Shown: piece after piece, positions 1 to 64,000 of the stretch
How positions within the stretch are numbered: the stretch's first letter is position 1
How the letters are laid out: each line of letters starts with the position of its first letter
NCBI GenBank assembly: GCA_016342755.1
Contig: JAEINS010000010.1
Coordinates: forward strand, 1-64,000
From: Melioribacteraceae bacterium
Lineage (GTDB): Bacteria; Bacteroidota; Ignavibacteria; Ignavibacteriales; Melioribacteraceae
Direction of reading: 5' to 3'
DNA: 64,000 nt
Translations under genes and position numbers: made by a program
The notes under the pieces: generated by a model
Databases searched by the model: none
Seen by the model: only the letters and a program-made list of their open reading frames with translations
What the model was told of the DNA's origin: nothing

Positions 1-72
1 AAACCTAATTATGCAACAAAATTAAATCGGGAAAAATAATTGTCGTTGACCGGAAATAATAGTTGTCGTTGA

Positions 73-207
73 TCAGTACGGGTTCATAACAGGCGGCCAT
101 TGCAGATATTTAGTATGTTCTAAATCCATTCCTTTAAACATGTTGTTGAGGTTTTCTTTTTTAAAATACTGATTGTTTCGGTATAAACTTAGATTACCCC
201 TAATTGT
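73..207 (-). pseudogene. Possible 3' remnant of a coding region
   Basis: The minus strand is open from 207 to the TGA at 73-75, and an in-frame TAA lies just upstream. The translated piece is rich in Asn, Lys and Tyr and ends in QWPPVMNPY, which reads like a real C-terminus rather than random AT-rich sequence. There is no start site, so if it was ever coding it is a fragment. I do not recognise the family. A chance open frame in AT-rich DNA remains possible. Confidence 0.2.
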
Positions 208-274
208 TTAATGACAGAATATCCAATTTTGATTTTACTTCTTAATAATTATTAAAAATAGCTCACCTGTTTAA

Positions 275-306
275 TTTTGGTTAATATTAAAAACTAACTA
301 GTTTTG
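275..306 (+). promoter_or_regulatory. Bacteroidota-type promoter before the flavoprotein gene
   Basis: TTTTG at 275-279, a 19-base spacer and TAGTTTTG at 299-306 match the TTTG-N19-TAnnTTTG consensus of the Bacteroidota primary sigma factor. The ATG is at 311, only four bases after the -7 element, so the transcript would be leaderless or nearly so; no Shine-Dalgarno is present. Confidence 0.5.
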
Positions 307-310
307 TGTT

Positions 311-1522
311 ATGATAAATACAAAAAACATTGCTATAATTGGAGGAGGCCCGTCTGGATTAATTGCGGCATACAGATTGGCATCAAAAGGTTTTAGCGTT
401 CATTTATTTGAACGAAAAAAATCTTTAGCTAGAAAATTTAAGATTGCCGGTAAAGGCGGATTAAACCTGACTTATTCTGAACCGATCAAGAATTTTATTG
501 ATAAGTATGAACCTCATCAAGAATTTTTCGATACTGTTTATAAAAATTTTTCTCCAAAAGATTTTATAAACTGGTTAAACTCACTTGGAGTAGAAACTTT
601 TGTTGGGACTAGTTCGAGGGTTTTTCCAAAAGATAAATCAGCCGCAGAAATTATAAAGACAATTCAAAATGAATTATTAAAACTGAATGTTAAAATTCAT
701 TACGAGCATTTCTGGAAAGGTTTTGATGATAAAGGCAGTTTAATTTTCGAAACAGATAATGAAACCATCAATCAAAATTTTGATGCAGTATTACTAGCTC
801 TTGGCGGTGCAAGTTACAGTTTCACCGGTTCTGATGGGAGTTGGAAAGATATTCTTGCTGAGAAAGAAATTAAGATCCATGATTTTAAACCTTCCAACTG
901 CGGGTTTGAAGTTGAGTGGAGTGAAGTTTTCAAAAGTAAAAATGAATCTCAGCCTCTTAAAAATATAAAACTGATACTTGATGATAAATCAATCCGTGGA
1001 GAAGCAATGATTACTTCTTACGGAATTGAAGGCGGAGTTATTTATCATTTAAGTAGATATATTCGCAACAAAATAGAGCATGAAGGATTTTGTACTGTTT
1101 ATATCGATCTGAAACCAGATTTATCAGAAGCTGAAATATTAAAACGACTTTCCGCCAACAGAGGAAAACAAAGTTATACAAACTTTTTAAGAAAAAAAAT
1201 TAAACTTAGCGGTGCGGGATTTGGATTATTAAAAGAAGCAACATCTAAAGAAAATATGAATGAACCGAAAAAATTAGCTGCTATTATTAAAAAACTTCCA
1301 ATAGTGTTAACAAAACCAAGACCAATTGAAGAAGCAATTTCCACAGCCGGAGGAATTGATTTTTCCGAGATTGATGATAAGATGATGCTTAAGAATTTAC
1401 CGGGAGTTTTTGTTTGTGGCGAAATGCTTGACTGGGAAGCTCCAACCGGAGGTTATCTTCTTCAAGGTTGTTTTAGTACTGGCGTTTTTGCTGCCGATGG
1501 AATTGCTAGGTATTTAAAATAG
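311..1522 (+). CDS. NAD(P)/FAD-dependent oxidoreductase, BaiN/YhiN (HI0933-like) family
   Basis: A 403-residue flavoprotein. The N-terminus has a Rossmann dinucleotide-binding motif (GGGPSG, residues 11-16) with the acidic ribose-binding residue in LFERK, followed by the family motif KFKIAGKGGLNLT. The C-terminus has the second FAD contact region (VCGEMLDWEAPTGGYLLQG). The TSSRVFP segment is typical of the subgroup known as TIGR03862. The family is soluble and poorly characterised; one relative, BaiN, reduces bile-acid intermediates, but the substrate here cannot be inferred. It is monocistronic, with the next gene facing it. The ATG at 311 is the first possible start, directly after a promoter match. 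Confidence 0.85.
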   Translation: MINTKNIAIIGGGPSGLIAAYRLASKGFSVHLFERKKSLARKFKIAGKGGLNLTYSEPIKNFIDKYEPHQEFFDTVYKNFSPKDFINWLNSLGVETFVGTSSRVFPKDKSAAEIIKTIQNELLKLNVKIHYEHFWKGFDDKGSLIFETDNETINQNFDAVLLALGGASYSFTGSDGSWKDILAEKEIKIHDFKPSNCGFEVEWSEVFKSKNESQPLKNIKLILDDKSIRGEAMITSYGIEGGVIYHLSRYIRNKIEHEGFCTVYIDLKPDLSEAEILKRLSANRGKQSYTNFLRKKIKLSGAGFGLLKEATSKENMNEPKKLAAIIKKLPIVLTKPRPIEEAISTAGGIDFSEIDDKMMLKNLPGVFVCGEMLDWEAPTGGYLLQGCFSTGVFAADGIARYLK

Positions 1523-1554
1523 TTTGAAAAAATATTTCTATTTAGATTTTTCTA

Positions 1555-2058
1555 TCAAAAATTATTCTCAACACCTTTTACTAATTCCCACTTTAACGGA
1601 TTTTGTATAATATACTTTCGTGTTTCAAATAACTCTTTTTCATTTCTAATTATTCTGTCATAGAATGATCGATGCCAATTAAACTCACTCTTCCCTAACT
1701 TATGAATTTCTGCAGAAGATTTAGTTTTAAAAGCTCCAATCAATTCTGATAATGATTTTACTTTCTTAGGTAAGGACAAGTTGCGACTTGTCCCTACATT
1801 TTCTCTATCAATAATTAAAATTCCATGGAAATGATCTGGCATAATTTGATATTCATCCAGGAAACAATAATTGTATTGTTCCGATAACCAATTCCACCAC
1901 TTATCAACAATTTCGCCATTATTATTCAAAACCATTTTTCCATTACATACATCACCAAAATAGTGTTTGTTATTTTTTGTGCAGATAGTAACAAAATAGT
2001 ATCCAGAATTAGAGTAATCATAATTCTTTATTCGGTTTGCCTTTCGGTGATGAACCAT
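1555..2058 (-). CDS. REP-associated tyrosine transposase (IS200/Y1-like)
   Basis: A Y1-type HUH nuclease/transposase of the RAYT group, about 167 residues. It begins RxYDYSxxGYYFVTICT, carries the metal-binding HxH motif in MPDHFHGIL, and has the probable catalytic Tyr in SFYDRIIRNEKEL, followed by the YIIQNPLKW ending. The frame stays open upstream to 2124, but ATG at 2056-2058 (MVHHRK) is where family similarity begins. Within the gene, 1771-1796 is a palindrome translated as VGTSRNLSL, a word I recall as recurrent in RAYT proteins of this group. No terminal inverted repeats were found, as expected for a RAYT, which moves REP palindromes rather than itself. The motifs are intact, so it may be active. 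Confidence 0.85.
   Translation of the reverse strand: MVHHRKANRIKNYDYSNSGYYFVTICTKNNKHYFGDVCNGKMVLNNNGEIVDKWWNWLSEQYNYCFLDEYQIMPDHFHGILIIDRENVGTSRNLSLPKKVKSLSELIGAFKTKSSAEIHKLGKSEFNWHRSFYDRIIRNEKELFETRKYIIQNPLKWELVKGVENNF
1771..1796. repeat. REP-like palindrome inside the transposase gene
   Basis: GGACAAGT (1774-1781), a TGCG loop and ACTTGTCC (1786-1793) form an 8-bp perfect stem, and TA/TA pairs extend it. It lies in frame within the transposase gene. RAYT enzymes recognise such REP hairpins, so an inserted or captured element is plausible. Confidence 0.6.
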
Positions 2059-2116
2059 TTTCGCCCAATTAAAATGATCAAATTTTAAAGTGACAACTTG
2101 CAAAACATTTAAACAA

Positions 2117-2135
2117 GGACGCAAGGTTTGCGTCC
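2117..2135. repeat. REP-like palindrome, GGACGCAA word
   Basis: GGACGCAA and TTGCGTCC flank a 3-base loop in the gap between the M24 peptidase stop and the transposase start. The same word with one base changed (GAACGCAA...TTGCGTTC) recurs at 15874-15898. The T-run after it on the minus strand is weak, so it is better called a repeat than a terminator, although it could end the peptidase transcript. Confidence 0.55.
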
Positions 2136-2149
2136 TCTACACAAACAAT

Positions 2150-3340
2150 CTATTTAATAATATAAATTTCCTTCTGCGGTTCCGATATATACTCACATCC
2201 GTCTTTTGTAATTACAACTTCCTCTTCAATTGTCGCGATACCGTAACCTTCAATTGGCAGTCTTGGTTCAATTGTAAAAACCTGATTCTCTTCCAATTTC
2301 ATGTAAGGAAGATTTCCATATCTATCCCACTCCGGCGCTAACAAAGCTCCGCCGTCATGCGCAACTCTGCCCACCTGATGACCTAAACCATGAGGATATT
2401 CGGGATATCCATTACTCGTAATATGATCACGTGCAATTTTATCAATTTCAAAAGCTTGTTTTCCAGGTTTTATTGCATCGGCTGCCATTTGAATAGAATC
2501 TTTAATTACGTTAAATCCTTTCATCACTTCGGCAGGAACTTCTGTTTCACCATCTTTTAAAACATACCAGGTTCTTTGCAGATCCGCACAGTAACCATCC
2601 ACTTTAACCCCGAAATCCATATTTATAACATGACCACGCTCAACCTTTCTTTCAGTCGGGCCGGCATGTGCACCGGCTGTATCCGGACCGGAAAAAACGG
2701 CTGGACAATGTTCTTCATCCCACGCAAGTTCAAAACCCTTTTCATTAACAATGTTTTTTACAAAGTCAGCAACATCCTTTTCAGAAACGCCGGGTTTAAG
2801 GTAACCGGTTACCTGATCGAATATAGCTAAGGTTTCCTTGATGGCTTTTTTCATTTTAATTATTTCGGAGTCCGATTTTCTGCCTCGTAATGCGGCAACA
2901 ATTTCTTCGGAAGAAACAAGACAATCTTTATATTCAGTCCCATTTAAAATTTCCATCAATTCTAAATAACAGCCGTGTGTCATTCCATCAGCTAAACTGC
3001 TGTTTCTCGAAAAGTTGATCGCAATTTTATTTGGATTAATTTCCTTTATAACTTTCAATAGGTCTTCTTTTACAGATTTCAGATAACTGATTATATTTTT
3101 AAATGTCCCAACATCTTTCATGTTTGGCTCTTCAAGCGAACCAATTATAGCTGTTGTATCACCATCTTTAGTAATTATAAAAGCTGAATGCCATGTTGCA
3201 CCCGTTCCAACAAGCATATCCATCATAGGATCTTTTATGTTGCCAGTCTCACGTACAAATGTCAACCACATATCAATATCTTTTTCGTGAAGAATTTCAG
3301 CAGCTTGTTTCTGTTTTTCTAAAATCATTTCTTTTAACAT
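2150..3340 (-). CDS. M24 family metallopeptidase (Xaa-Pro aminopeptidase-like)
   Basis: A 396-residue cytosolic aminopeptidase-fold protein with no signal peptide. Residues 1-140 are the creatinase-type N-terminal domain and about 150-390 the pita-bread catalytic domain. All five dinuclear-metal ligands can be placed: Asp in NMDFG, Asp in CADLQRT, His in HGLGHQVG, Glu in TIEPR and Glu in TIEEEV. The family removes N-terminal residues, often before proline, in peptide recycling. ATG at 3340 follows AGAGGAC, a good Shine-Dalgarno. The gene stands alone, with 72 bases separating it from the TPR gene upstream. Prolidase and Xaa-Pro aminopeptidase specificities cannot be told apart from sequence. 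Confidence 0.9.
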   Translation of the reverse strand: MLKEMILEKQKQAAEILHEKDIDMWLTFVRETGNIKDPMMDMLVGTGATWHSAFIITKDGDTTAIIGSLEEPNMKDVGTFKNIISYLKSVKEDLLKVIKEINPNKIAINFSRNSSLADGMTHGCYLELMEILNGTEYKDCLVSSEEIVAALRGRKSDSEIIKMKKAIKETLAIFDQVTGYLKPGVSEKDVADFVKNIVNEKGFELAWDEEHCPAVFSGPDTAGAHAGPTERKVERGHVINMDFGVKVDGYCADLQRTWYVLKDGETEVPAEVMKGFNVIKDSIQMAADAIKPGKQAFEIDKIARDHITSNGYPEYPHGLGHQVGRVAHDGGALLAPEWDRYGNLPYMKLEENQVFTIEPRLPIEGYGIATIEEEVVITKDGCEYISEPQKEIYIIK

Positions 3341-3412
3341 TTAGTCCTCTGTTAAATTTTATATTTAATTGGTCGTTTGTAAACTTACTTATTCAGACCA
3401 TATTTATCAAAA

Positions 3413-4549
3413 TTATTTCTCGTATGGTTTTTCTAAATAACGTTCAGCTTTTTCGTGAGACTCTCTGAATTCATCGTAGTCTAAAACTTTTTCATAATAG
3501 AATAATGCTTTATCCCTTTTATTTAACTGGTCATTTAACATTCCCAGATATAATGCTGTGTTTACTACAAATCCGTTTTCATCTTCTTCAATTTTGCTGG
3601 CAACTGAATCACATTTTGCGAAGTAAGAAAAAGAACTATCTGTATTGTCTTCTGAAAAATGAAACAATCCCATGTAATATAAGGCTTCCCGCTCAACTCT
3701 TTTATTATAGCCGGTTTTCTTTCTTAAACATTTTTTATGAATATCTTTAAATATAACTGATGCTTCCGGGTAGCCATATAATCTAATGTAAATCCGTCCA
3801 ATAAATCTATGGAAAACGGGATTGTCAGGAAATTCTTTGTGAAGCAGTTTAGCCCATTTAAGTGATTCGGAATAATCCTGTTCAAAATTAAAATAAAGAT
3901 TCATAAGAAAATAACGGGATTCAATTTGTGTATACTTCCCATTATAAGCTGTATTCTCCAGGTATTCTATTCCTTTTTTTTTATCGCCTTTTGGGAAAAA
4001 GAACATAAGCGGTTTTACTGCCGGATATTTTTCGGGCACGGCGGCAGCATAATAATTGTAAATCCCAAACCCCAATTTTAAGTCTATATTTGTTGAATCA
4101 ATCTCGTAAGCCTTAAAGACCAATGGTAACGCCTCTTTTCCGTCAGCCGCCGCATCAAACCAGTCTTTTCTTATGGAACGTAATCTGCCTCTAAACCCGA
4201 TTGCCCCTCCCTTAAAAAAAAGAGCTTCTGGATCATTCTCATTTTCATCGAGTATATCATCGCAAAAATCGATTACTTCTTCAAGTTTATCATAAAACAG
4301 ATCATCATATTGTTCATTGTTAAGATCAAGAAGAACTTTCCACCAGATAATCATTGCGCTAAAAAATTTGCCGGCCGGATGCTTAGGATAGTCTGTTTTC
4401 AATTTTTCAAAAGTAAATTCGGCCTGTTCAAATTCCAGACTATATATTTCATCTATTCCTTTTATTACCAAAGAATCAAATTTTGTTTCTTGTGAAAATA
4501 GAAGTGTTGGAAAAATAAGGGCGATATATAAAATTAATTGTTTTTTCAT
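3413..4549 (-). CDS. Exported tetratricopeptide-repeat protein
   Basis: About 378 residues. ATG at 4547-4549 begins a clear signal peptide (MKKQLILYIALIFPTLLFS) with predicted cleavage before Gln; the frame extends ten codons further upstream but that part looks non-coding. The mature protein is helical, with TPR-like units such as the YSLEFEQAEFTFEKL segment near the N-terminus and further degenerate repeats through to the C-terminus (ALFYYEKVLDYDE). Such proteins act as periplasmic or outer-membrane-associated scaffolds. No catalytic motif is visible, and its partner is unknown. It lies downstream of the C45-type hydrolase on the same strand, separated by a palindrome. Confidence 0.75.
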   Translation of the reverse strand: MKKQLILYIALIFPTLLFSQETKFDSLVIKGIDEIYSLEFEQAEFTFEKLKTDYPKHPAGKFFSAMIIWWKVLLDLNNEQYDDLFYDKLEEVIDFCDDILDENENDPEALFFKGGAIGFRGRLRSIRKDWFDAAADGKEALPLVFKAYEIDSTNIDLKLGFGIYNYYAAAVPEKYPAVKPLMFFFPKGDKKKGIEYLENTAYNGKYTQIESRYFLMNLYFNFEQDYSESLKWAKLLHKEFPDNPVFHRFIGRIYIRLYGYPEASVIFKDIHKKCLRKKTGYNKRVEREALYYMGLFHFSEDNTDSSFSYFAKCDSVASKIEEDENGFVVNTALYLGMLNDQLNKRDKALFYYEKVLDYDEFRESHEKAERYLEKPYEK

Positions 4550-4560
4550 AGAATGGATTA

Positions 4561-4589
4561 AGGTGACATCTTTTAACAAGATGTCACCT
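4561..4589. repeat. Perfect palindrome AGGTGACATCTT
   Basis: AGGTGACATCTT (4561-4572), a 5-base loop and AAGATGTCACCT (4578-4589) make a 12-bp perfect stem. It sits 11 bases after the stop of the hydrolase gene. On that strand TTAATCC follows rather than a T-run, so a REP-like element or processing hairpin is more likely than a standard intrinsic terminator. Confidence 0.6.
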
Positions 4590-4599
4590 ATTTCAAATT

Positions 4600-5838
4600 T
4601 TAATGTAGAATCTTCATTTTAATTCCAAACGCTTTTTCATATTCTGAAGCAATAAGTTTATCAAGCCAGCGGTAGTAATCCTGCACTTCCTCTTCGGCTA
4701 AACCTTTATTTCTCCAGTTACTAATTTTTTTATCGGTATACTCAAAGACTTCATCTTCAATTTTTCTAATCTTCTGATAAATACCTTCACCATCTTTATT
4801 ATATAAAGCAGTAAGATTCATATAAGAATTTCCATTGCCGCGTTCAATTGGGTAAACTTGTTTTTTCAAATTTAAAGCGGCATTACAAATTGGAGCGTTA
4901 CCGGTTTCATCAGCTATAGCTACTTTAGGAAGCTCAGGACAGACTGAGACCCAGGCCGGAATTGCGACTGTACAAAGCTGATAGCCCAAAATAGTCCACA
5001 TAGTAGTCATTTCAACCGGTTCACCTTCTTTAACTCCTTCGCATAAAAAGGTTGAGGCTGATGAATATCTTGGAATGTAATCCTGAGTAATTATATAAAA
5101 AGGATCGTTTGAATCTTTAGGAAAATCATTGTTCCAGTCTTTTTTTAGAAGAGAATGTTTTAGACAGCGGCTAATATCTTTCAAGAAAAATTTATGATCA
5201 ATACTCTTAGTTGCCTCTGCATTATATAATAATTCTTCGGCATTAAAATATCTTATGTATCCGTAGCCATCATCTCTTGTTCCGGTAAAAGAATAATTTG
5301 TTCTAATAACATAACCAAACGGAGCAATTTTAGTATCGTTTACATCAATCTTTTTAAATCCCCAGTTATCAGTCTCATAATAAGCCGCTCCGCCAAAGGC
5401 ATCGATTACGCCAAAGTTTGCTTCAACCCCAAGCGGTTTTGGTAAGTTATTAAGTAACTTTTCGAAGTCTTCTGTACTTTTACACTCTTGTAAAGCCAGT
5501 TTTATAATTATGCCTTCCCTATCCATCACAGAAGTTGTATCGTCTTCAGACTTAAGATTATAGGAAGCAGAATTCATAATGCAGAAACCGGCTGAGTTTG
5601 TTCCCATCCAGACTTCGTTTCCATCTTTATCAACAGAATTTACAACACCCATATAATTGTATTTACCATCTTCAAAATACATTATTTTGTTTTGAAGTTG
5701 CCCTGTATCACGATGTTTGAAAATTAATGGTCGTCCGTTTTTTGTAAACTTACCAGATACAATTGCTGTTGTGCAGGCTTCAGTCTGATTTATGAATAGA
5801 AAAGCTGAGAGTATAAAAAATGTCAATAATCGGCGCAT
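4600..5838 (-). CDS. Exported Ntn-hydrolase, peptidase C45/acyltransferase-like
   Basis: A 412-residue protein. A signal peptide (residues 1-21, ending in TEA) is followed directly by CTTAIVSGK. In this N-terminal-nucleophile group (penicillin V acylase, 6-APA acyltransferase, C45 and C69 relatives) the Cys freed at the mature N-terminus is the nucleophile, so Cys22 is the likely catalytic residue and signal cleavage would also activate the enzyme. The region WMGTNSAGFCIMNSASY fits the core beta-sandwich. It probably hydrolyses an amide or peptide bond in the periplasm; the substrate is unknown. The position of Cys22 and the fold are seen directly, and activation by signal peptidase is inference. 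Confidence 0.75.
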   Translation of the reverse strand: MRRLLTFFILSAFLFINQTEACTTAIVSGKFTKNGRPLIFKHRDTGQLQNKIMYFEDGKYNYMGVVNSVDKDGNEVWMGTNSAGFCIMNSASYNLKSEDDTTSVMDREGIIIKLALQECKSTEDFEKLLNNLPKPLGVEANFGVIDAFGGAAYYETDNWGFKKIDVNDTKIAPFGYVIRTNYSFTGTRDDGYGYIRYFNAEELLYNAEATKSIDHKFFLKDISRCLKHSLLKKDWNNDFPKDSNDPFYIITQDYIPRYSSASTFLCEGVKEGEPVEMTTMWTILGYQLCTVAIPAWVSVCPELPKVAIADETGNAPICNAALNLKKQVYPIERGNGNSYMNLTALYNKDGEGIYQKIRKIEDEVFEYTDKKISNWRNKGLAEEEVQDYYRWLDKLIASEYEKAFGIKMKILH

Positions 5839-5919
5839 TTAAAACCCCATAAAGATTTATAAAAGATAGAGATAAACTTATTAAATAATGACGAGTATGA
5901 CAAAGAGAAAAGGAACTAC

Positions 5920-6450
5920 TTAAAACCCTTTACCAATGTGTATTCCAGCCATAAGGTGATTATCTTCTTTTGCAAAGCCAACTCCCACTACAGGACCAAT
6001 TCCAAATCCATGAAATTCAAATTCGTAAGTTAATTCCATGTGGGTTACAAACTGATTTTCACTTTCACCATCATGTTCCGTAAAAAGAAGGCCTGGAGAA
6101 ATATCTAAAATAAAAGCAGAGATTGGATTAACTGAAATTGTTCCAACTATACTATAGTGTGTATGTTCTGTAAAAATATACTCAAATCCAGCACCTAGAG
6201 AAAATTTACTCAGCATACCTTCTGAACCTAAACTTTTTAACAAATGAAGATGTGCACTCGGAGCATTTTCATCTTCCTCAGATAAATGTGCCATACCAAC
6301 AGAAATTCCGAATTCATAATCGTGAGAACCGTGTGCATGACCCTCATGCTCTTGTTCGTGATCATGTTTTTCATGCTGAGCATTAATAACTACAGAAGTG
6401 AAAAAGAATAAGGCAATTAACAGTCTATAATGGTTTTTAATTTTATTCAT
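5920..6450 (-). CDS. His-rich outer-membrane beta-barrel protein
   Basis: A 176-residue protein with a signal peptide cleaved before Gln (VVINA then QHEKHDHE). A His/Glu/Asp-rich segment at about residues 25-43 (alternating H, D, E) precedes alternating hydrophobic strands ending in GIHIGKGF, typical of a small outer-membrane barrel. The His cluster could bind divalent metal such as Zn, Cu or Ni. A second protein with the same design lies at 27965-28522. No partner gene is adjacent. It is preceded by a well-formed promoter at 6504-6533. Function is unknown; the barrel and metal-binding ideas are inference from composition. Confidence 0.65.
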   Translation of the reverse strand: MNKIKNHYRLLIALFFFTSVVINAQHEKHDHEQEHEGHAHGSHDYEFGISVGMAHLSEEDENAPSAHLHLLKSLGSEGMLSKFSLGAGFEYIFTEHTHYSIVGTISVNPISAFILDISPGLLFTEHDGESENQFVTHMELTYEFEFHGFGIGPVVGVGFAKEDNHLMAGIHIGKGF

Positions 6451-6503
6451 GATTTCTCATTTCAATTTTTGTCTGAATTTAAAAATTATAAAAATAAGAT
6501 GAT

Positions 6504-6533
6504 CAAAACTACTTAACGATTCTAATCTACAAA
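6504..6533 (-). promoter_or_regulatory. Bacteroidota-type promoter of the His-rich barrel gene
   Basis: On the minus strand TTTG (6533-6530), an 18-base spacer and TAGTTTTG (6511-6504) match the TTTG-N19-TAnnTTTG consensus. It lies about 54 bases upstream of the ATG at 6450 and is followed by an AT-rich leader. Confidence 0.5.
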
Positions 6534-6585
6534 AATAATAGCGATAGTTTGATCATTTTAACTTAGAAGTTATTACTATTCACCA

Positions 6586-6629
6586 AATAAAAAAAAAGGC
6601 TAACATTTCAATAAATATAAGCCTTTTAA
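6586..6629 (-). terminator. Intrinsic terminator after the DUF4922 gene
   Basis: On the minus strand AAAAGGCT pairs with AGCCTTTT across an 18-base loop, and a run of nine T follows. It lies 25 bases after the stop of the DUF4922 gene and closes the glycosyltransferase-DUF4922 transcript. Confidence 0.7.
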
Positions 6630-6653
6630 ATAATTTACAACATAATCTTTATT

Positions 6654-7670
6654 CTATTCAAACAGATCAGTTAAAGTTTTAACAAGATATTCAAACTTTT
6701 CCTTGGAAACTGAAATCTGACGGAAAATATCTGCTATATCTTCTTTAGTTATCTTTTTGAAATCTTCTTCCAAAGGTGTAATACAAACTCCACCCATATC
6801 AACTGAAGCTGGGCTAAGTAAAATTCTCTTATCCCCTTCTTCAAAAAATTGTGTTGGGCGATGATTTTCTCTAGGGAAAATTATAACTCTCCATTTGTTA
6901 TCCTGATAAGAAGTTATAATGTTCATCATCGGTTCAATTTCACTATTAGAAACTTTGTTGAACGCTTCGTAAAACACATTAAACACATTCAATATTTCAA
7001 GCTTATCAGAACTTTCAATTGAAATGAAGTTTCTTAAATATTTATCAACAGCATAAACATTTACATTATCATTTGTGTGAATTGCCTTGCCATACTTTTC
7101 GATAATAGAATCATATTCATAATCGATAGGCATAAAATTTCTTGATCCGGCTTGATAATGCATATGATCAGGTGCCGAGGCTCCACATTTTGGTCCGTTA
7201 TAAAAAAGGACATAATGTTTTCCTAAAGCTTTTGCAAAATTTAGCATGTCATCAAAGTTATCTTTAATAAGCTGATCGACATGTGCAATTTTGGGTAATG
7301 TAAAATGCTCTGGGAATATTGGAAATGGATTTACTAAAATTAGATAATCGCTTCCAAAAGGTAATGCTTTTTGTTCTTTGGGCAAATGTGCCGGACAGAG
7401 AAAGCATTTTCTTTCTTTAATAGTTTTAGCATCAACTTTAGCTGCCGAGGATGTAATTCTTCCAGGATTAAACTGAACTTTAACCTTAAATCCGTCAAAT
7501 TCTAATTCTTTAACTTCAACGGTTTCTAAATCAGAAAATCCTTTTTGGGGCAATGACCATGTTTCTTTTTGCTGTAAAAGAAGAGATCCGGCTTTTGTGG
7601 CCAGATCTTCTTCGTTTGTATATTTTTTTAATTCTTCGTCACTTAAAAATATATTACTATTTACTTCCAT
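6654..7670 (-). CDS. DUF4922 protein, HIT-like nucleotidyltransferase
   Basis: About 338 residues, resembling the DUF4922 family of Bacteroidota, which has a HIT/galactose-1-phosphate uridylyltransferase-like fold. CFLCPAHLP resembles the Cys-pair zinc motif, and [13 protein letters not shown] carries the HxHxQ active-site motif of the HIT superfamily. It probably transfers or removes a nucleotide on a (sugar) phosphate. ATG at 7668-7670 follows AAAGG and lies inside the end of the glycosyltransferase gene (14-base overlap), so the two are translationally coupled. A start nine codons upstream is possible but lacks a Shine-Dalgarno. Substrate is unknown; a role in the same glycan or nucleotide-sugar pathway is inferred from coupling. 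Confidence 0.75.
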
Positions 7671-9114
7671 TAAACCTTTGTCTCGCTTTAAACTCAAATG
7701 TTCTAGCTCTGTCCTTGTAAGTATTATTCTCGTTTTGCTTAATAATATCTAAAGCTGCATCAGAATTACCGTCCCATCTTCTGCATAGATATATTGGATC
7801 ATAAATACGCCCAATCTGATATTCTCTAGAAATGTTTAATCCAAGAGCATAATCTTCTCCATAACTTACATTTGGAATTTTAATCTCTTTAAGAACCGGA
7901 GTATAAAATGCACGAGGTGCGCCTAATCCATTAATTCTAAGAGCATTATTTCTTCCGTTGTCAGGTGTCCATTCTCTATGATCAATAATACCCGGAGGAA
8001 TTTCTTCAAGCTTAAAATTTGTCATCTGATATGTACCTACAATCATCGCACATTTTTCTTTGCGGAAAGTATCAAGTACTGTCTGTATTGTATTTTCGTC
8101 TTTATATAAATCGTCACTATCAAGTTGTATCGCAAACTTACCACATTTTTCATGATGAATAGCGAGGTTCCAGCAGCCACCGATTTGTAAATCGCCTCTT
8201 TCCGGAGTTATATGAATAATTCTATCATCCTTTTCAGCAAAAGATTTTATGACTTCTGTTGTTCCGTCTGTTGAAAAATTATCAACTATAATCAAGTTGA
8301 AATCAACATCAACTTTTTGTTTTAATACTGATTCAATAGCATCACCGATTGTACTTTTTCTATCACGAACCGGAATGACGACAGATGCTTCAACTTCAAA
8401 ATTACCGTCCTCTAAAACTATTTCTTTAAATTCCGGTTCTAAATATGCACCAACAGCTTTTAAATGTGCAGTACATGCTTCTTCCATTTCAACTTGAACT
8501 TTTCTGTTTTTAGGATCAACATAATCAAAAAGTTTTTCGCCAGATTTTCTTGTGTCTGTTTCAACCGATGAATAAAGGCATTCCGGAACTCTGACTATTG
8601 GACGTTTTTGGGAAACCTTTAATCTTAAATCATATAAGCCGGCAAATTCGTAATTTTCTGTTGATGCTTTTTTAAGAGCTTTGGTATCAAAAAACAATAT
8701 ATCGCCAAAATTGAAATCATCTCTTAAACTGCCTTCCTGGTAATCAATAACAGGATGTTTTTTACAGTCATTATTTTTAACTTCATAATAATCGGAGTAA
8801 ACCATTCCGGCACCAGTATCACCTGCCACATTGCAGAATCTTTCAAACGCAAAATATCCAAATTTTATCTGAACATCTTTTGTTAATAAAAGAGTATACC
8901 GACTGTCACTTTTTTCTGAAATGGTTTTTATTGTGTTACTGCTTGTAAGGTTATCGATCTTCAACTTTTCGCAGCCTTCAATTGTTTCATCAATATCTGA
9001 AGAAACCAGAAGAAATACTTTCTCTATTGCATCGTTTCCAAGAAGTTCCTGAGCTGTTTGTTTTGTATGAACGCCACCGCCAAATGGCAAAAAGGCTGTT
9101 ATACAGTCTCGCAT
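7657..9114 (-). CDS. Family 2 glycosyltransferase with a GT-A-like N-terminal half
   Basis: A 485-residue cytosolic protein. Residues from about 240 are a canonical GT2 domain: [32 protein letters not shown], the metal-binding QLDSDDLYK (DxD-like), and later [12 protein letters not shown] with the acceptor-side acidic residues. Residues 1-230 have a weaker nucleotide-sugar transferase look ([10 protein letters not shown] start, [17 protein letters not shown]), so the protein may be a tandem GT-A with a degenerate first half. It is the first gene of a two-gene unit with the DUF4922 protein. ATG at 9114 follows GGGGAT. Donor and acceptor sugars are unknown. Confidence 0.8.
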
Positions 9115-9294
9115 ATTATCCCCATAATATTTATTTATATTGAACCTATAAATTAAAGAAAATCAGATGAGAATTTAAACCTAAAAAGCATGAATTAGGG
9201 ATTATTTTTGAAGAGTTGCTAACATGTCAATTCATTTAAATTTTTAACATCCCGGCAAAACAGCCTACCGCTACGATATTTTTCTTTGCAGTTT

Positions 9295-9885
9295 TTATTT
9301 ATTCAACATTGATAGTGAAACTTTAACAAGCTCTTCAATAGAAATGCCGGCATTCTTATCAACAACAGATCTAACGGCCTTTTCTGCGACTTTAATGTTA
9401 TAACCCAGACTTGTTAAAGCAGCAACTGCATCGTTTTTAATTGCATAAGTACCCAGAGAACCAGAAGCCATTTGTTCACCAACCGATTCAACTTTATCCC
9501 GAAGTTCAATAAGCAGTCGTTCTCCGGTTTTTCTTCCAATTCCGGGAACAGCAATAATTCTTGAAAGATTTCCAGTTGAAACCGCTTCCTTTAATTCTTC
9601 TACTTTAATTCCCGATAAAATGCTTAGAGCCAATTTAGGACCAATTCCATTTACACTTATTAGAAGTTCAAACATAGCCTTTTCAGCTTCCTCATAAAAG
9701 CCGAACAAATCCATTGCATTTTCTCTAACACTAAGATGAGTAAATAATGAAGCACTCTCTCCAATTTCCGCTAAGTTTTCGAACGTGTTAATCGATATAT
9801 TAACTATGTATCCAACTCCGTTCGCATTAATTAATACTTGTGTTGGTTTTTTTGAAATCAGTTTACCTTCGATATATCCTATCAT
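9295..9885 (-). CDS. ruvA: Holliday junction DNA helicase subunit RuvA
   Basis: A 196-residue RuvA. Domain I starts MIGYIEGKL, the helix-hairpin-helix region includes LISVNGIGPKLALSIL and IAVPGIGRKTGERLLIELRDK, and the small C-terminal three-helix domain (about 150-196) contacts RuvB. RuvA tetramers bind four-way junctions and load the RuvB motor during branch migration. It lies 11 bases after ruvC on the same strand, a standard pairing; ruvB is not in this window. Length and domain order are normal. Confidence 0.97.
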   Translation of the reverse strand: MIGYIEGKLISKKPTQVLINANGVGYIVNISINTFENLAEIGESASLFTHLSVRENAMDLFGFYEEAEKAMFELLISVNGIGPKLALSILSGIKVEELKEAVSTGNLSRIIAVPGIGRKTGERLLIELRDKVESVGEQMASGSLGTYAIKNDAVAALTSLGYNIKVAEKAVRSVVDKNAGISIEELVKVSLSMLNK

Positions 9886-9896
9886 AATAGTTCCAT

Positions 9897-10430
9897 TTAT
9901 TCTTTTATTCTATCCGGATTTGCTTTTATAAAAGCACTCCAACTGGTTTTTCCTTTGCTGAATGTTTTTAATCTAAACGCATGACAAACCGCTATTGCCA
10001 ACGCGTCAGAAATATCAAACTTAAGTTCTTTTTTTGTTTTAAGAATATTCTGAATCATATACTGAACTTGTTCTTTAGTTGCGGCTCCGTTTCCAACAAC
10101 GGCTCTTTTTATCTCGCGTGGCGAATATTCATTTACAACTAAACCATTATGAGCGGCAGCTAAAAAAGCTACTCCGCGGGCATGTCCAAGTTTTAAAGCA
10201 GACTGTATGTTTTTTCCAAAAAAAGCTGTTTCAATAGAAAATTCATCTGGCTGGTAAATCTTTATAAGCTGGTTTACTTCGTCGTATATAACTTTTAATC
10301 TTTCTGATAAATCTTTTTTGGGAGAAGTGTTTATAACACCGGCATATATAAGCGAAACTTCATTCTGCTCATAATTTATAATTCCATAACCGGTATGGAG
10401 TGTTCCGGGATCAATTCCAATAATTTTCAT
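9897..10430 (-). CDS. ruvC: Crossover junction endodeoxyribonuclease RuvC
   Basis: About 177 residues from ATG at 10428-10430; the frame stays open 18 codons upstream, but IIGIDPGTLHTGYG marks the true family start. The four acidic active-site residues of the RNase H-like fold are visible: Asp in IDPG, Glu in SIETAFFGKN and the pair in FDISDALAIAVCHA. The enzyme resolves Holliday junctions with RuvAB by paired nicking. It is just upstream of ruvA, and separated from yebC by a strong terminator, so it has its own promoter or reads from within 10430-10486. Confidence 0.95.
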   Translation of the reverse strand: MKIIGIDPGTLHTGYGIINYEQNEVSLIYAGVINTSPKKDLSERLKVIYDEVNQLIKIYQPDEFSIETAFFGKNIQSALKLGHARGVAFLAAAHNGLVVNEYSPREIKRAVVGNGAATKEQVQYMIQNILKTKKELKFDISDALAIAVCHAFRLKTFSKGKTSWSAFIKANPDRIKE

Positions 10431-10485
10431 AGATGCTTGTCTAAAATATTCTTTGGTATACTGGTAGTTTTTTTGAGCCAGCATT

Positions 10486-10530
10486 AAAAAAAATCCGGCT
10501 ACACTTCGACAAGCTCAGTGTGACGCCGGA
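10486..10530 (-). terminator. Strong intrinsic terminator after yebC, with REP-like arms
   Basis: On the minus strand TCCGGC and ACACT pair with AGTGT and GCCGGA around a central TCGACAAGCTC-type loop (10494-10530), and eight T follow. It lies 20 bases after the yebC stop. The CACTTCGACAAGCTCAGTG word is one I recall as a dispersed repeat in many genomes, so this may be a repeat recruited as terminator. Confidence 0.8.
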
Positions 10531-10549
10531 ATAAAATTATATAAAACAA

Positions 10550-11278
10550 CTACATATCAACAAAATTAGCGTTTGAGTATACATTTTGAACGTCATCACA
10601 ATCTTCAAGCATATCAATTAATCTGATTACTTTTTCTGCTTCTTCGCCCGAAACATCAATTTCATTTTCCGCTATCCATTGTAATGAAGCATTTTCAACT
10701 TCTAATCCAGAATCAACAATAGCTTTTCTGGTTGGCTCAAAAGCATCTATTTCTGAAGAAACTGTAAAATATCCATCTTCAAGAACAACATCTTCTGCAC
10801 CGGTTTCCATTACTAACTCTAAAATATCATCTTCCGATTTTTCCTGTTCAGCCAGAGTAATAACACCTTTGTGATTAAACATCCATGCTACAGAACCGGA
10901 TTCACCCATACTTCCGCCATATTTATTAAAAATATGTCTCACTTCGGCAACAGTTCTATTTTTATTATCAGTTACAGCTTCAACATAAACAGCAACTCCT
11001 GCAGGTGCATATCCTTCATAATTAAGTTCAAGAAATTGAACTCCTTCCATTTCGCCTGTAGCTTTTTTAATTGCGCGGGTAATGTTATCAGAAGGCATGT
11101 TCTGAGATTTAGCATTGTCAACGGCTAATCGTAAACGAGGATTTGAATTAACATCACCACCGCCGCTTCTAGCAGCAACAGTAATTTCCTTAATCAATTT
11201 TGTAAAGATTTTTCCTCTTTTTGCATCAAGCGCACCTTTTTTTCTTTTAATGGTTGACCACTTGGAGTGACCTGACAT
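10550..11278 (-). CDS. yebC: YebC/PmpR family transcription/translation factor
   Basis: A 242-residue YebC/TACO1-family protein: MSGHSKWSTIKRKKGALDAKRGKIFTK at the start, the KSQNMPSDNI motif, then two alpha/beta domains. Members were described as DNA-binding regulators next to ruvC; other work links the family to relief of ribosome stalling. ATG at 11278 follows AGGAGAA. It begins 12 bases after the recJ stop, so the two are probably cotranscribed, and a strong terminator follows. The yebC-ruvC-ruvA order is the classic arrangement. Confidence 0.93.
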   Translation of the reverse strand: MSGHSKWSTIKRKKGALDAKRGKIFTKLIKEITVAARSGGGDVNSNPRLRLAVDNAKSQNMPSDNITRAIKKATGEMEGVQFLELNYEGYAPAGVAVYVEAVTDNKNRTVAEVRHIFNKYGGSMGESGSVAWMFNHKGVITLAEQEKSEDDILELVMETGAEDVVLEDGYFTVSSEIDAFEPTRKAIVDSGLEVENASLQWIAENEIDVSGEEAEKVIRLIDMLEDCDDVQNVYSNANFVDM

Positions 11279-11290
11279 ATCTACTTCTCC

Positions 11291-13009
11291 TTATAAATTT
11301 GCTTTTATTCTTATATCTTTAATTCTTAACTGCGGAAATGTTTTTCCGTCCCGGCTTACATTTTCAATAGTATAAACAAGATCTAATGAATCACTGCTCC
11401 TATTTATTAAGTTTGCAAAACCACCTAAATTGAATCCAATTGAATCAAACACCTTTTCACAGTCGGGCTGCTTAAGATACATTATTATATGATTTTTTCC
11501 AACAATTCTTGGCGGATATAATGTCTGTACATTTTCACTTAAAAACATTGGTCTCATATTTCCGGGACCAAACGGGGCAAACTGATCTAGTATTCTTAAA
11601 AACTTTGGTGTGATTTCTGAAAATGAAATCTTAGTATCAATTTTAATTTCAGGAAGAATATCATCATCAGTTAATCTTTCCCTTAAAAGTTTATTAAAAC
11701 GGGCTCTAAATTCGGGCACTTTATCAACTTCAATAGCAACACCGGCAGCTGCTTTATGCCCGCCATATTGTATTAACAGATCTTCACATTCCTGAAGTGC
11801 TTCATAAATATTGAATCCGGAAATACTTCTTGCGGAACCTTTTGCAACTCCGTCAATAGTAGTAAGCATAATTGATGGACGATAATATTTTTCCACCAGT
11901 CTTGAAGCAACAATTCCAATTACACCGGGATGCCAGTTATCATCATGCAAAACAATGCCTAAATCAGAATCAAAATCAACCACTTCCTCAGCTTTTTGAA
12001 TAGCATTTGAAAAAGTCATTTCATCAATTTTTCTTCTTTCAATGTTTTCTTCTTCTAAGATACTGGCAAGCCTTTCAGCTTCCACCGGATCATTAGTTGT
12101 AAAAAGATCAACAGCTCTCTGTGCATCTCCTAATCGGCCAACAGCATTAATTCTTGGAGCAATAGTAAAAACAATTTGTCCTGCTGATAAATTTCCCGGG
12201 GTCATTCTCGCTTTTCTAATTAAAGCTTCTATTCCCGGACGGGGGTTTTCATTGATTTGCTCTATTCCGTTTCTAACAAGAATTCTATTCTCAAAAGTTA
12301 GCGGAACAATATCGGCTGCACCGGCTAAAGCAACCAAATCTAAATATTTAAGTGCAAGATCTTTCTGCCCGATTCTATCACCAACCGCCCTGGCTAACTT
12401 AAAAGCAACTCCGGCACCAGATAAATGCTTAAACGCATAATTACATCCTGGTTTAATAGGATCTAACACAGCATAAGCATCCGGAATTTCATCTTTTGCC
12501 TGATGATGATCGCATATAATTGTTTCAATTCCAATTGATTTTGCATATCCCACTTCTTCAACAGCAGTGATCCCGCAATCAACTGAAATAATCAACGAGG
12601 TGCCCATTTCTTTTATAATATCAATAGCTTCAATTGAAATGCCGTATCCGTCAGTTAACCGATTTGGAATATAAACATTTACACTGGCTCCTAATTCCTT
12701 TAGAAACAGATACATTAATGCAGCCGAACAAGTACCGTCAACGTCATAATCTCCATAAACAGTGATCATTTCATTATTGGTAATTGCGTCAATTACACGA
12801 ATAGAGGCTATCTCCATTCCATCCATATCAAAGGGATCTAACAGAGCATCTAGTGAAGGTCTGAAATAAGTTTTTGCTTCAAAGAAATTTGTTATGCCGC
12901 GTTGAATTAATAGTCCTGAAAGGATATTGGATATATTCAGACTATCAGCAAGAGCCAATGCATCTTCTTCATTGACTTCCTCTTTAAAAATCCATCTTTT
13001 TTTTCGCAT
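11291..13009 (-). CDS. recJ: Single-stranded-DNA-specific exonuclease RecJ
   Basis: About 572 residues. The DHH phosphoesterase core shows YGDYDVDGTCSA, SVDCGITA and CDHHQA with the metal ligands, followed by the DHHA1 domain (GGHKAAAGVAI) and a C-terminal OB-fold part. RecJ degrades single strands 5' to 3' in recombination and mismatch repair. I place the start at ATG 13007-13009, behind AGGGAA; a TTG nine codons upstream would reach into the RNase P RNA and is unlikely. yebC follows after 12 bases. Confidence 0.94.
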   Translation of the reverse strand: MRKKRWIFKEEVNEEDALALADSLNISNILSGLLIQRGITNFFEAKTYFRPSLDALLDPFDMDGMEIASIRVIDAITNNEMITVYGDYDVDGTCSAALMYLFLKELGASVNVYIPNRLTDGYGISIEAIDIIKEMGTSLIISVDCGITAVEEVGYAKSIGIETIICDHHQAKDEIPDAYAVLDPIKPGCNYAFKHLSGAGVAFKLARAVGDRIGQKDLALKYLDLVALAGAADIVPLTFENRILVRNGIEQINENPRPGIEALIRKARMTPGNLSAGQIVFTIAPRINAVGRLGDAQRAVDLFTTNDPVEAERLASILEEENIERRKIDEMTFSNAIQKAEEVVDFDSDLGIVLHDDNWHPGVIGIVASRLVEKYYRPSIMLTTIDGVAKGSARSISGFNIYEALQECEDLLIQYGGHKAAAGVAIEVDKVPEFRARFNKLLRERLTDDDILPEIKIDTKISFSEITPKFLRILDQFAPFGPGNMRPMFLSENVQTLYPPRIVGKNHIIMYLKQPDCEKVFDSIGFNLGGFANLINRSSDSLDLVYTIENVSRDGKTFPQLRIKDIRIKANL

Positions 13010-13035
13010 ATTTTCCCTGCGAAAAAGATTTATCA

Positions 13036-13458
13036 ACCCAGGTTAATAAGCCGAATTCTGTTATCCCGATAAATCGGAACGGCAATTATTTATCTCGACT
13101 TGACATTGCTGCCAAGCTCTAGCGGCTTACCCGAAAGGATTTAAAAACGAACAGCTCTCAACCTGGAAAACCAGATTACCTTTCTGCGTAGCCTTGCTCC
13201 GAGTGGGGTTTACCCTGATTCCGACAAGTCGGAACTCTCTTACGAGACCTTTGGTATTACTACCAAAGCGGTAGGCTCTTACCCTGCCTTTTCACCCTTA
13301 TCCCGAAATATGGGACGGTATTTTTTCTGTGGCACTTTCCGTAACTGCTAGATTGCTCAAACAGTCCCCGGACGTTATCCGGCACCCTGTTCTTCGGAGT
13401 TCGGACTTTCCTCTACTCACGATACATCGATGCAAGTAGCAATTGCCTAACCTGAGTC
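13036..13458 (-). ncRNA. rnpB: RNase P RNA, bacterial type A
   Basis: On the minus strand the conserved RNase P elements appear in order: GAGGAAAGTCCGAACTCC near the 5' end, AGGGTGCCGGATAACGTCCGG, the ACAGAA segment (GCCACAGAAA), GGTAAGAGCCTACCG and GTAAACCCC. The ends are set by helix P1, where ACTCAGGTT (13458-13450) pairs with AACCTGGGT (13044-13036). Two variable hairpins, at 13219-13234 and 13064-13079, are palindromic words (TTCCGAC...GTCGGAA and CCGAT...ATCGG) like those dispersed in intergenic DNA. No terminator separates it from recJ, so 3' processing from a joint transcript is possible. Confidence 0.93.
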
Positions 13459-13507
13459 ATCAAAACCTTTTTCACTTCCTACATTATTTTTTCTACTACA
13501 ATTGCGA

Positions 13508-13515
13508 CAAATATA
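13508..13515 (-). promoter_or_regulatory. Candidate -7 element for rnpB
   Basis: TATATTTG on the minus strand fits TAnnTTTG, about 50 bases upstream of the P1 helix. No good TTTG at -33 is seen at the usual spacing, so the match is partial. Confidence 0.3.
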
Positions 13516-13578
13516 AGAAAAAACATTACCTATATCATTAACAAAATTATTTTAATTTTGCATTTACTTTTATTGCTA

Positions 13579-13609
13579 TTGCATTAAGAAGCATTATTCA
13601 ATACTTTTG
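13579..13609 (+). promoter_or_regulatory. Bacteroidota-type promoter of the 73-residue gene
   Basis: TTG at 13579-13581, a 20-base spacer and TACTTTTG at 13602-13609 fit the TTG-N19/20-TAnnTTTG pattern. The ATG follows at 13660 with an AGGAGA Shine-Dalgarno, giving a leader of roughly 45 bases. Confidence 0.5.
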
Positions 13610-13659
13610 TAAATAAGGTTGGTCACTTTAATAATTAAGGTATTTCCTAGGAGATTTGG

Positions 13660-13881
13660 ATGAAAGGGCATTTCTGGTATTCAAAGAAACAAAAAGAAAT
13701 TGGTGAAAATTTTGGTGAAAATTCTGCAACATTTGCTAAAATCAATGGCAAAACTGTTGAATATACTCAATGGATTAGCGGTAAGGTTAAAATTAAGCCC
13801 AATTGGGATGATGCGGTTTATTTAGGTTTTGGTGCAATTGATGCAAATTTAGTTACAGAAGAAACTCTTCAAGTTGCTTAA
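13660..13881 (+). CDS. Small protein of unknown function (73 aa)
   Basis: A 73-residue cytosolic protein with Trp- and Lys-rich composition (WYSKKQKEI, YTQWISGKVKIKPNWDD). It has no signal peptide, membrane segment or recognised motif. It is probably real: there is a near-consensus promoter, a strong AGGAGA ribosome site with good spacing, normal codon use and a compact end three bases before the convergent glutaminyl cyclase gene. I do not recognise the family. The alternation of short strands and charged turns would suit a small beta-rich protein, which is only a guess. Confidence 0.7.
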   Translation: MKGHFWYSKKQKEIGENFGENSATFAKINGKTVEYTQWISGKVKIKPNWDDAVYLGFGAIDANLVTEETLQVA

Positions 13882-13884
13882 AAT

Positions 13885-14829
13885 TTATTCGTTATAAAGA
13901 ACTTCTATTAAAACAGCTCCAATTTTGGCGAGGCTTTCCGGGCTGCATTTATCAGGTGTGTCGCCCATTGTATGCCAGTATTCTGGAAATGGTAATTGTA
14001 TTAAGTCAATTACTGGTATTCGTTTTTTCAGAAAGGGGATATGATCATCAAATACAGCAAGGTCTTTTTCTTCTGTGAAGACATCAATTTTTAGTTTTTC
14101 AGCAGCCTTCCAGACTTTCTCTATAATTTGAGGAGCCGCATATTGTGAATTTCCTTCTTTTACAATTTTTAAGTTTTTATCTCCAACCATATCAAGCAAA
14201 ATTCCATAATTAGGACGATAATTAGAGAGCTGTTTCACAAAATATTCTGATCCAATGCAAAACGGAATTTTAGTAGAATCACTTTCTGCTCCTTTTTGCC
14301 CCATATCTTCAAGATCGAAAAGGACAATATCTACACCAATTTGTGGCAGATCTTCACTTAAAATTCTAGCCATTTCCATTAAAACTGAAACTCCGGAAGC
14401 ACCATCATTTGCACCGGGAATTGGAAGATTTCTTTTTGTTGGATCCGGGTCTTCATCAGCCGTTGGTCTTGTATCCCAATGAGCCGCCACCATTACCCTA
14501 ATTGGTTTTTCCGGTTCTAAATTAAATGAACCAATTGTATTTGTTCCTTTAAAAACTTTTCCATCTGGAGATTTATATATGAAATTTTGAACACCAGGTT
14601 TATCACTATACTTTTTAAAATGTTTAATTAGATAATCTTTACACTCCGAATGTCCTTTACTTCCAGGATTTCTTGATCCAAATTCAACCTGTTCAACAAG
14701 ATAATTAAACGCTCTTTTAGAATTAAAGCCCGGATATGTTTTATAATTTAAAAAGAAAATAGCCACAATTAATGCAGCTATTGATAATGATCCTACTATA
14801 AAAATTTTATTTTTAAGTAATTTCAACAA
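13885..14829 (-). CDS. Glutaminyl-peptide cyclotransferase (M28 fold)
   Basis: About 314 residues. An N-terminal signal-anchor (residues 7-27) places the enzyme in the periplasm. The M28/QC core shows AHWDTRPTADEDPDP, GANDGASGV (zinc Asp), FDLEDMG (catalytic and zinc Glu), FCIGSEYF, DDHIPF and the late zinc His in WHTMGDTPDKC; this spacing fits glutaminyl cyclases better than aminopeptidases. The enzyme converts N-terminal Gln to pyroglutamate. The start is TTG at 14827-14829 behind AGGAAA; no ATG is available before the catalytic core. It begins five bases after the porQ stop, so the two are coupled. Most exported proteins in this window start with Gln after signal cleavage, which gives it obvious substrates. 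Confidence 0.82.
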   Translation of the reverse strand: MLKLLKNKIFIVGSLSIAALIVAIFFLNYKTYPGFNSKRAFNYLVEQVEFGSRNPGSKGHSECKDYLIKHFKKYSDKPGVQNFIYKSPDGKVFKGTNTIGSFNLEPEKPIRVMVAAHWDTRPTADEDPDPTKRNLPIPGANDGASGVSVLMEMARILSEDLPQIGVDIVLFDLEDMGQKGAESDSTKIPFCIGSEYFVKQLSNYRPNYGILLDMVGDKNLKIVKEGNSQYAAPQIIEKVWKAAEKLKIDVFTEEKDLAVFDDHIPFLKKRIPVIDLIQLPFPEYWHTMGDTPDKCSPESLAKIGAVLIEVLYNE

Positions 14830-14834
14830 TTTTC

Positions 14835-15764
14835 CTAAATATCGGTTGTAATTCCTATTCTATGCCATCCGCCAATTTCGCCCATTGATGAATATGCATA
14901 ATCAACATTATATTTTTTAACAACAACTCCCAACCCAATACTAAACCCGGCAAGACCGGCAGAGGCACTTCCAAGTTTCCAGTCTTCACGTTTATCGCTG
15001 TCATAGCCTAATCTTAATCTTAAAACTTTACTTAATTTAAACTCACTGCCTAAAGAAAAACTTTTGAATCTATCATCTTCATCGTTAAGTCTGTTTAGGG
15101 AAACATAAAATCTTAAGGGTAAATGAGCTAATTCTTTAGAAGCACCAACTCTTATATCTAATGGTAAATCTTCTTCAGTATCAAAATATTTAGTAATTTG
15201 GGCTCCAATATTCTGGACTGAAAAGCCAAAACTTAACTTTTTATCCGGAATCAAATACTGAAGTCCAAGATCGGCAGCAATTGCTGATGAAGAAACATCA
15301 TCAATACTTGAATTTATAAATTTAACATTAACTCCATAATAGAAGTTTTCATCCAGCTGATTTGAATAACCTAATGTAAAAGCTAAATCTCCGGCGCTGA
15401 AAGAACCTAATTTATTCCCAAAATTATCGGCTCTTACAAAATCACCGTAACCTATATATTGAACACCAACAGCAAATCTTCCAATTCCTTCAAATTCTTG
15501 AGAATATGCAAGACTAACCGTTTTTATCTCTTCTATATGATTTAAAAATGAAAACGATATTGGTCTGTTTTCCAAACTGCTTATTCCGGCAGGATTATAA
15601 AAAATCACATTCGGATCATCATAATTAGCTATAAATCCGCCACCAATTACAGCTGCTCTTGGATTTACATCGAGATTCATAAAATCGTAAGCCGTTGTTG
15701 TTTGCCCTTTAACTAAAGTACCGGCAATAAAAATAAATAATAACAAAAAGCGTGTTTTCAGCAT
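14835..15764 (-). CDS. porQ: Type IX secretion system protein PorQ-like outer-membrane protein
   Basis: About 309 residues. ATG at 15762-15764 after GAGGATATA starts a signal peptide (MLKTRFLLLFIFIAGTLVKG) cleaved before Gln. The mature part has the PorV/PorQ-type signature: AYDFMNLDVNPRAAVIGGG followed by NPAGISSL, then repeated amphipathic strands of a FadL-like beta-barrel. PorQ belongs to the T9SS and attaches PorZ in known systems. Here it shares a transcript with glutaminyl cyclase. A sorting-domain cargo protein is encoded nearby at 17359-18840. The symbol rests on family resemblance; other PorV/PorQ paralogues could be meant. Confidence 0.82.
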   Translation of the reverse strand: MLKTRFLLLFIFIAGTLVKGQTTTAYDFMNLDVNPRAAVIGGGFIANYDDPNVIFYNPAGISSLENRPISFSFLNHIEEIKTVSLAYSQEFEGIGRFAVGVQYIGYGDFVRADNFGNKLGSFSAGDLAFTLGYSNQLDENFYYGVNVKFINSSIDDVSSSAIAADLGLQYLIPDKKLSFGFSVQNIGAQITKYFDTEEDLPLDIRVGASKELAHLPLRFYVSLNRLNDEDDRFKSFSLGSEFKLSKVLRLRLGYDSDKREDWKLGSASAGLAGFSIGLGVVVKKYNVDYAYSSMGEIGGWHRIGITTDI

Positions 15765-15864
15765 TATATCCTCAAATTTAACTTTCGATATTAAAGATAA
15801 TTGGTAATAAAGGCAAGTCAATTAAAACTGACCGTCCATAAACTCTACTCATATTCTGTTTTTC

Positions 15865-15898
15865 CAAAATAAAAAAGAACGCAAAATTTGCGTTCTTT
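15865..15898 (-). terminator. Terminator built on a GAACGCAA palindrome
   Basis: On the minus strand AAAGAACGCAA pairs with TTGCGTTCTTT around a short AT loop and runs into TTTTTTATTTT. It lies 24 bases after the TPR gene stop. The stem is a one-base variant of the palindrome at 2117-2135, so the same repeat word appears to serve as terminator here. Confidence 0.7.
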
Positions 15899-15921
15899 AC
15901 AAAACAAAGGTTTAATATTTT

Positions 15922-17169
15922 TTACATCACAACTTTTATTGATCTGTTTATCCATCTGTAATTTTTCCCTTTAATTTGAATTTCATCACCATTATTGTAC
16001 TTTCTGAAAAAATAATCTTCCTGTTGAGGAACTGCATTCGCAAGCATTTTAATTCTTTCTTTTGCCTGATCGGCATAAATACCTTCTTTTGTACCGGCAA
16101 TTCTATATTTATCTATTGCTAACTGATATACACATTTATCAATAAATTCAAATTCGTTTTTTGCTGATTCTCTTGCAGCCTGTTCATATAATTGTGCTTC
16201 AACATAATATGGATATGCCCAGCTAATGCTTTTTTCTATTGCTTTTAACAAGTAAGAACGTGAAACCGCAAGTGCACCTTTTTGTTTGTAAAGTAATGCA
16301 ATATTTAAATAATGATCTCTGTTATCAGAATCCAATTCAATAAGTTTTTTATATGAACCAATTGATTCATCTATTTTTTCTAATTTTTGAGTTACTAATG
16401 CTTTTTTCAACCAATAGTTAGTAACATTAGGTTCTTTTTCAACCATGAAATTTAATGCGATTAAAGCTTTTTCGTATCTCTGATTATTGAAATATAGCTG
16501 AACATAATCCCAGCCTCTCGAAAAATCATTTAAATCATATTCCCAAAGTTTACGCTTTACATCAATTAACTTATCAATATCACCGCCAACTAATTTTTCT
16601 AATCTTGAATTCCACAACAGGTTTTCCGGTTCAAGTTCAGCTAAATCAGAATAAATTTTTATAGCTCTAATATTGTTATCTACTTTGGCATAAAGCTGAC
16701 CTAATCTGTCTTTGTAAAACGGCTGAAGATTTTTGTTTAACTCAATTGCTTTTTCATAAACCGGAATTACTTTTTCCGCATCTTCATTTTTCCAGGTTTC
16801 AAGTACAAATGCTTCTCTGGCAGTATAATAATCAGCTTTGGAATTATTCATTGATATAGCAATTTTGTACAGACATAGTACATTTTCAATCAATTCGTTT
16901 TTCTTTTCAACAGATGTATTTTTATCTGAATATAAAGTCCAAATTGATTTTTCCATCTTTTTAAAAACCTTAAACTTTAGAAGTCTGTCATCTTTGTAAT
17001 TAATCAAATTCCAGCCATGAGCTGAAGCGTCTTCAAAATTTTTATTTTTATATGATTCCAGAAAAATACTTAATTCAGCATCATTGTTTAAACTATCTCT
17101 AATCTCAGCAAAACTTGTTTGAGTTATTATTATTAAACTCGTCAACATTACTAACATTTGCTTTTTCAT
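15922..17169 (-). CDS. Exported tetratricopeptide-repeat protein
   Basis: About 415 residues. ATG at 17167-17169 after AGGTTCT starts a signal peptide (KKQMLVMLTSLIIITQTSFA) with predicted cleavage before Glu. The body is all-helical with TPR-like units, clearest around AIKIYSDLAELEPENLLWNSRLEKL and SIGSYKKLIELDSDNRDHYLNIALLY (partial overlap of typical 34-residue units). It has no enzyme motif. A role as periplasmic scaffold is likely; a T9SS connection is only suggested by its position between porQ and the cargo gene. A four-codon longer start is possible. Confidence 0.72.
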   Translation of the reverse strand: MKKQMLVMLTSLIIITQTSFAEIRDSLNNDAELSIFLESYKNKNFEDASAHGWNLINYKDDRLLKFKVFKKMEKSIWTLYSDKNTSVEKKNELIENVLCLYKIAISMNNSKADYYTAREAFVLETWKNEDAEKVIPVYEKAIELNKNLQPFYKDRLGQLYAKVDNNIRAIKIYSDLAELEPENLLWNSRLEKLVGGDIDKLIDVKRKLWEYDLNDFSRGWDYVQLYFNNQRYEKALIALNFMVEKEPNVTNYWLKKALVTQKLEKIDESIGSYKKLIELDSDNRDHYLNIALLYKQKGALAVSRSYLLKAIEKSISWAYPYYVEAQLYEQAARESAKNEFEFIDKCVYQLAIDKYRIAGTKEGIYADQAKERIKMLANAVPQQEDYFFRKYNNGDEIQIKGKNYRWINRSIKVVM

Positions 17170-17317
17170 CAGAACCTCCATGTTTGGATAATTTTTTATC
17201 CCTACTCTGCAAAAGGCGTTCCACGGCGAATTTGACCTAAAAACTAAATTTTTGTTTTGAAGTGTCTATTATTGTGAACATGATTTTTTAGGATTTGGTA
17301 TAGTTTGGAAATGATGC

Positions 17318-17343
17318 TAACCAATGGATTACTCCATTGGTTA
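17318..17343. repeat. Perfect palindrome TAACCAATGGA
   Basis: TAACCAATGGA (17318-17328), a 4-base loop and TCCATTGGTTA (17333-17343) give an 11-bp perfect stem, 16 bases after the stop of the sorting-domain gene. No T-run follows on that strand. It belongs with the other short palindromic words of this window. Confidence 0.55.
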
Positions 17344-17358
17344 CAATTTCTACAAAGA

Positions 17359-18840
17359 TTATTTAACCAATAATGTCTTTATAGTTTTTTCAAGATCCTT
17401 ACTTTTTAATCTAAAAAAGTAAGTTCCGCTTGCTAGATTCTCTCCATTAAAAACTATTTTATGATTTCCAACTTCAGCATTACCTTTATAAAGGGTTTTA
17501 ATTTCTTTTCCCAAAATATTAAAAACTTTTAGTTCAAAATACCCAGAATTACTTACTTCAAATTCTATTGTAGTCGTTGGGTTAAATGGATTCGGGTAGT
17601 TTTGGTGTAATTCAAAGTCAAATGGAATTTCATTTTTTGTTTTATCAACTCCGACAAAGTAGTTTTCTAAATTAAAAATTTTTCCTCTTATTTTGTCATC
17701 AGAACTAATCCATGTACATATAAACTCTCCAGTAAGCGTATTAAACTTTAAAAAAGGCCATGAATTGTTAGAATTAAAGTCATCTGAAATCTGCACCTCA
17801 GTGCTAACTTCTTTAGATCTTGGATTAAATACTTTTCCAAATATCTTATAGTTATTCCCCTTCTTTTTATCATAAGAGATTAAAATGTTATCGTAAGAAT
17901 CATCATATTCAATTTTTGGAAAGACGTTAGGAGCCACATCATCGGATATTAATGTTGTTCTATAAACATCATGCGAAATTGTTGTAAGGTATAAAATATC
18001 TTTCCCACCATTTTCACCTCCCCAAGCAACTGCCATAAAGGTTTCGTCGGGAGTTTTTACATCAAAAGAATAGAGATCATTAACTGAATTCAAAGAAATA
18101 ATTTGCCCACGATTAAATTCTCCACTTTTTAAATCATATTTTCTGTGAAATATCTTTCTACTTCCTTCAAAATCATCAATCCAAAAAATATTTAAAATTT
18201 CACTAGATGAATCATAAATTGTTTTAGCCATTCCAAATTTTACATCTATACTGTTGTGACTACTATCACTTAACAAAATTGCATCTCCAAGTGGCTCTAA
18301 TATGTAATTAAAAAACCTACCATATATTGATTCTGAAGCATGTCCTGATAATCCTTCATTTCCAGTCCAATAATAAAAAACCGTGGTATCATTTATAATT
18401 TCAATTTCGGGGGCAAATCTTTCTGAATCACCAAAATTACTATTAAGTTTAACGTCTTTAATCAATAATGTATCAACTGTTAGATCTAACACACTTCCCA
18501 TAATATGTGAGTTAAATGTTAAGGAACCTGCATCTCGCCAAACAATAAAAGCACGATTGTTTGAGATTTTTATTACAGGAGATTGACAGAAAATATTATT
18601 GTTAACTGGAATTGTTTTTATTTGCTTTCCATTAAAATCTGTTTTAGTAATTACCAATCCACTTGAATCAGTATCATGAAGAAAATAATTCTCCGTTTTG
18701 TAGTAATAGACATTTGTTCCATAATCGATATCAAAAGTACACGCAGATTTTCCATCAATATCAAAAGTAGAGTAAACTTGACTATAATTGATTTTTAAAA
18801 ATAGAAAAAAAACGACTAACAGATAGAATAAAGTTTTCAC
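17359..18840 (-). CDS. Secreted protein with T9SS type A sorting domain
   Basis: A 493-residue protein with a signal peptide (MKTLFYLLVVFFLFLKINYS, then Gln). The middle, about 25-395, is beta-rich with repeated WxD/DD turns and could be a propeller-like fold; no catalytic motif is seen. The last 85 residues are the T9SS C-terminal signal: HQNYPNPFNPTTTIEF, then FELKVFNILGKEI and a final GTYFFRLKSKD...KTLLVK segment. The protein should cross the outer membrane through the T9SS and be anchored or released after signal removal. The start is GTG at 18838-18840 after AGGGGCA. Its ligand or function is unknown. Confidence 0.85.
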   Translation of the reverse strand: MKTLFYLLVVFFLFLKINYSQVYSTFDIDGKSACTFDIDYGTNVYYYKTENYFLHDTDSSGLVITKTDFNGKQIKTIPVNNNIFCQSPVIKISNNRAFIVWRDAGSLTFNSHIMGSVLDLTVDTLLIKDVKLNSNFGDSERFAPEIEIINDTTVFYYWTGNEGLSGHASESIYGRFFNYILEPLGDAILLSDSSHNSIDVKFGMAKTIYDSSSEILNIFWIDDFEGSRKIFHRKYDLKSGEFNRGQIISLNSVNDLYSFDVKTPDETFMAVAWGGENGGKDILYLTTISHDVYRTTLISDDVAPNVFPKIEYDDSYDNILISYDKKKGNNYKIFGKVFNPRSKEVSTEVQISDDFNSNNSWPFLKFNTLTGEFICTWISSDDKIRGKIFNLENYFVGVDKTKNEIPFDFELHQNYPNPFNPTTTIEFEVSNSGYFELKVFNILGKEIKTLYKGNAEVGNHKIVFNGENLASGTYFFRLKSKDLEKTIKTLLVK

Positions 18841-18902
18841 AACTGCCCCTTTTTTGTTATCCTTAAATCAGACCTAAATATACAAAAAAAAAGAATCGTC
18901 AA

Positions 18903-19883
18903 TTATATTATCAAAGATTCAAAATAAACTTTCTCTTCTCTAAAATCTATATACTTATACTTGATCAACAACTCATCAATCAGTTTCAATTGAGTTCTTA
19001 AAAATTGCTGATGTTTTTCCGAATTTGTGTTTCGTGGTCGATGATTAAATGCGCTGTTCAGTTTTTCAATTTGTTTAATTATCTCAATACAGTTTTGTGA
19101 TAGATAAGCTTCTCGGAATTTTTCCCAAATATATTCCACAGCAATTTTATTAGGATGAAGCATATCCTTTTCATAAAAGCGATAATCCCGTAAATCATCC
19201 ATCATAATTTCATAAGACGGAAAATATTCAACGTTTGTTTCGTTTACAAATTGATTTATAGCAAGCAATAGTGTTGCTTTGCTAAGCTGATTTTCAACGG
19301 CTCCGTCTTTCCAATGTCTTATTGGACTAACAGTAAAGATAATTTTCATTTTTGGATTGAATTTTCTTAGAAGCTCAACGGTTTTGAAAATATATCCCGA
19401 AACTTGATCCAGAGAAAGCATGTATCTATCAAATTCCTTTTGCGAAATCTTGTGACAATTAGAGACTATCCGGTTTAACTTTTTGTGCTGATAAACAAAC
19501 GAAGTTCCGTATGTAATTGTTATAACATCAGATTTTGAAAGAAACTCACAAACAGTTTTAATTCCCTTATTAATATTATTTAAACAAACTTCTGAATTGT
19601 GATGTGAAAAATCACTATGATGAAAAAAGCTGTGAAATTCAGAATCGTGCTGAAATAAATCTTCTGCGGTGAAGTGTTTATTATCATTTACTAATTTAAG
19701 GCTATTATAAATAGAAGCCGGATTGTATAGAACACCAAACGGATTTTCCATTACGTTAAATTTTAGCTCTGAAAAATATCCGGCAATATTTTCAGCAAAA
19801 CAAGATCCAATCGTCAAAATTGAACTTGAATGATCAATTAATAAACTGCTTTTTTTTAGGTTTATTTCTGTTCTAAAATTCAT
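18903..19883 (-). CDS. GSCFA domain protein (SGNH-hydrolase-like)
   Basis: About 326 residues. The family motif GSCFAENI is at 26-33, and a late DMLHPNKIAVEYIW segment supplies the Asp-x-x-His pair seen in SGNH/GDSL-type esterases, so the fold is probably a serine-type hydrolase in which the GSCFA Ser is the nucleophile candidate. It has no signal peptide and is cytosolic. GSCFA proteins are common in Bacteroidota and their substrate is unknown. I start it at ATG 19881-19883 (MNFRTEINL); the frame extends 19 codons upstream without similarity. It diverges from the motA-motB unit across about 110 bases. Confidence 0.8.
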   Translation of the reverse strand: MNFRTEINLKKSSLLIDHSSSILTIGSCFAENIAGYFSELKFNVMENPFGVLYNPASIYNSLKLVNDNKHFTAEDLFQHDSEFHSFFHHSDFSHHNSEVCLNNINKGIKTVCEFLSKSDVITITYGTSFVYQHKKLNRIVSNCHKISQKEFDRYMLSLDQVSGYIFKTVELLRKFNPKMKIIFTVSPIRHWKDGAVENQLSKATLLLAINQFVNETNVEYFPSYEIMMDDLRDYRFYEKDMLHPNKIAVEYIWEKFREAYLSQNCIEIIKQIEKLNSAFNHRPRNTNSEKHQQFLRTQLKLIDELLIKYKYIDFREEKVYFESLII

Positions 19884-19942
19884 TGTATAAAAGTTTAACA
19901 ATTCTGAAATGTTTACGATAATAGATTGAAATATAAACATTT

Positions 19943-19996
19943 ATGAATCAAAAAAATGATCCGCACAAAAATCAAAATGAGCATCAGATAAAATGA
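19943..19996 (+). CDS. Possible 17-codon leader ORF overlapping motA start
   Basis: ATG at 19943 begins a 17-residue peptide (MNQKNDPHKNQNEHQIK) rich in Asn, Gln, His and Lys. Its TGA at 19994-19996 overlaps the motA ATG in an ATGA arrangement, which often couples translation. motA has only a weak Shine-Dalgarno of its own, so ribosomes finishing this ORF could reinitiate there. It may equally be a chance ORF. There is no sequence similarity to judge by. Confidence 0.3.
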   Translation: MNQKNDPHKNQNEHQIK

Positions 19997-20784
19997 AATC
20001 AATTGCAAAAGAAACCTTAATTGGTATAATACTAGGTATTTCCCTCTTTACATATTCAATTATTTCGGAAACAGATAATTACTTAATGTTTGTAAGCCTT
20101 CCCAGTTTATTAATGGTACTTGGCGGCACAATTGCGGCGGTGATGATCTCTTTCAAATTTGAACATGTAAAGCTTGCTTTAAAAGAGTTTCGTGGAATAT
20201 TAATTCCTCAGAATATAAATCCAGCAACCTTATACGAAGAAGTAGAAAATATAATTTACTGGGCGCGTATTCAAAAAAAAGAAGGTGTGATGGGACTTGA
20301 AAAAGAAGTTCAAAAAGTTCAGGATCCTTTTGTGAAATATGGCGGAGAGCTAGTTGTAACGGGATATCGTGGAGACGAGTTAAGAAAAATGCTTACTAAT
20401 TTTGCTGAAACAACTTATGAGCGCAATATAATTGGATCTCACATTTTAAAAGCTATGGGAAATTTTGCTCCCGGATTTGGAATGTTAGGAACCGTAATCG
20501 GACTTATAATTATGCTCGATCAGATGGGAAACGATGCCAGTTCTTTAGGCAAAGGACTTGCATTTGCATTAATGACTACTTTATACGGAGTATTTCTTGC
20601 AAATATGTTTTTTAAGCCAGCCGGTGAAAAGGCGAAACAGAAGCAGGAAACTTTAAAATTTCGAAATCTTCTTGTTACAGAAGGCTTTGTTTTATTGGGC
20701 GAAAATAAAGATTCAATGTTAATTCAGGATATGCTAAATAGTTTTCTTGATACAGAATATCATTTTTCAGTGATAAAGAAATAG
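19993..20784 (+). CDS. motA: MotA-type stator/proton channel subunit
   Basis: A 263-residue MotA/TolQ/ExbB-superfamily protein of MotA type. TM1 (about 8-26) and TM2 (30-52, with LGGTIAAVMISF) are followed by a cytoplasmic loop of about 100 residues containing ELRKMLTNFAETTYERN. TM3-TM4 carry the signature APGFGMLGTVIGLIIML and LAFALMTTLYGVFLANMFF. MotA pentamers surround two MotB chains and use ion flow to rotate. It lies six bases before motB. No flagellar genes are in the window, so the driven machine is unknown. Length and motifs are normal, in contrast to its partner. Confidence 0.88.
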   Translation: MKSIAKETLIGIILGISLFTYSIISETDNYLMFVSLPSLLMVLGGTIAAVMISFKFEHVKLALKEFRGILIPQNINPATLYEEVENIIYWARIQKKEGVMGLEKEVQKVQDPFVKYGGELVVTGYRGDELRKMLTNFAETTYERNIIGSHILKAMGNFAPGFGMLGTVIGLIIMLDQMGNDASSLGKGLAFALMTTLYGVFLANMFFKPAGEKAKQKQETLKFRNLLVTEGFVLLGENKDSMLIQDMLNSFLDTEYHFSVIKK

Positions 20785-20790
20785 CAAATC

Positions 20791-22569
20791 ATGGATACTT
20801 CAATGATGTCAAATAACGAGATACAGCAGCTTATTCACAAAAAAGCTGAAGAATTAATTTCTGAAAGATTAGAAAAAGAATTAAGCAGTGAACGATCTGC
20901 TTTAATGTCTCAGCAAACTGATGTTGCAAAAAAACAAGAAAGATTAATTGCACAGCAAAAAGAATTATTAAAAGAAAGAGCAAATATTGATAAAGATCTA
21001 AAACAAGTTGAAAAACATACGCTTCAAATTGAAAAAAAGGTAAAAGAAGAAGTTGCCAGAAAAGTACAGGAAATTGAAGATACTAAAAACAGTCTTGTAA
21101 AAAAAGAGGCGGAATTAGAAAAACAGATGCTTCTTCTAGATAAAAAAGTTAAAGAAAAAGTTGAAAAACAAAAGAAGGAATTAGCTGAAAAAATTAAAAC
21201 TGTTGAAATGGAAAAACTTTTAATTGCCAACAAGATTAAAGAAGGCATTGCCGCAAAAAATGAAGAACTAAAAGTAAAAGAAGCTGAACTTGATAAAAGA
21301 GTTAAAGAAATTGCCTCTCAATCAAAAGAAGCACTCGAAAACAAGAAGAAAAATCTTCTTAGCGAAAAAAATGATCTGGCTAAAAAAGAAAAAGAGGCCG
21401 ATCAGAAAATAGAACAAATTCAAATTAAAGTTGAAAAAGATATAGCTATACAAACAACAGATTTGGCGCAGAAAAAAGAGCAGTTATTAAAGCAGGAAAA
21501 AATTCTAAAAGAGCAGACTTTAAATCTTAATAGGCAAGTTGAAGCGGCGGCGGCAAAAAAAGCAAAAGAGGTAATGTTCCGCGAAAGAGAAATTCTTAAA
21601 GCTGAAATCTTTAAAAAAGAAAAAGAGCTTAAGCAAAAATTAAATCTTAAAGATCAGGAAATACCCAAGATTGTAAAAAAAATTAAAGATGAGGTTAATA
21701 GAAAAAAAGCCGAATATGATAAGAAACAAGCCTCGCTGATAATACAGCAAAATGAATTAGCCAGACAGCAAAGTGTTTTTTCTACTAAGCAGCAAGAACT
21801 GCTTAAGAAAGAAAAAGAATTAAAAAAAGCCGCGGGCATATATATTTCAACAAACGAATATGTTGAACAGCCGATTAAGATAAAAAAATCGGAAGAGCCT
21901 TCTGAGGATCAGGACTGGTTAACTACTTATTCAGATGTTATTACACTATTATTAACAATGTTCGTTTTAATGTTCTCATTAGCAAAAGTTGATCAGAATA
22001 AATTTGAAGAAATAAAAAGATCGATAGATATGCAGTTATTAAAAAAAGCTTCTATCGGTACGTTAAACGAAGGTGCCGGAGAATCAATTTTGGGCGAAGT
22101 AAAAGCACGGTTCAAAAATATTTTTGATGAACACCAAATGGGTGAATCGATTGAAATGAATCTTGGGTCAAAAGGATTAAAACTGGAACTTCCCAGTAAA
22201 TCCCTTTACTCGCTTGGATCTGCCGATATAAAACCGGAAATGCTTCCCGTACTTGAAGGAATTGCCAACGCGATTAAAGAAACCGGGTTTAGTAATTTTT
22301 TAATTTCGGTTGAAGGACATACTGATAATATTCCTATTAACACTGCCGTCTATCCCTCCAACTGGGAACTATCGGCAGGAAGAGCAGCAAACATAGTTAA
22401 ATTTCTTATTTCTAAAGACATTTCACCAGCCAGATTAAAAGCTACCGGTTATGCAGATTCTAGACCAAAGGTTCCTAACTTAGATGAAGAAGGTAACTCT
22501 ATTCCGCTAAACCAGGCAAAAAACAGACGGGTTATAATTTTTATTGAAGATCTTAAAGAACGGTCTTAA
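20791..22569 (+). CDS. motB: MotB-type stator subunit with very long N-terminal coiled coil
   Basis: A 592-residue protein. Residues about 10-350 are Lys/Glu-rich uninterrupted coiled coil. A KVKEEV-like word recurs (KVKEEV, KVKEKV, KIKEGI, RVKEIA, KVEKDI, QVEAAA) at spacings of 36, 29, 22, 43 and 36 residues, each a multiple of seven plus one. The MotB core follows: DWLTTYSDVITLLLTMFVLMFSLAKV, with Asp382 as the expected ion-carrying residue, a plug/linker (410-470) and an OmpA-type peptidoglycan-binding domain (about 480-590; EGHTDNIP, SNWELSAGRA, NRRV). Usual MotB proteins have only some 20-30 residues before the membrane helix and about 250-350 in all. The topology of MotB puts the coil in the cytoplasm. 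The gene is coupled to motA. Start: ATG 20791, with later Mets at 5-6 possible. Confidence 0.85.
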   Translation: MDTSMMSNNEIQQLIHKKAEELISERLEKELSSERSALMSQQTDVAKKQERLIAQQKELLKERANIDKDLKQVEKHTLQIEKKVKEEVARKVQEIEDTKNSLVKKEAELEKQMLLLDKKVKEKVEKQKKELAEKIKTVEMEKLLIANKIKEGIAAKNEELKVKEAELDKRVKEIASQSKEALENKKKNLLSEKNDLAKKEKEADQKIEQIQIKVEKDIAIQTTDLAQKKEQLLKQEKILKEQTLNLNRQVEAAAAKKAKEVMFREREILKAEIFKKEKELKQKLNLKDQEIPKIVKKIKDEVNRKKAEYDKKQASLIIQQNELARQQSVFSTKQQELLKKEKELKKAAGIYISTNEYVEQPIKIKKSEEPSEDQDWLTTYSDVITLLLTMFVLMFSLAKVDQNKFEEIKRSIDMQLLKKASIGTLNEGAGESILGEVKARFKNIFDEHQMGESIEMNLGSKGLKLELPSKSLYSLGSADIKPEMLPVLEGIANAIKETGFSNFLISVEGHTDNIPINTAVYPSNWELSAGRAANIVKFLISKDISPARLKATGYADSRPKVPNLDEEGNSIPLNQAKNRRVIIFIEDLKERS

Positions 22570-22654
22570 CAACATTTCATAATAGATTTTTCCTCAACAA
22601 TTACTATTAATTTTCTTAATTTGAAGTTTCAATTTTTCACTTTAAAAAGTTTAT

Positions 22655-25447
22655 ATGACAAAACCAGATCAGAAATATTCTAAAGATAAAATAATTGTTA
22701 AAGGTGCCAGAGAACACAATTTAAAAAATGTTGATCTTGAAATTCCAAGAAACAAATTAGTTGTTGTTACCGGTGTAAGCGGCAGCGGAAAATCGTCACT
22801 TGTATTCGATACGGTTTACGCCGAAGGACAAAGACGTTATGTTGAAAGTCTTTCATCATACGCCCGTCAGTTTTTAGAGAGAATCAATAAACCTGATGTT
22901 GATTTTATTTATGGAATCTCTCCTGCTGTAGCTATAGAACAGAAAAAAGGTGCGCGTAATCCAAGATCAACTGTAGGAACCAGTACAGAAATTTATGATT
23001 ACCTAAGATTGTTATTTGCACGTGTTGGAAAAACAATCTGTTTTGACTGTGGAAAAGTTGTTAAAAAAGACACTGTAAATTCTGTTATCAGCTGGCTGGA
23101 AGAACAGGAAGATGAAGAAAGATATTATTTAGGTTTTCCGATTCACGTACATAAAGACCGCAAAATAAAAGAAGAATTTGAACTTCTGATTAGAAAAGGG
23201 TTTTTCAGAATCTTCCATAAAAACAAAGTTATAAATCTTAACGAGATCGAAAAATTTCCGCGTACTAAAAAAGAAATCTATGTGGTTATTGACCGTGTTA
23301 AAATTAAAAAAGGAAAAATAAGAGAAACGCTCGCTGACTCTATTGAAACTACGTTTAAGGAAGGTGAAGGTAAATTATCAATAATACATGCCGATAATTT
23401 TAAGATCAGGCATTTTAACAGATTTTATGAATGCTGCGGTATTAGATATGAAGAACCTGAACCACGATTCTTTTCATTCAATAATCCTTTTGGAGCCTGC
23501 CCCGTTTGTCAGGGCTTCGGCAGAACAATGGGAATTGATTCTGAGTTAGTAATTCCAAATCCTCTGTTATCAGTTGTTGATGGAGCTATTGCCCCCTGGC
23601 GGAGCGTAAAATATAACAAATACCTGCATGATCTAATCCGTGCCGCAAAAACCGTAAAATTTCCAATTCACGTTCCTATTGCAGAATTAACCAGAGAACA
23701 GTATAATTTTCTTTGGAAAGGATTTGATGGCTTTATTGGTATTGATAACTTTTTTAGTAAACTTGAACAGAAAATTTATAAAATGCATATCCGTGTTTTC
23801 CTAAGCAGATATAGGGGTTACACAAAGTGTTCGGCATGTAAAGGAAGCAGACTTAGGCGCGAATCACTTCAGGTAATTGTTGATAATAAATCTATATCGG
23901 ATGTAGTTGAACTTTCAATCGAAAAATCGCTTGAGTTCTTTAATAAAATTGAACTATCCGATTATGAACTTGCTGTTGGAAAAGGAATATTAACAGAGAT
24001 TAGGAAACGATTAACATTTTTAAATGAAGTTGGACTTGGCTATCTGACTTTAAATAGATTAAGCAGTACGCTTTCGGGCGGAGAAACACAGAGGATTAAC
24101 CTGGCAACATCATTAGGATCAGCTTTAATAGGTACTTTATACGTTCTTGATGAACCTAGTATTGGTTTACATCCAAGAGATAATGAACGATTAATTAACA
24201 TTCTAAAATCTTTAAGAAATATTGGCAACACTGTTCTTGTTGTTGAGCACGATTCTGAAATGATGAAAGCGGCCGATCTTATTGTTGATATGGGTCCCAA
24301 AGCCGGATTAAACGGCGGAGAAATTATTGCTGTTGATGAATATGAAAAATTATTAAAAAATGATAAATCGTTAACCGGACTTTATCTGTCAGGTAAAAAA
24401 TATATTCCGGTTCCAGCTAATAGAAAGGTTGGCGAAACAAATTCTATAATAATCCGCGGTGCCATAGAAAACAACCTTAAAAATCTTACCGTTGAGTTTC
24501 CTCTTAATAAATTCGTAGCTATAACCGGTGTTAGCGGCTCGGGTAAAAGTACACTTATTCATGATGTGTTATACGGCGGCATTGCAAAAATGAAGGGAAT
24601 GAATCCGCCTAAGATTGGCAGACACGAATTAATTGAAGGTACAAAGTACATTGATGAAATAGAAATTGTTGATCAATCGCCGATTGGTAAATCGCCGCGT
24701 TCGAATCCAATTAGCTATGTAAAAGGTTTTGAAAAAATAAGAGAGTTATTTGCCGCGATTCCTCAGGCAAAAACAAGAGGATATAAACCGGGTTACTTTT
24801 CTTTTAATGTTCCGGGCGGAAGATGCGAAACATGTTCCGGCGAAGGTTATGTTAAAATTGAAATGCAATTTCTTGCCGATCTATATTTAGAATGCGAAGA
24901 TTGCAAAGGCTCCAGATATAAAAAAGAAGTAAGAGATATTACTTTTCGCGGAAAAAACATTGTTGATATTTTGAATATGACAGTTGATGAAGCCTTAGAG
25001 TTTTTCTACGGTGAAGATAAAATATCGAAGTTTCTAAAAGTGCTTACTGATGTTGGTTTGGGATATATACATCTGGGACAGCCTTCTAATACTTTGTCTG
25101 GCGGCGAAGCCCAAAGAATAAAACTAGCCCAGCATTTATTAGTTCAAAAGAAAAACAGACATACGTTATTTATATTTGATGAACCAACCACCGGACTTCA
25201 TTTTGATGATATAAATACACTTCTAAACTGTTTTAACATGCTAATACAAAATAAAAACTCTGTTGTTATAATTGAACACAACCTTGATGTAATTAAATGT
25301 GCCGATTATATAATTGATTTGGGACCGGAAGCCGGTGACAAAGGAGGAGAAGTTATTGCCTCTGGTACTCCGGAAGAAATAATGAAAATTGAAAAATCTC
25401 ACACGGGAAGATTTTTAAAAGATGTGCTAAATACAACATATAATTAA
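22655..25447 (+). CDS. uvrA: Excinuclease ABC subunit A
   Basis: A 930-residue UvrA of normal length. Two ABC ATPase modules are visible: the first Walker A is GVSGSGKSSL with its signature LSGGETQRINLA, the second GVSGSGKSTL with LSGGEAQRIKLAQ. The UvrB-binding and insertion domains lie in the first half, and CxxC zinc pairs occur in CPVCQGFG, CSACKGSR, CETCSGEG and CEDCKGSR. UvrA2 finds bulky DNA damage and loads UvrB in nucleotide excision repair. It is 85 bases after motB and probably transcribed separately. ATG at 22655 leads into the usual KIIVKGAREHNLKN start. Confidence 0.97.
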   Translation: MTKPDQKYSKDKIIVKGAREHNLKNVDLEIPRNKLVVVTGVSGSGKSSLVFDTVYAEGQRRYVESLSSYARQFLERINKPDVDFIYGISPAVAIEQKKGARNPRSTVGTSTEIYDYLRLLFARVGKTICFDCGKVVKKDTVNSVISWLEEQEDEERYYLGFPIHVHKDRKIKEEFELLIRKGFFRIFHKNKVINLNEIEKFPRTKKEIYVVIDRVKIKKGKIRETLADSIETTFKEGEGKLSIIHADNFKIRHFNRFYECCGIRYEEPEPRFFSFNNPFGACPVCQGFGRTMGIDSELVIPNPLLSVVDGAIAPWRSVKYNKYLHDLIRAAKTVKFPIHVPIAELTREQYNFLWKGFDGFIGIDNFFSKLEQKIYKMHIRVFLSRYRGYTKCSACKGSRLRRESLQVIVDNKSISDVVELSIEKSLEFFNKIELSDYELAVGKGILTEIRKRLTFLNEVGLGYLTLNRLSSTLSGGETQRINLATSLGSALIGTLYVLDEPSIGLHPRDNERLINILKSLRNIGNTVLVVEHDSEMMKAADLIVDMGPKAGLNGGEIIAVDEYEKLLKNDKSLTGLYLSGKKYIPVPANRKVGETNSIIIRGAIENNLKNLTVEFPLNKFVAITGVSGSGKSTLIHDVLYGGIAKMKGMNPPKIGRHELIEGTKYIDEIEIVDQSPIGKSPRSNPISYVKGFEKIRELFAAIPQAKTRGYKPGYFSFNVPGGRCETCSGEGYVKIEMQFLADLYLECEDCKGSRYKKEVRDITFRGKNIVDILNMTVDEALEFFYGEDKISKFLKVLTDVGLGYIHLGQPSNTLSGGEAQRIKLAQHLLVQKKNRHTLFIFDEPTTGLHFDDINTLLNCFNMLIQNKNSVVIIEHNLDVIKCADYIIDLGPEAGDKGGEVIASGTPEEIMKIEKSHTGRFLKDVLNTTYN

Positions 25448-25498
25448 AACTTATGGATTATATCCCGATAGTATACTATAAATAAAATTTGACAGGTT

Positions 25499-26845
25499 AT
25501 GATTAGAAATCAACATATACTTATTGCAGATGACGATGAAACCTTGTGTTATCTTCTTAAAGAAGAATTACTTAATGAAGGTTTTTTAGTTGATATAGTT
25601 TACGATGGAAATGCAGCCATCGAGAAAATTAAAAAAAACAATTACGATGTTATGCTACTTGATCTTGAAATGAAAGATACAAAAGGTGAAGATGTTTTAA
25701 AGTTTGTTAAAGAAGAATTCGAATCGTTGGTTGTTGTAGTGCTTACTGCCAAAATAGAAATGCGTACTGCTATAAACTGTATTAAACTTGGTGCATACGA
25801 TTTTATAACAAAACCTTATGAATTTGACGAGCTGTTATTAATTATTGATAGAGCGTTAGAACATAAAAGTCTGGTTATAGAAAATAAATTACTGAACGAA
25901 AAAGTTCATAATAGCGGTATCAATAAAATTATTGGAGAGAGTGACGAAATAAAAAGGATACTCACTCTCGCAGAAAAAGCCGCTTCATCTGGTTCAAATA
26001 TTTTGTTGGAAAGTGAAACCGGAACCGGAAAGGAATTGTTTGCTGAATTTATTCACGCTAATTCTGAAAGAAACGACAAACCTTTTGTTGCCATAAATTG
26101 TGCTTCGCTGCCGGATCAATTAATTGAAAGTGAATTGTTTGGTTATGAAAAAGGCGCATTCACAGATGCAAAAGCTGCTAAGCAGGGTTTAGTTGAGCTT
26201 GCTGACGGCGGCACTCTTTTTCTGGACGAAATTGGAGAGATGAGTTTGGCATTGCAGCCAAAGCTTTTAAGGTTTCTTGAAAACGGCGAATATAGAAGAG
26301 TTGGCGCTGTAAATACCAGAAAATCAAATGTTAGAGTGATTGGTGCTACAAATAAAAATTTGATGGAAGAATCTGAAAAGAAAAACTTTAGGCGCGACTT
26401 ATTGTTTAGGCTAAATGTTATAACACTTTCAATAACACCATTAAATAAACGCGGCCAAGATGTTATTCTGTTAGCTGAATATTTTTTAGAAAAGAAATCG
26501 CCGCACCGGAACAAAAAAACTTTATCTAAAAATGCTGAAGTTGCATTGTTAAATTATAGTTTTCCCGGTAACGTTCGCGAACTGGAACATATAATTGAGC
26601 GGTCAATAATATTTTCCGACGGGAATGAAATTTCTGTTAATGATTTAAACCTGCCTTTAAATTCAATTTCAGAACAAGAGGCCGAAATTTTAGAAACTGA
26701 AATAATGCCGTTAGAAGATATTGAGAGAATTCATATTATGAAAACTCTTAATCATTTAGATTGGAACAGAGAAAACACCGCACGCGCCTTAGGCATTAGT
26801 CAGAAAACACTTTACTCCAAAATTAAAAAGTATAACCTAAAGTAA
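25499..26845 (+). CDS. NtrC-family sigma54-dependent response regulator
   Basis: A 448-residue activator. Residues 1-120 are the receiver (acidic DDDE pocket, phosphoacceptor in MLLDLEMKD, Lys in TKPYEF). Residues about 138-365 are the AAA+ sigma54-interaction domain with Walker A ESETGTGKE, the L1 loop GAFTDA (219-224) and GGTLFLDEIGEM (Walker B). A Fis-type helix-turn-helix ends the protein (NTARALGISQKTLYSKIKK). The usual GAFTGA motif has Asp in place of the second Gly; this variant occurs in other family members. One base separates it from the downstream hybrid kinase. A sigma54 promoter match lies before the pilin gene at 42416-42430, making that a candidate target, which is inference. 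Confidence 0.92.
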   Translation: MIRNQHILIADDDETLCYLLKEELLNEGFLVDIVYDGNAAIEKIKKNNYDVMLLDLEMKDTKGEDVLKFVKEEFESLVVVVLTAKIEMRTAINCIKLGAYDFITKPYEFDELLLIIDRALEHKSLVIENKLLNEKVHNSGINKIIGESDEIKRILTLAEKAASSGSNILLESETGTGKELFAEFIHANSERNDKPFVAINCASLPDQLIESELFGYEKGAFTDAKAAKQGLVELADGGTLFLDEIGEMSLALQPKLLRFLENGEYRRVGAVNTRKSNVRVIGATNKNLMEESEKKNFRRDLLFRLNVITLSITPLNKRGQDVILLAEYFLEKKSPHRNKKTLSKNAEVALLNYSFPGNVRELEHIIERSIIFSDGNEISVNDLNLPLNSISEQEAEILETEIMPLEDIERIHIMKTLNHLDWNRENTARALGISQKTLYSKIKKYNLK

Positions 26846-26846
26846 T

Positions 26847-27920
26847 ATGGATAAAAAGGAAGTTCGACAAGTTGCCCACGATTTCAATAATATTTTAACT
26901 ACTATTAAAAATAGTATTGATCTGCTTAAACAAAAACTTGCTGATAACCCGGATACGCTTTATCTATTGGATAATATTAACTATAGTACAAACCGGGCAA
27001 CTGATCTTATTGACAGCCTGCTTAATAAAGATTCAACTGAAAAAAAGAGAAAGATTTCTTTAGTCTATTTAATAAATGAACTTGTTAATGGACTTGAGCA
27101 TACTTTTCCTTCTTCAATTTCAATTTCAAAAAAAGTAGAAGAACATCTAAATAAAGTTTGGTGTGTTCCAAATGATATTTATAGAGTAATACTTAATCTA
27201 AGTGTTAATGCAAAAGAAGCCTTATTAAATAGTGGTCAAATAGCTATTGAATGTAAAAACCTTGATATAACTGATGATATTGCTGACAAATATTTTCCGT
27301 TAACAAACGGAAGTTATATTGAAATTTCTGTGAGTGATACCGGAGGCGGAATCCCGGAAGAACATCTAAAAAAAATATTTAATGATGGCTTCTCTACCAA
27401 GGATAAAAAAATTGATTCAGGCATAGGTTTAAATATTGTAAAAAATATTATTGATGATCATAATGGAATTATTATTGTAAAAAGTAAAATTGGTGAAGGA
27501 ACTGAATTTAAAATTGTATTACCAGCAGCTAAAAAAACGAGCAGAGTTAATGATCCTAATAAACCGGGAACAATTTTAATTGGTGAGGATGAAGAACCGC
27601 TTCGTGATGTTATGATTGATTTATTTGAATCTTACAATTATAAAGTTATTGGTGCCAGCAACGGAATTGAAGTTCTCGAGATTTTAAAAAACACTGAGAA
27701 TGTTGATCTATTAGTAATTGATAGAAAGATGCCTAAAATGGACGGTATAACCTGCATCAAAAATATCCGTGAATTTGATACAAACATACCAATTGTACTT
27801 GCCTCGGGCTCACCGACATCAAAAGACAGATTTAATATTAACGAGTTATATATAGATAAGATATTAAACAAGCCTTACGACTTTGATGAACTTTTAGAAT
27901 TGGTTAACGATCTTATATAA
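26847..27920 (+). CDS. Soluble hybrid histidine kinase with C-terminal receiver
   Basis: A 357-residue protein. It starts almost at the phosphoacceptor: His11 in QVAHDFNNILTTIKNS, with no sensor domain or membrane segment. The ATPase domain (about 110-235) has the N box (LNLSVNAKEAL), DTGGGIP and GIGLNIVKNII. A receiver follows at about 250-357, with the phosphoacceptor Asp in VIDRKMPKMDG. It is probably cognate to the NtrC-type regulator one base upstream. Without an input domain it may respond through a partner protein or work as a phosphate sink or relay. It converges on the barrel gene downstream. Confidence 0.9.
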   Translation: MDKKEVRQVAHDFNNILTTIKNSIDLLKQKLADNPDTLYLLDNINYSTNRATDLIDSLLNKDSTEKKRKISLVYLINELVNGLEHTFPSSISISKKVEEHLNKVWCVPNDIYRVILNLSVNAKEALLNSGQIAIECKNLDITDDIADKYFPLTNGSYIEISVSDTGGGIPEEHLKKIFNDGFSTKDKKIDSGIGLNIVKNIIDDHNGIIIVKSKIGEGTEFKIVLPAAKKTSRVNDPNKPGTILIGEDEEPLRDVMIDLFESYNYKVIGASNGIEVLEILKNTENVDLLVIDRKMPKMDGITCIKNIREFDTNIPIVLASGSPTSKDRFNINELYIDKILNKPYDFDELLELVNDLI

Positions 27921-27956
27921 CTCTCTGAAAACACCGGAATGTTTCCAGAGTATAAA
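27921..27956. terminator. Probable bidirectional terminator between convergent genes
   Basis: CTCTG (27923-27927) through AAAACA pairs imperfectly with TGTTT and CAGAG (27946-27950), followed by AT-rich sequence on both sides. It lies three bases after the hybrid kinase stop and 15 before the stop of the facing gene. Confidence 0.5.
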
Positions 27957-27964
27957 TTCTTATA

Positions 27965-28522
27965 TTAAAATCCCACTCCAAATGTTAAACCGTAAACAGC
28001 ATAACCATGTCCGTCAATAAGATCATAATTAAAAGTCGGAGTTATTGAAAAGTATCCGACATGAAAATCGTATCCGCCGCCAATTCTTAAAACATGATGT
28101 GATACCCATTCGGTTTTTACATCTTCTTCGTTGGCTGAAGATTTTTTTGCCAGAGAATTATGTCCGTCAATATAAGCATCATCAGAATGAACTTCATGCT
28201 CAGCCACGGCAATTCCGTTTCCAATTACAAGTTTAAAGGATGGTGTTGCGTGATAAAATATACCGCCCATTGCAAGATATTCTTTGTGATCAGCAAAAAC
28301 TAAATCACCAATAATTCCTACGCCTAATTTATGTTGTGCAAAGGGAAGAAAATATTCATAATCAACTCCCAAGCTAAAATCAGAAAGCTCAGCATCAATA
28401 TTATTAGTAACTCCGGCAAATACTCCCAAATGATGCTGATGACCGCCACCGCCTGCTAATATTGAACCTGACAAAGAGACAACAATAAACAATATGATTA
28501 AAACAGTCGATTTCATTTTCAT
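27965..28522 (-). CDS. His-rich outer-membrane beta-barrel protein
   Basis: About 185 residues. A signal peptide (MKMKSTVLIILFIVVSLSGSILA) leads to GGGGHQHHLG and alternating amphipathic strands ending in a Phe-terminated strand (YGLTFGVGF), typical of an outer-membrane barrel. Histidines cluster at the mature N-terminus and in an external-looking loop (EHEVHSDDAYIDGH). The design matches the protein at 5920-6450. I start it at ATG 28520-28522, six bases after GGAG; a TTG four codons upstream is less likely. Metal uptake or binding is a reasonable guess. It lies between the two signalling clusters without evident linkage. Confidence 0.65.
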   Translation of the reverse strand: MKMKSTVLIILFIVVSLSGSILAGGGGHQHHLGVFAGVTNNIDAELSDFSLGVDYEYFLPFAQHKLGVGIIGDLVFADHKEYLAMGGIFYHATPSFKLVIGNGIAVAEHEVHSDDAYIDGHNSLAKKSSANEEDVKTEWVSHHVLRIGGGYDFHVGYFSITPTFNYDLIDGHGYAVYGLTFGVGF

Positions 28523-28577
28523 CCTAAACTCCAATTAATATTTATTTACTCTTAGAAAATGACCGGCAAATAAAGTA

Positions 28578-29246
28578 CTATTTTTCTTCGCTATCCAAAT
28601 CAATCATTTTCATATCATTTACATAATCGGTAAGAGTTGGTTTTTTTATAGAGCTCAGTTTGTCTAAAACTGAAATAATTTCTTTGTTCGCGCCTTCGAT
28701 AAATCCAATGCGTTTAGCAATTCCTTCTTTAGAGACTTCTTCTTTTCCTAGCTCTCTTTTTATAGCTGTTGTACAGAGGTTTATAAGGGTTAACGGCTGC
28801 TTTATCTCATGATTAGCTGTTACAATAGTTGCGGCATATGTTTTTGCGGCTTCCAGATCAATTAACATTTTATTTGTTTCGCTAAATCTTAATGCCGAAT
28901 TTATTCTAGCGAGTAATTCAATTTTGTTAAACGGCTTTTTAATATAATCGTAAGCTCCGGCTTGCAGACCCTCTTTTATATCTTCTGCATCGGTTAAAGC
29001 AGTAACTAAAATAATTGGGATTAATTTTGTATCCTCACCTTCAACCAAAACTTTACAAACATCAAAGCCTGACATTCCAGGCATCATAACATCTAATAAA
29101 ATTAGATCCGGCTGATTGTTTTTTGCTTTCTCTATTGCTGTTGGTCCTTCATAAGCAGTAATAACTTCGAAACCAAAGTTCTCCAATCTATCTTGCAAAA
29201 TAAACACATTGTCAGGCTGGTCATCAACAACTAATATTTTTTTCAT
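28578..29246 (-). CDS. Receiver fused to a histidine-kinase dimerisation helix, no ATPase domain
   Basis: A 222-residue protein. Residues 1-120 are a complete receiver (VVDDQPDN, phosphoacceptor in LILLDVMMPGMSG, Lys in KKPFNK). Residues about 135-200 resemble a kinase dimerisation/phosphotransfer hairpin with an H-box: His146 in TANHEIKQPLTLI. The gene stops at 222 residues, and no ATP-binding domain follows. It could accept phosphate from the large hybrid kinase and pass it on, or bind a kinase as a heterodimer. Its ATG overlaps the stop of the upstream hybrid kinase (ATGA), so the two are translationally coupled. It is the last gene of the pilus cluster. Confidence 0.85.
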   Translation of the reverse strand: MKKILVVDDQPDNVFILQDRLENFGFEVITAYEGPTAIEKAKNNQPDLILLDVMMPGMSGFDVCKVLVEGEDTKLIPIILVTALTDAEDIKEGLQAGAYDYIKKPFNKIELLARINSALRFSETNKMLIDLEAAKTYAATIVTANHEIKQPLTLINLCTTAIKRELGKEEVSKEGIAKRIGFIEGANKEIISVLDKLSSIKKPTLTDYVNDMKMIDLDSEEK

Positions 29247-32200
29247 AATTTATCCAAAGTTTCTGAGACTGTATTTATTAAAATACCTGAATTTAATGGT
29301 TTCGTAACAATTCCATTAAATCCATTTTTATTTATAATTTCTTTATTCTCAAGCATTGCGTGTGCTGTTAGTGCTATAACTGATAACTCTTTAAATTTAG
29401 GTAAAAGTCTAATACGCTTAATTGTTTCAAACCCGTCCATCACCGGCATCATTATATCTAATAAAATTAAATCAGGTGTGTAGTGTGTTAACTGATTCAA
29501 ACACTCCAACCCGTTATTAGCAAACTTTGTTGTATATCCTTCACCTTTTATTATTTCGCCAACAGTAAAAAGCGTATCCTCATCGTCATCAACAATCATA
29601 ATTTTATAATCTTTTTTAGACTTAACACTTACACTTTGTTCAACTATAGGCTCTTCGTTAAATAAATTCGCCTTTATTTCCTGATTGTAATCTAACTTTA
29701 ATCTGTTTTTTATAACTCTTAAAATATCATGCGAAACCCAGTTAGAGCCTGCTACAATCGAACTAATAGCAGCTTCTATGTTTTTTATCTGATCATCACT
29801 TTCAATATTGGTGTTAACTATTATAGGAATATTTTTTGTCTCCGCAATATTTTTAATATTGTGCAAACCTGCAACAGCCTCCTTTTCTCCCAAAACAAGA
29901 TCACTTAAAATTAAATCGGGCTTAATAGACTTAACTAAATCCAGATCAACCTCATCATAAACATTAAGTGTAATTGAATTATCGTGAAGTAAAATATCTT
30001 CGCGTAATGTTTGAATTTCTTTTGTGTACCTTGAGAACAAAAGTACCGAGGTTATTTTTTTTCCTAAAAATCTTTCAGCTTTATTTTTATTGAACAAGAA
30101 TTCTTCTTTGGCAAAAAGATTCTTCGAATAGTCAAATATATCTAATGCATATGATGCCCGGGTTCCTAAATACGTATATATAATTACCGAATTGTTATAT
30201 TTTTTATCGTTTCTCAAATTCAGTCCAAACTTCATGGAAGAAACAAAATCCTCCGCTAAATCAATTATAACAACACTATATTCATCAAGGTTGTAAGAAA
30301 CACCGCTAACATTGCCTGAACTCATATTGTTAATTTCATATTTAGGCAGATATTCCTGAATCATGGAACCAAGTTCAGTATTATTATAAACCAATATTAA
30401 ATTACTTTTATAACTTCTCTTTAATCCGTGCATGGTGCTTTTTTTCTTTTCAATAATCGCGTTAGTAAAAGTGCAATAAAAAGTTGTGCCCTGTTTGTTG
30501 CTTTCAAACGAAATCGATCCATTTAGCAGATCGCAATATTTACGGCATATAGCTAATCCTAATCCGGCTCCCCCATATTTTTTTGCGTTGCCGGCATCAG
30601 CCTGTTCAAACTCTTCAAAAATATTTTCGTTAAACTCTTCCGGAACACCTATACCGGAATCCTCCACTTTTATTATCAAATCGTTTTTAACACTATCAAC
30701 ATTAAGTTTAACAAACCCTTCTGATGTAAATTTAATAGCGTTGCTTAATAAATTGATCGCGATCTGTTCAAGTTTTTCCTGGTCAGATTCAACTATAAAT
30801 TCATAATTTTCAAATCCGCTGATCTCAAAAGACAATTTTTTTTGATCGGCAAGAGGTTTTATAACATTCTCTACATCAACAATTAAAGCCGCTAAATTAA
30901 ATTTCTGAATATTTAAAACTGATTTTTCAGATTCCAGTTTTGAGAACTCTAATATATTATTGATCAGTGATAGAAGGCGTTTCCCGTTTCTAAGTACTAT
31001 AGCAAGTTTCTCTTTAACATTTTCCTTAATATCAGTTTCTTTAAGTGATAATTCAGTTAAACCCAGAATTGAGTTCAATGGTGTTTTTAATTCATGAGAC
31101 ATGTTGGCAAGAAACTGAGATTTAGCTTTTGTAAGATCAACCGCTTTGTTTTTTTCTTTATCTAGTTCATCAGCTTTTATTGTTAATTCATTACTGAGAG
31201 TTTTTAATTTTTCATTTTGATTTTGATAATTATCATTCAGCTCCTGCAATTCATGAACAAGATTTTCTAACTGTCCAAAGGCACTTGCGTTCGTTAGCCC
31301 GATTGCTAACTGCTCTCTAATACTTAATAAATATTCTTTAGTTTCTGCCGGAATATTTTTTTCGGAAAGAAGTTCAATTATAGCGACTGTTTTTTTATTG
31401 TAAATAATTGGAACTAGCAATACACTTTTAATACTTATGTTTAACAGACCCATTTTCATTACCGGAAAATTATCGGTGAATTGTTTTTCAAACAACTTCT
31501 TTTTAACTATAAGCTGATTTAATATTTCTTTGCTGTGATTACCCGCATGAGTTTCAGATTCAATTCCAAACGTAGCTAAAGTTTTTAGTCTTGTATCTTC
31601 AACCAAATATAGAACGCCAAACGATGAGTTTGTTGAGTTTATAATTTTTTCTAAACTAGTTTCGCTAACTTTTTTTAGCCCGGGATTCTGATTTATTAAT
31701 GATATAAAGGATGAATACTCATGCTCCCTGATTTCTCTTTTTTCTAATTCATCCAGCATATCGTTATAAATCGCACCCAGTTTTCCTAATTCGGTTGTTG
31801 AAACAATTGGAACCCGGTGTTTTAAATCGCCTTTACTTGTCTCCTCAACGCCTTCTATAAGTACTCTAATTTGTTCACGCAGCTTAGAAGTAAATAACAA
31901 TACCAGAATAAGGGAAAGTGAAATTCCGGCAAATGTAAATGTGATTACAAAACCAAACATCCTGTTGCTAAAATCTTTTAGTGTTGCGGATTTATTAAAA
32001 ACAACAAATTGAATGTCGTCTCTAATTATTGATAAAGATGATGTAGGAATTAAAGATGCCATTAAATCTTCATTTTGCAGCGCAATACTTTCTATTGCTC
32101 CCTTAAAATTCTGATTTAACCTGGCATGAACGCTCTGTAATTTCCCAAGATGAATTGCGTTAGCATTATTATGTGATTGTGCTATTACGTCATTATTACG

Positions 32201-32692
32201 CAAAACTATAACTTCGGCGTTAATTTTTTCTGAAATCCTATTCAGGTATTCTTCATTTATTACACTTCCATAATACACCGACTGATTATCTGAAAGTATT
32301 TTGTATTGTATTAAATATGACGGGTTTTTATCAATAAACGATTTAATAGTTTTGTCAATTGGGTTTACATTCTGTTGTAAATCCGCCGGTTCTTTAACAA
32401 CCTTTATTATCTTTGTCTTTTCAACAATAAAAATGAAATCGGGAGGGATGCTGTTTATTTCTGATAAGGAATGGAGTGTATTTGTAAAAAGGACTTTGTC
32501 TATTTCATAATCATTTTCAAATAATCTGCTGTGAAATGAAAAGACAAAATCCTTTTTTGAGTTTTGAAGATTAGTAACCTGCTGACTTTTTAATATTTCA
32601 ATAGTAAACGAATAATAAATTATGCCGGATGAGACCGACATTAAAACTACAACAAAAAATATTATTGATAAAAGTCTGGCATTAATCTTCAT
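29243..32692 (-). CDS. Membrane hybrid histidine kinase with GAF and multiple receiver-like domains
   Basis: An 1149-residue kinase. Two membrane helices (about 7-29 and 246-270) enclose a 215-residue periplasmic sensor; a HAMP-like linker, a GAF domain (about 345-475) and a coiled segment follow. The kinase core has His533 in ANMSHELKTPLNSIL, and the ATPase motifs QIAINLLSNAIKFT, DSGIGVP and GAGLGLAICRKY. Two degenerate receiver-like domains (about 770-1000) precede a complete receiver (1030-1149; Asp1079 in LLDIMMPVMDG). It overlaps the preceding receiver gene by 11 bases and the following gene by 4, so it belongs to the pilus operon. The sensed signal is unknown. Confidence 0.92.
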   Translation of the reverse strand: MKINARLLSIIFFVVVLMSVSSGIIYYSFTIEILKSQQVTNLQNSKKDFVFSFHSRLFENDYEIDKVLFTNTLHSLSEINSIPPDFIFIVEKTKIIKVVKEPADLQQNVNPIDKTIKSFIDKNPSYLIQYKILSDNQSVYYGSVINEEYLNRISEKINAEVIVLRNNDVIAQSHNNANAIHLGKLQSVHARLNQNFKGAIESIALQNEDLMASLIPTSSLSIIRDDIQFVVFNKSATLKDFSNRMFGFVITFTFAGISLSLILVLLFTSKLREQIRVLIEGVEETSKGDLKHRVPIVSTTELGKLGAIYNDMLDELEKREIREHEYSSFISLINQNPGLKKVSETSLEKIINSTNSSFGVLYLVEDTRLKTLATFGIESETHAGNHSKEILNQLIVKKKLFEKQFTDNFPVMKMGLLNISIKSVLLVPIIYNKKTVAIIELLSEKNIPAETKEYLLSIREQLAIGLTNASAFGQLENLVHELQELNDNYQNQNEKLKTLSNELTIKADELDKEKNKAVDLTKAKSQFLANMSHELKTPLNSILGLTELSLKETDIKENVKEKLAIVLRNGKRLLSLINNILEFSKLESEKSVLNIQKFNLAALIVDVENVIKPLADQKKLSFEISGFENYEFIVESDQEKLEQIAINLLSNAIKFTSEGFVKLNVDSVKNDLIIKVEDSGIGVPEEFNENIFEEFEQADAGNAKKYGGAGLGLAICRKYCDLLNGSISFESNKQGTTFYCTFTNAIIEKKKSTMHGLKRSYKSNLILVYNNTELGSMIQEYLPKYEINNMSSGNVSGVSYNLDEYSVVIIDLAEDFVSSMKFGLNLRNDKKYNNSVIIYTYLGTRASYALDIFDYSKNLFAKEEFLFNKNKAERFLGKKITSVLLFSRYTKEIQTLREDILLHDNSITLNVYDEVDLDLVKSIKPDLILSDLVLGEKEAVAGLHNIKNIAETKNIPIIVNTNIESDDQIKNIEAAISSIVAGSNWVSHDILRVIKNRLKLDYNQEIKANLFNEEPIVEQSVSVKSKKDYKIMIVDDDEDTLFTVGEIIKGEGYTTKFANNGLECLNQLTHYTPDLILLDIMMPVMDGFETIKRIRLLPKFKELSVIALTAHAMLENKEIINKNGFNGIVTKPLNSGILINTVSETLDKL

Positions 32693-33065
32693 ATTTCTCA
32701 GTATTTAGAACTTTGCTAATTGTAATAATCAACTCATCAAGATCATAAGGTTTACTTATGAAATCTGTTGCGCCTAAACGAGCCGAATCAATAGCGCTTT
32801 TTACATCTGCGTAAGCAGTAAGAACAATAACTTTAATTTCAATATTTTTTTCTTTCATGGTACGCAAAACATAAAACCCATCTTTTTCGGGCATCTTTAA
32901 GTCAAGCAAAATTAGATCAACTTTTTTTCCACCCTCTATGTACTCAATGGCTGCTTCGGCACCAGTAACAAAATTTGAGTTATAACCAACCTCATTCAAT
33001 TCTTCCGATAAAACTGTACATAGATTAATATCATCATCTACTATAAGAATTGATTCCATTTCCAT
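32682..33065 (-). CDS. Single-domain response regulator (CheY-like receiver)
   Basis: A 127-residue protein that is only a receiver: acidic pocket in LIVDDDINLC, phosphoacceptor Asp in LILLDLKMPEKDG, Thr/Ala switch in VLTAYADV and Lys in SKPYDL. Such proteins act by docking on a partner, as CheY does on the flagellar switch and PilG/PilH on twitching systems. It lies directly after the secretin gene (no gap beyond the stop) and overlaps the hybrid kinase by 11 bases. It may couple that kinase to the pilus ATPases, which is inference from position. Confidence 0.92.
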   Translation of the reverse strand: MEMESILIVDDDINLCTVLSEELNEVGYNSNFVTGAEAAIEYIEGGKKVDLILLDLKMPEKDGFYVLRTMKEKNIEIKVIVLTAYADVKSAIDSARLGATDFISKPYDLDELIITISKVLNTEKYED

Positions 33066-34325
33066 TTAATCCTCATTATCCTGGTTTTTTATACTATACT
33101 TCTTAATATTTTCTTCATTAAATTCATGCTGCTTCTGGATTAATAATTCTTCTTTTTTATTAGCAATTCTTTCCTTTATCGAAGGAATAATTTCTGCTTT
33201 TATTAATATAACAACTTCTCTCTTAAGAATGTTAACAGATTCATATCCAAATAAATATTTTAATCCGAATACCCACCAGGGTAAATCTTTTAATAGTGGA
33301 ACTCCGCGTGTTTCGCTTGATTCTTCAGTTAAGTATAATCCGCCAATAACAGTTTCTTCACCATTAAGCATTAATACTTCACTCTGTGCTTTTGTTTTAT
33401 TAATCTGTGTACTAATGGCGCCGGGTTGTCCTGAACTTCTTTCAACATCCAGATTTAAGAATACATAATCAATTTCATCTTCATTAAAAACCCGTGGTGT
33501 AACTTTAACAATTGTACCAGTTGAAATAAATTTATCGGTAATATTGCCCGAAAAATCCTGTTGTTTTATTGATATATCTGTACCAATCTGAATAAATCCC
33601 TCTGATCCGTCTTTAACTGTAATAGACGGGTGAGCAATTATTTCACCAAAGTTATTATCTTCAAAAAACTTAATTGTAGCATTAGCTTCACCAGAAAATT
33701 CTCCCATTGTAAACTCGGATTGTGTATTAAGTTTAAACTCTGGTGATCTTTCCATCTGTTGGCTACCCGAAGCGGAAGATGATTGTTGCTCTTCGCTTAA
33801 CTCCCCAAATGATAATAACTCACTTCCTATTTTTATTCCGTCGGTTGATAAAGACCAGTCCCAGTTAAATCCTCTTTCCCTAAGTTCCGAAACATTTAAT
33901 TCAAAAAACACGGTTGAAATTCTCACTTCTCTTTCATTTATAGAAGCATATTCACCAGGTTTAAGATCTTTTCCGCCACCTGGCTCCAATTCCTTTTTAT
34001 TCTGGACTATAATAGAAGTAGGTGAATGTGAATATTCTAAATTATTGTATTTCACAATTGTAGTAAGTGCTCTCATATAAGGCATTTTATCAATTGCAAT
34101 TCCAATAGGATCAGTAAAATTAGCCGTTGAAAGAATTTTCTTGCCAGTAAGGTTTTCACTAACCTGACTTAATATCATTACCGCTTTATCGAAAGCAATT
34201 GTTTCTGAGAGGGTTACTAATTCTTCAGGATTTGAATAGCCCTTCAGCTGTTTCTCAATATGCTTCTGTCCATATACTGGCAGTGCAGTAAGAGCCATTA
34301 ATAGTATTAAAACATATTTTTTCAT
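33066..34325 (-). CDS. Type IV pilus/type II secretion-type secretin (PilQ-like)
   Basis: About 419 residues, short against the usual 600-750 of PilQ. ATG at 34323-34325 starts a signal peptide (MKKYVLILLMALTALPVYG, then Gln). A single N-domain-like part covers about 35-125. The secretin barrel has VRISTVFFELN near its start and the hallmark EVLMLNGEETVIGGLYL...RGVPLLKDLPW stretch. About 60 charged residues follow the barrel and may bind a partner. AMIN domains and most N-domains are missing, so this secretin is minimal. It forms the outer-membrane gate for the pilus. The upstream gene ends 22 bases before. Confidence 0.88.
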   Translation of the reverse strand: MKKYVLILLMALTALPVYGQKHIEKQLKGYSNPEELVTLSETIAFDKAVMILSQVSENLTGKKILSTANFTDPIGIAIDKMPYMRALTTIVKYNNLEYSHSPTSIIVQNKKELEPGGGKDLKPGEYASINEREVRISTVFFELNVSELRERGFNWDWSLSTDGIKIGSELLSFGELSEEQQSSSASGSQQMERSPEFKLNTQSEFTMGEFSGEANATIKFFEDNNFGEIIAHPSITVKDGSEGFIQIGTDISIKQQDFSGNITDKFISTGTIVKVTPRVFNEDEIDYVFLNLDVERSSGQPGAISTQINKTKAQSEVLMLNGEETVIGGLYLTEESSETRGVPLLKDLPWWVFGLKYLFGYESVNILKREVVILIKAEIIPSIKERIANKKEELLIQKQHEFNEENIKKYSIKNQDNED

Positions 34326-34347
34326 TTTATTTTCTCTCTCAGTTTTT

Positions 34348-35241
34348 TTAATTCTGTTTTTTCTCTTCTTGCTGCTTGTCCAATAACAAAGCTGTTTTTT
34401 CAATTATACCGCCTTTATTAAGGATAAAATGCACTTCACTTTTTGTGAAATCAATTTGTGTAAGATAACCTAAATAAACTTCATCACCTTCCCACAATAA
34501 AAAAGTATTTCCGCTAGCATCCGAAATAAAGGCTCCGTCAGGCACAATTGCTAATAACTGCGCAGTTTGTACATCTAATAAATTATCCGTATTAGGAGGA
34601 ATTTCATTTCTGATAAGCGGATAAAAGATATCATATAATCTGTTTGGAATTAATTTATTCTCTACAAATTCACTCGATGCAAAACTGTCGTTATCCGCTG
34701 AATATACAGTTGCTACCAAATCGAACTGAACTAAATAATGCGGTACTTTATCATTATCTACAGTAATAAAATTCTGCATACTTACTGATTCTATTTTCTT
34801 TAGTTCTTTACTCTGTTCAACAGCGTAAATAAGTTCATAAATATCATTAAAAGTTGCTGTCCCGCTTAATCTGTATCTGTAATATTCAAAATGTTCTGTA
34901 ACCTGCTCATCCAGATATTCTATATTAACATACGAAATTTCATCAAACCTTCTGCTGACTTTATTAACAAAATTATAAAAATCAGATTGTTTAAGATTCA
35001 TTGGAATATTAAATTTTCTAAGAGCCAGAACTGAATCTAATATAGTTGCTCTCTTTTTTAAGGAATCCAATTGACTCTGTAACGCAACAGGATCATATTC
35101 ATTTTGCTTTAAAACCTTTAATTGTTCTTCCCTGTCAGCTATATCGCCACTCTGAAAAGCAAAAATATAAACCGTTCCTACTGTAACTATAATAATTAAT
35201 ATAATTACAAGAAATAATGTACTTCGTAATTTAAGGTCCAT
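34348..35241 (-). CDS. PilO-like protein with PilP-like C-terminal domain
   Basis: A 297-residue inner-membrane protein. One helix (about 9-28) is followed by a short coiled coil (REEQLKVLKQ to LKKRATILDSVL) and a ferredoxin-like periplasmic domain (about 85-185) as in PilO/GspM. The last 85 residues (QLLAIVPDGAFISDASGNTFLLWEGDEVYLG, split across two strands) look like the small beta-domain of PilP/GspC, which docks on the secretin. No separate pilP gene is present. It overlaps the PilM-PilN-like gene by 11 bases. The PilO part is well supported, the PilP part by layout and fold-like pattern only. Confidence 0.75.
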   Translation of the reverse strand: MDLKLRSTLFLVIILIIIVTVGTVYIFAFQSGDIADREEQLKVLKQNEYDPVALQSQLDSLKKRATILDSVLALRKFNIPMNLKQSDFYNFVNKVSRRFDEISYVNIEYLDEQVTEHFEYYRYRLSGTATFNDIYELIYAVEQSKELKKIESVSMQNFITVDNDKVPHYLVQFDLVATVYSADNDSFASSEFVENKLIPNRLYDIFYPLIRNEIPPNTDNLLDVQTAQLLAIVPDGAFISDASGNTFLLWEGDEVYLGYLTQIDFTKSEVHFILNKGGIIEKTALLLDKQQEEKKQN

Positions 35242-36790
35242 CTACCATCTCCGCTTTGTTGGCTAATGGAAATCTAAGAGAATAAGCAAATGTATTTTCT
35301 TCTCTCAAAGGCTCATACAAAATGTTTTTTAATAAAGATGAATTATTATAATCCGCAAATTGTGTTAATACCGGTCTCGACATTGAGTAACCTTCAATTT
35401 CAATCATCTCATCAGTTAATGCTAAAGATTTTATCCAGAAGTTTCTTCTTCTTTCAATAAAATTGGATGTTTTATAAACTAAATCTGTCCAAATCTCAGC
35501 TCCTTGTGAAACAGAATCAAGTATTGTCTGGGTTTTATCGAAGCCTGAAATTTTGCTGTCGTAATGAGAAATCTGATCAAGTTTAGCCTGATTTTCAACT
35601 TGAAGTCTTTCGAGTCTGTTTACTTCATTATTAAGATTTCTAAGTTCAAACGAGTTAGATTGTATTATATAAGTGAAAAAGAATGTAGCCAAAAATAATA
35701 ATGGAAGCATCGCAATTGTATGCCAGCCAAATTGAAAGAATTTTTGATTTTCTTTTATATGGCGGGGAAGAATATTAACACCCTTGTACTCATCGTCCTG
35801 TTCGGCAAAATATTCTGTAGCAACTGAAATTGGAATAGAATAGGAAGATAAATTTCGGGTTATTTCATCTTGCAGGCCGGATGTTTCAATATTATCAAAT
35901 TTTAATTCTGTAACATTGGCTTCCGGGAATGTTCCGTAAAAAGATAGTATTAGATTTTCTGAAGTATCTTCACCGCAAAGTATAACATTATCCAGTCTTG
36001 GAATTCCGCCATTCTCCATTTCTAAAAGAATCTTAGAAAAATATACATCATATGTATGAAGATTTTCAGTTCCAATGTCAAGAGAGGTACCAATGTGTTT
36101 AAAGTTTTGTCCTTCTAAGAAAATCAGCTTGCTATATTCACGTCCGGTATAGATTACAAGTGAATAATCTTCGGGAAAAAATTTGTTCGTTTTTGAGACA
36201 TAATATCCAAGTGAGAGCTCTGCGCTTTTAATTGTGGATATTTTATAGAAGCGTTCATTCTGAACAGCGGCTAAAGCATTAACTGTGTTAACAGAGCTAT
36301 TTTCACCTTCTAAAAATACTCCCAAAGTGCTATCATCAGTAAAATCGATGCAATCAATTGAATCAGGCGCAACAAGAATACCTTTGTGTTCTTTAATATC
36401 TGATATAATTGCAGAAATAAGTTTCTTTTTATCCTTTAATTTCTCACCGTTATAAATGTGATAATTAACAGCCGGTTCTGAAACAATTGGAATAAAAGAG
36501 GCTTTTTTAGGACTAAAAATAGAAATATGTGAGGCAACTTCATTAATATGAGCAGCACTTAAGCCAGCTTCGCCAGATTGACTTTCAACATTCTCGTCAA
36601 AAGAAAACTCATCGGAAACATCATCAAAAGCCAGGTCATCCAAAGTATCGAGGGAAGAATCCATTCCCTGAGCCTCATCACCATTAGATACTGATCCTGC
36701 AGAAAGTAGTTTTATTCCTTCCTTATCTTTGGTAAAGACTGCAACCTTAGTATCACTACCTTCAGTATAAAGACAAATTATTGGTTTCAT
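35231..36790 (-). CDS. PilM-PilN-type fusion (GspL-like)
   Basis: A 519-residue protein. Residues 1-345 are a divergent actin-like ATPase domain as in PilM or cytoplasmic GspL (LVIYTGREYSKLIFL, NVILCGEDTSENLIL), with an acidic insertion near residue 40-75. A membrane helix at about 357-378 is followed by a coiled coil (LRNLNNEVNRLERLQVEN) and a small periplasmic domain as in PilN. In most type IV pilus systems these are two proteins; a single chain is the arrangement of GspL. It joins the cytoplasmic ATPases to the periplasmic alignment complex. Three bases separate it from the PilT-like gene upstream. Confidence 0.8.
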   Translation of the reverse strand: MKPIICLYTEGSDTKVAVFTKDKEGIKLLSAGSVSNGDEAQGMDSSLDTLDDLAFDDVSDEFSFDENVESQSGEAGLSAAHINEVASHISIFSPKKASFIPIVSEPAVNYHIYNGEKLKDKKKLISAIISDIKEHKGILVAPDSIDCIDFTDDSTLGVFLEGENSSVNTVNALAAVQNERFYKISTIKSAELSLGYYVSKTNKFFPEDYSLVIYTGREYSKLIFLEGQNFKHIGTSLDIGTENLHTYDVYFSKILLEMENGGIPRLDNVILCGEDTSENLILSFYGTFPEANVTELKFDNIETSGLQDEITRNLSSYSIPISVATEYFAEQDDEYKGVNILPRHIKENQKFFQFGWHTIAMLPLLFLATFFFTYIIQSNSFELRNLNNEVNRLERLQVENQAKLDQISHYDSKISGFDKTQTILDSVSQGAEIWTDLVYKTSNFIERRRNFWIKSLALTDEMIEIEGYSMSRPVLTQFADYNNSSLLKNILYEPLREENTFAYSLRFPLANKAEMVDGP

Positions 36791-36793
36791 GTT

Positions 36794-38023
36794 CTATAAC
36801 GCTTTAAGTAGTTGTATCATCCTTGTTTTATTATTTGCATAGGCAACCGCATTATCCCGGTCAATTTTCCTTTGCTTGTATAACCTAAGCAAATCTTGTT
36901 CCATTGTATTCATGCCTTGTGGTGAACCCTGATTAATCATCATATAAATTTCACTTGTATTGTTGTTTTTGATAGCTGCCTTAACACTTGGTGTAGCTAT
37001 TAAAACCTCCTTAGCTAAAATACGTTTGCCATCAACAGTAGGTACAAGTTTCTGAGAAATCACGGTAACTAAAACATCCGCAAGCCTGTTTCTTACACGG
37101 TCTTGTTCAATCGGATTAACCTCAGCAATAATTCTATCAATAGATTCGACCGCCGAAGAGGTATGAAGTGTAGAAAATACCTTATGACCGGTATCTGTTA
37201 CCTCTAAAGCCGCCATAATTGTATCAGGATCTCTCATCTCACCAATCATTATTATATCGGGATCCTGTCTTAATGCCTGAGTTACACCATCTTTAAATGA
37301 AAGAACATCACGTCCAACTTCTCTATGTCTAATAATCGCGACATTAGATTTATGTACAAATTCAATTGGCGAAGCAATAATTACTATATGCGCCGGATCC
37401 ATTGTATTATGATAACCAATAATAGAATCGAGCGTTGTTGATTTACCCGAACCAGTAATACCTGTAATTAGAGATAAACCAAACTTTATATAATTATGAC
37501 TCATCATCCGTAATGCGTTAGGATGAAATTCCAAATTTTCTATTGGATAAATATTAGCTGCAATAGAACGCATATTAAGAGCCAGCGCATCTAAATCAAA
37601 ATAGGAATCGGCTCTAAACCTTACATTCTTCTCTTCTTTATCATAAAAGAATCCGTAACTAAAATCTAAATTTCTAGTTTTAAGAAGATGTTTACACTGA
37701 TATCTATTTAATAAACTAACAATTAAAACAGAAGCTTCGTCCAGAGTTAATTGAGGTAAATCTTCTACTTTTTCTTTTTTACCGAAGACTCTGAACCATA
37801 TATAGCCGCCCGTACCGTATCCGCCAACTTCAATATCAGAAGCCTGTCTTTCTAACATTAAGCTTAGGATATAATTAAACAACTTATGTATAAATAGTTT
37901 TTGTTCTACAGAAATACGTTCATCAAAATGTTCAATGATATAAGTAACTCTTTCTGGTCCAATTACTGTTTGCGGAATTGTCCGAACAAAGCTAGTTAAT
38001 ATATTTTTTGCTTCATTAAGCAT
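36794..38023 (-). CDS. PilT-type retraction ATPase
   Basis: A 409-residue PilT/PilU-family ATPase. Motifs in order: Walker A GITGSGKSTT, an Asp-box region with VIIASPIEFV, Walker B DPDIIMIGEMRD, and the His box GHKVFSTLHTSSAVESIDRI. The N-terminal PAS-like domain covers about 1-170. PilT hexamers depolymerise pili during twitching and DNA uptake. Its presence argues for a retractile type IV pilus rather than a type II secretion system. It starts 66 bases after pilB. ATG is at 38021-38023. Confidence 0.9.
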   Translation of the reverse strand: MLNEAKNILTSFVRTIPQTVIGPERVTYIIEHFDERISVEQKLFIHKLFNYILSLMLERQASDIEVGGYGTGGYIWFRVFGKKEKVEDLPQLTLDEASVLIVSLLNRYQCKHLLKTRNLDFSYGFFYDKEEKNVRFRADSYFDLDALALNMRSIAANIYPIENLEFHPNALRMMSHNYIKFGLSLITGITGSGKSTTLDSIIGYHNTMDPAHIVIIASPIEFVHKSNVAIIRHREVGRDVLSFKDGVTQALRQDPDIIMIGEMRDPDTIMAALEVTDTGHKVFSTLHTSSAVESIDRIIAEVNPIEQDRVRNRLADVLVTVISQKLVPTVDGKRILAKEVLIATPSVKAAIKNNNTSEIYMMINQGSPQGMNTMEQDLLRLYKQRKIDRDNAVAYANNKTRMIQLLKAL

Positions 38024-38089
38024 TCTTTGTCCAATTAGATATTAAATTTAATTTATTATCGGTTTAAATTCAAATATTTTTAGCTCAAA

Positions 38090-39883
38090 CTACTCATCCA
38101 TTGTACCGGATATTACTTCCTGAATCGATGTCAAACCAAGCTTTACCTTTTCAAGTCCCGATTCTCTAAGGTTATGTGAACCATCCGCCCTTGCCTGAGC
38201 CCTGATTTTCTCTTCATCAACTTCTATACCCGACCGGACAATTATCTCTCTAAGCTCTTTTGTAAAATATAAAGCTTCATGTATTGCCAAACGTCCTTTA
38301 TATCCCGTATCGTTGCATTCTCTACAGCCAACTGCTTCGTATATTTCTTGTTTTTTCCATTCATCAACATCAAGACCTAAACTTTTCATATATACCGGGT
38401 CATGCTCAACAACCCGTTTTTTACAGGAAGGACATAGTCTTCTAATAAGTCTCTGTGCAACTATTATATTAATAGCATATGCAATTAAGAAAGGTTCAAT
38501 ACCCATTTTATATAAACGCGCAACCGCACTGGGAGCATCGTTAGTATGCAATGTAGAAAATGTTAAGTGACCTGTATTAGCCAGCTTAATAGCGGTTTCG
38601 GCAGTTTCCTTATCACGCATCTCACCTACAAGTACAATGTCAGGATCGTGTCTTAATATTGCGCGGATTGCCTGTTCAAAATTCATTTTGTGACCAATCT
38701 TTAACTGTCTAGCACCTTCAATAACATATTCAACAGGATCTTCCACTGTTAACACATTTACTTTTGGAGTAATTACCTGATATAACGCGGCAACAAGTGT
38801 TGTACTTTTACCGCTACCGGTTGGACCTGTTAAAATAACCATACCCTGCGGCTGATTTATTGATTTTTGAAATGCCTGATTTGCATAACCAACCAGCCCA
38901 AGTTTACTTAAATCTTTTATTACCTTTCTATCATCAAGAATACGAATAACAATACTTTCAAATTTATTTTTTAATTCGGTTCCAACCATTGGAAGTACAG
39001 AAACCCTGAATCTGATTATATGTTTATCAATTTCTCTCTGAATAAAACCATCCTGGGCGCGCTCTCTTTCAAATCTATCGAGACCTTTTGCACGGTCTTT
39101 TACAACCGCCATCATAGCTTCTGGCAATACATTATCCTGCGCGTGCCACAAAACCAATTTACCATCCTGCCTAAAATGAATTTCTGTAATATTTCCACTC
39201 TTTGGAATTACATGAATATCACTGACTCCTCTTCGGGTTCCTTCAACAAGAGCGGCTTCTACTAAATTTATTAATGCGCTTTTGTTAATTTCGGCATCAA
39301 GATCCTCTTCGCTAATACCGCCTTCATCGGCAACTTCCATATTAAATTCTTCAACTGAATCTTCCATCATTTGAAGAAATTCATTTTTCTGAGGATTTAT
39401 CTTATCTATAAGCTTATCGAAATCCGCATGCTTTAAAAAGTTAATTTCAAATTTTTTTGCGTTTAGTGAGTAAGCTATTTTTGTTAGTTCTCTATCGGTA
39501 GGATCAACAGCCGCTAAAATCAATTTGTCTTTTATTCTTTCGTCATACTTAAAAGGTATAACTTTTCTTTCTATAAGATGTTTTTTTACCTGCTCTCCCT
39601 GACTTTCCATTAAATTTAAAATTTCAACAGTTCTTTGGTCTGTCAGTTCATCTATATTAATTACCAATTCCTTAAACGCGTATAATAACGCGACTTCCCT
39701 AAAAATAGTATCATGATCGAACTTAAATTCCTGGACAAGTATCTGCGCAAGATTTCTCTTAAGTTTAAACTGATCATTTTTCTTTTTTTCTAAGGCTTCT
39801 TGTAATATCTTTATATCGATTATGCCTTTTTTTAAAAGCAGGTAACCGATTTTATCCATCATTTCCAGCTGGCTTTCTAACAT
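38090..39883 (-). CDS. pilB: PilB-type pilus assembly ATPase
   Basis: A 597-residue GspE/PilB ATPase. An N-terminal MshEN/GspE-N domain (about 10-160) precedes the motor domain, which shows Walker A GPTGSGKSTT, VEDPVEYVI, Walker B DPDIVLVGEMRD, the His box GHLTFSTLHTNDAPSA and a four-Cys zinc site (CPSC and CREC). It powers pilin insertion at the inner membrane. It lies between pilC and pilT on the same strand, with 11 bases to pilC. Length and motif order are normal. Confidence 0.94.
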   Translation of the reverse strand: MLESQLEMMDKIGYLLLKKGIIDIKILQEALEKKKNDQFKLKRNLAQILVQEFKFDHDTIFREVALLYAFKELVINIDELTDQRTVEILNLMESQGEQVKKHLIERKVIPFKYDERIKDKLILAAVDPTDRELTKIAYSLNAKKFEINFLKHADFDKLIDKINPQKNEFLQMMEDSVEEFNMEVADEGGISEEDLDAEINKSALINLVEAALVEGTRRGVSDIHVIPKSGNITEIHFRQDGKLVLWHAQDNVLPEAMMAVVKDRAKGLDRFERERAQDGFIQREIDKHIIRFRVSVLPMVGTELKNKFESIVIRILDDRKVIKDLSKLGLVGYANQAFQKSINQPQGMVILTGPTGSGKSTTLVAALYQVITPKVNVLTVEDPVEYVIEGARQLKIGHKMNFEQAIRAILRHDPDIVLVGEMRDKETAETAIKLANTGHLTFSTLHTNDAPSAVARLYKMGIEPFLIAYAINIIVAQRLIRRLCPSCKKRVVEHDPVYMKSLGLDVDEWKKQEIYEAVGCRECNDTGYKGRLAIHEALYFTKELREIIVRSGIEVDEEKIRAQARADGSHNLRESGLEKVKLGLTSIQEVISGTMDE

Positions 39884-39894
39884 TTTTTTACCCT

Positions 39895-41235
39895 CTACAT
39901 TCCTGGTTTAGGAGGACTTATTGTTGCTGTTTCTGCCGAAACAATTGTTAAGGCCGTCATAACAACCATAATAACCATAGCAATTACAACCTGAACCATT
40001 TCAATTATATTTTTCATTCTATACACAGTTTCACTTTCATAATAATTTGCTAATTGAAGAGCTGTGTTTTTAATTGTACCTGTCTCTTCTCCGGAGTGGA
40101 ATCTTGAAATTGCCGTCTCTGTAAAAACTCCTGCTGCTTCAAAAGAATCTGTCAGACCTACACCTTTTTTTATCATTAAAGGAATAGCTACATCTTTAAT
40201 CTGTTTTTCAAAGTAAGAATTACCACAGGCTTCAGCCGCAATTCTGATCGGTTCTATACTTTCAGCAGAGCCGGTGTATAAGGTATAAAATACACGGCAA
40301 AATACTTCTATTGTTGTTTTATGAACAAGACTGCCGATAATAGGAACTTTCATTAAATATTTATCAAAAATTAATTTGCCCTTTTCTGTTCTGATCCATT
40401 GAAAAAATACAATAGGCGGTACAAATATAATTAACGCTATAATAATCGGGTTATTTAAAAGAAGATCACTAAATTCTAAAGTCGCGGCTGTCATTGGCGG
40501 TAATTCAATATCAAATTTCTCGAAAAGTTTTGCTGTTTCCGGGAAAATATAACCTACATAAAATAAAACCGCTAAAAATAAAACAAAGAGTGTAATAAAC
40601 GGAGTAATAAGAGCGCTTCTCATATCTTTACTAAACTGCATTTGTCTTTCCAGAAATTTAGCGGTTGCTTTATAAATTTCAGCCATATTACCGCTTTTTG
40701 CAGCAAGTCCTAACATATAAGCCGTAAATCTTCCAAAAACCGATTCGTATTTTAGAAATGTAACTTCACTATCCGCGCCTGATTTAAGATCGTTATTTAT
40801 TTGTTTTAAAGTTTCGCGGAGTGTTTTATTTTCTAAGTCTGCTGTAAGAAGAGTCATTATCTCAGAATAGGGCAGTTTTTGATCAAGTAGTTCGGCACTT
40901 ATTTTTACAAAAGAAACTATTTCCTGCTGCGGCGGTTTGGGGTTATATTCGAATAAAACTTTATTTACGGAAATTACTTCATAACCCATTTTTGTAAGTG
41001 CCCGTACAACTTCCTCTTTATTATATGCTTTCTGCTCACCTTTTGTGGGCTTTTCTGTACCTTTTCTTACTTTATATAAAAAAGTAGACTTACTCTCTAT
41101 CTTTTCAATAGTTAAACTATGATTAGCGGCTAAATCCTTAACCTTTTTTTTGCCCTCGCGTAATGTAGCCGAACTAAGGTTACCACTAATAACTTTACCG
41201 TTTGGTTTTTTTGCAAAAAATCTAATTTCGACCAT
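39895..41235 (-). CDS. pilC: PilC/GspF-type inner-membrane platform protein
   Basis: A 446-residue platform protein. The N-terminus (1-105) is a longer basic region than usual. Two GspF domains follow, with TM helices near 215-235 (FITLFVLFLAVLFYVGYIF), 270-285 and close to the C-terminus (VVIAMVIMVVMTALTIV). The family motif FHSGEETGTIKN is present. It binds PilB/PilT and guides pilins into the fibre. It is the first gene after the pilin pair, separated by a terminator and about 200 bases, so it may have its own promoter or receive read-through. Confidence 0.92.
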   Translation of the reverse strand: MVEIRFFAKKPNGKVISGNLSSATLREGKKKVKDLAANHSLTIEKIESKSTFLYKVRKGTEKPTKGEQKAYNKEEVVRALTKMGYEVISVNKVLFEYNPKPPQQEIVSFVKISAELLDQKLPYSEIMTLLTADLENKTLRETLKQINNDLKSGADSEVTFLKYESVFGRFTAYMLGLAAKSGNMAEIYKATAKFLERQMQFSKDMRSALITPFITLFVLFLAVLFYVGYIFPETAKLFEKFDIELPPMTAATLEFSDLLLNNPIIIALIIFVPPIVFFQWIRTEKGKLIFDKYLMKVPIIGSLVHKTTIEVFCRVFYTLYTGSAESIEPIRIAAEACGNSYFEKQIKDVAIPLMIKKGVGLTDSFEAAGVFTETAISRFHSGEETGTIKNTALQLANYYESETVYRMKNIIEMVQVVIAMVIMVVMTALTIVSAETATISPPKPGM

Positions 41236-41435
41236 AATTTTTATTTTTTTGTGAATAAATCCCTAAAGTGTCTACAACTTATATTCCAAACTAAATGTAA
41301 TGCTTATAATCGGAACAAACCATAATTAATTTAGTTTATTCAAATGATTTTTGTTAGCAATATACTTATTTAATTGGAAATGTGGAATTTTTTACTTGTT
41401 ACATTGGAAGGATTTACTTAATAGAGTGTTATTTA

Positions 41436-41472
41436 AAATTAAAAAAACCAACAACCATTTTAAGGTTGTCGG
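41436..41472 (-). terminator. Intrinsic terminator after the pilin pair
   Basis: On the minus strand CCGACAACC pairs with GGTTGTTGG around a 7-base loop, with seven T following. It lies about 27 bases after the stop of the second pilin gene and would make pilin expression much higher than that of the machinery genes behind it. Confidence 0.78.
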
Positions 41473-41498
41473 CTCTGTACTAAAACTTATGCTGTTTT

Positions 41499-41918
41499 TT
41501 AGTCATTTACAGTTGTGCTTGTTACTGTAATATTATCTGGAGTTACAGTAACAACTACGGCAATATTAACACCGGCAGTTGCGTTTTTAGATGTACCAGT
41601 TGCAGTTAATGTTAAAGTCTGTGGAGCAGCTACTGGCACAACAGCAGCAGACATATTTGCAGTTTGTAACAATGATGGAGGAATAGCAAATGCAGTACTA
41701 TTTGCAGCAGAACCATCAAATGTGTTTCCACCACCACCCATTGCAGCAGGTTTTCTATAATGTTGCTGTGCCATAGCACCAATTGTTTGTAAATCAGAAA
41801 TTAATGCGTCATTGTTGGCAGATAAACTACTTGCTGTAAATACATTCATACCTACAACTACCGCGATTCCTACTATGATTACACCAAGAACGATTAATAA
41901 TAATTGCTGTTGTCCCAT
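41499..41918 (-). CDS. Pilin-like protein with minimal leader (paralogue 2)
   Basis: A 139-residue protein starting MGQQQLLLIVLG, then a hydrophobic helix to about residue 23 and a small Ala/Thr/Val-rich globular part. It is clearly paralogous to the next gene: both share the first 12 residues, a long N-terminal helix, and an AMGGGGN motif near residue 60. It lacks the classic prepilin leader and Glu5; if prepilin peptidase cuts after Gly2, position 5 of the mature chain is Leu. Placement directly before pilC-pilB-pilT and the size argue for the major or minor pilin of this system. It is 60 bases from paralogue 1 and followed by a terminator. Start: ATG 41916-41918. Confidence 0.8.
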   Translation of the reverse strand: MGQQQLLLIVLGVIIVGIAVVVGMNVFTASSLSANNDALISDLQTIGAMAQQHYRKPAAMGGGGNTFDGSAANSTAFAIPPSLLQTANMSAAVVPVAAPQTLTLTATGTSKNATAGVNIAVVVTVTPDNITVTSTTVND

Positions 41919-41978
41919 TTTTTACTCCGTTATTTTTGTTATTAAAATGTTAAATATTGTTAAGTGTTTATTTTTATT

Positions 41979-42359
41979 TTAGTGAATAACTTCCGTTGTA
42001 AAACTTTCAGATGTAACAGTCATTTTAACTTCAATAAGATCATTGTCCTGAACTACTTCATTTCCTATGCCAGTTATTTCAACACTCTGGGCAGTAACAG
42101 CCGCTGTAAAAGTTCCGTCAGCATTTGTCTTTAAACTTGTCGGAATATCCCAACCTGTAAACTCGTTTCCGCCGCCACCCATAGCTTTCGGTATCTTGTG
42201 ATATTTCTGAGCTTCACTTGCAAGATGTATAAGATCATTAATTACATTGTTTCTTTTATTCTCTATCGCGTTAGCCTTAAAGACGCTAATTCCAACTGTT
42301 ATAGCTACACCGACAATTATAATGCCAAGTACGATCAATAAAAGTTGCTGCTGTCCCAA
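41979..42359 (-). CDS. Pilin-like protein with minimal leader (paralogue 1)
   Basis: A 126-residue protein, MGQQQLLLIVLG start, helix to about residue 23, then a charged helix extension (NKRNNVINDLIHLASEAQKY) and the IPKAMGGGGNEFTGWDIP segment shared with paralogue 2. The tail is beta-rich. As in its paralogue there is no prepilin leader beyond Met-Gly and no Glu5. The start is TTG at 42357-42359 behind AAAGGTGATAA, a strong ribosome site; that the identical MGQQQ sequence follows confirms this start. A sigma54 promoter match lies about 57 bases upstream. It is first in the pilus cluster. Confidence 0.8.
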   Translation of the reverse strand: MGQQQLLLIVLGIIIVGVAITVGISVFKANAIENKRNNVINDLIHLASEAQKYHKIPKAMGGGGNEFTGWDIPTSLKTNADGTFTAAVTAQSVEITGIGNEVVQDNDLIEVKMTVTSESFTTEVIH

Positions 42360-42415
42360 ATTATCACCTTTTCATCTTTTTCGGTAAAATCTACATCTGT
42401 TTGTGTGTAGTAAAG

Positions 42416-42430
42416 ACAAGTATGGTGCCA
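42416..42430 (-). promoter_or_regulatory. Candidate sigma54 promoter of the pilin genes
   Basis: On the minus strand TGGCACCATACTTGT fits the sigma54 pattern TGGCACG-N4-TTGC: GG at -24, ten bases, then G at -12, with two mismatches (C for G after TGGCAC, T for the last C). Transcription would begin near 42404 and leave a roughly 45-base leader with a good ribosome site. Pilin genes elsewhere are commonly sigma54-dependent through PilR, and an NtrC-family activator is encoded at 25499-26845. Confidence 0.6.
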
Positions 42431-42710
42431 AATCAGACTTCACCGACATATTAGGTGGAAAATTAGTTAATTTTTTCAAAAGATGAAACATAAATCGTTT
42501 TATATCGGAAAGTATTACAAGTAACATTGTAAAAAACCGGTAATTTTGTGGGACAAGTGACTTATTTTGACACAATTCGGTTTTTATAATATTTTAGACA
42601 TTTTAATAATTTATCAGTCGTGTAGTAAATGTTACAAGTAATTGCAGAGGTTTTTCGGTAGAAAAGTGTGAATAAGGGTGTTTTAATTAGAGGCAGGTTA
42701 TCAAAGTGGT

Positions 42711-42746
42711 AAAAAACAAACCCAATTTCTTAAAGAAATTGGGTTT
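42711..42746 (-). terminator. Intrinsic terminator after aspS
   Basis: On the minus strand AAACCCAATTTCTT pairs with AAGAAATTGGGTTT in a nearly loop-less perfect palindrome and is followed by GTTTTTTACC. It lies 17 bases after the aspS stop. Confidence 0.82.
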
Positions 42747-42762
42747 AGAAGCATCATAAATT

Positions 42763-44529
42763 TTATTTCTTTCTAATATGTAATTCTTTCAACTGTGTAT
42801 CATCAACATTCGAAGGTGCTTCATCCATCAGCGACATTCCGCTGGAAGTTTTAGGGAAAGCAATTACTTCTCTAATAGAATCTTTTCCGGCAAATAACAT
42901 AACCATTCTGTCAAATCCAAAAGCAACTCCTCCGTGAGGCGGTGCGCCATATTTGAAAGCACTCATTAAGAAGCCAAATTTTTCCTGAGCTTCTTCATCC
43001 GAAATACCTAAACATTCAAACATTTTTGCTTGTAATTTGGCATCATGAATTCTAATACTTCCGCCGGCTATTTCATTTCCGTTTAAGACTAAATCGTAAG
43101 CTCTTGCTTTAACTTTTCCCGGATCAGTTTCCATTAATGGAATATCTTCAACTCTTGGAGATGTAAACGGATGATGCATTGCATAATATCTTTGTGATTC
43201 ATCATCCCATTCTAAGAGCGGGAAATCAGTTACCCAGAGAAGACTTGGTTTTGCGTCAGCTTTTATTAATTCCATTCTTCTTGCCATTTCTAATCTTAAG
43301 GAACCCATTATTCCTAAAGTTTTTATTCTTGGACCGGAAAGAATAAAAATTAAATCGCCTGGTTTTGCATCTAAACTATCTATTATACTCTGTTTTTCAT
43401 CATCAGTTAAAAACTTGGCAATTGGAGCTTCTAATCCTTCTTCTTTAACTCTCATCCAGATTAAACCGCCTGCACCAAGTTTTTTAGCAAAATCAGTTAA
43501 GCCATCAAGCTGATTTCTTGTATAATCTGCACAACCTGGTGCAACCATTGCTGTTATAATTCCATCTTTTTCTATTACATCTTTAAAAACTCTAAATTCA
43601 GAAGTTTTTAAAGCTTCAGTTATTGTTTTCATTTCAAGATCAAATCTAAGATCAGGTTTATCACTTCCATATTTTTCCATTGCTTCATCAAACGGAATCC
43701 TTGGAATAGGGATTTGAAGATCGTATCCTTTTATTTCTTTGAATAACTTCTGCATCAAACCTTCAACTAAACTGAATATATTCTCCTGATCAATAAAAGA
43801 CATCTCAACATCAATCTGGGTAAATTCTGGCTGTCTGTCGGCACGAAGATCTTCATCTCTAAAACATTTAACTATTTGGAAATATCTGTCATAACCGGAA
43901 ACCATTAATAATTGTTTATATGTTTGCGGTGACTGAGGAAGCGCGTAGAATTTTCCTTTATGCATTCTGCTCGGCACTAAAAAATCGCGTGCGCCTTCCG
44001 GTGTACTTTTCATTAACACGGGAGTCTCTATTTCCATAAAATCATTTCTGTCAAAATACTCGCGTGTTATCTGCGCAACCTGATGCCTCATTTTAAGGTT
44101 TTGCTGCATTTCATTACGGCGTAAATCTATATATCTATATTTTAAACGAATATCTTCGCTTACATCAACACCGTCTTTAATTTGGAACGGCGGAGTTTCT
44201 GCTTCATTTAAAATGATAATTTCATCAACCATTACATCAACAAATCCGGTCGGAAGGCTTTCGTTCTCAGTTCCTTCCGGTCTTTTTCTAACTTTACCGG
44301 TAATAGAAACTACAAATTCACCTCTAAGATCTTTTCCATTATTGTGGGCTTCAGGATTATATGTTGGTTCAAAAACTACTTGAGTAATTCCATATCTATC
44401 ACGGAGGTCAATAAATATAACTCCTCCAAGATCACGTCTTGTATCAACCCATCCGTTTAATACTACGGTTTCGCCAATATTTTCTTCTCTTAGCTGACCA
44501 CAGGTATGAGTTCTTGTTTTGAAATTCAT
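42763..44529 (-). CDS. aspS: Aspartyl-tRNA synthetase
   Basis: About 588 residues, normal for bacterial AspRS. The N-terminal OB-fold anticodon-binding domain (about 1-105) holds LNGWVDTRRDLGGVIFIDLRDR. The class II core shows motif 2 (FRDEDLRADRQPEFTQID) and motif 3 (GVAFGFDRMVML), with the bacterial GAD insertion domain around 280-410. It charges tRNA-Asp. I take ATG at 44527-44529 after GGGAGA; a GTG six codons upstream overlaps that ribosome site. A near-consensus promoter lies at 44568-44599 and a terminator after the gene, so it is monocistronic. Discriminating and non-discriminating forms are not separable by eye. Confidence 0.96.
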   Translation of the reverse strand: MNFKTRTHTCGQLREENIGETVVLNGWVDTRRDLGGVIFIDLRDRYGITQVVFEPTYNPEAHNNGKDLRGEFVVSITGKVRKRPEGTENESLPTGFVDVMVDEIIILNEAETPPFQIKDGVDVSEDIRLKYRYIDLRRNEMQQNLKMRHQVAQITREYFDRNDFMEIETPVLMKSTPEGARDFLVPSRMHKGKFYALPQSPQTYKQLLMVSGYDRYFQIVKCFRDEDLRADRQPEFTQIDVEMSFIDQENIFSLVEGLMQKLFKEIKGYDLQIPIPRIPFDEAMEKYGSDKPDLRFDLEMKTITEALKTSEFRVFKDVIEKDGIITAMVAPGCADYTRNQLDGLTDFAKKLGAGGLIWMRVKEEGLEAPIAKFLTDDEKQSIIDSLDAKPGDLIFILSGPRIKTLGIMGSLRLEMARRMELIKADAKPSLLWVTDFPLLEWDDESQRYYAMHHPFTSPRVEDIPLMETDPGKVKARAYDLVLNGNEIAGGSIRIHDAKLQAKMFECLGISDEEAQEKFGFLMSAFKYGAPPHGGVAFGFDRMVMLFAGKDSIREVIAFPKTSSGMSLMDEAPSNVDDTQLKELHIRKK

Positions 44530-44567
44530 AAAACTTATATCTCCCACATTCTAAAAAATTTAAGTCT

Positions 44568-44599
44568 CAAAAATACGCATTTACCACCCATTTAACAAA
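44568..44599 (-). promoter_or_regulatory. Bacteroidota-type promoter of aspS
   Basis: On the minus strand TTTG (44599-44596), a 20-base spacer and TATTTTTG (44575-44568) fit TTTG-N19/20-TAnnTTTG. Transcription would start about 30 bases before the aspS ATG. Confidence 0.55.
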
Positions 44600-44699
44600 T
44601 TTTATTATTTTTGAATTATTGTTTATTTAACTAACTTACCGTTCTTTAACATAGTTTTTTAATGATACAAATATTTTAACCTTAATTATTAAGAAGAAT

Positions 44700-45845
44700 A
44701 TGAAGCTTATAATTGACGAAAACCTGGCATACGGCGAAGAAGCTTTTAGTAAAATCGGCAATATTACTAAAAGTCACGGACGCAAAATTACAAATGATCT
44801 GCTAATGGACAGTGATGCACTGATAGTCAGATCAATTACAAAAGTGAATGAAGATTTGCTTAGAAATACCAAAGTGAAATTTGTTGGAACCGCGACTATT
44901 GGAACAGATCATCTTGATAAAAACTATTTGGACGAAAAAAATATTCATTATACTTCCGCGGCAGGCTGTAATGCATGGGCTGTTACTGAATATGTGTTTT
45001 CGGCATTGTTTCATTTAGCCAAGGAAATTAATTTTAACCTAACCGATAAATCAATTGGAATTATTGGGCATGGCAACATTGGATCCAAAATAGTAAAGTT
45101 TGCAGAAGCTCTTGGAATGAAAACTATTATAAACGATCCGCCATTACAAAGAAAAACCGGAAATTCAATTTACAAATCACTTGATGAAGCTTTAACTGCA
45201 GACATTATAACTCTACACGTTCCTCTTAATAAAACCGGTATTGATAAAACTGTTCATTTAATTGATGAAAAGAGGCTCAACTCTCTAAAGGAAAGAACTA
45301 TTTTAATTAATTCCTGCCGAGGTCCGGTTGTAGATAATATTGCAATGGTAAATCGTTTAAAAGAAAACAACAATATATACACGGTTTTTGATGTATGGGA
45401 AGAAGAACCGAGTTTAAGTTTAGAATTACTAAACCTTGTGAATATTGCTACTCCTCATATTGCCGGTTATTCATGGGAAGGGAAAGTGAACGGAACATGG
45501 ATTGTTCATGATAAACTTTGTGAATTTCTAAATATAAAACCGGAATGGAAACCTAATATGCCTGAGGTTGACGATAATGTAATTCACTTTTCGGGAAAAA
45601 ATAGTATTGAAGAAAATTTCTATAATCTGTTTAATAAAGTTTATCCGATATTTGAGGATAACGGACGACTTAAAAAGGCTCTTGAGTTAAGCTCTAATAA
45701 AGTTGGAAACTACTTTGACAGTTTGCGAAAAGATTATCCGTTCCGAAGAGAGTTGTTAAACTATAAAATTGAACTAGATGAAAAGCTGTCCCGACTAATA
45801 AAAGTTCTTGAAACTTTTAGACTAATAGTAAATTTGAAAAACTAA
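44700..45845 (+). CDS. pdxB: 4-phosphoerythronate dehydrogenase
   Basis: A 381-residue D-2-hydroxyacid dehydrogenase of the PdxB type. The NAD-binding motif is GIIGHGNIGSKI; catalytic Arg is in INSCRGPVVD, Glu in the DVWEEEP region and His in TPHIAGYSWEGKVNGT, the last being characteristic of PdxB. A C-terminal dimerisation domain (about 290-381) completes it. PdxB oxidises 4-phosphoerythronate in the DXP-dependent route to pyridoxal phosphate. It is monocistronic, with a terminator overlapping its stop codon. The ATG at 44700 has a moderate AAGAAG upstream. Confidence 0.92.
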   Translation: MKLIIDENLAYGEEAFSKIGNITKSHGRKITNDLLMDSDALIVRSITKVNEDLLRNTKVKFVGTATIGTDHLDKNYLDEKNIHYTSAAGCNAWAVTEYVFSALFHLAKEINFNLTDKSIGIIGHGNIGSKIVKFAEALGMKTIINDPPLQRKTGNSIYKSLDEALTADIITLHVPLNKTGIDKTVHLIDEKRLNSLKERTILINSCRGPVVDNIAMVNRLKENNNIYTVFDVWEEEPSLSLELLNLVNIATPHIAGYSWEGKVNGTWIVHDKLCEFLNIKPEWKPNMPEVDDNVIHFSGKNSIEENFYNLFNKVYPIFEDNGRLKKALELSSNKVGNYFDSLRKDYPFRRELLNYKIELDEKLSRLIKVLETFRLIVNLKN

Positions 45846-45879
45846 AGCTTTGGGATTTTAAAACCCGGAGCTTTTATCT
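45844..45879 (+). terminator. Intrinsic terminator after pdxB
   Basis: AAAGCTTTGGG (45844-45854) pairs with CCCGGAGCTTT (45864-45874) through 11 bp including two G-T wobbles, followed by T-rich sequence. The stem starts within the stop codon of pdxB. Confidence 0.75.
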
Positions 45880-45960
45880 ACTACGAAACCTTCTCTCATT
45901 TTGACTGTATTAAATAAACTCATTTTTAAGTATCTTTATCATTCTAAAATTTAAAGCTAA

Positions 45961-46623
45961 ATGAACATTTTAAAAAACATATTATTCATACTACTAATAA
46001 CAGCAGCAACTGGAATTTGCCAGTCTAAATCGGGATTTCAGATTGCGCGTGTAAAATATTCCGGCGGCGGCGATTGGTACAACGATCCTTCGGCTGAAGT
46101 GAATTTACTAAAATATGTAAACGATAATACAAGCATAAAAGTAAATCCCAAATATGTTTATGTCGATATTTCGAGCAGCAAAATTTTCTCTTATCCGTTT
46201 CTGTTTATAACCGGTCATGGAAATATCGTCTTAAGTAACTCTGATGTAAAAAATCTTAGAGAGTATTTATTAAACGGCGGATTTCTTTATGTAGATGATG
46301 ATTACAGTTTAGACAAAGCTTTTAGACGCGAAATTAAAAAAGTTTTTCCTGATAAAGAATTAGTTGAACTTCCTTTTAGTCACGGAATTTATCATTCCGT
46401 TTATAACTTTAATTCACTTCCGCCAAAAACACATGAACATGACAACAAACCTCCGCAGGGATTTGGAATATTTGTAGATAAACGGTTAGTGCTATATTAC
46501 ACCTACGAAAGTAATCCTAGCGATGGCTGGGCCGATCCGGACGTTCATAATGATCCAAAAGAAAAAAGAGAAGAAGCATTAAAATTTGGAACTAATATTA
46601 TTGTCTGGGCTTTATCAAATTAA
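45961..46623 (+). CDS. Exported DUF4159 protein
   Basis: A 220-residue protein with a signal peptide (MNILKNILFILLITAATGIC) and predicted cleavage before Gln; the TGIC end does not fit a lipobox. The mature protein is a DUF4159 domain: FQIARVKYSGGGDWYNDPSA at the start, PFLFITGHGNI, LREYLLNGGFLYVDDDYS and the late FSHGIYHSVYNF and YTYESNPSDGWADPDVH segments. The fold resembles a class I glutamine amidotransferase-like Rossmann domain, but no catalytic triad is evident. It precedes the DUF4175 gene by 20 bases, a pairing that suggests one transcript and a joint envelope function. Its role is unknown. Confidence 0.8.
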   Translation: MNILKNILFILLITAATGICQSKSGFQIARVKYSGGGDWYNDPSAEVNLLKYVNDNTSIKVNPKYVYVDISSSKIFSYPFLFITGHGNIVLSNSDVKNLREYLLNGGFLYVDDDYSLDKAFRREIKKVFPDKELVELPFSHGIYHSVYNFNSLPPKTHEHDNKPPQGFGIFVDKRLVLYYTYESNPSDGWADPDVHNDPKEKREEALKFGTNIIVWALSN

Positions 46624-46643
46624 TCAGTTAAAATTTGTAATAC

Positions 46644-49600
46644 ATGACTAACATAAAAAACTATATTGCCGAAATTGAAAAACGAATAAAAAAAGTTGAG
46701 CAGAAAGAATTTCTTTTTCATGCGGCTAAAGGATTATTGTTTTCAGTTTTTATTTCCGCAATAGTTCTATTCATATTTGTTTTAAGTCAGCTATTCGGAA
46801 ATATATCTCCGACTGTTAGAACAATGCAATTTTACTTTTTTATCTCAAGTTCACTTTTAAGTGTTATAATACTTTTTCTTTTTCCATTTCTCAAAAGTCA
46901 GTTTCTAATTAATAAGCCAAAATACTTTTTTACATCAGAAAAAATCGGGAATAATTTTCCGCAAATAAAAGATGATCTTAAAAACAGCCTTCAATTACTG
47001 AATGAAAAGAACAAGGGTTATTCAGAGTCACTTATAAATGCTTCTTTTAAGATTGTTTATGAAAAATGTAAATCGCTGGATTTTCAATCAATCATCAGTT
47101 TCAAATTGCTGAAACCTCAGTTTTTTAGAACACTTGGATCTATAATTATTTTGGCAACTGTTTTAAGTGTTTTCACCGGATTGAATGACGCTTTATATAA
47201 ACTAATAAATTATGATAAGGAATTTAAAGTCCCGGCAAAATTTACATTCACAGTTGAACCGGGAAATAGAACGATTACTAAAGGCGATTTTGTTGACATA
47301 CGTATTAAAACTATTGGAGAAGCTCCTTCTGGGATAACTCTGAATATTAAAAATGTTGATGAAACTGATTTTGCTTTAAGTGAATTAGTAAAGGACTCAT
47401 CCGGAATTTTTCATCACAGAATAAATAATGTTAATAGTTCATTTAAGTATTTTGCCGCGGCAGAAAACATTTCATCCGATGTGTTTGAAATCAGTGTTAT
47501 AAACAGACCAATTATAAGTTCGTTTGAGTTGAGGGTTATTCCTCCGGCTTATTCGGGACTTTCGCCAGTCGTTCAAAAAGATAACGGAAATTTTTCCGCG
47601 TTAAAAGGCAGTAGTGTTAAAGTAGGCTTAAACTCTACTAAAAAACTTAGTCGGGCAGAAATCCTCTTTAATAACCGGACAGATATAACAATGGATTTTT
47701 CTGGAAATGAAGCTTCTGTAAAATTAAGTGTGTACAAAGATCTTTCTTATAGCTTTAATATTGCTGATACACTTGGAAACGGAAACTCAAATCCTATAAC
47801 TTATAACATCTCAATTTTTGAAGATGATAATCCAGCGATAGTAATGCTTGTTCCCGACGAGGATACGAAGCTTAAAAACAACGATAAACAGCCGCTTGTT
47901 GTTAAGATTAGTGATGATTACGGATTCACTAAATTAAAACTAAGTTACAGACTTTCGGAATCGCAGTATGAAACCCCACAAACTGAATTCACGAACGTTG
48001 AAATTCCTTTCAACAAAAAAATAAAGGAAAATGATATTTACTACACTTGGGATTTGGTTCCATTAACATTAGCAACAAACGATGTTGTTTCCTATTATTT
48101 AGAAGTTTTTGATAATGATTTTGTAAGCGGACCAAAATCAGCAAAGACACCGGTATTTAAGATCAGTGTTCCTTCGCTTGATGAATTGTTTGCCGAAGCT
48201 GATGAAACTCAGGAAGTAGTTAAAGATGATTTGTTCGAAACTTTAAAAGAAGCTCAGGAATTAAAAGACGAATTTGATAAAATAAGCAATGAGTTAAAAA
48301 AGGATTCAAAAGAAATTGACTGGCAGGAAAAAGAGAATATTGAAAACGCGCTTGAAAAATTTGAACAGCTTCAGGATAAAATTGATGATGTAAGTAAAAA
48401 AATGTCTGATATGCAAAAAGAACTTCAGGACAACAATCTCCTTTCGAAAGAAACCATGGAAAAGTATATGGAACTTCAAAAATTATTTGAAGAAATGAAA
48501 GGAAATGATATGCTTGATGCCATGAAAAAAATGCAGGACATGTTAAAAGATATGAAGCGGGATGATGTAAAAGCTTCTTTTGAGGATCTTAAAAAAAACG
48601 AAGATGCGTTTGAGAAAAGTATTGAGCGGACTTTGAATTTAATGAAGAGAATTCAGGTTGAACAGAAAACGGATGAAATAAATAAACGAATTGAGGACTT
48701 AAAAGAATCGCAGGAAAACTTAAGGGAAGAAACTGAAAAAAGTGATCTGGCAAATAAAGAAACAAAAGAGAAATTACAAAATCAGCAAAAGGAAATTTCT
48801 GATAAAGTTGAAAATCTGAAAGAAGAAATGAGCGATCTTGAAAAGAAAATGTCTGAAATGAAAGATATGCCGCAGGATCAGATGGAAAAGATGAATCAGG
48901 AAATGGAGAATCAGAAGAATGAAGAACTTTCTAAAAAAGCGATTGAAGAAATGCAGCAGATGCAAAAAGCCCAGGCAATGCAGCAGATGAATAAAATTGA
49001 AGAGAACATGCAGCAAATGCAGGAAAGTATGGATGCAATGCAGAATTCTATGGATCAGCAAAATGCCCTTAAAACCTATTCAGATATGATGAAGATTACA
49101 AATAGCCTTTTACAGCTTTCTAAAGAACAGGAAAAACTAAATGATGAAACCGATAAACTTTCTTCTAATTCTCCACAACTGCAGGATAAAGCCAGAAAGC
49201 AAAGTGATATAAAAAACGATCTTGGAAAAACAATTTCGCAAATGTCTGAGCTTGCGCAAAAGTCATTTACAATTTCACCGGAAATGGGAAAAGCATTGGG
49301 TAAATCGAGACAGGAAATGGATAAAGCAATTTCCGGGATGCAGAATCAGCCAGGCCAAAAAAGTTCTTTCAGTAAAAGCATGAATCTTTCCATGAGTGGA
49401 ATTAATGAGGCAGCTGTTATGATGAAAAACGCTATGGATCAAATTATGAACGGAGGCGGACAGGGGCAGGGTTCGGGCGGAATGATGTCGCTTATGCAGC
49501 AGTTACAAAACTTTAGCAAGCAGCAAATGGCATTAAACCAAATGACACAGGCATTACAGCAGGGCGGTAAACAGCAGGATCAGTTGCAAAGGCTATCCGA

Positions 49601-50030
49601 ACAGCAGGAATTATTAAGAAAATCGCTTGAGCAGTTGAATAAAGAATCTAAAGAAAGCGGACAATCAAAAAAACTTGCCGGAAATTTAGACAAAGTTTTA
49701 GACGATATGATGGAAGTTGTTTCCGGTCTGCGAACTGAAAAGCTGAATGATGATCTTGTTCAGACACAGGAAAGAATTTTGAATAAGCTTCTTGATGCCC
49801 AGCGATCAATTAATGAACGTGATTTTGAAAAGGACAGAAAATCATTTGCCGGCAAAAATATTTTTAGAGAATCGCCTCCGGAGGTTTTGTTTAAAACTGA
49901 AGAAGGCAGAAATAAACTTCGCGATGAATTAATGAAAGCAATTAAAGAAGGTTATCTAAAAGATTATGAAGAGCTTATCAGAAATTATTTTGATGTTTTA
50001 GAGAAAAGTAAGGAGAAAATAAGTAATTAA
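46644..50030 (+). CDS. Large DUF4175-like membrane protein with Met/Gln-rich coiled coil
   Basis: An 1128-residue protein. Membrane helices lie near 27-48, 60-82 and 157-178. Residues about 190-510 form beta-rich Ig-like periplasmic repeats (VEPGNRTITKGDFVDI, then ELRVIPPAYSGL). From about 525 to the end it is helical: a charged coiled coil changes into a Met/Gln-rich one (MQQMQKAQAMQQM, QNSMDQQNAL) with a short Gly-rich break near 935. This is the layout of DUF4175 proteins of Bacteroidota. It probably sits in the inner membrane and spans the periplasm. Its partner is likely the DUF4159 protein. Function is unknown. Confidence 0.78.
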   Translation: MTNIKNYIAEIEKRIKKVEQKEFLFHAAKGLLFSVFISAIVLFIFVLSQLFGNISPTVRTMQFYFFISSSLLSVIILFLFPFLKSQFLINKPKYFFTSEKIGNNFPQIKDDLKNSLQLLNEKNKGYSESLINASFKIVYEKCKSLDFQSIISFKLLKPQFFRTLGSIIILATVLSVFTGLNDALYKLINYDKEFKVPAKFTFTVEPGNRTITKGDFVDIRIKTIGEAPSGITLNIKNVDETDFALSELVKDSSGIFHHRINNVNSSFKYFAAAENISSDVFEISVINRPIISSFELRVIPPAYSGLSPVVQKDNGNFSALKGSSVKVGLNSTKKLSRAEILFNNRTDITMDFSGNEASVKLSVYKDLSYSFNIADTLGNGNSNPITYNISIFEDDNPAIVMLVPDEDTKLKNNDKQPLVVKISDDYGFTKLKLSYRLSESQYETPQTEFTNVEIPFNKKIKENDIYYTWDLVPLTLATNDVVSYYLEVFDNDFVSGPKSAKTPVFKISVPSLDELFAEADETQEVVKDDLFETLKEAQELKDEFDKISNELKKDSKEIDWQEKENIENALEKFEQLQDKIDDVSKKMSDMQKELQDNNLLSKETMEKYMELQKLFEEMKGNDMLDAMKKMQDMLKDMKRDDVKASFEDLKKNEDAFEKSIERTLNLMKRIQVEQKTDEINKRIEDLKESQENLREETEKSDLANKETKEKLQNQQKEISDKVENLKEEMSDLEKKMSEMKDMPQDQMEKMNQEMENQKNEELSKKAIEEMQQMQKAQAMQQMNKIEENMQQMQESMDAMQNSMDQQNALKTYSDMMKITNSLLQLSKEQEKLNDETDKLSSNSPQLQDKARKQSDIKNDLGKTISQMSELAQKSFTISPEMGKALGKSRQEMDKAISGMQNQPGQKSSFSKSMNLSMSGINEAAVMMKNAMDQIMNGGGQGQGSGGMMSLMQQLQNFSKQQMALNQMTQALQQGGKQQDQLQRLSEQQELLRKSLEQLNKESKESGQSKKLAGNLDKVLDDMMEVVSGLRTEKLNDDLVQTQERILNKLLDAQRSINERDFEKDRKSFAGKNIFRESPPEVLFKTEEGRNKLRDELMKAIKEGYLKDYEELIRNYFDVLEKSKEKISN

Positions 50031-50112
50031 TTTTTATGGAATACACACATATATTCTTCTAAATATCTCAATTTTCTGAAACATCTTATCATTGCAAAAC
50101 TGTAAAATAATT

Positions 50113-51282
50113 TCACCTCATATGTTTCATTCCGTTTTTTACTTCATTGGATGCTCTCTCAAAAACTTCTTCAAACGTACCCATTCCGTCAATTTTAACA
50201 ACTCCATGCAGCTGTTCATATTTTTCAATTACCTGCATTGTCTTAACTTCATGCTCCTGAAGTCTCTTAACAATTTTTGAAGTACTAGAATCGTAAGGCA
50301 TGCGTTTATCAGTTTTACTTCTTGCATCAAGCCTGTTTATAAGTTCGAGTGTAGGAACTTCAAACTCAATTAACTGTGAAATTTTGGTTCCATGTTTTTT
50401 CAAAAGACCGTCCAATATATATGATTGCACAAGTGTTCTCGGAAAACCTTTGAAGATAAATCCTTTTACTCTTTTTGAGTTTTCAAGTTTTTTCTCGATC
50501 AATTGAACAACAATTTCATCTGGTACTAATTGCCCATTTTCGTAAAGTTCTAATATTTTCTTTCCTACTTCTGTTTTTTGTTCAATCTCTTCTTCAAGCA
50601 TTCTGCCTGTTGCAACATATTCTAAGCCATATTTTTCAGCTAGAGCTTTACCCTGAGAGCCGCGTCCACATCCCGGATAACCGAAAAGAACTACATTATA
50701 GAGCGATTTACTTAGTTCGTTCTGTACTATTTGAATAATTTTATTAGTTACATTATCTATTGAATCAAGACCTCCAATTTCAAAATAAATACCTCTGTCT
50801 TTGTAAAACTCTATTACAGGTCGTGTTTTTTCGTGATATTCAACAAGACGCTTTCTTATAACGGTTTCATTATCGTCTGAACGACCTGATGTTTTTCCTC
50901 TATTTAAAAGTCGGGATACAGATTCTTCTTCATCAACATTAATACTAATTAGGCAATTTAAAGAAGTGTTCAATTTTATCATCAAACCTTCCAAAATATA
51001 TGCCTGAACATATGTTCTTGGAAAACCATCAAATAAAAATCCGTTTGCATCGGGATTATCAGTAATCGTTTTTTCTATTATCTGAACAATTATTTCATCC
51101 GAAACCAATCCGCCGGAAGCAATTATATTTTGTGCTTCCAATCCTAGTTTGGTTTTTCCGGCAATTTCTTTTCTTAACAAATCACCAGTTGAAATGTAAA
51201 ATAGGTTGAATTTTTTCAGAAGAAATTCTGACTGAGTTCCTTTCCCGGCTCCCGGAGGTCCGAACAATGCAATATTTAACAT
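50113..51282 (-). CDS. Tandem adenylate kinase with degenerate second P-loop
   Basis: A 389-residue protein made of two adenylate-kinase domains. Domain 1 (1-190) is complete: P-loop GPPGAGKGTQ with Lys14, ISTGDLLR, FDGFPRT and the short LID (RGKTSGRSDD). Domain 2 (about 193-389) repeats the fold but has GYPGCGRGSQ with Arg207 in place of the P-loop Lys, ATGRMLEEE, FKGFPRT without the Asp, and an altered LID (DARSKTDKR). Domain 1 should interconvert AMP, ATP and ADP; domain 2 is probably inactive in catalysis and may be regulatory or structural. No other adenylate kinase is in the window, so whether this is the housekeeping enzyme is open. ATG is at 51280-51282. Confidence 0.85.
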   Translation of the reverse strand: MLNIALFGPPGAGKGTQSEFLLKKFNLFYISTGDLLRKEIAGKTKLGLEAQNIIASGGLVSDEIIVQIIEKTITDNPDANGFLFDGFPRTYVQAYILEGLMIKLNTSLNCLISINVDEEESVSRLLNRGKTSGRSDDNETVIRKRLVEYHEKTRPVIEFYKDRGIYFEIGGLDSIDNVTNKIIQIVQNELSKSLYNVVLFGYPGCGRGSQGKALAEKYGLEYVATGRMLEEEIEQKTEVGKKILELYENGQLVPDEIVVQLIEKKLENSKRVKGFIFKGFPRTLVQSYILDGLLKKHGTKISQLIEFEVPTLELINRLDARSKTDKRMPYDSSTSKIVKRLQEHEVKTMQVIEKYEQLHGVVKIDGMGTFEEVFERASNEVKNGMKHMR

Positions 51283-51416
51283 AAGCCTGCTTAATTTTAG
51301 TGAAGGAGAATTAGTTGTTTATGCTTGTTTCACACAATATTAGTCCACTTTTTTTTGAAACAGCTAATATTTTACAAATATAACATTTTATTGATAAAAA
51401 TTATTCACTAGCTTAA

Positions 51417-52439
51417 TTAATACCTCCCGGCAATCTCAGTTCCGCAGTAAATACATTTGTCATTTTCAATAAAACACTCTAAAACAGAATGCCAGGTTCT
51501 GGTTATTAAACTTTTATTACAACTTGGGCAATAAGTTGTTTGAGCCTTTGGATTATGCACATTTCCGACATAACAGTAATTAAGTCCCGTTTTTATTGCA
51601 ATATCTCTCGCCATATCCAAAGTACGTCCCGGAGTTTGTTCTTTGTTAACTAATTTATAATCAGGATGAAATGCCGTAAAATGAATTGGAACATCAGAGC
51701 CCAGGTTATTATAAACCCATTTGCATAAGTTTGTTATTTCTTCAGGCGAATCGTTTTCACCGGGAATAAGCAGAGTAGTTATTTCCAGCCAAATATTGGT
51801 TTTATTCTTAATCCACACAAGTGTATCTAACACATTTTCTATTTTTGATAATGTGAGCTTTTTATAAAACCCGGAACTAAAGGCTTTCAGATCTACATTG
51901 GCTGCATCAATATATTGGTAAACTTCTTCTCTGGCTTCTTCCGTAATATATCCGTTTGTAACAAGTACGGTTTTAATTCCTTCTCTGCGAGCAAGTTTTG
52001 AAACATCAATTACAAATTCTCCAAACACAATTGGATCATTGTATGTAAACGCAATTGACGGTGTCTTATGTTTTTTAGCTATTTTAACAACGTCTTCAGC
52101 CGTTGCGTGAAGCGAATAACTGTTGTCTGATTTTGATTTACTTATCGACCAATTCTGGCAAAACTTACATCCAAGATTACAACCTGCTGTTCCAAAACTT
52201 AAAATGGATGTACCCGGGTAAAAGTGATTTAACGGTTTCTTTTCGATTGGATCCACCGCAAATCCGGTTGGTCTTCCGTATGACAGACTAACCAATTTAC
52301 CATCAACATTTTTTCTAACATAACAGAATCCATTCTGTCCTTCCCCTAATTTACAATACCTGGGACACAGTGTACAAAGAATTCTATTATTCTCAATTGG
52401 TTTCCACCATTTTGCAATTATTAAATCAGATGTGTTCAT
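51417..52439 (-). CDS. amrS: AmmeMemoRadiSam-type radical SAM protein AmrS
   Basis: A 340-residue radical SAM enzyme. An N-terminal Cys cluster (CTLCPRYCKL, then FCYVR) precedes the SAM cluster motif CNLGCKFC, with the order AFTYNDPIVFGEF, LVTNGYI and VDLKAFS typical of the AmrS/PflA-like group. A C-terminal zinc-ribbon-like region has CPSC and CIYC pairs. The family occurs with AmrA and Memo-like AmrB, which are not next to it here. Its reaction is not settled in the literature I know. It is monocistronic. ATG is at 52437-52439. Confidence 0.88.
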   Translation of the reverse strand: MNTSDLIIAKWWKPIENNRILCTLCPRYCKLGEGQNGFCYVRKNVDGKLVSLSYGRPTGFAVDPIEKKPLNHFYPGTSILSFGTAGCNLGCKFCQNWSISKSKSDNSYSLHATAEDVVKIAKKHKTPSIAFTYNDPIVFGEFVIDVSKLARREGIKTVLVTNGYITEEAREEVYQYIDAANVDLKAFSSGFYKKLTLSKIENVLDTLVWIKNKTNIWLEITTLLIPGENDSPEEITNLCKWVYNNLGSDVPIHFTAFHPDYKLVNKEQTPGRTLDMARDIAIKTGLNYCYVGNVHNPKAQTTYCPSCNKSLITRTWHSVLECFIENDKCIYCGTEIAGRY

Positions 52440-52502
52440 GTATAATGGATGTTGTTTAAGATTGGAATTAAAATAAGAAGTATTTTAAAGAGATACAATG
52501 TG

Positions 52503-52536
52503 TTTAAAAAAGGAATGCCGGAACAAAGTCCGGCAT
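52503..52536 (-). terminator. Intrinsic terminator after the outer-membrane barrel gene
   Basis: On the minus strand ATGCCGGA pairs with TCCGGCAT around a 6-base loop and TCCTTTTTTAAA follows. It lies about 22 bases after the stop of the gene at 52559-53113. Confidence 0.8.
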
Positions 52537-52558
52537 AATAAAAGCCTAAATATATTTT

Positions 52559-53113
52559 TTACTTAAGAGGAAATTTTAATCCTGCTCTTAATAATAATTG
52601 ATTCGCATCGCTAATCATTCCGTATTGTGCAGATAAATCCAAAATCATGTTACCAACTTTAGCTTCGTAACCACCACCAATGTTTAAACCAAATTCAGAA
52701 GTTGATGATGAACTTGAACCTCCACCAACAGTAATTCCCATATAAGTTTCTGACGGCACATCCATATCAAAAGAAAACATATGAATTCCTAATTGACCAA
52801 TTCCATAAAATCCATTGTTAAAATAGTATTTAACACCAGCCATAATTGGAATTTGAGAATATGAGTACGAAATATTAAATAATTCTTCTTCACCATAAGT
52901 GATATAGCCAATGTCAGCAACGATAGACATTTGTTTATTAAGAGCATACTCACCTCGTACAGTAGCGCCAAAACCCATTCCGGCTTCGTCACCAAAGTCT
53001 CCCATAGGCATTGCAACAACTATACCGCCACCAACAGCCATTTGTCCAGATTGAGCATTTACAGCAACAGTTACACACAACAACAATACAACAGTAAACA
53101 ATACTTTTTTCAT
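52559..53113 (-). CDS. Outer-membrane beta-barrel protein (porin-family, OmpX-like)
   Basis: About 184 residues. ATG at 53111-53113 after GAGGGAA starts a signal peptide (KKVLFTVVLLLCVTVAVNA, then Gln). The mature part has alternating strands with Gly-rich turns (GGGIVVAMPMGDFGDEAG, a run of five Ser after GGGSS), a YFNNGFYGIGQLG strand and a C-terminal LRAGLKFPLK strand, as in eight-stranded outer-membrane barrels of Bacteroidota. A longer start five codons upstream lacks a ribosome site. It is monocistronic with a clear terminator. No specific function can be assigned. Confidence 0.78.
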   Translation of the reverse strand: MKKVLFTVVLLLCVTVAVNAQSGQMAVGGGIVVAMPMGDFGDEAGMGFGATVRGEYALNKQMSIVADIGYITYGEEELFNISYSYSQIPIMAGVKYYFNNGFYGIGQLGIHMFSFDMDVPSETYMGITVGGGSSSSSTSEFGLNIGGGYEAKVGNMILDLSAQYGMISDANQLLLRAGLKFPLK

Positions 53114-53222
53114 AGTCTGTTCCCTCAACTTATTTTTTTGATTAATTATTTTAATGACCTATGAAAATAAAAATTTTATCAGTATAAAACAAACATGAGG
53201 TATAAAAAAATTGTTAAATTAT

Positions 53223-53705
53223 TTAATTGCCAGCCAATACCGGAAAGTCCAATTTGTCAATTTCTATCATTTCTATCTCGACTTTAATTACACCTTCCTC
53301 AACCATACCAAGATATAAAGCGGTTCCTCTTGATAGATCGATGTTTCTGCCATCTATATAAGGGCCGCGGTCATTAATTCTCACTAAAATTGATTTACTG
53401 TTTTCCGGATTTGTAACCCGCAGGATAGTTCCAAACGGTAAAGATTTATGAGCGGCTGTAAAAGCCATCTGATTGTAAATTTCCCCATTCGCGGTTAATT
53501 TACCATGGAACTTTGGTCCATACCAAGAAGCAACCATAGGCGCCTGCTCTACAAATCTTATTTTTGGAGAGACAACTGTGTCAATAGTTTCCTGAACAAT
53601 AGTTTCTATTTCATTGTCATAAATAAACGTCTCAGCCTTAACGGCAAAAACCGCTACTAAAACTACTGCTGTTAACGATACACATATTTTTATATAATTT
53701 TTCAA
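53223..53705 (-). CDS. RlpA-like septal/rare lipoprotein A-type protein
   Basis: A 160-residue exported protein with a double-psi beta-barrel: VASWYGPKFHGKLTANGEIYN (the Gly and Thr/Asn positions of the RlpA fold), AAHKSLPFGTILRVTN and the ILVRINDRGPY motif with Asp and Arg. RlpA cleaves naked glycan strands of peptidoglycan, at the septum in some bacteria. The usual C-terminal SPOR domain is absent and there is no lipobox; instead a signal peptide (ending FAVKA) is followed by about 35 residues before the barrel. The start is TTG at 53703-53705 after GAAGGT, with no ATG alternative before the signal peptide. Confidence 0.85.
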   Translation of the reverse strand: MKNYIKICVSLTAVVLVAVFAVKAETFIYDNEIETIVQETIDTVVSPKIRFVEQAPMVASWYGPKFHGKLTANGEIYNQMAFTAAHKSLPFGTILRVTNPENSKSILVRINDRGPYIDGRNIDLSRGTALYLGMVEEGVIKVEIEMIEIDKLDFPVLAGN

Positions 53706-53777
53706 AGTAACCTTCTAAATATTATTGTTTTGATTTGAATAAAATGAATAGGTAATGCGATTAGTAATTTTGGATTA

Positions 53778-53975
53778 CTATATTTTGATATTACGGTTTG
53801 GCTGACCGGATGCGTTTTTTGTGTTTTCAGCCTGAATACGAATTCTTTGAGTAGAATTTAAGCGGTGATTAAATACTCTTACTTTTTTTAATGATTGTTT
53901 CCTATTTACATAATCTGTTGCTATTATTGTAAATGGAATTAGTAAGATTAATATGTAGAGTAGATTGTTTATCAT
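53778..53975 (-). CDS. Possible small membrane protein (65 aa)
   Basis: A 65-residue frame with one membrane helix (MINNLLYILILLIPFTIIA) followed by a basic tail rich in Arg, Asn and Gln. ATG at 53975 has only a weak CAAG ribosome site. It lies upstream of the RlpA-like gene on the same strand. A small inner-membrane protein is plausible, but chance in AT-rich DNA cannot be excluded. I do not recognise it. Confidence 0.35.
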   Translation of the reverse strand: MINNLLYILILLIPFTIIATDYVNRKQSLKKVRVFNHRLNSTQRIRIQAENTKNASGQPNRNIKI

Positions 53976-54125
53976 CTTGTGGAATCAAAAAGCTTAACAT
54001 CAAAACAAGCTTTATTTATTCCTAATTTCTTTATTGTGAAAAATTCAATCCATAATATACGAACATTTCAAATTAAATGCGTGATTTAAATCATAACTGT
54101 TGAACTTAGTAAATTAAAACTGATT

Positions 54126-56078
54126 ATGCTCTTAAAACGATTTTTATACTTTCTATGTTTTTATTTTTTCAGTACAAGTACATTTGGGCAAACCGATTCA
54201 ATTAAAACTTATAACTTAAATGAGATAACAGTTAAAAGCGGTATTGTTCTGGAGCCCAAATTAATTACCGAAATCAATCTTAAAGAAATTGAATATTCGG
54301 ATGCCGCAAGTATAAGTGACCTTGCCCGTTTTATTCCTTCTTTAAAGCTTCAGACAAACTCACGCGGGGAAAGTCTGTTTTACATGCGCGGTTCCAACGA
54401 AAGACAGCTTGCACTTTTTTTTGACGGAGTTCCGCTTAATATTCCATGGGATAACAGAATTGACCTTAGTATGGTTCCAACATCTGCTATTGGTGAGTTA
54501 ACAATTAGTAAAGGAATTCCTTCAGTTATATATGGCGCAAATACGTTAGCCGGAGTTATAAGTATTGATCCGGCGGCGTTTAATGGAAAGGACAGAAAAA
54601 AAGCTCTTATACAAATAGGTGAAAACAATTCGCAAAAATACTCGGCTTTTTGGATTGGCGGTAATGAAAAATTTTCGCATCTCACAACTTTTTCATATAA
54701 AACTGTAGATGAATACAATTTGCCTGATGATTATGAACACAAGTTAAACAAAACGAATCAACGTCTTAATAGTTATAATTCCAACTTTAACTTTTTCAGC
54801 AAATTTAATTATAAAATAAACAACCTTTCAAAAATAGGATTATCACTTTCTTATATCGATTCCGAAAAAGGTGTTCCTCCAGAAATGGATGTCGCAAAAC
54901 CAAGATACTGGCAATATCCGGTCTGGCAAAAATTTACTTCAACAATAAACGGTGAACATAAGTTTGGAATTAACTTAAACAGTTTGCTGGTATATTCCCT
55001 TTCATTTACAAAATTTAAAATGCGGATTGATCAGTTTAATGATATTACTTATTCAAATATTAGCGAAGTTGAAAAAGATGATGACAACACAATAACCGGA
55101 AGAGTTATTTATACAAAGTTAATTGGTTCAAGTTCAATCTGGAAATTCGCGTTTAATGGTTATTCAACCGGGCATGAGGAAACCATTATTGATAACACAA
55201 CAAATGATGAAGCATTTTCGGAGTATAGACAGAATGTGTTTAGCTTTGGGACTGAATATGAGTTTATTAATGATAAGTTCACATCAATTCTTGGTGTTGG
55301 ACTCGATGGTGTAAATACTCCTAAGGTTGGCGATAATCCCGATAAAGATAGCGAATTCGATTATAGCTTAAATTATTCGTTTATATATTCATTAAATCCG
55401 GCATTATCGCTGCAATTAAATTTAGGAAGGAAAACAAGATTTCCATCATTGCGTGAGGCTTATTCTGAAGCATTAGGAAAGTTTAAGATTAATCCGGATC
55501 TTGCTCCCGAAGTTTCTTACACAATAGAAACCAGTCTTAATCGTGTTTTTGATAAAGGCACTACAAATTTTAATCTGTTCCTTATTTATTTAAATGACGG
55601 TATTGTAAAAGAAACTTTGGAAGATGGAAGAAAAATAAGAGTTAACAAAGAAAACATTCGTTCGTATGGAGCTGAAATTTCTTCACAATATTCAATTAAA
55701 AAAGACCTTTCAATCAGTTTTAATTTAACATACTTAAATTCGTTTTCAAAAAATGAATTTGGTGAATATAAAGATACTCTGGAATACAAGCCGCAATTTA
55801 TGGGCGCAATTAATTTCAACTACATTATGTTCAAAAATTTTAATGTTCTGTTTGAAGCAAATTATGTTGGGAGAGAATATTCCGATCAGGGTGTTTTCAA
55901 AAAAATGTCGGATTATTTTTTAGTCAACACAAGATTTACTTATTTCTTTGATCTCTTTAATGTTAAACTAGAATCTTATATACGGGTTAATAATTTATTT
56001 GATAAGCTTTATTTCACGCAATGGAGTCTGCCCGAAGCAGGCAGACAATTTTGGGCAGGATTTTCCGCAGAATTTTAA
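54126..56078 (+). CDS. TonB-dependent outer-membrane receptor
   Basis: A 650-residue receptor with a signal peptide (MLLKRFLYFLCFYFFSTSTFG, then Gln) and a TonB-box-like NLNEITVKSG. The plug domain (about 30-145) shows SISDLARFIPSLKLQ, FYMRGSNERQLALFFDGVPL and IPSVIYGANTLAGVISID. The 22-strand barrel follows, ending in the aromatic strand FWAGFSAEF. It lacks the extra N-terminal signalling domain used for transmembrane regulation and the carboxypeptidase-like domain of SusC. The ligand is not evident. It converges on an ECF sigma/anti-sigma pair, whose anti-sigma stop overlaps its own stop by four bases. Confidence 0.9.
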   Translation: MLLKRFLYFLCFYFFSTSTFGQTDSIKTYNLNEITVKSGIVLEPKLITEINLKEIEYSDAASISDLARFIPSLKLQTNSRGESLFYMRGSNERQLALFFDGVPLNIPWDNRIDLSMVPTSAIGELTISKGIPSVIYGANTLAGVISIDPAAFNGKDRKKALIQIGENNSQKYSAFWIGGNEKFSHLTTFSYKTVDEYNLPDDYEHKLNKTNQRLNSYNSNFNFFSKFNYKINNLSKIGLSLSYIDSEKGVPPEMDVAKPRYWQYPVWQKFTSTINGEHKFGINLNSLLVYSLSFTKFKMRIDQFNDITYSNISEVEKDDDNTITGRVIYTKLIGSSSIWKFAFNGYSTGHEETIIDNTTNDEAFSEYRQNVFSFGTEYEFINDKFTSILGVGLDGVNTPKVGDNPDKDSEFDYSLNYSFIYSLNPALSLQLNLGRKTRFPSLREAYSEALGKFKINPDLAPEVSYTIETSLNRVFDKGTTNFNLFLIYLNDGIVKETLEDGRKIRVNKENIRSYGAEISSQYSIKKDLSISFNLTYLNSFSKNEFGEYKDTLEYKPQFMGAINFNYIMFKNFNVLFEANYVGREYSDQGVFKKMSDYFLVNTRFTYFFDLFNVKLESYIRVNNLFDKLYFTQWSLPEAGRQFWAGFSAEF

Positions 56079-56350
56079 GAATCTTTCTCTTTCGAATCTA
56101 TTGAATCTACATCAAATTCTGAAAGACCTAAACAGTCAAACAGTTTAGAATGTCCTTCCTTTGATAATTTGGCGTTGTATTCTTTATAAAGACCGATAGT
56201 TCCATTTACAGAACTGAAATAATTTTGGCAGCCGTCGCAATTATCAAGATGTTCTTTTATAGCTTTACATCTAGGTGAGTCCATATCCTCGCCAAGATTG
56301 TCGCAAATATGGCTCATCACATCTTTACATGAAACCTTAGTTTGATTCAT
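56075..56350 (-). CDS. Soluble zinc-finger anti-sigma factor
   Basis: A 91-residue protein with the anti-sigma zinc motif HLDNCDGC (His34-x3-Cys38-x2-Cys41) and other Cys residues at 8, 16, 28 and 69. There is no membrane helix, so unlike most such factors it is soluble, resembling RsrA/ChrR-type redox- or metal-responsive anti-sigmas. It begins inside the ECF sigma gene (14-base overlap), the standard arrangement for a coupled pair. It probably holds the sigma factor inactive until the zinc site is disturbed; the signal is not known. Confidence 0.75.
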   Translation of the reverse strand: MNQTKVSCKDVMSHICDNLGEDMDSPRCKAIKEHLDNCDGCQNYFSSVNGTIGLYKEYNAKLSKEGHSKLFDCLGLSEFDVDSIDSKEKDS

Positions 56351-56906
56351 AACTTAACTTCCCGCTTATTTCATTTCTTAAAAATGCTCTTGCTCTGTGT
56401 AACCTCGATTTTACCGCTGCTATCGAAAGATCAGTAATTTTTCCTGTTTCTTCAGTCGATAAACCTTCAACATCCCGAAGTAAAAAAACTACTCTGTAGT
56501 CTGGCGGAAGATTTTTTATTGCATCATCCAGAACTTCTTTCAATTCATTATTTTCAGTTACATTTGCCGGAGTATATTTCCACTCAACAAGCTTTGTTTC
56601 CTTTATTAAATTATCGTCATCATCAATTGATGTATATTCTCTTCGCTTATTAGATCTTGCCAGCATAAGACAATTATTAGAAACAACAGTGTAAAGCCAG
56701 GTTGAAAGTTTCGATTTTCCGCTGAATTGTTTCAGATTTTTAACCATTCGCAAAAAGGTTTCCTGCATTGTATTCTCAGCACGTTCTTTATCTCTGCATA
56801 TTTTAAATGCAAAATTGTAAACAGTCTGTTCATACATCTTAACTAATTCAGCAAGAGATTTTCTATCTCCGTTTTGAGCTTTTTCTATTAATTCGTTTTC
56901 GTTCAT
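56337..56906 (-). CDS. ECF-type RNA polymerase sigma factor
   Basis: A 189-residue group 4 sigma factor. Region 2 (about 20-90) includes AFKICRDKERAENTMQETFLRMVKNL and STWLYTVVSNNCLML; region 4 (125-180) includes LPPDYRVVFLLRDVEGLSTEETGKI and the recognition helix IAAVKSRLHRARAFLR. The linker is charged (SIDDDDNL). It is cotranscribed with the soluble anti-sigma downstream. Its regulon is unknown; the convergent TonB receptor is a candidate only by position. Confidence 0.92.
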   Translation of the reverse strand: MNENELIEKAQNGDRKSLAELVKMYEQTVYNFAFKICRDKERAENTMQETFLRMVKNLKQFSGKSKLSTWLYTVVSNNCLMLARSNKRREYTSIDDDDNLIKETKLVEWKYTPANVTENNELKEVLDDAIKNLPPDYRVVFLLRDVEGLSTEETGKITDLSIAAVKSRLHRARAFLRNEISGKLSYESN

Positions 56907-56950
56907 GTTATATGATGCTGCTCTTTATTTCTGGTTTCACAATTAATTTT

Positions 56951-57835
56951 CTATAAATGAATTTTTATTTCCTCTGGAATTTCCGGCATTGCTCCGTTTT
57001 GTGTACAAACATAAGATGCTATATCCACAGCTAATCCGTGAATTTCTTTAAGCTCAAGATTGTTTAACAAACCCATTACTAATGCCGCTGAAAAAGCATC
57101 GCCTGCTCCAACTGTATCTACAACATCAACTTTAGGAGATCCCATAACCGACTCTTCTTTTGCGGTAATAAGCCGGCTCCCTTTTTTGCCTTTTGTATAA
57201 GCTATTAAATTAAGACTGAATTTTTCCAGAAGGTACTTTAAAACTTTATCCTCATCAGATTCAAAACCCAAATATTTTGCAACAATAGGTAATTCATCTT
57301 CGTTTAGTTTTAAAACATCAGCATATAAGAGCATATCTTCAATAATAATTTTATTGTAATACTGTTCTCTTAAATTCAGATCGAGCATTTTAATTGCGTT
57401 TGGTGCTGTTGAATATAATATTTCTCTAATTGTATTTCTGGAAACCATTGCCCGCTGAGCTAAAGTACCAAAACTAATCGCGTCAACTCTTGATAAAAGT
57501 TCTTTAAGGCGTTTTTCGTTTTTAATAGAATCCCATGCAACAAGTTCATGAATTTTATAATGAGCTTCTCCGTCTCCGCCAATTACAACTGAAACTTCTC
57601 CTGTTGGGTATTTAGGATGTATCTGAATATATTTTTTATTTATATTCTTTTTATCAGCATCCGCTATTAATTCTTTTCCAATTTCATCGTTTCCAATAGC
57701 GCTAATTACATATGCTTCCGCACCAAGCTCTTTACAAATATAGGAAAAATTAGCAGGAGCTCCGCCAAGTTTCCTTCCTTGTGGAAAGACATCCCACAAA
57801 ATTTCACCAACTCCTACAATACAAAAGTTCTTCAT
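56951..57835 (-). CDS. PfkB-family carbohydrate kinase (fructokinase-like)
   Basis: A 294-residue ribokinase-fold enzyme. The N-terminus has GEILWDVFPQGRKLGGAPANFSYI (substrate side, first PfkB signature) and the second signature with the catalytic Asp is VDTVGAGDAFSAALVMG. The PQGRKLGGAP pattern and length fit bacterial fructokinases. It would phosphorylate a sugar, probably fructose, with ATP. It has its own promoter match at 57860-57889, between it and the MFS gene upstream. Specificity is inferred. Confidence 0.82.
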   Translation of the reverse strand: MKNFCIVGVGEILWDVFPQGRKLGGAPANFSYICKELGAEAYVISAIGNDEIGKELIADADKKNINKKYIQIHPKYPTGEVSVVIGGDGEAHYKIHELVAWDSIKNEKRLKELLSRVDAISFGTLAQRAMVSRNTIREILYSTAPNAIKMLDLNLREQYYNKIIIEDMLLYADVLKLNEDELPIVAKYLGFESDEDKVLKYLLEKFSLNLIAYTKGKKGSRLITAKEESVMGSPKVDVVDTVGAGDAFSAALVMGLLNNLELKEIHGLAVDIASYVCTQNGAMPEIPEEIKIHL

Positions 57836-57859
57836 TTTTCCCCATCATATGCTTAAAAT

Positions 57860-57889
57860 CAAAAATATTACAAAGCGTTAAATAATCAA
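57860..57889 (-). promoter_or_regulatory. Bacteroidota-type promoter of the sugar kinase gene
   Basis: On the minus strand TTG (57889-57887), a 19-base spacer and TATTTTTG (57867-57860) fit the consensus exactly. The predicted start of transcription is about 20 bases before the ATG. Confidence 0.55.
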
Positions 57890-57904
57890 TTTTATCATTA
57901 AAAA

Positions 57905-59119
57905 CTAGGCTTCACGCAGTTTTTTATTATAAAAACCTATAACACCGCTTAATGTTGCCGCAATTCCAAAAACGGCAAAAACTAAATCTATTCCAATATA
58001 TTCTGCAATAATGCCGGTCGCTCCGGTTGTTAAAGCAGTCATACCAACAACAGCAATATTCACTAAACTAAATACTCGCCCTAATTTTTCCTTATCTGTC
58101 CATTCCTGTATCATAGCCGTACGGCTAACAACAATAAACGGAATTCCTATTGCGTGAATAACAATTGCAAACATCATTAATGCTGTACTATCAACAAAAT
58201 ATAAAACCGCATAAGTCACTCCGTCGAATATCATTCCCCAAAGAAGCAGTTTTCCTTTGCCCATAAATTTATTTGCGTAGTTTATAAAAATACTTCCGGC
58301 AATCATGCCTATCCCGTACATTGATTCAACTAAAGCATAAGTGGAAGCATCTTTTTGCAAAATGTCTTTTACAAATATTGGAATCCCGACAATAGCAGGA
58401 CCCATTATAAAAAAATTATTTACAGCGGTTAAAATCAGTAAAAACCTTAGTTTTTTATCATGAAATACATAATTGGCAATTTCTTTTAATTGAAGTTTTG
58501 CGCTCGAAAGCTTTCTTTTTTCCTTTTTTTCGGGAGAATACGTTATAAATAATATTGTAATGAAAGAAAGAAAAAAAGTAAATGCGTCTATTGTAAATAA
58601 GTTTGCTACACCAATAAGACCAACAATTCCCGCGGCTACAATTGGTCCAATTAATATTGCCGCATAATTTGAAGACTGAATTAGTGAATTAGCTTTTAAC
58701 AGATTTATTTTGTTAACCAGCTCAGGTAAAACAGAGTCTCTTGCCGGATTAAACAGAATTGAAAATGTTGAGAGCATAAAGGCCGTGGCAATAATAATCG
58801 GCAGACTAATAATTCCCATGTAGTATGTTATCGGAATTGCTAATACAATTACCGCTCTAGCCAGATCAGAAACTATCATTATTTTTTTGCGATTAAAGCT
58901 ATCGACAATTACACCGGCAAATAACGCCAATGTTAAATTTGGAATGTGCGCAATCATAGCAACCATTCCCATTGATGTTTTGGAACCTGTAATTTCCAGA
59001 ACCAGCCACATTAGCCCAATAAGGAACATACTATCGCCCATCTGAGAAATAAGCTGTCCGCTAAACAGCATTGCTAAGTTTTTATTCTGAAAAATATTTT
59101 TTATTATAGATCTGATCAT
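57905..59119 (-). CDS. MFS transporter, MFS_3/enterobactin-exporter-like
   Basis: A 404-residue protein with 12 predicted membrane helices. The conserved loop after TM2 reads GVIVDSFNRKKIMIVSDLAR, and the layout (start KNLAMLFSGQLISQMGDSMFLIGLMW) matches the EntS/MFS_3 group of drug and siderophore exporters. The substrate is unknown. It lies downstream of the ettA gene and a palindromic element, and upstream of the sugar kinase, which has its own promoter. ATG is at 59117-59119. Confidence 0.85.
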   Translation of the reverse strand: MIRSIIKNIFQNKNLAMLFSGQLISQMGDSMFLIGLMWLVLEITGSKTSMGMVAMIAHIPNLTLALFAGVIVDSFNRKKIMIVSDLARAVIVLAIPITYYMGIISLPIIIATAFMLSTFSILFNPARDSVLPELVNKINLLKANSLIQSSNYAAILIGPIVAAGIVGLIGVANLFTIDAFTFFLSFITILFITYSPEKKEKRKLSSAKLQLKEIANYVFHDKKLRFLLILTAVNNFFIMGPAIVGIPIFVKDILQKDASTYALVESMYGIGMIAGSIFINYANKFMGKGKLLLWGMIFDGVTYAVLYFVDSTALMMFAIVIHAIGIPFIVVSRTAMIQEWTDKEKLGRVFSLVNIAVVGMTALTTGATGIIAEYIGIDLVFAVFGIAATLSGVIGFYNKKLREA

Positions 59120-59173
59120 GTTAGTGTTTTAATATACTTATTCATTAATAGAGCTTTTTTAAAGCCTCTTTGC

Positions 59174-59297
59174 TGTCATTCCGGTTTGACCGACTAAGTC
59201 GGCCAAACGACGTGAGAATCTCTCTTTTCAGAAAAAAAAAGATTTTCCACACTTACTTCGCCAGCCTATCGGCAGGTATGTTCGGTTTAAAATGACA
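59174..59297. repeat. MITE-like palindromic element with TGTCATT ends
   Basis: A 124-base intergenic element bounded by TGTCATT (59174-59180) and AATGACA (59291-59297). Inside are a strong hairpin at 59184-59208 (GTTTG, CCGACT paired with AGTCGG, CAAAC) and a weaker one at 59261-59276 (CCAGCC/GGCAGG). GC content is higher than in the surroundings. It lies 38 bases after the ettA stop. It could be a non-autonomous mobile element or a mosaic of palindromic words; it may also help end the ettA transcript. Confidence 0.5.
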
Positions 59298-59335
59298 AAC
59301 CCGCATTAGAGACTTCCTTAGATTCGGCTCATAGA

Positions 59336-61021
59336 TTAATCCCTTGTAAGATGTCTATACTTAATACGCTTAGGAATATCCGCATCCTTACCTAAACGTT
59401 CTTTTTTGTTTTCTTCATAATCCGAAAAGTTTCCTTCGAACCAGTACGCCTGAGAATCACCTTCAAATGCCAATATATGTGTAGCTAATCTGTCTAAGAA
59501 CCAGCGATCATGACTAATAATAACAGCACATCCGGCAAAGTTTTCTAAAGCTTCTTCCAAAGCGCGCATTGTATTTACATCAAGATCATTTGTCGGTTCA
59601 TCAAGAAGAAGTACATTCGCGCCTTCTTTTAACATCATTGCAAGGTTTACTCTGTTACGTTCACCGCCCGAAAGCACTCCGACTTTTTTTGACTGATCTC
59701 CGCCGCTGAAATTGAACTGTGCTACATAAGCTCTGGAGTTTATTTCTTTTTTGCCAAGCTGTATTAAATCTTTACCGCCAGAAATCATTTCCCAGATTGA
59801 TTTTTCAGGATCAAGTTGTTCTCTGGTCTGATCAACATAGGCTAATTTAACAGTATCTCCAATTACCAGATTTCCGGAATCTGGCTGTTCCTGCCCGGTA
59901 ATCATTTTAAATAACGTAGTTTTACCCGCTCCGTTTGGACCAATAACCCCTACAATTCCTCCGGGAGGAAGTTTAAAATTCATATTATCAACAAGCAGTT
60001 TGTCATCAAAACTTTTTTTAAGGTTTTCCGAATCAATTACTACATTACCAAGTCTTTCACCTGCCGGAATATATATCTGAAGATCTTTTTCCCGCTGCTC
60101 TGTTTCTTCCTTCAGCATACTTTCATAAGAGCTAATTCTTGCTTTTGATTTTGTACGCCTTCCTTTCGGAGACATTTTAATCCATTCTAATTCCCGCTGA
60201 AGTGTTTTTTGTTTATCCGATTCTTTCTTCTCTTCAAGCGATAATCTATTTTGCTTCTGCTCTAACCATGAAGAATAATTTCCCTTCCATGGAATTCCTT
60301 CTCCGCGATCAAGCTCCAGAATCCATCCGGCTACATTATCTAAAAAGTATCTGTCATGTGTTACGGCAATAATAGTACCTGCATACGACTGTAAATGATG
60401 TTCCAGCCAGGCAACTGTTTCGGCATCAAGATGGTTTGTCGGTTCATCAAGCAAAAGAATATCCGGTTTCTGTAGCAATAATCGGCATAAAGCCACACGG
60501 CGTTTTTCACCGCCCGATAATATTTCAATTGAGGTTTCACCCGGCGGACATCTTAAAGCGTCCATTGCCATTTCTAATTTAGAATCCAGCTCCCAGGCAT
60601 CCATCGCTTCAAGTTTTTCCTGAACTTTTCCCTGTCTTTCAAGAAGATCCGTCATTTCATCGTCCGACATTGGCTCGGCAAACTTTGCGTTTATTTCGTC
60701 ATACTCTCTTAGCAGATCAACAGTTTCCTGAACCGCCTCTTCAACAGTTTCTTTAACAGTTTTCGAATCATCCAGTTTTGGCTCCTGCTCCAGATATCCG
60801 ACTGTAAATCCCGGTGCTATTGAAGTTTCGCCGTTAAAATCATTATCAATTCCGGCAAGAATTTTTAAAAGTGTTGATTTACCAGCCCCGTTTAATCCCA
60901 AGACACCAATCTTTGCTCCATAAAAATATGAAAGCGAAATGTCTTTTAGTATCGGCTTATTGTTATAAAATTTACTCACTTTATACATCGAGTAAATTAT
61001 CTTTTTTCCGTCGTCACTCAT
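59336..61021 (-). CDS. ettA: Energy-dependent translational throttle protein EttA (ABC-F)
   Basis: A 561-residue ABC-F ATPase. Two ABC domains: Walker A GLNGAGKSTL with signature LSGGEKRRVAL, and GPNGAGKTTL with signature LSGGERNRVNLA; each is followed by LLLDEPTNHLD or LLLDEPTNDLD. The arm insertion sits in domain 1 (about 90-145) and the basic P-site linker includes KMSPKGRRTKSKARI, typical of EttA. It binds the ribosomal E site and responds to ATP/ADP level. There is no membrane domain, as expected. Divergent from the DMT gene across 72 bases. Confidence 0.95.
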   Translation of the reverse strand: MSDDGKKIIYSMYKVSKFYNNKPILKDISLSYFYGAKIGVLGLNGAGKSTLLKILAGIDNDFNGETSIAPGFTVGYLEQEPKLDDSKTVKETVEEAVQETVDLLREYDEINAKFAEPMSDDEMTDLLERQGKVQEKLEAMDAWELDSKLEMAMDALRCPPGETSIEILSGGEKRRVALCRLLLQKPDILLLDEPTNHLDAETVAWLEHHLQSYAGTIIAVTHDRYFLDNVAGWILELDRGEGIPWKGNYSSWLEQKQNRLSLEEKKESDKQKTLQRELEWIKMSPKGRRTKSKARISSYESMLKEETEQREKDLQIYIPAGERLGNVVIDSENLKKSFDDKLLVDNMNFKLPPGGIVGVIGPNGAGKTTLFKMITGQEQPDSGNLVIGDTVKLAYVDQTREQLDPEKSIWEMISGGKDLIQLGKKEINSRAYVAQFNFSGGDQSKKVGVLSGGERNRVNLAMMLKEGANVLLLDEPTNDLDVNTMRALEEALENFAGCAVIISHDRWFLDRLATHILAFEGDSQAYWFEGNFSDYEENKKERLGKDADIPKRIKYRHLTRD

Positions 61022-61093
61022 AATATTTCCTAATTATTCAATTCAATTTATTTATCTTCGCAATATAATATTTTTGCACAACTAAATTTAACG

Positions 61094-61936
61094 ATGATAT
61101 CACTTATACTTACAATTTTCTGCTCAACCAGCATTGCTCTTATCCTTAAGCTAAATGATTCAAATAAAGGAAATCCAATAATTTTACTGAACGGAAATTA
61201 TCTTGCCGCTTCGGTTATTAGCTTAATATTGATATTGATAAACAGCCAGTTTGTTTTTTCATGGCAGTCATTATTATTTGGAGCATTTTTAGCCGTGTTT
61301 TTTGTTTCATCGTTTTTCTCATTTGCAAAAGCTGTTAGTGTTGCCGGACCCGCATTGGCAACTGTTAGCTCAAGATTATCTGTAATAATCCCGGTATTTC
61401 TGTCAATTTTCATTTTTAATGAAATTCCCGGAACATTTCAATACTTTGGAATTGCTCTCGCTCTTTTAACTATCTATTTATTTTATCTTTCCTTAAAAAA
61501 CATAAAACACAAAAAACTTACCAGGCTTGATTATTTTTATTTATTTGCTGTTCTGATTGGAATTGGTATTGCGGATTTCTGTATTAAAATTTTTCAAACC
61601 TGGAGACCTCCGGCCGAAAAAGAATTTTTCCTGTTTTCTATATTCTTCTTTTCTTTCCTTTTAACCGGAGTAATAATTCTATTCAGAAAAATTCCTTTTG
61701 AAAGAAAAACAGCTTTTGGCGGCATGATTTTAGGAATTCCGAATATATTTAGCACATTCTTTTTAATCGGCGCATTATCCGCGTTACCGGCTATTATTGT
61801 TTACCCTACTGTTAACATTGGAATTATATTATTAACATCATTAAGTGCCGCTCTTATTTGGAAAGAAAAATTAAACGGCTATGCTAAGCTTGCTTTAATA
61901 GTTGGTTCAGTTGCAATTTTGTTTTTAAGTTTATAA
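61094..61936 (+). CDS. EamA/DMT-superfamily transporter
   Basis: A 280-residue protein with about ten membrane helices in two five-helix halves, as in the drug/metabolite transporter superfamily. The first half includes AVSVAGPALATVSSRLSVIIPV (end of the first EamA repeat), and the second the parallel ALPAIIVYPTVNIGIILLTSL. It is probably an exporter of small metabolites or amino acids; the substrate is unknown. A TATTTTTG box lies about 20 bases upstream without a clear -33 partner. It converges on ablB. Confidence 0.82.
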   Translation: MISLILTIFCSTSIALILKLNDSNKGNPIILLNGNYLAASVISLILILINSQFVFSWQSLLFGAFLAVFFVSSFFSFAKAVSVAGPALATVSSRLSVIIPVFLSIFIFNEIPGTFQYFGIALALLTIYLFYLSLKNIKHKKLTRLDYFYLFAVLIGIGIADFCIKIFQTWRPPAEKEFFLFSIFFFSFLLTGVIILFRKIPFERKTAFGGMILGIPNIFSTFFLIGALSALPAIIVYPTVNIGIILLTSLSAALIWKEKLNGYAKLALIVGSVAILFLSL

Positions 61937-62038
61937 AAACTCACCATTTATCTGGATCGATAATAAAAAACCGTTCACTCCGGACTTACCGATATTTTAA
62001 AATACGCTGAATAAATTATTACAGACTTTTTTAACCGG

Positions 62039-62893
62039 CTATACCGGGAGTGTTTTATACCAAACATTCATGCTTTCAATTTTTCCGCTTATATTTGTAT
62101 TGTTAACAAGGGTTCCGCTATAAGTATATCCGGCTCTTGCAAAGGTAACATTCATACCAACTGAATGCGCTCTGGCAATTGTGTATAATGAATATATTCC
62201 TATTTGCTCCATTTCCTGTTCCATTTTTTTTAGCAGAATATTTGCCAGTCCTTTTCCTCTTGCCGATGGTAATGCCGCAAAATCTGTCATTTCGGCATTT
62301 TTATTTTTCTCATCAATTTCCGCTGAAGATGCAGCAATCAAAATCCCATTTTCATAAATACCATAATATTTAAGATTAGAATCCATTGTTTCTTTTATAT
62401 AACTTTCATCATGTATTGGAAATGGATAGGTTTCAAAAACCTGTTTATAAATATTTACAAGTTGAGAGGCATCATCTTTTTCTAAAATTTTCACTTCCAG
62501 GTTACTGCTATTTGTTTTATTATCATCTGCCTTTTCTAAAGCAATGGCAATATTTTTATCTATAGTTTTTTTAGCCTCTGTATCAAGATGTTTTCTTTTT
62601 ATATCTATAAATTTCGACATGAAAGAAACATCATTCATATTTCCAAAAAACTTTGGTATAGAAGCCTCTTCAACAAACCCTTCTTTTATAAAAAGATCTT
62701 TTTCCTGACTTGGAATTTTTGCAAACAACTTGGAATAGTTTTTTTCAGCAGCAATTTTAATCAGATCAGAAATAATTCCCGGACAATCCTTAGAATGTAA
62801 TTTCATCAGATAGATCCTGTCATTTATTTTTCCATGCTGAATTAATGAGTTACCAATTTTTTCTATAACATCAAATTGTTCTTTATTACTCAT
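62039..62893 (-). CDS. ablB: Putative beta-lysine N-acetyltransferase
   Basis: A 284-residue protein. The C-terminal half (about 135-280) is a GNAT acetyltransferase with the acetyl-CoA loop FAALPSARGKGLANILL. The N-terminal half (QFDVIEKIGNSLIQHGKINDRIYLMKL, split over two strands) is characteristic of AblB. With lysine 2,3-aminomutase (AblA) it makes the osmolyte N-epsilon-acetyl-beta-lysine. ablA is not in the window; it may lie to the right of position 64000. The start overlaps the end of the sodium:solute symporter by eight bases, so the two are cotranscribed and coupled. Confidence 0.85.
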   Translation of the reverse strand: MSNKEQFDVIEKIGNSLIQHGKINDRIYLMKLHSKDCPGIISDLIKIAAEKNYSKLFAKIPSQEKDLFIKEGFVEEASIPKFFGNMNDVSFMSKFIDIKRKHLDTEAKKTIDKNIAIALEKADDNKTNSSNLEVKILEKDDASQLVNIYKQVFETYPFPIHDESYIKETMDSNLKYYGIYENGILIAASSAEIDEKNKNAEMTDFAALPSARGKGLANILLKKMEQEMEQIGIYSLYTIARAHSVGMNVTFARAGYTYSGTLVNNTNISGKIESMNVWYKTLPV

Positions 62894-64000
62894 TTTTTGT
62901 CCTTATAATATTTACTGATAAATAAACAGCCGATGACAACGCTATTCCCCAAACACTTGGATCCAGGTCAAATGGTAACTCCGGATTTAAAAAAATCAGA
63001 GCAACTGTAACTGTTCCTCCCGAAAGCATACTTAATAACGCGGCTTTATTATCCGGTCTTTTAGAAAAATAAGCCGCCAGTGTTGGAATAAATAAACCAC
63101 CAACCATAAAGGAATAAGCATGAAGTATAATTTCTAAAACTGTAGAAAAATAACCGGCTATAAGTACAGTCACAACGCCTATTATCATTGTAACAGCTTG
63201 TGATAATCTCATAATAAACTTATGATCTGCTCTTTTAATAAAGTATTTTTCTATTATATCGTTTACAATATTACCCGAAGAAGCAATTAAACAGCTATCG
63301 GCAGTAGACATTATAGCAGAAAAATAGGCGGCAACAACAATACCTGCAACACCCGCCGGTAATACGTTGCGCAGAAGCATTGGCATTCCCATTTCAGGTT
63401 CTGCTTCTGGAAACATTACTCTGGCCATCATTCCCAATAACACTCCCATAAATGCCATTATCGGATATTCGAATATACCGGCGATAAAAAATGCTTTTTT
63501 TGCTTCCTTTTCGTTTTTACAGGCATATATTCTCTGGTATAAAGTCATTGCAATAAACCAGATTGGAATTATTGTAAAAAACCAGTTAATCAACTGAATA
63601 GCAGAAATATTAGTTAAACTAAAATATTCTGATGGTAATTGTTGCGAAATAACTTCCCAGCCGCCAACAGCAACATACGAAAAGGGTATTCCGAAAAAGA
63701 TTAATCCTGCTAATAAAACAATCCATTGTATTGTATCAGTATAAATAACGGCTTTAATACCGCCAAGAACTGTATAGAGCAATACTATTGAAGCCATTAT
63801 AAATAATGAAAAATCCATAGGATCGAACATTGTCATTTCAGAAAACAGACTTCCGGCAGCTAACTTAGCACCGGCTAAAATTTGAGCACCTGTAAAACCC
63901 ATATAACCAATACCGGAAATAATTGCTGCTGCCAGTGCAACATTTTTTCCATACTTAAACCTTAGAAAATCGGGATACGTCAGCATCCCCTGTTCAGCAT
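62886..64000 (-). CDS. Sodium:solute symporter (SSS family), 5' part beyond the window
   Basis: At least 371 residues; the frame is open through the right edge, where AEQG precedes the in-frame Met at 63986, so the true N-terminus lies outside. The visible part has about ten membrane helices and SSS features: the segment MLTYPDFLRFKYG, GGIKAVIYTDTIQW and the late AAYFSAIMSTADSCLIASSGN, which contributes Na+ and substrate contacts. Coupling to ablB suggests uptake of a precursor or compatible solute, but SSS substrates vary widely (sugars, amino acids, betaine, urea). Confidence 0.88.
   Translation of the reverse strand, partial: AEQGMLTYPDFLRFKYGKNVALAAAIISGIGYMGFTGAQILAGAKLAAGSLFSEMTMFDPMDFSLFIMASIVLLYTVLGGIKAVIYTDTIQWIVLLAGLIFFGIPFSYVAVGGWEVISQQLPSEYFSLTNISAIQLINWFFTIIPIWFIAMTLYQRIYACKNEKEAKKAFFIAGIFEYPIMAFMGVLLGMMARVMFPEAEPEMGMPMLLRNVLPAGVAGIVVAAYFSAIMSTADSCLIASSGNIVNDIIEKYFIKRADHKFIMRLSQAVTMIIGVVTVLIAGYFSTVLEIILHAYSFMVGGLFIPTLAAYFSKRPDNKAALLSMLSGGTVTVALIFLNPELPFDLDPSVWGIALSSAVYLSVNIIRTKNE

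What the first reader, a model, noticed from the sequence alone, without database searches (positions are those of the whole stretch)
20791..22569. MotB with a ~340-residue cytoplasmic coiled coil
Seen: residues about 10-350 are continuous Lys/Glu-rich coil before a normal MotB membrane helix (Asp382) and OmpA-type domain. Six variants of a KVKEEV word recur at spacings 36, 29, 22, 43 and 36, all seven-multiples plus one, which looks like growth of the coil by in-register duplication. Known: ordinary MotB has a short cytoplasmic N-terminus, and long tails in this superfamily are reported on the MotA-like ZorA of Zorya defence, not on MotB. Inferred: a rod of roughly 50 nm (0.15 nm per residue) projecting into the cytoplasm and turned or held by the MotA ring. 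No flagellar or Zorya genes are nearby, so this may be a stator for another machine.
Basis: partly seen in the sequence, partly recalled or inferred. Interest (0 to 1): 0.75.

Follow-up and report, generated by a model that had tools for sequence, protein, structure and literature searches.

The report
Flagellar-type stator with 50-nm cytoplasmic rod
A bacterium of the family Melioribacteraceae carries, besides its two ordinary flagellar motor stators, a third ion-driven stator whose MotB subunit has a roughly 340-residue coiled-coil rod reaching into the cell; relatives have a short version of it, and most evidence says it serves the flagellum rather than an unknown machine.

Summary
ORF 20791-22569 encodes a 592-residue MotB with about 340 residues of Lys/Glu-rich helix (AlphaFold helices 8-185 and 195-347), a roughly 30-residue linker, then a normal MotB membrane helix (Asp382) and OmpA domain, directly behind a MotA gene (19993-20784). 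Among 181 MotB proteins compared, the median is 28 residues up to the Asp; this one has 382. The next four longest (86-95) are its own orthologs, so a cytoplasmic coil is a trait of this stator clade, greatly lengthened here. The 'KVKEEV at 7n+1' pattern reflects a 3.6-3.63-residue hydrophobic period; duplication is not demonstrable. 'No flagellar genes nearby' misled: the genome has a flagellum, two other stators and one FliG. Orthologs occur in flagellated Ignavibacteria; in the one congener without flagellin, FliG or any MotB, the pair is an internally deleted remnant. MotA keeps the Lys90/Glu98 FliG-contact signature, which the sister clade (stators of a non-flagellar FliF-FliG fusion rotor) has lost, and a sigma28-like promoter precedes motA. 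Best reading: an accessory flagellar stator whose MotB dimer holds a static cytoplasmic tether/spacer rod. The rod's partner and function are unknown and untested.

The parts
19894..19922 (+). sigma28-like promoter candidate (TTTAAC, 16 bases, CGATAAT) upstream of motA
   Evidence: 11 of 13 match to CTAAAC-N16-CGATAAT, the element found before flagellin genes of this genome and two relatives (13/13) and a third (12/13); shuffle p 0.01; joint second of 49 upstream regions in the window
19993..20784 (+). motA, 263 aa, A subunit of the stator
   Evidence: PF01618 2.6e-22; aligned over its length with solved flagellar MotA/PomA, 6ysl 3.7e-31; Lys/Glu at E. coli positions 90/98
20791..22569 (+). 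motB, 592 aa, B subunit with long cytoplasmic N-terminal coil
20812..21345 (+). residues 8-185: first coil helix; residues 11-30 (the tip) match the N-terminal tip of orthologs
   Evidence: AlphaFold helix; period 3.60 above all 300 shuffles; tip match to the G054 ortholog score 49 against shuffle maximum 36
21373..21831 (+). residues 195-347: second coil helix; contains a proline at residue 292
   Evidence: periodicity weaker, not above shuffles on its own
21832..21927 (+). residues 348-379: flexible linker between coil and membrane helix, of similar length in the g29 orthologs
   Evidence: low pLDDT; alignment of orthologs
21928..21990 (+). residues 380-400: membrane helix with channel Asp382 (codon 21934-21936)
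   Evidence: PF13677; W376 and D382 invariant in 12 relatives
21994..22050 (+). residues 402-420: helix after the membrane helix, plug region
22213..22491 (+). residues 475-567: OmpA-type peptidoglycan-binding domain
   Evidence: PF00691 1.1e-12; Foldseek to MotS/PomB/MotB periplasmic domains about 1e-11; GHTD, NWELS..RA and NRR residues invariant

Best explanation
It is a third, accessory flagellar stator (MotA5MotB2 type, inferred from homology). Its MotA ring drives the flagellar FliG ring in the ordinary way, powered by ion flow past MotB Asp382. Its MotB dimer is held to peptidoglycan by the OmpA domain. The two MotB N-termini leave the centre of the MotA ring through a flexible linker of about 30 residues and form a nearly straight parallel two-stranded coil of about 340 residues, about 50 nm if continuous (0.15 nm per residue). 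Because MotB is wall-anchored, the coil should stand still while MotA turns, and act as a cytoplasmic tether or spacer that holds or positions the stator at or beside the C-ring or another cytoplasmic structure, probably through its conserved distal tip. Shown by sequence: gene pair, domains, coil, related tip and linker, FliG-contact signature, ortholog distribution, remnant in a relative without flagella. Inferred: dimeric coil, thread-through geometry, flagellar docking, tether role.
For: Own genome has one FliG, FlhA, flagellins and a flagellar locus with two ordinary stators, and no FliF-FliG fusion of the kind used by the sister clade. MotA carries K/E at E. coli positions 90/98, as do all 4 members of the clade in the tree; flagellar MotAs mostly have R or Q with E or D; none of 21 sister-clade stators labelled as fusion-rotor stators has Glu98. 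The own FliG keeps the whole torque-helix charge set, K264 R281 E288 E289 K297 in E. coli numbering. Orthologs (MotA 64-67% identical, MotB C-terminal part 49-53% in g29) occur in genus g29 and in G054 of another family; G028, G275, G276 and G278 hold FliG, G054 holds a flagellin. The g29 genome G277 has no flagellin, FliG or MotB_plug and a broken FlhA, and keeps the pair only as MotA 1-131 fused to MotB 263-285 beside dgt. Sigma28-like element upstream, p about 0.01 each in window, G275 and G054. A charged cytoplasmic coil is present in all orthologs.
Against: The tree puts the clade next to stators of a non-flagellar FliF-FliG fusion rotor (support 100), far from the genome's own two flagellar stators. 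The gene pair is not in a flagellar locus. The promoter element is imperfect, weak in G028 and absent in G276. The co-loss is one case in draft genomes. The 340-residue form is known from a single genome. No partner of the rod is identified, and no complex could be modelled (monomer tool only).
Confidence: 0.57

Rival explanations
1. Stator of a non-flagellar machine: the clade came from stators that turn a membrane-anchored FliF-FliG-like ring, and still drives some other partner, now through or with the cytoplasmic rod.
For: Sister group in the tree is the FliF-FliG-fusion stators of Fibrobacterota and another family of the phylum, most of whose genomes in that family lack FlhA; solitary gene pair beside unrelated genes (dgt in g29, uvrA here).
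Against: No fusion rotor in own or g29 genomes; flagellar FliG-contact signature kept; decayed in the genome that lost flagella; sigma28-like promoter.
Confidence: 0.2
2. The rod is the output: MotA is held and the MotB dimer spins, so the coil works as a drive shaft into the cytoplasm.
For: The rod lies on the symmetry axis of the motor (inferred from known 5:2 structures); the coil is long and nearly straight.
Against: OmpA domain has the conserved peptidoglycan-binding residues and folds like known ones, so MotB should be fixed; a flexible linker of about 30 residues sits between membrane helix and rod and would transmit torque badly.
Confidence: 0.05
3. The long coil is functionally slack: a small coil that helps MotB dimerise was lengthened neutrally, and length does not matter.
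For: Orthologs manage with an N-terminus of 86-95 residues up to the Asp; the long form is seen in one genome; no sequence-specific repeats.
Against: Hydrophobic periodicity is kept over about 340 residues, which suggests selection for an intact coil.
Confidence: 0.13
4. Zorya-like anti-phage motor with the tail moved to the B subunit.
For: ZorB models hit the MotB domain (1e-15), as expected of any MotB/OmpA protein.
Against: No ZorA hit, and none of the window neighbours examined with Pfam looks like another Zorya component; MotA is flagellar type with no C-terminal tail.
Confidence: 0.02
5. Assembly or gene-fusion artefact.
For: Single genome, draft contigs.
Against: Open frame throughout, 9 bases after the last MotA codon; the far N-terminal tip matches the G054 ortholog tip and the linker and MotB domain match too, so the coil lies inside one orthologous gene; GC of the coil part (30%) is near that of the rest (36%).
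Confidence: 0.03

Closest known systems
Flagellar stators MotPS/PomAB/MotCD-type (e.g. 6ysl, 6ysf/8ucs, 8bri), including accessory stators such as Bacillus MotPS and Pseudomonas MotCD
   Same: MotA with FliG-contact motif, MotB Asp, plug region, OmpA domain; second or third stator in a flagellated cell; best NCBIfam models MotP and MotD, below their cut-offs
   Different: About 340-residue cytoplasmic coil on MotB; solitary locus; phylogenetically apart from the cell's own two stators
Orthologs in genus g29 and in G054 (same order)
   Same: Same gene pair, MotA 64-67% identical, cytoplasmic coil and linker
   Different: 86-95 residues up to the channel Asp instead of 382
Non-flagellar FliF-FliG-fusion operon stators (Fibrobacterota and family f27)
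   Same: Sister clade of MotA/MotB
   Different: Only about 14-25 residues before the membrane helix, Glu98 lost, co-encoded with a periplasmic FliF-RBM3-like + membrane + FliG fusion
Zorya ZorAB
   Same: 5:2 motor family with an elongated cytoplasmic element
   Different: The tail is on the five ZorA C-termini (PMC11890865); here it is on the MotB N-termini
GldLM of gliding/T9SS
   Same: Long cytoplasmic tail proposed as an anchor to a cytoplasmic structure (PMC9389320)
   Different: Tail on the pentameric subunit; unrelated B subunit architecture

Membership tests
Flagellar MotAB stator | MotA with large cytoplasmic torque-generating region and charged FliG-contact residues (E. coli R90, E98) | tested here: met
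   Lys and Glu at these positions in all four clade members of the tree alignment; full-length match to flagellar MotA/PomA
Flagellar MotAB stator | MotB membrane helix with channel Asp, plug, OmpA peptidoglycan-binding domain | tested here: met
   PF13677 and PF00691, D382 invariant, fold matches to MotS/PomB periplasmic domains
Flagellar MotAB stator | A flagellar FliG rotor in the same genome | tested here: met
   One FliG with complete torque-helix charges
Flagellar MotAB stator | Co-occurrence with flagella | tested here: met
   Intact only in genomes with FliG or flagellin; remnant in the one g29 genome without. Small numbers
Flagellar MotAB stator | Groups with flagellar stators in a tree | tested here: inconclusive
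   Groups with FliF-FliG-fusion stators
Flagellar MotAB stator | Incorporates into the motor and generates torque | not testable with these tools
   Needs experiment
FliF-FliG-fusion-associated stators | Co-encoded membrane FliG fusion protein | tested here: not met
   No such gene in own or g29 genomes
FliF-FliG-fusion-associated stators | MotA without Glu98 | tested here: not met
   Glu present
Zorya | ZorA with long C-terminal tail | tested here: not met
   No ZorA hit; MotA is 263 aa, flagellar type
Zorya | ZorC/ZorD or ZorE adjacent | tested here: not met
   Adjacent genes are a GSCFA-family gene (upstream, other strand) and uvrA (downstream)

The most novel reading that the evidence does not exclude
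A 5:2 rotary motor in which the B-subunit dimer, not the A ring, carries a rod of about 50 nm into the cytoplasm that docks the stator to, or works on, a cytoplasmic structure: a new mechanical element for stators, in a clade that moved from a non-flagellar FliF-FliG rotor to the flagellum.
Probability: 0.22. Interest if true: 0.75.

Novelty: new variant of a known kind. Interest (0 to 1): 0.5.

Why it matters
Stators are usually thought to be held only from the wall side by MotB's OmpA domain. A stator with a long rod on the cytoplasmic end of MotB would allow anchoring, sensing or positioning from inside the cell, and the short-coil orthologs give a natural length series to test it. The clade also sits beside stators of a non-flagellar FliF-FliG fusion rotor, so it bears on how stators move between machines.

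Tried and rejected
(1) Long MotB frames (546-663 aa) in family f27 looked like further long N-termini but are long at the C-terminus; one examined carries SPOR. (2) L052 seemed to have at least 132 N-terminal residues: this is a frame running off the contig. (3) Long frames in Pseudomonadota: all twenty examined have short true N-termini; the 626-aa case reads through upstream sequence. (4) In-register duplication: not above pattern-preserving shuffles, no clear DNA repeats. (5) Zorya: rejected. (6) A FliF-FliG fusion partner in the same genome: searched with a profile, only flagellar FliG found. (7) Plasmid origin: the best plasmid match is a 37%-identical MotB domain, none of the listed matches covers the coil. 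(8) Literature: six searches, on MotB N-terminal coils, MotA-superfamily tails, non-flagellar FliG rotors and motility in these groups, showed no described MotB of this kind in the titles and abstracts listed; only open-licence papers are covered. (9) A multimer model was not available; the monomer model shows helices, not the oligomer. (10) A further search of Fibrobacterota with the clade's MotA profile gave only the fusion-rotor type with short MotB N-termini in the four loci read.

Full report
OBSERVATION. The window holds an uninterrupted ORF at 20791-22569 (592 aa) directly after a 263-aa motA (19993-20784); motB begins 9 bases after the last MotA codon. Pfam finds MotA_ExbB in the first, MotB_plug (365-413) and OmpA (475-567) in the second. 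Residues 10-352 hold 75 Lys and 55 Glu but also regular hydrophobics. AlphaFold with 12 sequences gives helices 8-185 and 195-347, a low-confidence stretch at 350-378, membrane helix 380-400, a plug-region helix 402-420 and an OmpA fold; the last matches MotS, PomB and MotB periplasmic domains at about 1e-11. The hydrophobic period over 8-347 is 3.62 with power 14.0 against at most 8.5 in 300 shuffles; the canonical heptad period 3.5 gives only 3.8. So the coil is real and nearly straight (a period between heptad and hendecad). Self-similarity at lag 36 is within shuffles that keep only the charge and hydrophobic pattern, and no clear DNA repeat remains, so duplication is not shown.

HOW UNUSUAL. 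In 181 distinct MotB-like ORFs fetched from many phyla the median number of residues up to the channel Asp is 28, the 95th percentile 71; this protein has 382 and the next four (95, 87, 86, 86) are all its orthologs. In 200 Pseudomonadota genomes twenty of the longest listed MotB frames all proved to have short N-termini. In 58 relatives and in 198 genomes of the phylum no other long N-terminus was found; the long frames of family f27 are C-terminal extensions, with SPOR in the one examined.

WHERE IT COMES FROM. It encodes two more MotB proteins in a flagellar locus (FlgF/G, FlgH, FlgI, FlgK, FlgL-like), FlhA, one FliG and flagellins. Orthologs of the window's pair were found only in genus g29 of the same family and in G054 of another family of the order, out of 79 family and 391 class genomes. 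MotA is 64-67% identical, the next best MotAs under 38%. In g29 the pair is followed by dgt, here by uvrA. All orthologs have a charged cytoplasmic helix of some 50-65 residues before a linker. The far N-terminal tip of the long coil (IQQLIHKKAEELISERLEKE) is the best match along the coil for the tip of the G054 protein (LQRLIKERADKIVDERIQSE; score 49, shuffle maximum 36), and the same register is best or second best for two of the three g29 proteins, though not above shuffles there. The expansion therefore most likely lies inside the gene, between a conserved tip and a conserved linker, which also speaks against an assembly fusion.

FLAGELLAR OR NOT. A 143-row tree of MotA plus MotB puts the clade (99) next to stators (joint node 100) from Fibrobacterota and family f27 of the phylum. 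Those stand in a conserved operon with a 600-aa protein that carries FliG domains (PF01706 2.5e-20) after a membrane segment and a periplasmic part; its model matches FliG (1e-9) and, more weakly, the FliF RBM3/MS-ring domain, i.e. a natural FliF-FliG fusion. Most of the f27 genomes tested lack FlhA. This would favour a non-flagellar role. But the own genome and g29 have no such fusion; the clade's MotA keeps Lys/Glu at the E. coli R90/E98 positions while none of the 21 fusion-rotor stators so labelled in the tree has Glu98; and the flagellar FliG has the full charge set on its torque helix while the fusion FliGs have lost much of it. FliG is present in G028, G275, G276 and G278, a flagellin in G054. 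G277, a g29 genome without flagellin, FliG or any MotB_plug and with a broken FlhA, retains only MotA 1-131 fused to MotB 263-285 at the place syntenic with G028. A sigma28-like element, CTAAAC-N16-CGATAAT, stands before flagellin genes of these genomes (12-13 of 13), and 11 of 13 positions match before motA in the window, G275, G278 and G054 (p about 0.01 each), weaker in G028, absent in G276. I put about three in four on a flagellar accessory stator.

MECHANISM. From established structures of 5:2 motors (6ysl, 6ysf, 8bri and others) MotB's N-termini lie on the cytoplasmic axis of the MotA ring (general knowledge). A linker of about 30 flexible residues could cross the MotA cytoplasmic ring, and the coil would begin below it. 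With the OmpA domain's peptidoglycan-binding residues intact, MotB and hence the rod should be stationary while MotA turns against FliG. The most likely use of a stationary rod with a conserved tip is tethering or positioning, at the C-ring or a cytoplasmic partner. This last step is inference; no partner was found. Ion type: the membrane motifs (GMLGT, ALMTTLYG) resemble PomA/MotP, which suggests Na+, but the genome's first flagellar MotA has a similar first motif, so this is not decisive.

VERDICT. A genuine, so far single-genome variant of a known kind of motor, with a short-coil ortholog series that makes it testable.

Noticed in passing
L159:2847-7901, L160:2328-7312, L164:1631-6684, L165:6667-11692, L034:906-6684, L035:809-6615: Conserved five-gene operon in Fibrobacterota and in family f27 (probably Balneolaceae, my inference): a natural FliF-RBM3-like + membrane + FliG fusion, a secreted protein of about 365 aa, a TPR lipoprotein, MotA, MotB. 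Most of the f27 genomes tested have no FlhA, so this looks like an undescribed non-flagellar rotor-stator machine; the literature searches listed no description.
   Followed up: partly
L146-L157 (e.g. L154:71-8016): A second version in the same family: a protein of about 995 aa with a TPR-like C-terminal part, a FliF-FliG-like protein of 610-640 aa, a small TPR protein, MotA, and a MotB with a long C-terminal extension (SPOR found in the one examined); often in the same genome as the first version.
   Followed up: partly
G277 (L206:3489-3953; L209): A g29 genome in the course of losing its flagellum: fliP/fliR/fliN/fliL-like genes remain, flhA is broken, and fliG, flagellin and all MotB are missing; the motAB remnant is an in-frame internal deletion.
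   Followed up: partly
window 36797-38023 (-), with 39898-41235 (-), 41502-41918 (-) and 41982-42359 (-): Type II secretion/type IV pilus-like cluster (T2SSE ATPase, T2SSF, two small proteins with near-identical pilin-like starts MGQQQLLLIVLG); the ATPase gene has a sigma28-like element upstream that scores higher than that of motA.
   Followed up: no
window 19881-19992: The gene divergent from motA (GSCFA family) probably starts at about 19883 rather than 19940, leaving a shared intergenic region of about 110 bases with the promoter candidate.
   Followed up: no

Follow-up and report, generated by a model that had tools for sequence, protein, structure and literature searches.

Can fibres of the type IV pilus family be assembled from subunits that carry no leader to be removed? 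The question is raised by two adjacent genes in a 64,000-nucleotide stretch of a Melioribacteraceae genome (the whole stretch is referred to here as the window). The class III signal peptide of ordinary prepilins is described, in the sections of PMC4471445 available to us, as a hydrophilic leader of 6-26 residues ending in Gly and followed by a hydrophobic stretch of about 21 residues; the same sections state that Glu at mature position 5 is usual in bacteria and often absent in archaea. In the accessible parts of two reviews a pilin is defined by its leader motif and the prepilin peptidase is counted as a core component (PMC10191384, PMC4471445), one of them placing the peptidase among five components that are ancestral in the type 4 filament machine (PMC10191384). 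The system encoded in the window resembles a type IV pilus, yet type IV pilins are defined by a leader, Glu5 and a peptidase, and it satisfies none of these criteria. We conclude that the two genes probably encode, already in mature form, the subunits of a type IV pilus-like fibre; both the fibre and the mature N-terminus are inferred, and there are no direct data on either. The features of the locus are collected in Table 1.

Table 1. The pilin pair and the neighbouring assembly genes in the window
Feature	Position	Strand	Basis or remark
Leaderless pilin A, presumed major subunit	41499..41918	minus	139 aa, ATG start
Leaderless pilin B, second of the pair	41979..42359	minus	126 aa, TTG start
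Terminator-like hairpin (possible attenuator) separating pilin A from PilC	41444..41476	minus	simple hairpin scan
PilC/GspF-like inner-membrane platform protein	39895..41235	minus	PF00482 E=1.1e-24; in 52/58 relatives
PilB-like assembly ATPase	38090..39883	minus	PF00437 E=3.4e-103; TIGR02538 415.7 bits, below cut-off 675.65
PilT-like retraction ATPase	36794..38023	minus	TIGR01420 320.3 bits, cut-off 319.1; PilT 2ewv E=7.8e-64
PilM/PilN-like protein	35231..36790	minus	family profile to PilN 3jc8 E=1.9e-8; PF05137 in 3/16 members
PilO/PilP-like protein (weak)	34348..35241	minus	family profile to PilO 3jc8 E=0.038; cluster position
Secretin (PilQ-like)	33066..34403	minus	PF00263 E=5.9e-28; best NCBIfam TIGR02515 PilQ 91.9 bits, below cut-off

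The preliminary description of this DNA had stated that both proteins start with MGQQQLLL, continue as a hydrophobic helix and share an AMGGGGN motif, and that they have almost no leader and no Glu5; all of this was borne out. Pilin A and pilin B both begin MGQQQLLLIVLG, the opening residues being Met-Gly-Gln-Gln-Gln-Leu-Leu-Leu, the long hydrophobic helix follows immediately, and AMGGGGN occupies residues 59-65 in each. On the 5' side of the start codon the frame stays open for one codon in pilin A and four in pilin B before in-frame stops are reached. Hidden upstream start codons were rejected because of these stops, which lie immediately 5' of the annotated starts. The homologues are built in the same way: for 60 genes from 30 loci of related genomes, this locus included, the upstream open frame was 3.5 codons long in the median and never longer than 28 codons, and in only three genes did it include an in-frame start codon. 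Since the upstream open frame is too short, a leader of ordinary length (6-26 residues) is excluded for nearly all 60 genes. The hydrophilic leader ending in Gly that characterizes a class III signal peptide is thus missing, and Met-Gly alone precedes the Gln triad and the helix.

Conservation of this N-terminus was then considered at the level of both DNA and protein. Across 33 aligned pilin A proteins there is no variation at residues 1-14 and 16-19, and Gly2 is invariant in the pilin A and pilin B alignments alike. Among 174 homologues from 99 loci, 136 start with MGQQQLLL and 30 more differ only by a TTG or GTG start. The first 12 codons of 172 distinct homologous genes comprise 164 different DNA sequences that encode only 26 peptides, and 103 of these genes encode MGQQQLLLIVLG. 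The collapse of so many DNA sequences into so few peptides indicates selection at the protein level, and the N-terminal identity is therefore not due to chance. Residue 5 is Gln in each of 173 homologues (one of the 174 fell outside the length limits), and Asp, Glu, Lys and Arg are all absent from residues 2-24; Glu5 is consequently missing in any register, there being no acidic residue at positions 1-24. The hydrophobic stretch expected of a pilin is present, residues 6-24 being uncharged in 173/173 homologues and a helix being predicted for residues 2-55 in both proteins of the pair.

A pattern scan of the window's genome for other leaderless proteins gave five matches, of which three are real, namely the pair and a third paralogue on contig C19. 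The other two were rejected as leaderless proteins, since they are short open frames only. The third paralogue (genome G000, contig C19, 70055-70441; 10055-10441 in locus L149) begins MGSQQLVIYTIV..., has 128 aa and a GGG motif, and adjoins a gene that looks like a fusion of sigma-factor and FecR-like parts; the paralogue is possibly a minor pilin. The pilin also occurs on contigs labelled Deltaproteobacteria and Patescibacteria (L085, L103), which may be mis-binned.

The claim that the pair heads a PilC-PilB-PilT cluster was likewise upheld, and the cluster extends further than had been mentioned, with PilM/N-like and PilO/P-like proteins and a secretin. The combination of an assembly ATPase and an inner-membrane platform protein that is expected of such a machine is present, as is a PilT retraction ATPase, whose TIGR01420 score is just above the cut-off; the PilB-like ATPase matches both the PilB and GspE families of NCBIfam. 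The PilMNOP/PilQ set is more unevenly documented. Its secretin and PilN-like protein are supported, PilO is weak (E=0.038), and PilM and PilP are assigned from position alone; within the PilM/PilN-like protein, the PilN part is supported by sequence comparison and the PilM part is an inference. Neither of the two proteins encoded between PilT and the secretin has a Pfam family of its own.

Other genes of the window were noticed as well. Directly after the secretin gene, on its strand, come genes for a 127-aa response regulator and a hybrid histidine kinase of 1149 aa (window 29243-33065), a position that suggests signalling tied to the pilus. Elsewhere in the window are a gene for a 389-aa protein with apparently two adenylate kinase domains in tandem (50113-51282) and a MotA-like gene followed by a MotB-like gene (19993-22569), and in the 592-aa product of the latter the OmpA-like end is preceded by a very long coiled coil.

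The preliminary description had proposed examining linkage of such pilins to pilC, and the linkage proved consistent. In 62 of the 79 named loci PilC follows the pilin on its own strand, mostly after a gap of 80-110 bases; eight loci are truncated too close to the pilin for a decision, and nine have room for PilC yet show none nearby. At one locus (L052, 9579-10393) the pilin pair adjoins an aspartyl-tRNA synthetase gene as it does in the window, while pilC and the rest are absent within 10 kb; the pilus cluster is split there. No PilC relative was found on viral contigs, and none on plasmids at E<=1e-30. The pilin genes are also inherited together with the machine. In a sample of 58 genomes from the same family and order, this one included, pilin A homologues were present in 51, PilC in 52 and the PilT-like ATPase in 49. 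Six genomes (G020, G027, G033, G045, G054 and G057) lack all three alike, a 68% complete genome (G018) has PilC on a 3.6 kb contig and no pilin, and two fragmented genomes (G014 and G029) also lack the PilT-like ATPase. Linkage and co-inheritance of the pilin genes with PilC, PilB, PilT and the secretin are thus observed directly. ComEC was found in 58/58 relatives, those without pilins included, and being non-discriminating it cannot support competence as the function of the pilus.

Between pilin A and PilC lies a terminator-like hairpin. By our own simple scan, 37 of the 52 intergenic regions that separate pilin and PilC in named loci contain one like it, whereas mononucleotide shuffling predicts 0.3. 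Its place behind the pilin gene is consistent with production of the subunit in larger amounts than the assembly machine.

If the pilins have no leader, is there an enzyme to remove one? A search for pilD, suggested in the preliminary description, found none in the window's genome by either of two profiles. Peptidase_A24 (PF01478) had no match in its 4.73 Mb (56 contigs, rated 100% complete); the same search was positive in 12 of 14 control genomes. A clade-specific profile, built from the A24 proteins of the five relatives that have one, gave a single match in this genome (E=0.088), which was partial and contained three stops. The requirement for a prepilin peptidase in the genome of a type IV filament machine is therefore not met. 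Across the 58 relatives, A24 was above cut-off in only five, all of them pilin-bearing, so that 46 of the 51 pilin-bearing relatives are without it. The clade-specific profile recovered the same five genomes, their best matches being at E<=6e-85. A divergent prepilin peptidase missed by Pfam was considered and rejected: the other matches to this profile (E 2e-4 to 0.1) were partial, mostly with stops, and none was above the PF01478 cut-off.

Wider samples gave a similar picture. In 198 genomes of the phylum, a sample that overlaps the 58 relatives, the pilin was found in 73, A24 in 29 and both in eight, leaving 65/73 pilin-bearing genomes without A24. In 50 named pilin-bearing genomes, which we chose for diversity from the 79 named loci, A24 was present in nine and absent from 41. 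It is lacking in Stygiobacter electus, in three MAGs labelled Melioribacter roseus and in the Kryptonia genomes, among others; the nine carriers include one Calditrichaeota genome, one KSB1 genome and three that duplicate relatives already counted (G002, G022 and G030, same coordinates). Five single-contig genomes rated 98-99% complete (G008, G035, G046, G048 and G049) have the pilin and no A24 above cut-off.

The few genomes that do have A24 serve as an internal control. The preliminary description had named a separate canonical pilin gene, shown to form the fibre, as a finding that would refute it; a canonical pilin gene was sought in the window's genome with the N_methyl prepilin profile (PF07963), and there was no match at E<=0.1. 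Among the relatives, N_methyl was above cut-off in five of 58, four of these being A24 carriers. Thirteen regions around A24 genes were inspected, the A24 genes of G186, G189, G206, G266 and G277 and one of the two G070 copies being left aside. Leader-bearing Glu5 pilins lie beside A24 in nine of these regions (L155-L158, L161, L162 and L165-L167). They have a charged or polar leader, a Gly, and then a start such as FSLTELMVAL or FTLIELIMV with Glu5, and in G002, G007, G022 and G030 a second, distant copy of PilC lies beside them. Our pattern revealed no leader-bearing pilin in the other four regions (L159, L163, L164 and L168). Of these, L159 is cut off by a contig edge yet includes an ATPase and a secretin, and a PilB-like ATPase is encoded in L163 and L168. 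In most cases A24 thus accompanies the ordinary prepilins of a second system, and the MGQQQ pilins are found, unchanged, both where the peptidase is present and where it is absent. The second cluster of this clade is like the leaderless system in having its own PilC, ATPase and secretin, and occurs in some of the same genomes, but differs in its leader-bearing FSLTE pilins and its A24 peptidase. By our inference, it is possibly the odd Bacteroidetes 'T2SS' (Cytophaga-type) of Denise et al.

Are the two proteins nevertheless pilins? Pfam, NCBIfam and PHROGs hold no pilin family that matches pilin A or pilin B, and the Pfam matches of single pilin A homologues (ComP_DUS, MacB and others) were dismissed as scattered and near chance. 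The preliminary description had proposed structure prediction of a fibre; single-subunit models of both proteins have type IV pilin folds. The AlphaFold model of pilin A, made from its alignment, has a mean pLDDT of 87.6 and consists of one helix (residues 2-55) and four strands; that of pilin B (pLDDT 90.8) has the same helix-plus-strands plan. For pilin A, Foldseek alone gave no significant match, the best (E=0.88) being a Pseudomonas pilin. On structural re-alignment the top ten PDB entries for pilin A were all type IV pilins (Z 6.1-8.7, the next being 4.7), as were the top 16 for pilin B (Z 6.2-10.0). A lollipop fold is thus found for both, with moderate scores and in predicted models only; the strength of these scores lies in the top of each list being occupied by a single family.

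The position of the mature N-terminus is less secure. In a PDB sequence search of the pilin, the top two matches were N-terminal helices of geopilin (E=0.042 and 0.1); the Geobacter short pilins (PilA-N, geopilin domain 1; 2m7g, 7tgg and 9egp) are the best sequence matches overall, through this helix (E=0.042-0.16). By itself the likeness does not reach significance. Unlike the present proteins, geopilin possesses a leader and Glu5, and it has no beta domain. In register, encoded residue 7 corresponds to mature residue 6 of geopilin, model residue 2 to mature residue 1 of the gonococcal pilus (5vxx), and, in a weak alignment, residue 6 to residue 5 of canonical pilins of the same clade; with 1oqw the register differs, model residue 4 falling on residue 1. 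The profile-profile comparison with canonical pilins was weak (probability 0.8% and 3.5% in two runs), and the hhalign register is too weak to fix mature residue 1. Three comparisons (geopilin, 5vxx and the canonical pilins of the clade) thus place encoded Gly2 at mature residue 1, none of them strong and 1oqw disagreeing, so that this assignment is only weakly supported.

The suggestion that the pair represents a distinct pilin class, with different processing or no need of Glu5, is accordingly supported by the consistent linkage to pilC, by the failure of the profile searches to find pilD or a separate canonical pilin gene in the genome, and by the predicted pilin folds. The reading that the pilins are encoded in mature form nonetheless has evidence against it. 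No fibre has been seen, no N-terminus has been measured, and a peptidase from a different family remains possible; the lack of a significant match by Foldseek alone, the moderate Z values, the weak profile-profile comparison with canonical pilins, the nine loci without nearby PilC and the nine named genomes with A24 also count against it, as does the statement, in the sections of PMC4471445 available, that Glu5 mutants of ordinary pilins form no homopolymers. The pilins might be processed after all, Met-Gly being a two-residue leader cut after Gly2 by an unrecognised peptidase. Gly2 is as invariant as the Gly(-1) of ordinary prepilins, and an enzyme outside Peptidase_A24 would have escaped our searches. 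That invariance is equally expected for Met removal, however, and a leader of two residues compares poorly with the 6-26 of ordinary ones (PMC4471445, available sections); moreover the A24 family is missing and the window's cluster contains no candidate peptidase. We regard such cleavage as quite unlikely. An ordinary prepilin peptidase that was lost from the assemblies or is too divergent, with the pilins as its usual substrates, is harder still to maintain. Some of the genomes are fragmented drafts, and A24 does occur in five of the 58 relatives, but the five single-contig genomes with the pilin have none above cut-off, the clade profile finds the same five carriers and nothing else convincing, and the pilins offer no leader to cut. 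This explanation we consider very improbable.

A different kind of doubt concerns the fibre itself. The proteins could remain anchored in the membrane, where the PilC/PilB motor would drive them as, for example, a short pseudopilus for secretion or a piston for DNA uptake, and no long fibre would ever form. A motor and a secretin are common to type II secretion, and the ATPase matches GspE as well as PilB. A PilT-family retraction ATPase and a PilN-like protein fit a pilus better than a pseudopilus or piston, however, and the hairpin after the pilin gene suggests high expression, which also speaks against a short structure. We therefore hold the anchored alternative to be unlikely, while keeping it in view.

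How would subunits encoded in mature form be assembled? Methionine aminopeptidase is expected to remove Met1 when Gly is at position 2. Since Gly follows Met1 here, this removal is expected, and it would leave a free N-terminal Gly, which we infer to occupy the position that prepilin peptidase exposes in other pilins. Insertion of the helix would be N-in, with no charged leader. PilC and PilB may pull the subunits into a fibre, to which the secretin would offer the exit and which PilT would retract, and the invariant Gln3-Gln4-Gln5 cap could serve for packing at the helix ends where ordinary pilins use the Glu5 salt bridge; all these steps are inferred. With a little more reserve than for the pair itself, we favour the broader proposal of a whole branch of type IV filaments without prepilin maturation, assembled without prepilin peptidase, N-methylation or Glu5, the Gly-Gln-Gln-Gln cap serving as substitute.

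Compared with the type IVa pilus, this system is alike in its motor, platform, retraction ATPase, PilN-like protein, secretin and predicted pilin fold, and unlike it in having no leader peptide, no Glu5 and no PilD in the genome. We found no published account of leaderless pilins in open-licence PubMed Central; subscription papers and preprints were outside the scope of the search. According to the parts of Denise et al. 2019 at hand (PMC6668835), systems were detected by requiring a major pilin, MSH loci without a peptidase may use that of another system, and a peculiar Bacteroidetes 'T2SS' exists; Ignavibacter is not mentioned in those parts. Canonical-type e-pilins were reported in one Ignavibacteriales genome by BLAST and PilFind, as far as the available text of PMC7399161 indicates, which conflicts with the rest of the clade. 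In Melioribacter roseus pilT, pilQ, pilB and pilC were reported, and the authors judged that a complete set was probably not present (PMC3534657). Our analysis, by contrast, identifies a pilin pair and leads to the proposal that pilD is not needed.

A large bacterial group thus appears to build type IV pilus-like fibres without the trimming enzyme. If this is true, neither prepilin peptidase nor Glu5 is intrinsically required for a type IV filament to assemble, and surveys that rely on the leader motif will miss leaderless pilins. Old questions, the purpose of leader cleavage and the need for the Glu5 salt bridge in assembly, become testable, and the relatives that carry leaderless and leader-bearing pilins together constitute a natural experiment. 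For Melioribacter roseus itself, encoding of the pilins in mature form would explain the 'missing pilA and pilD'.
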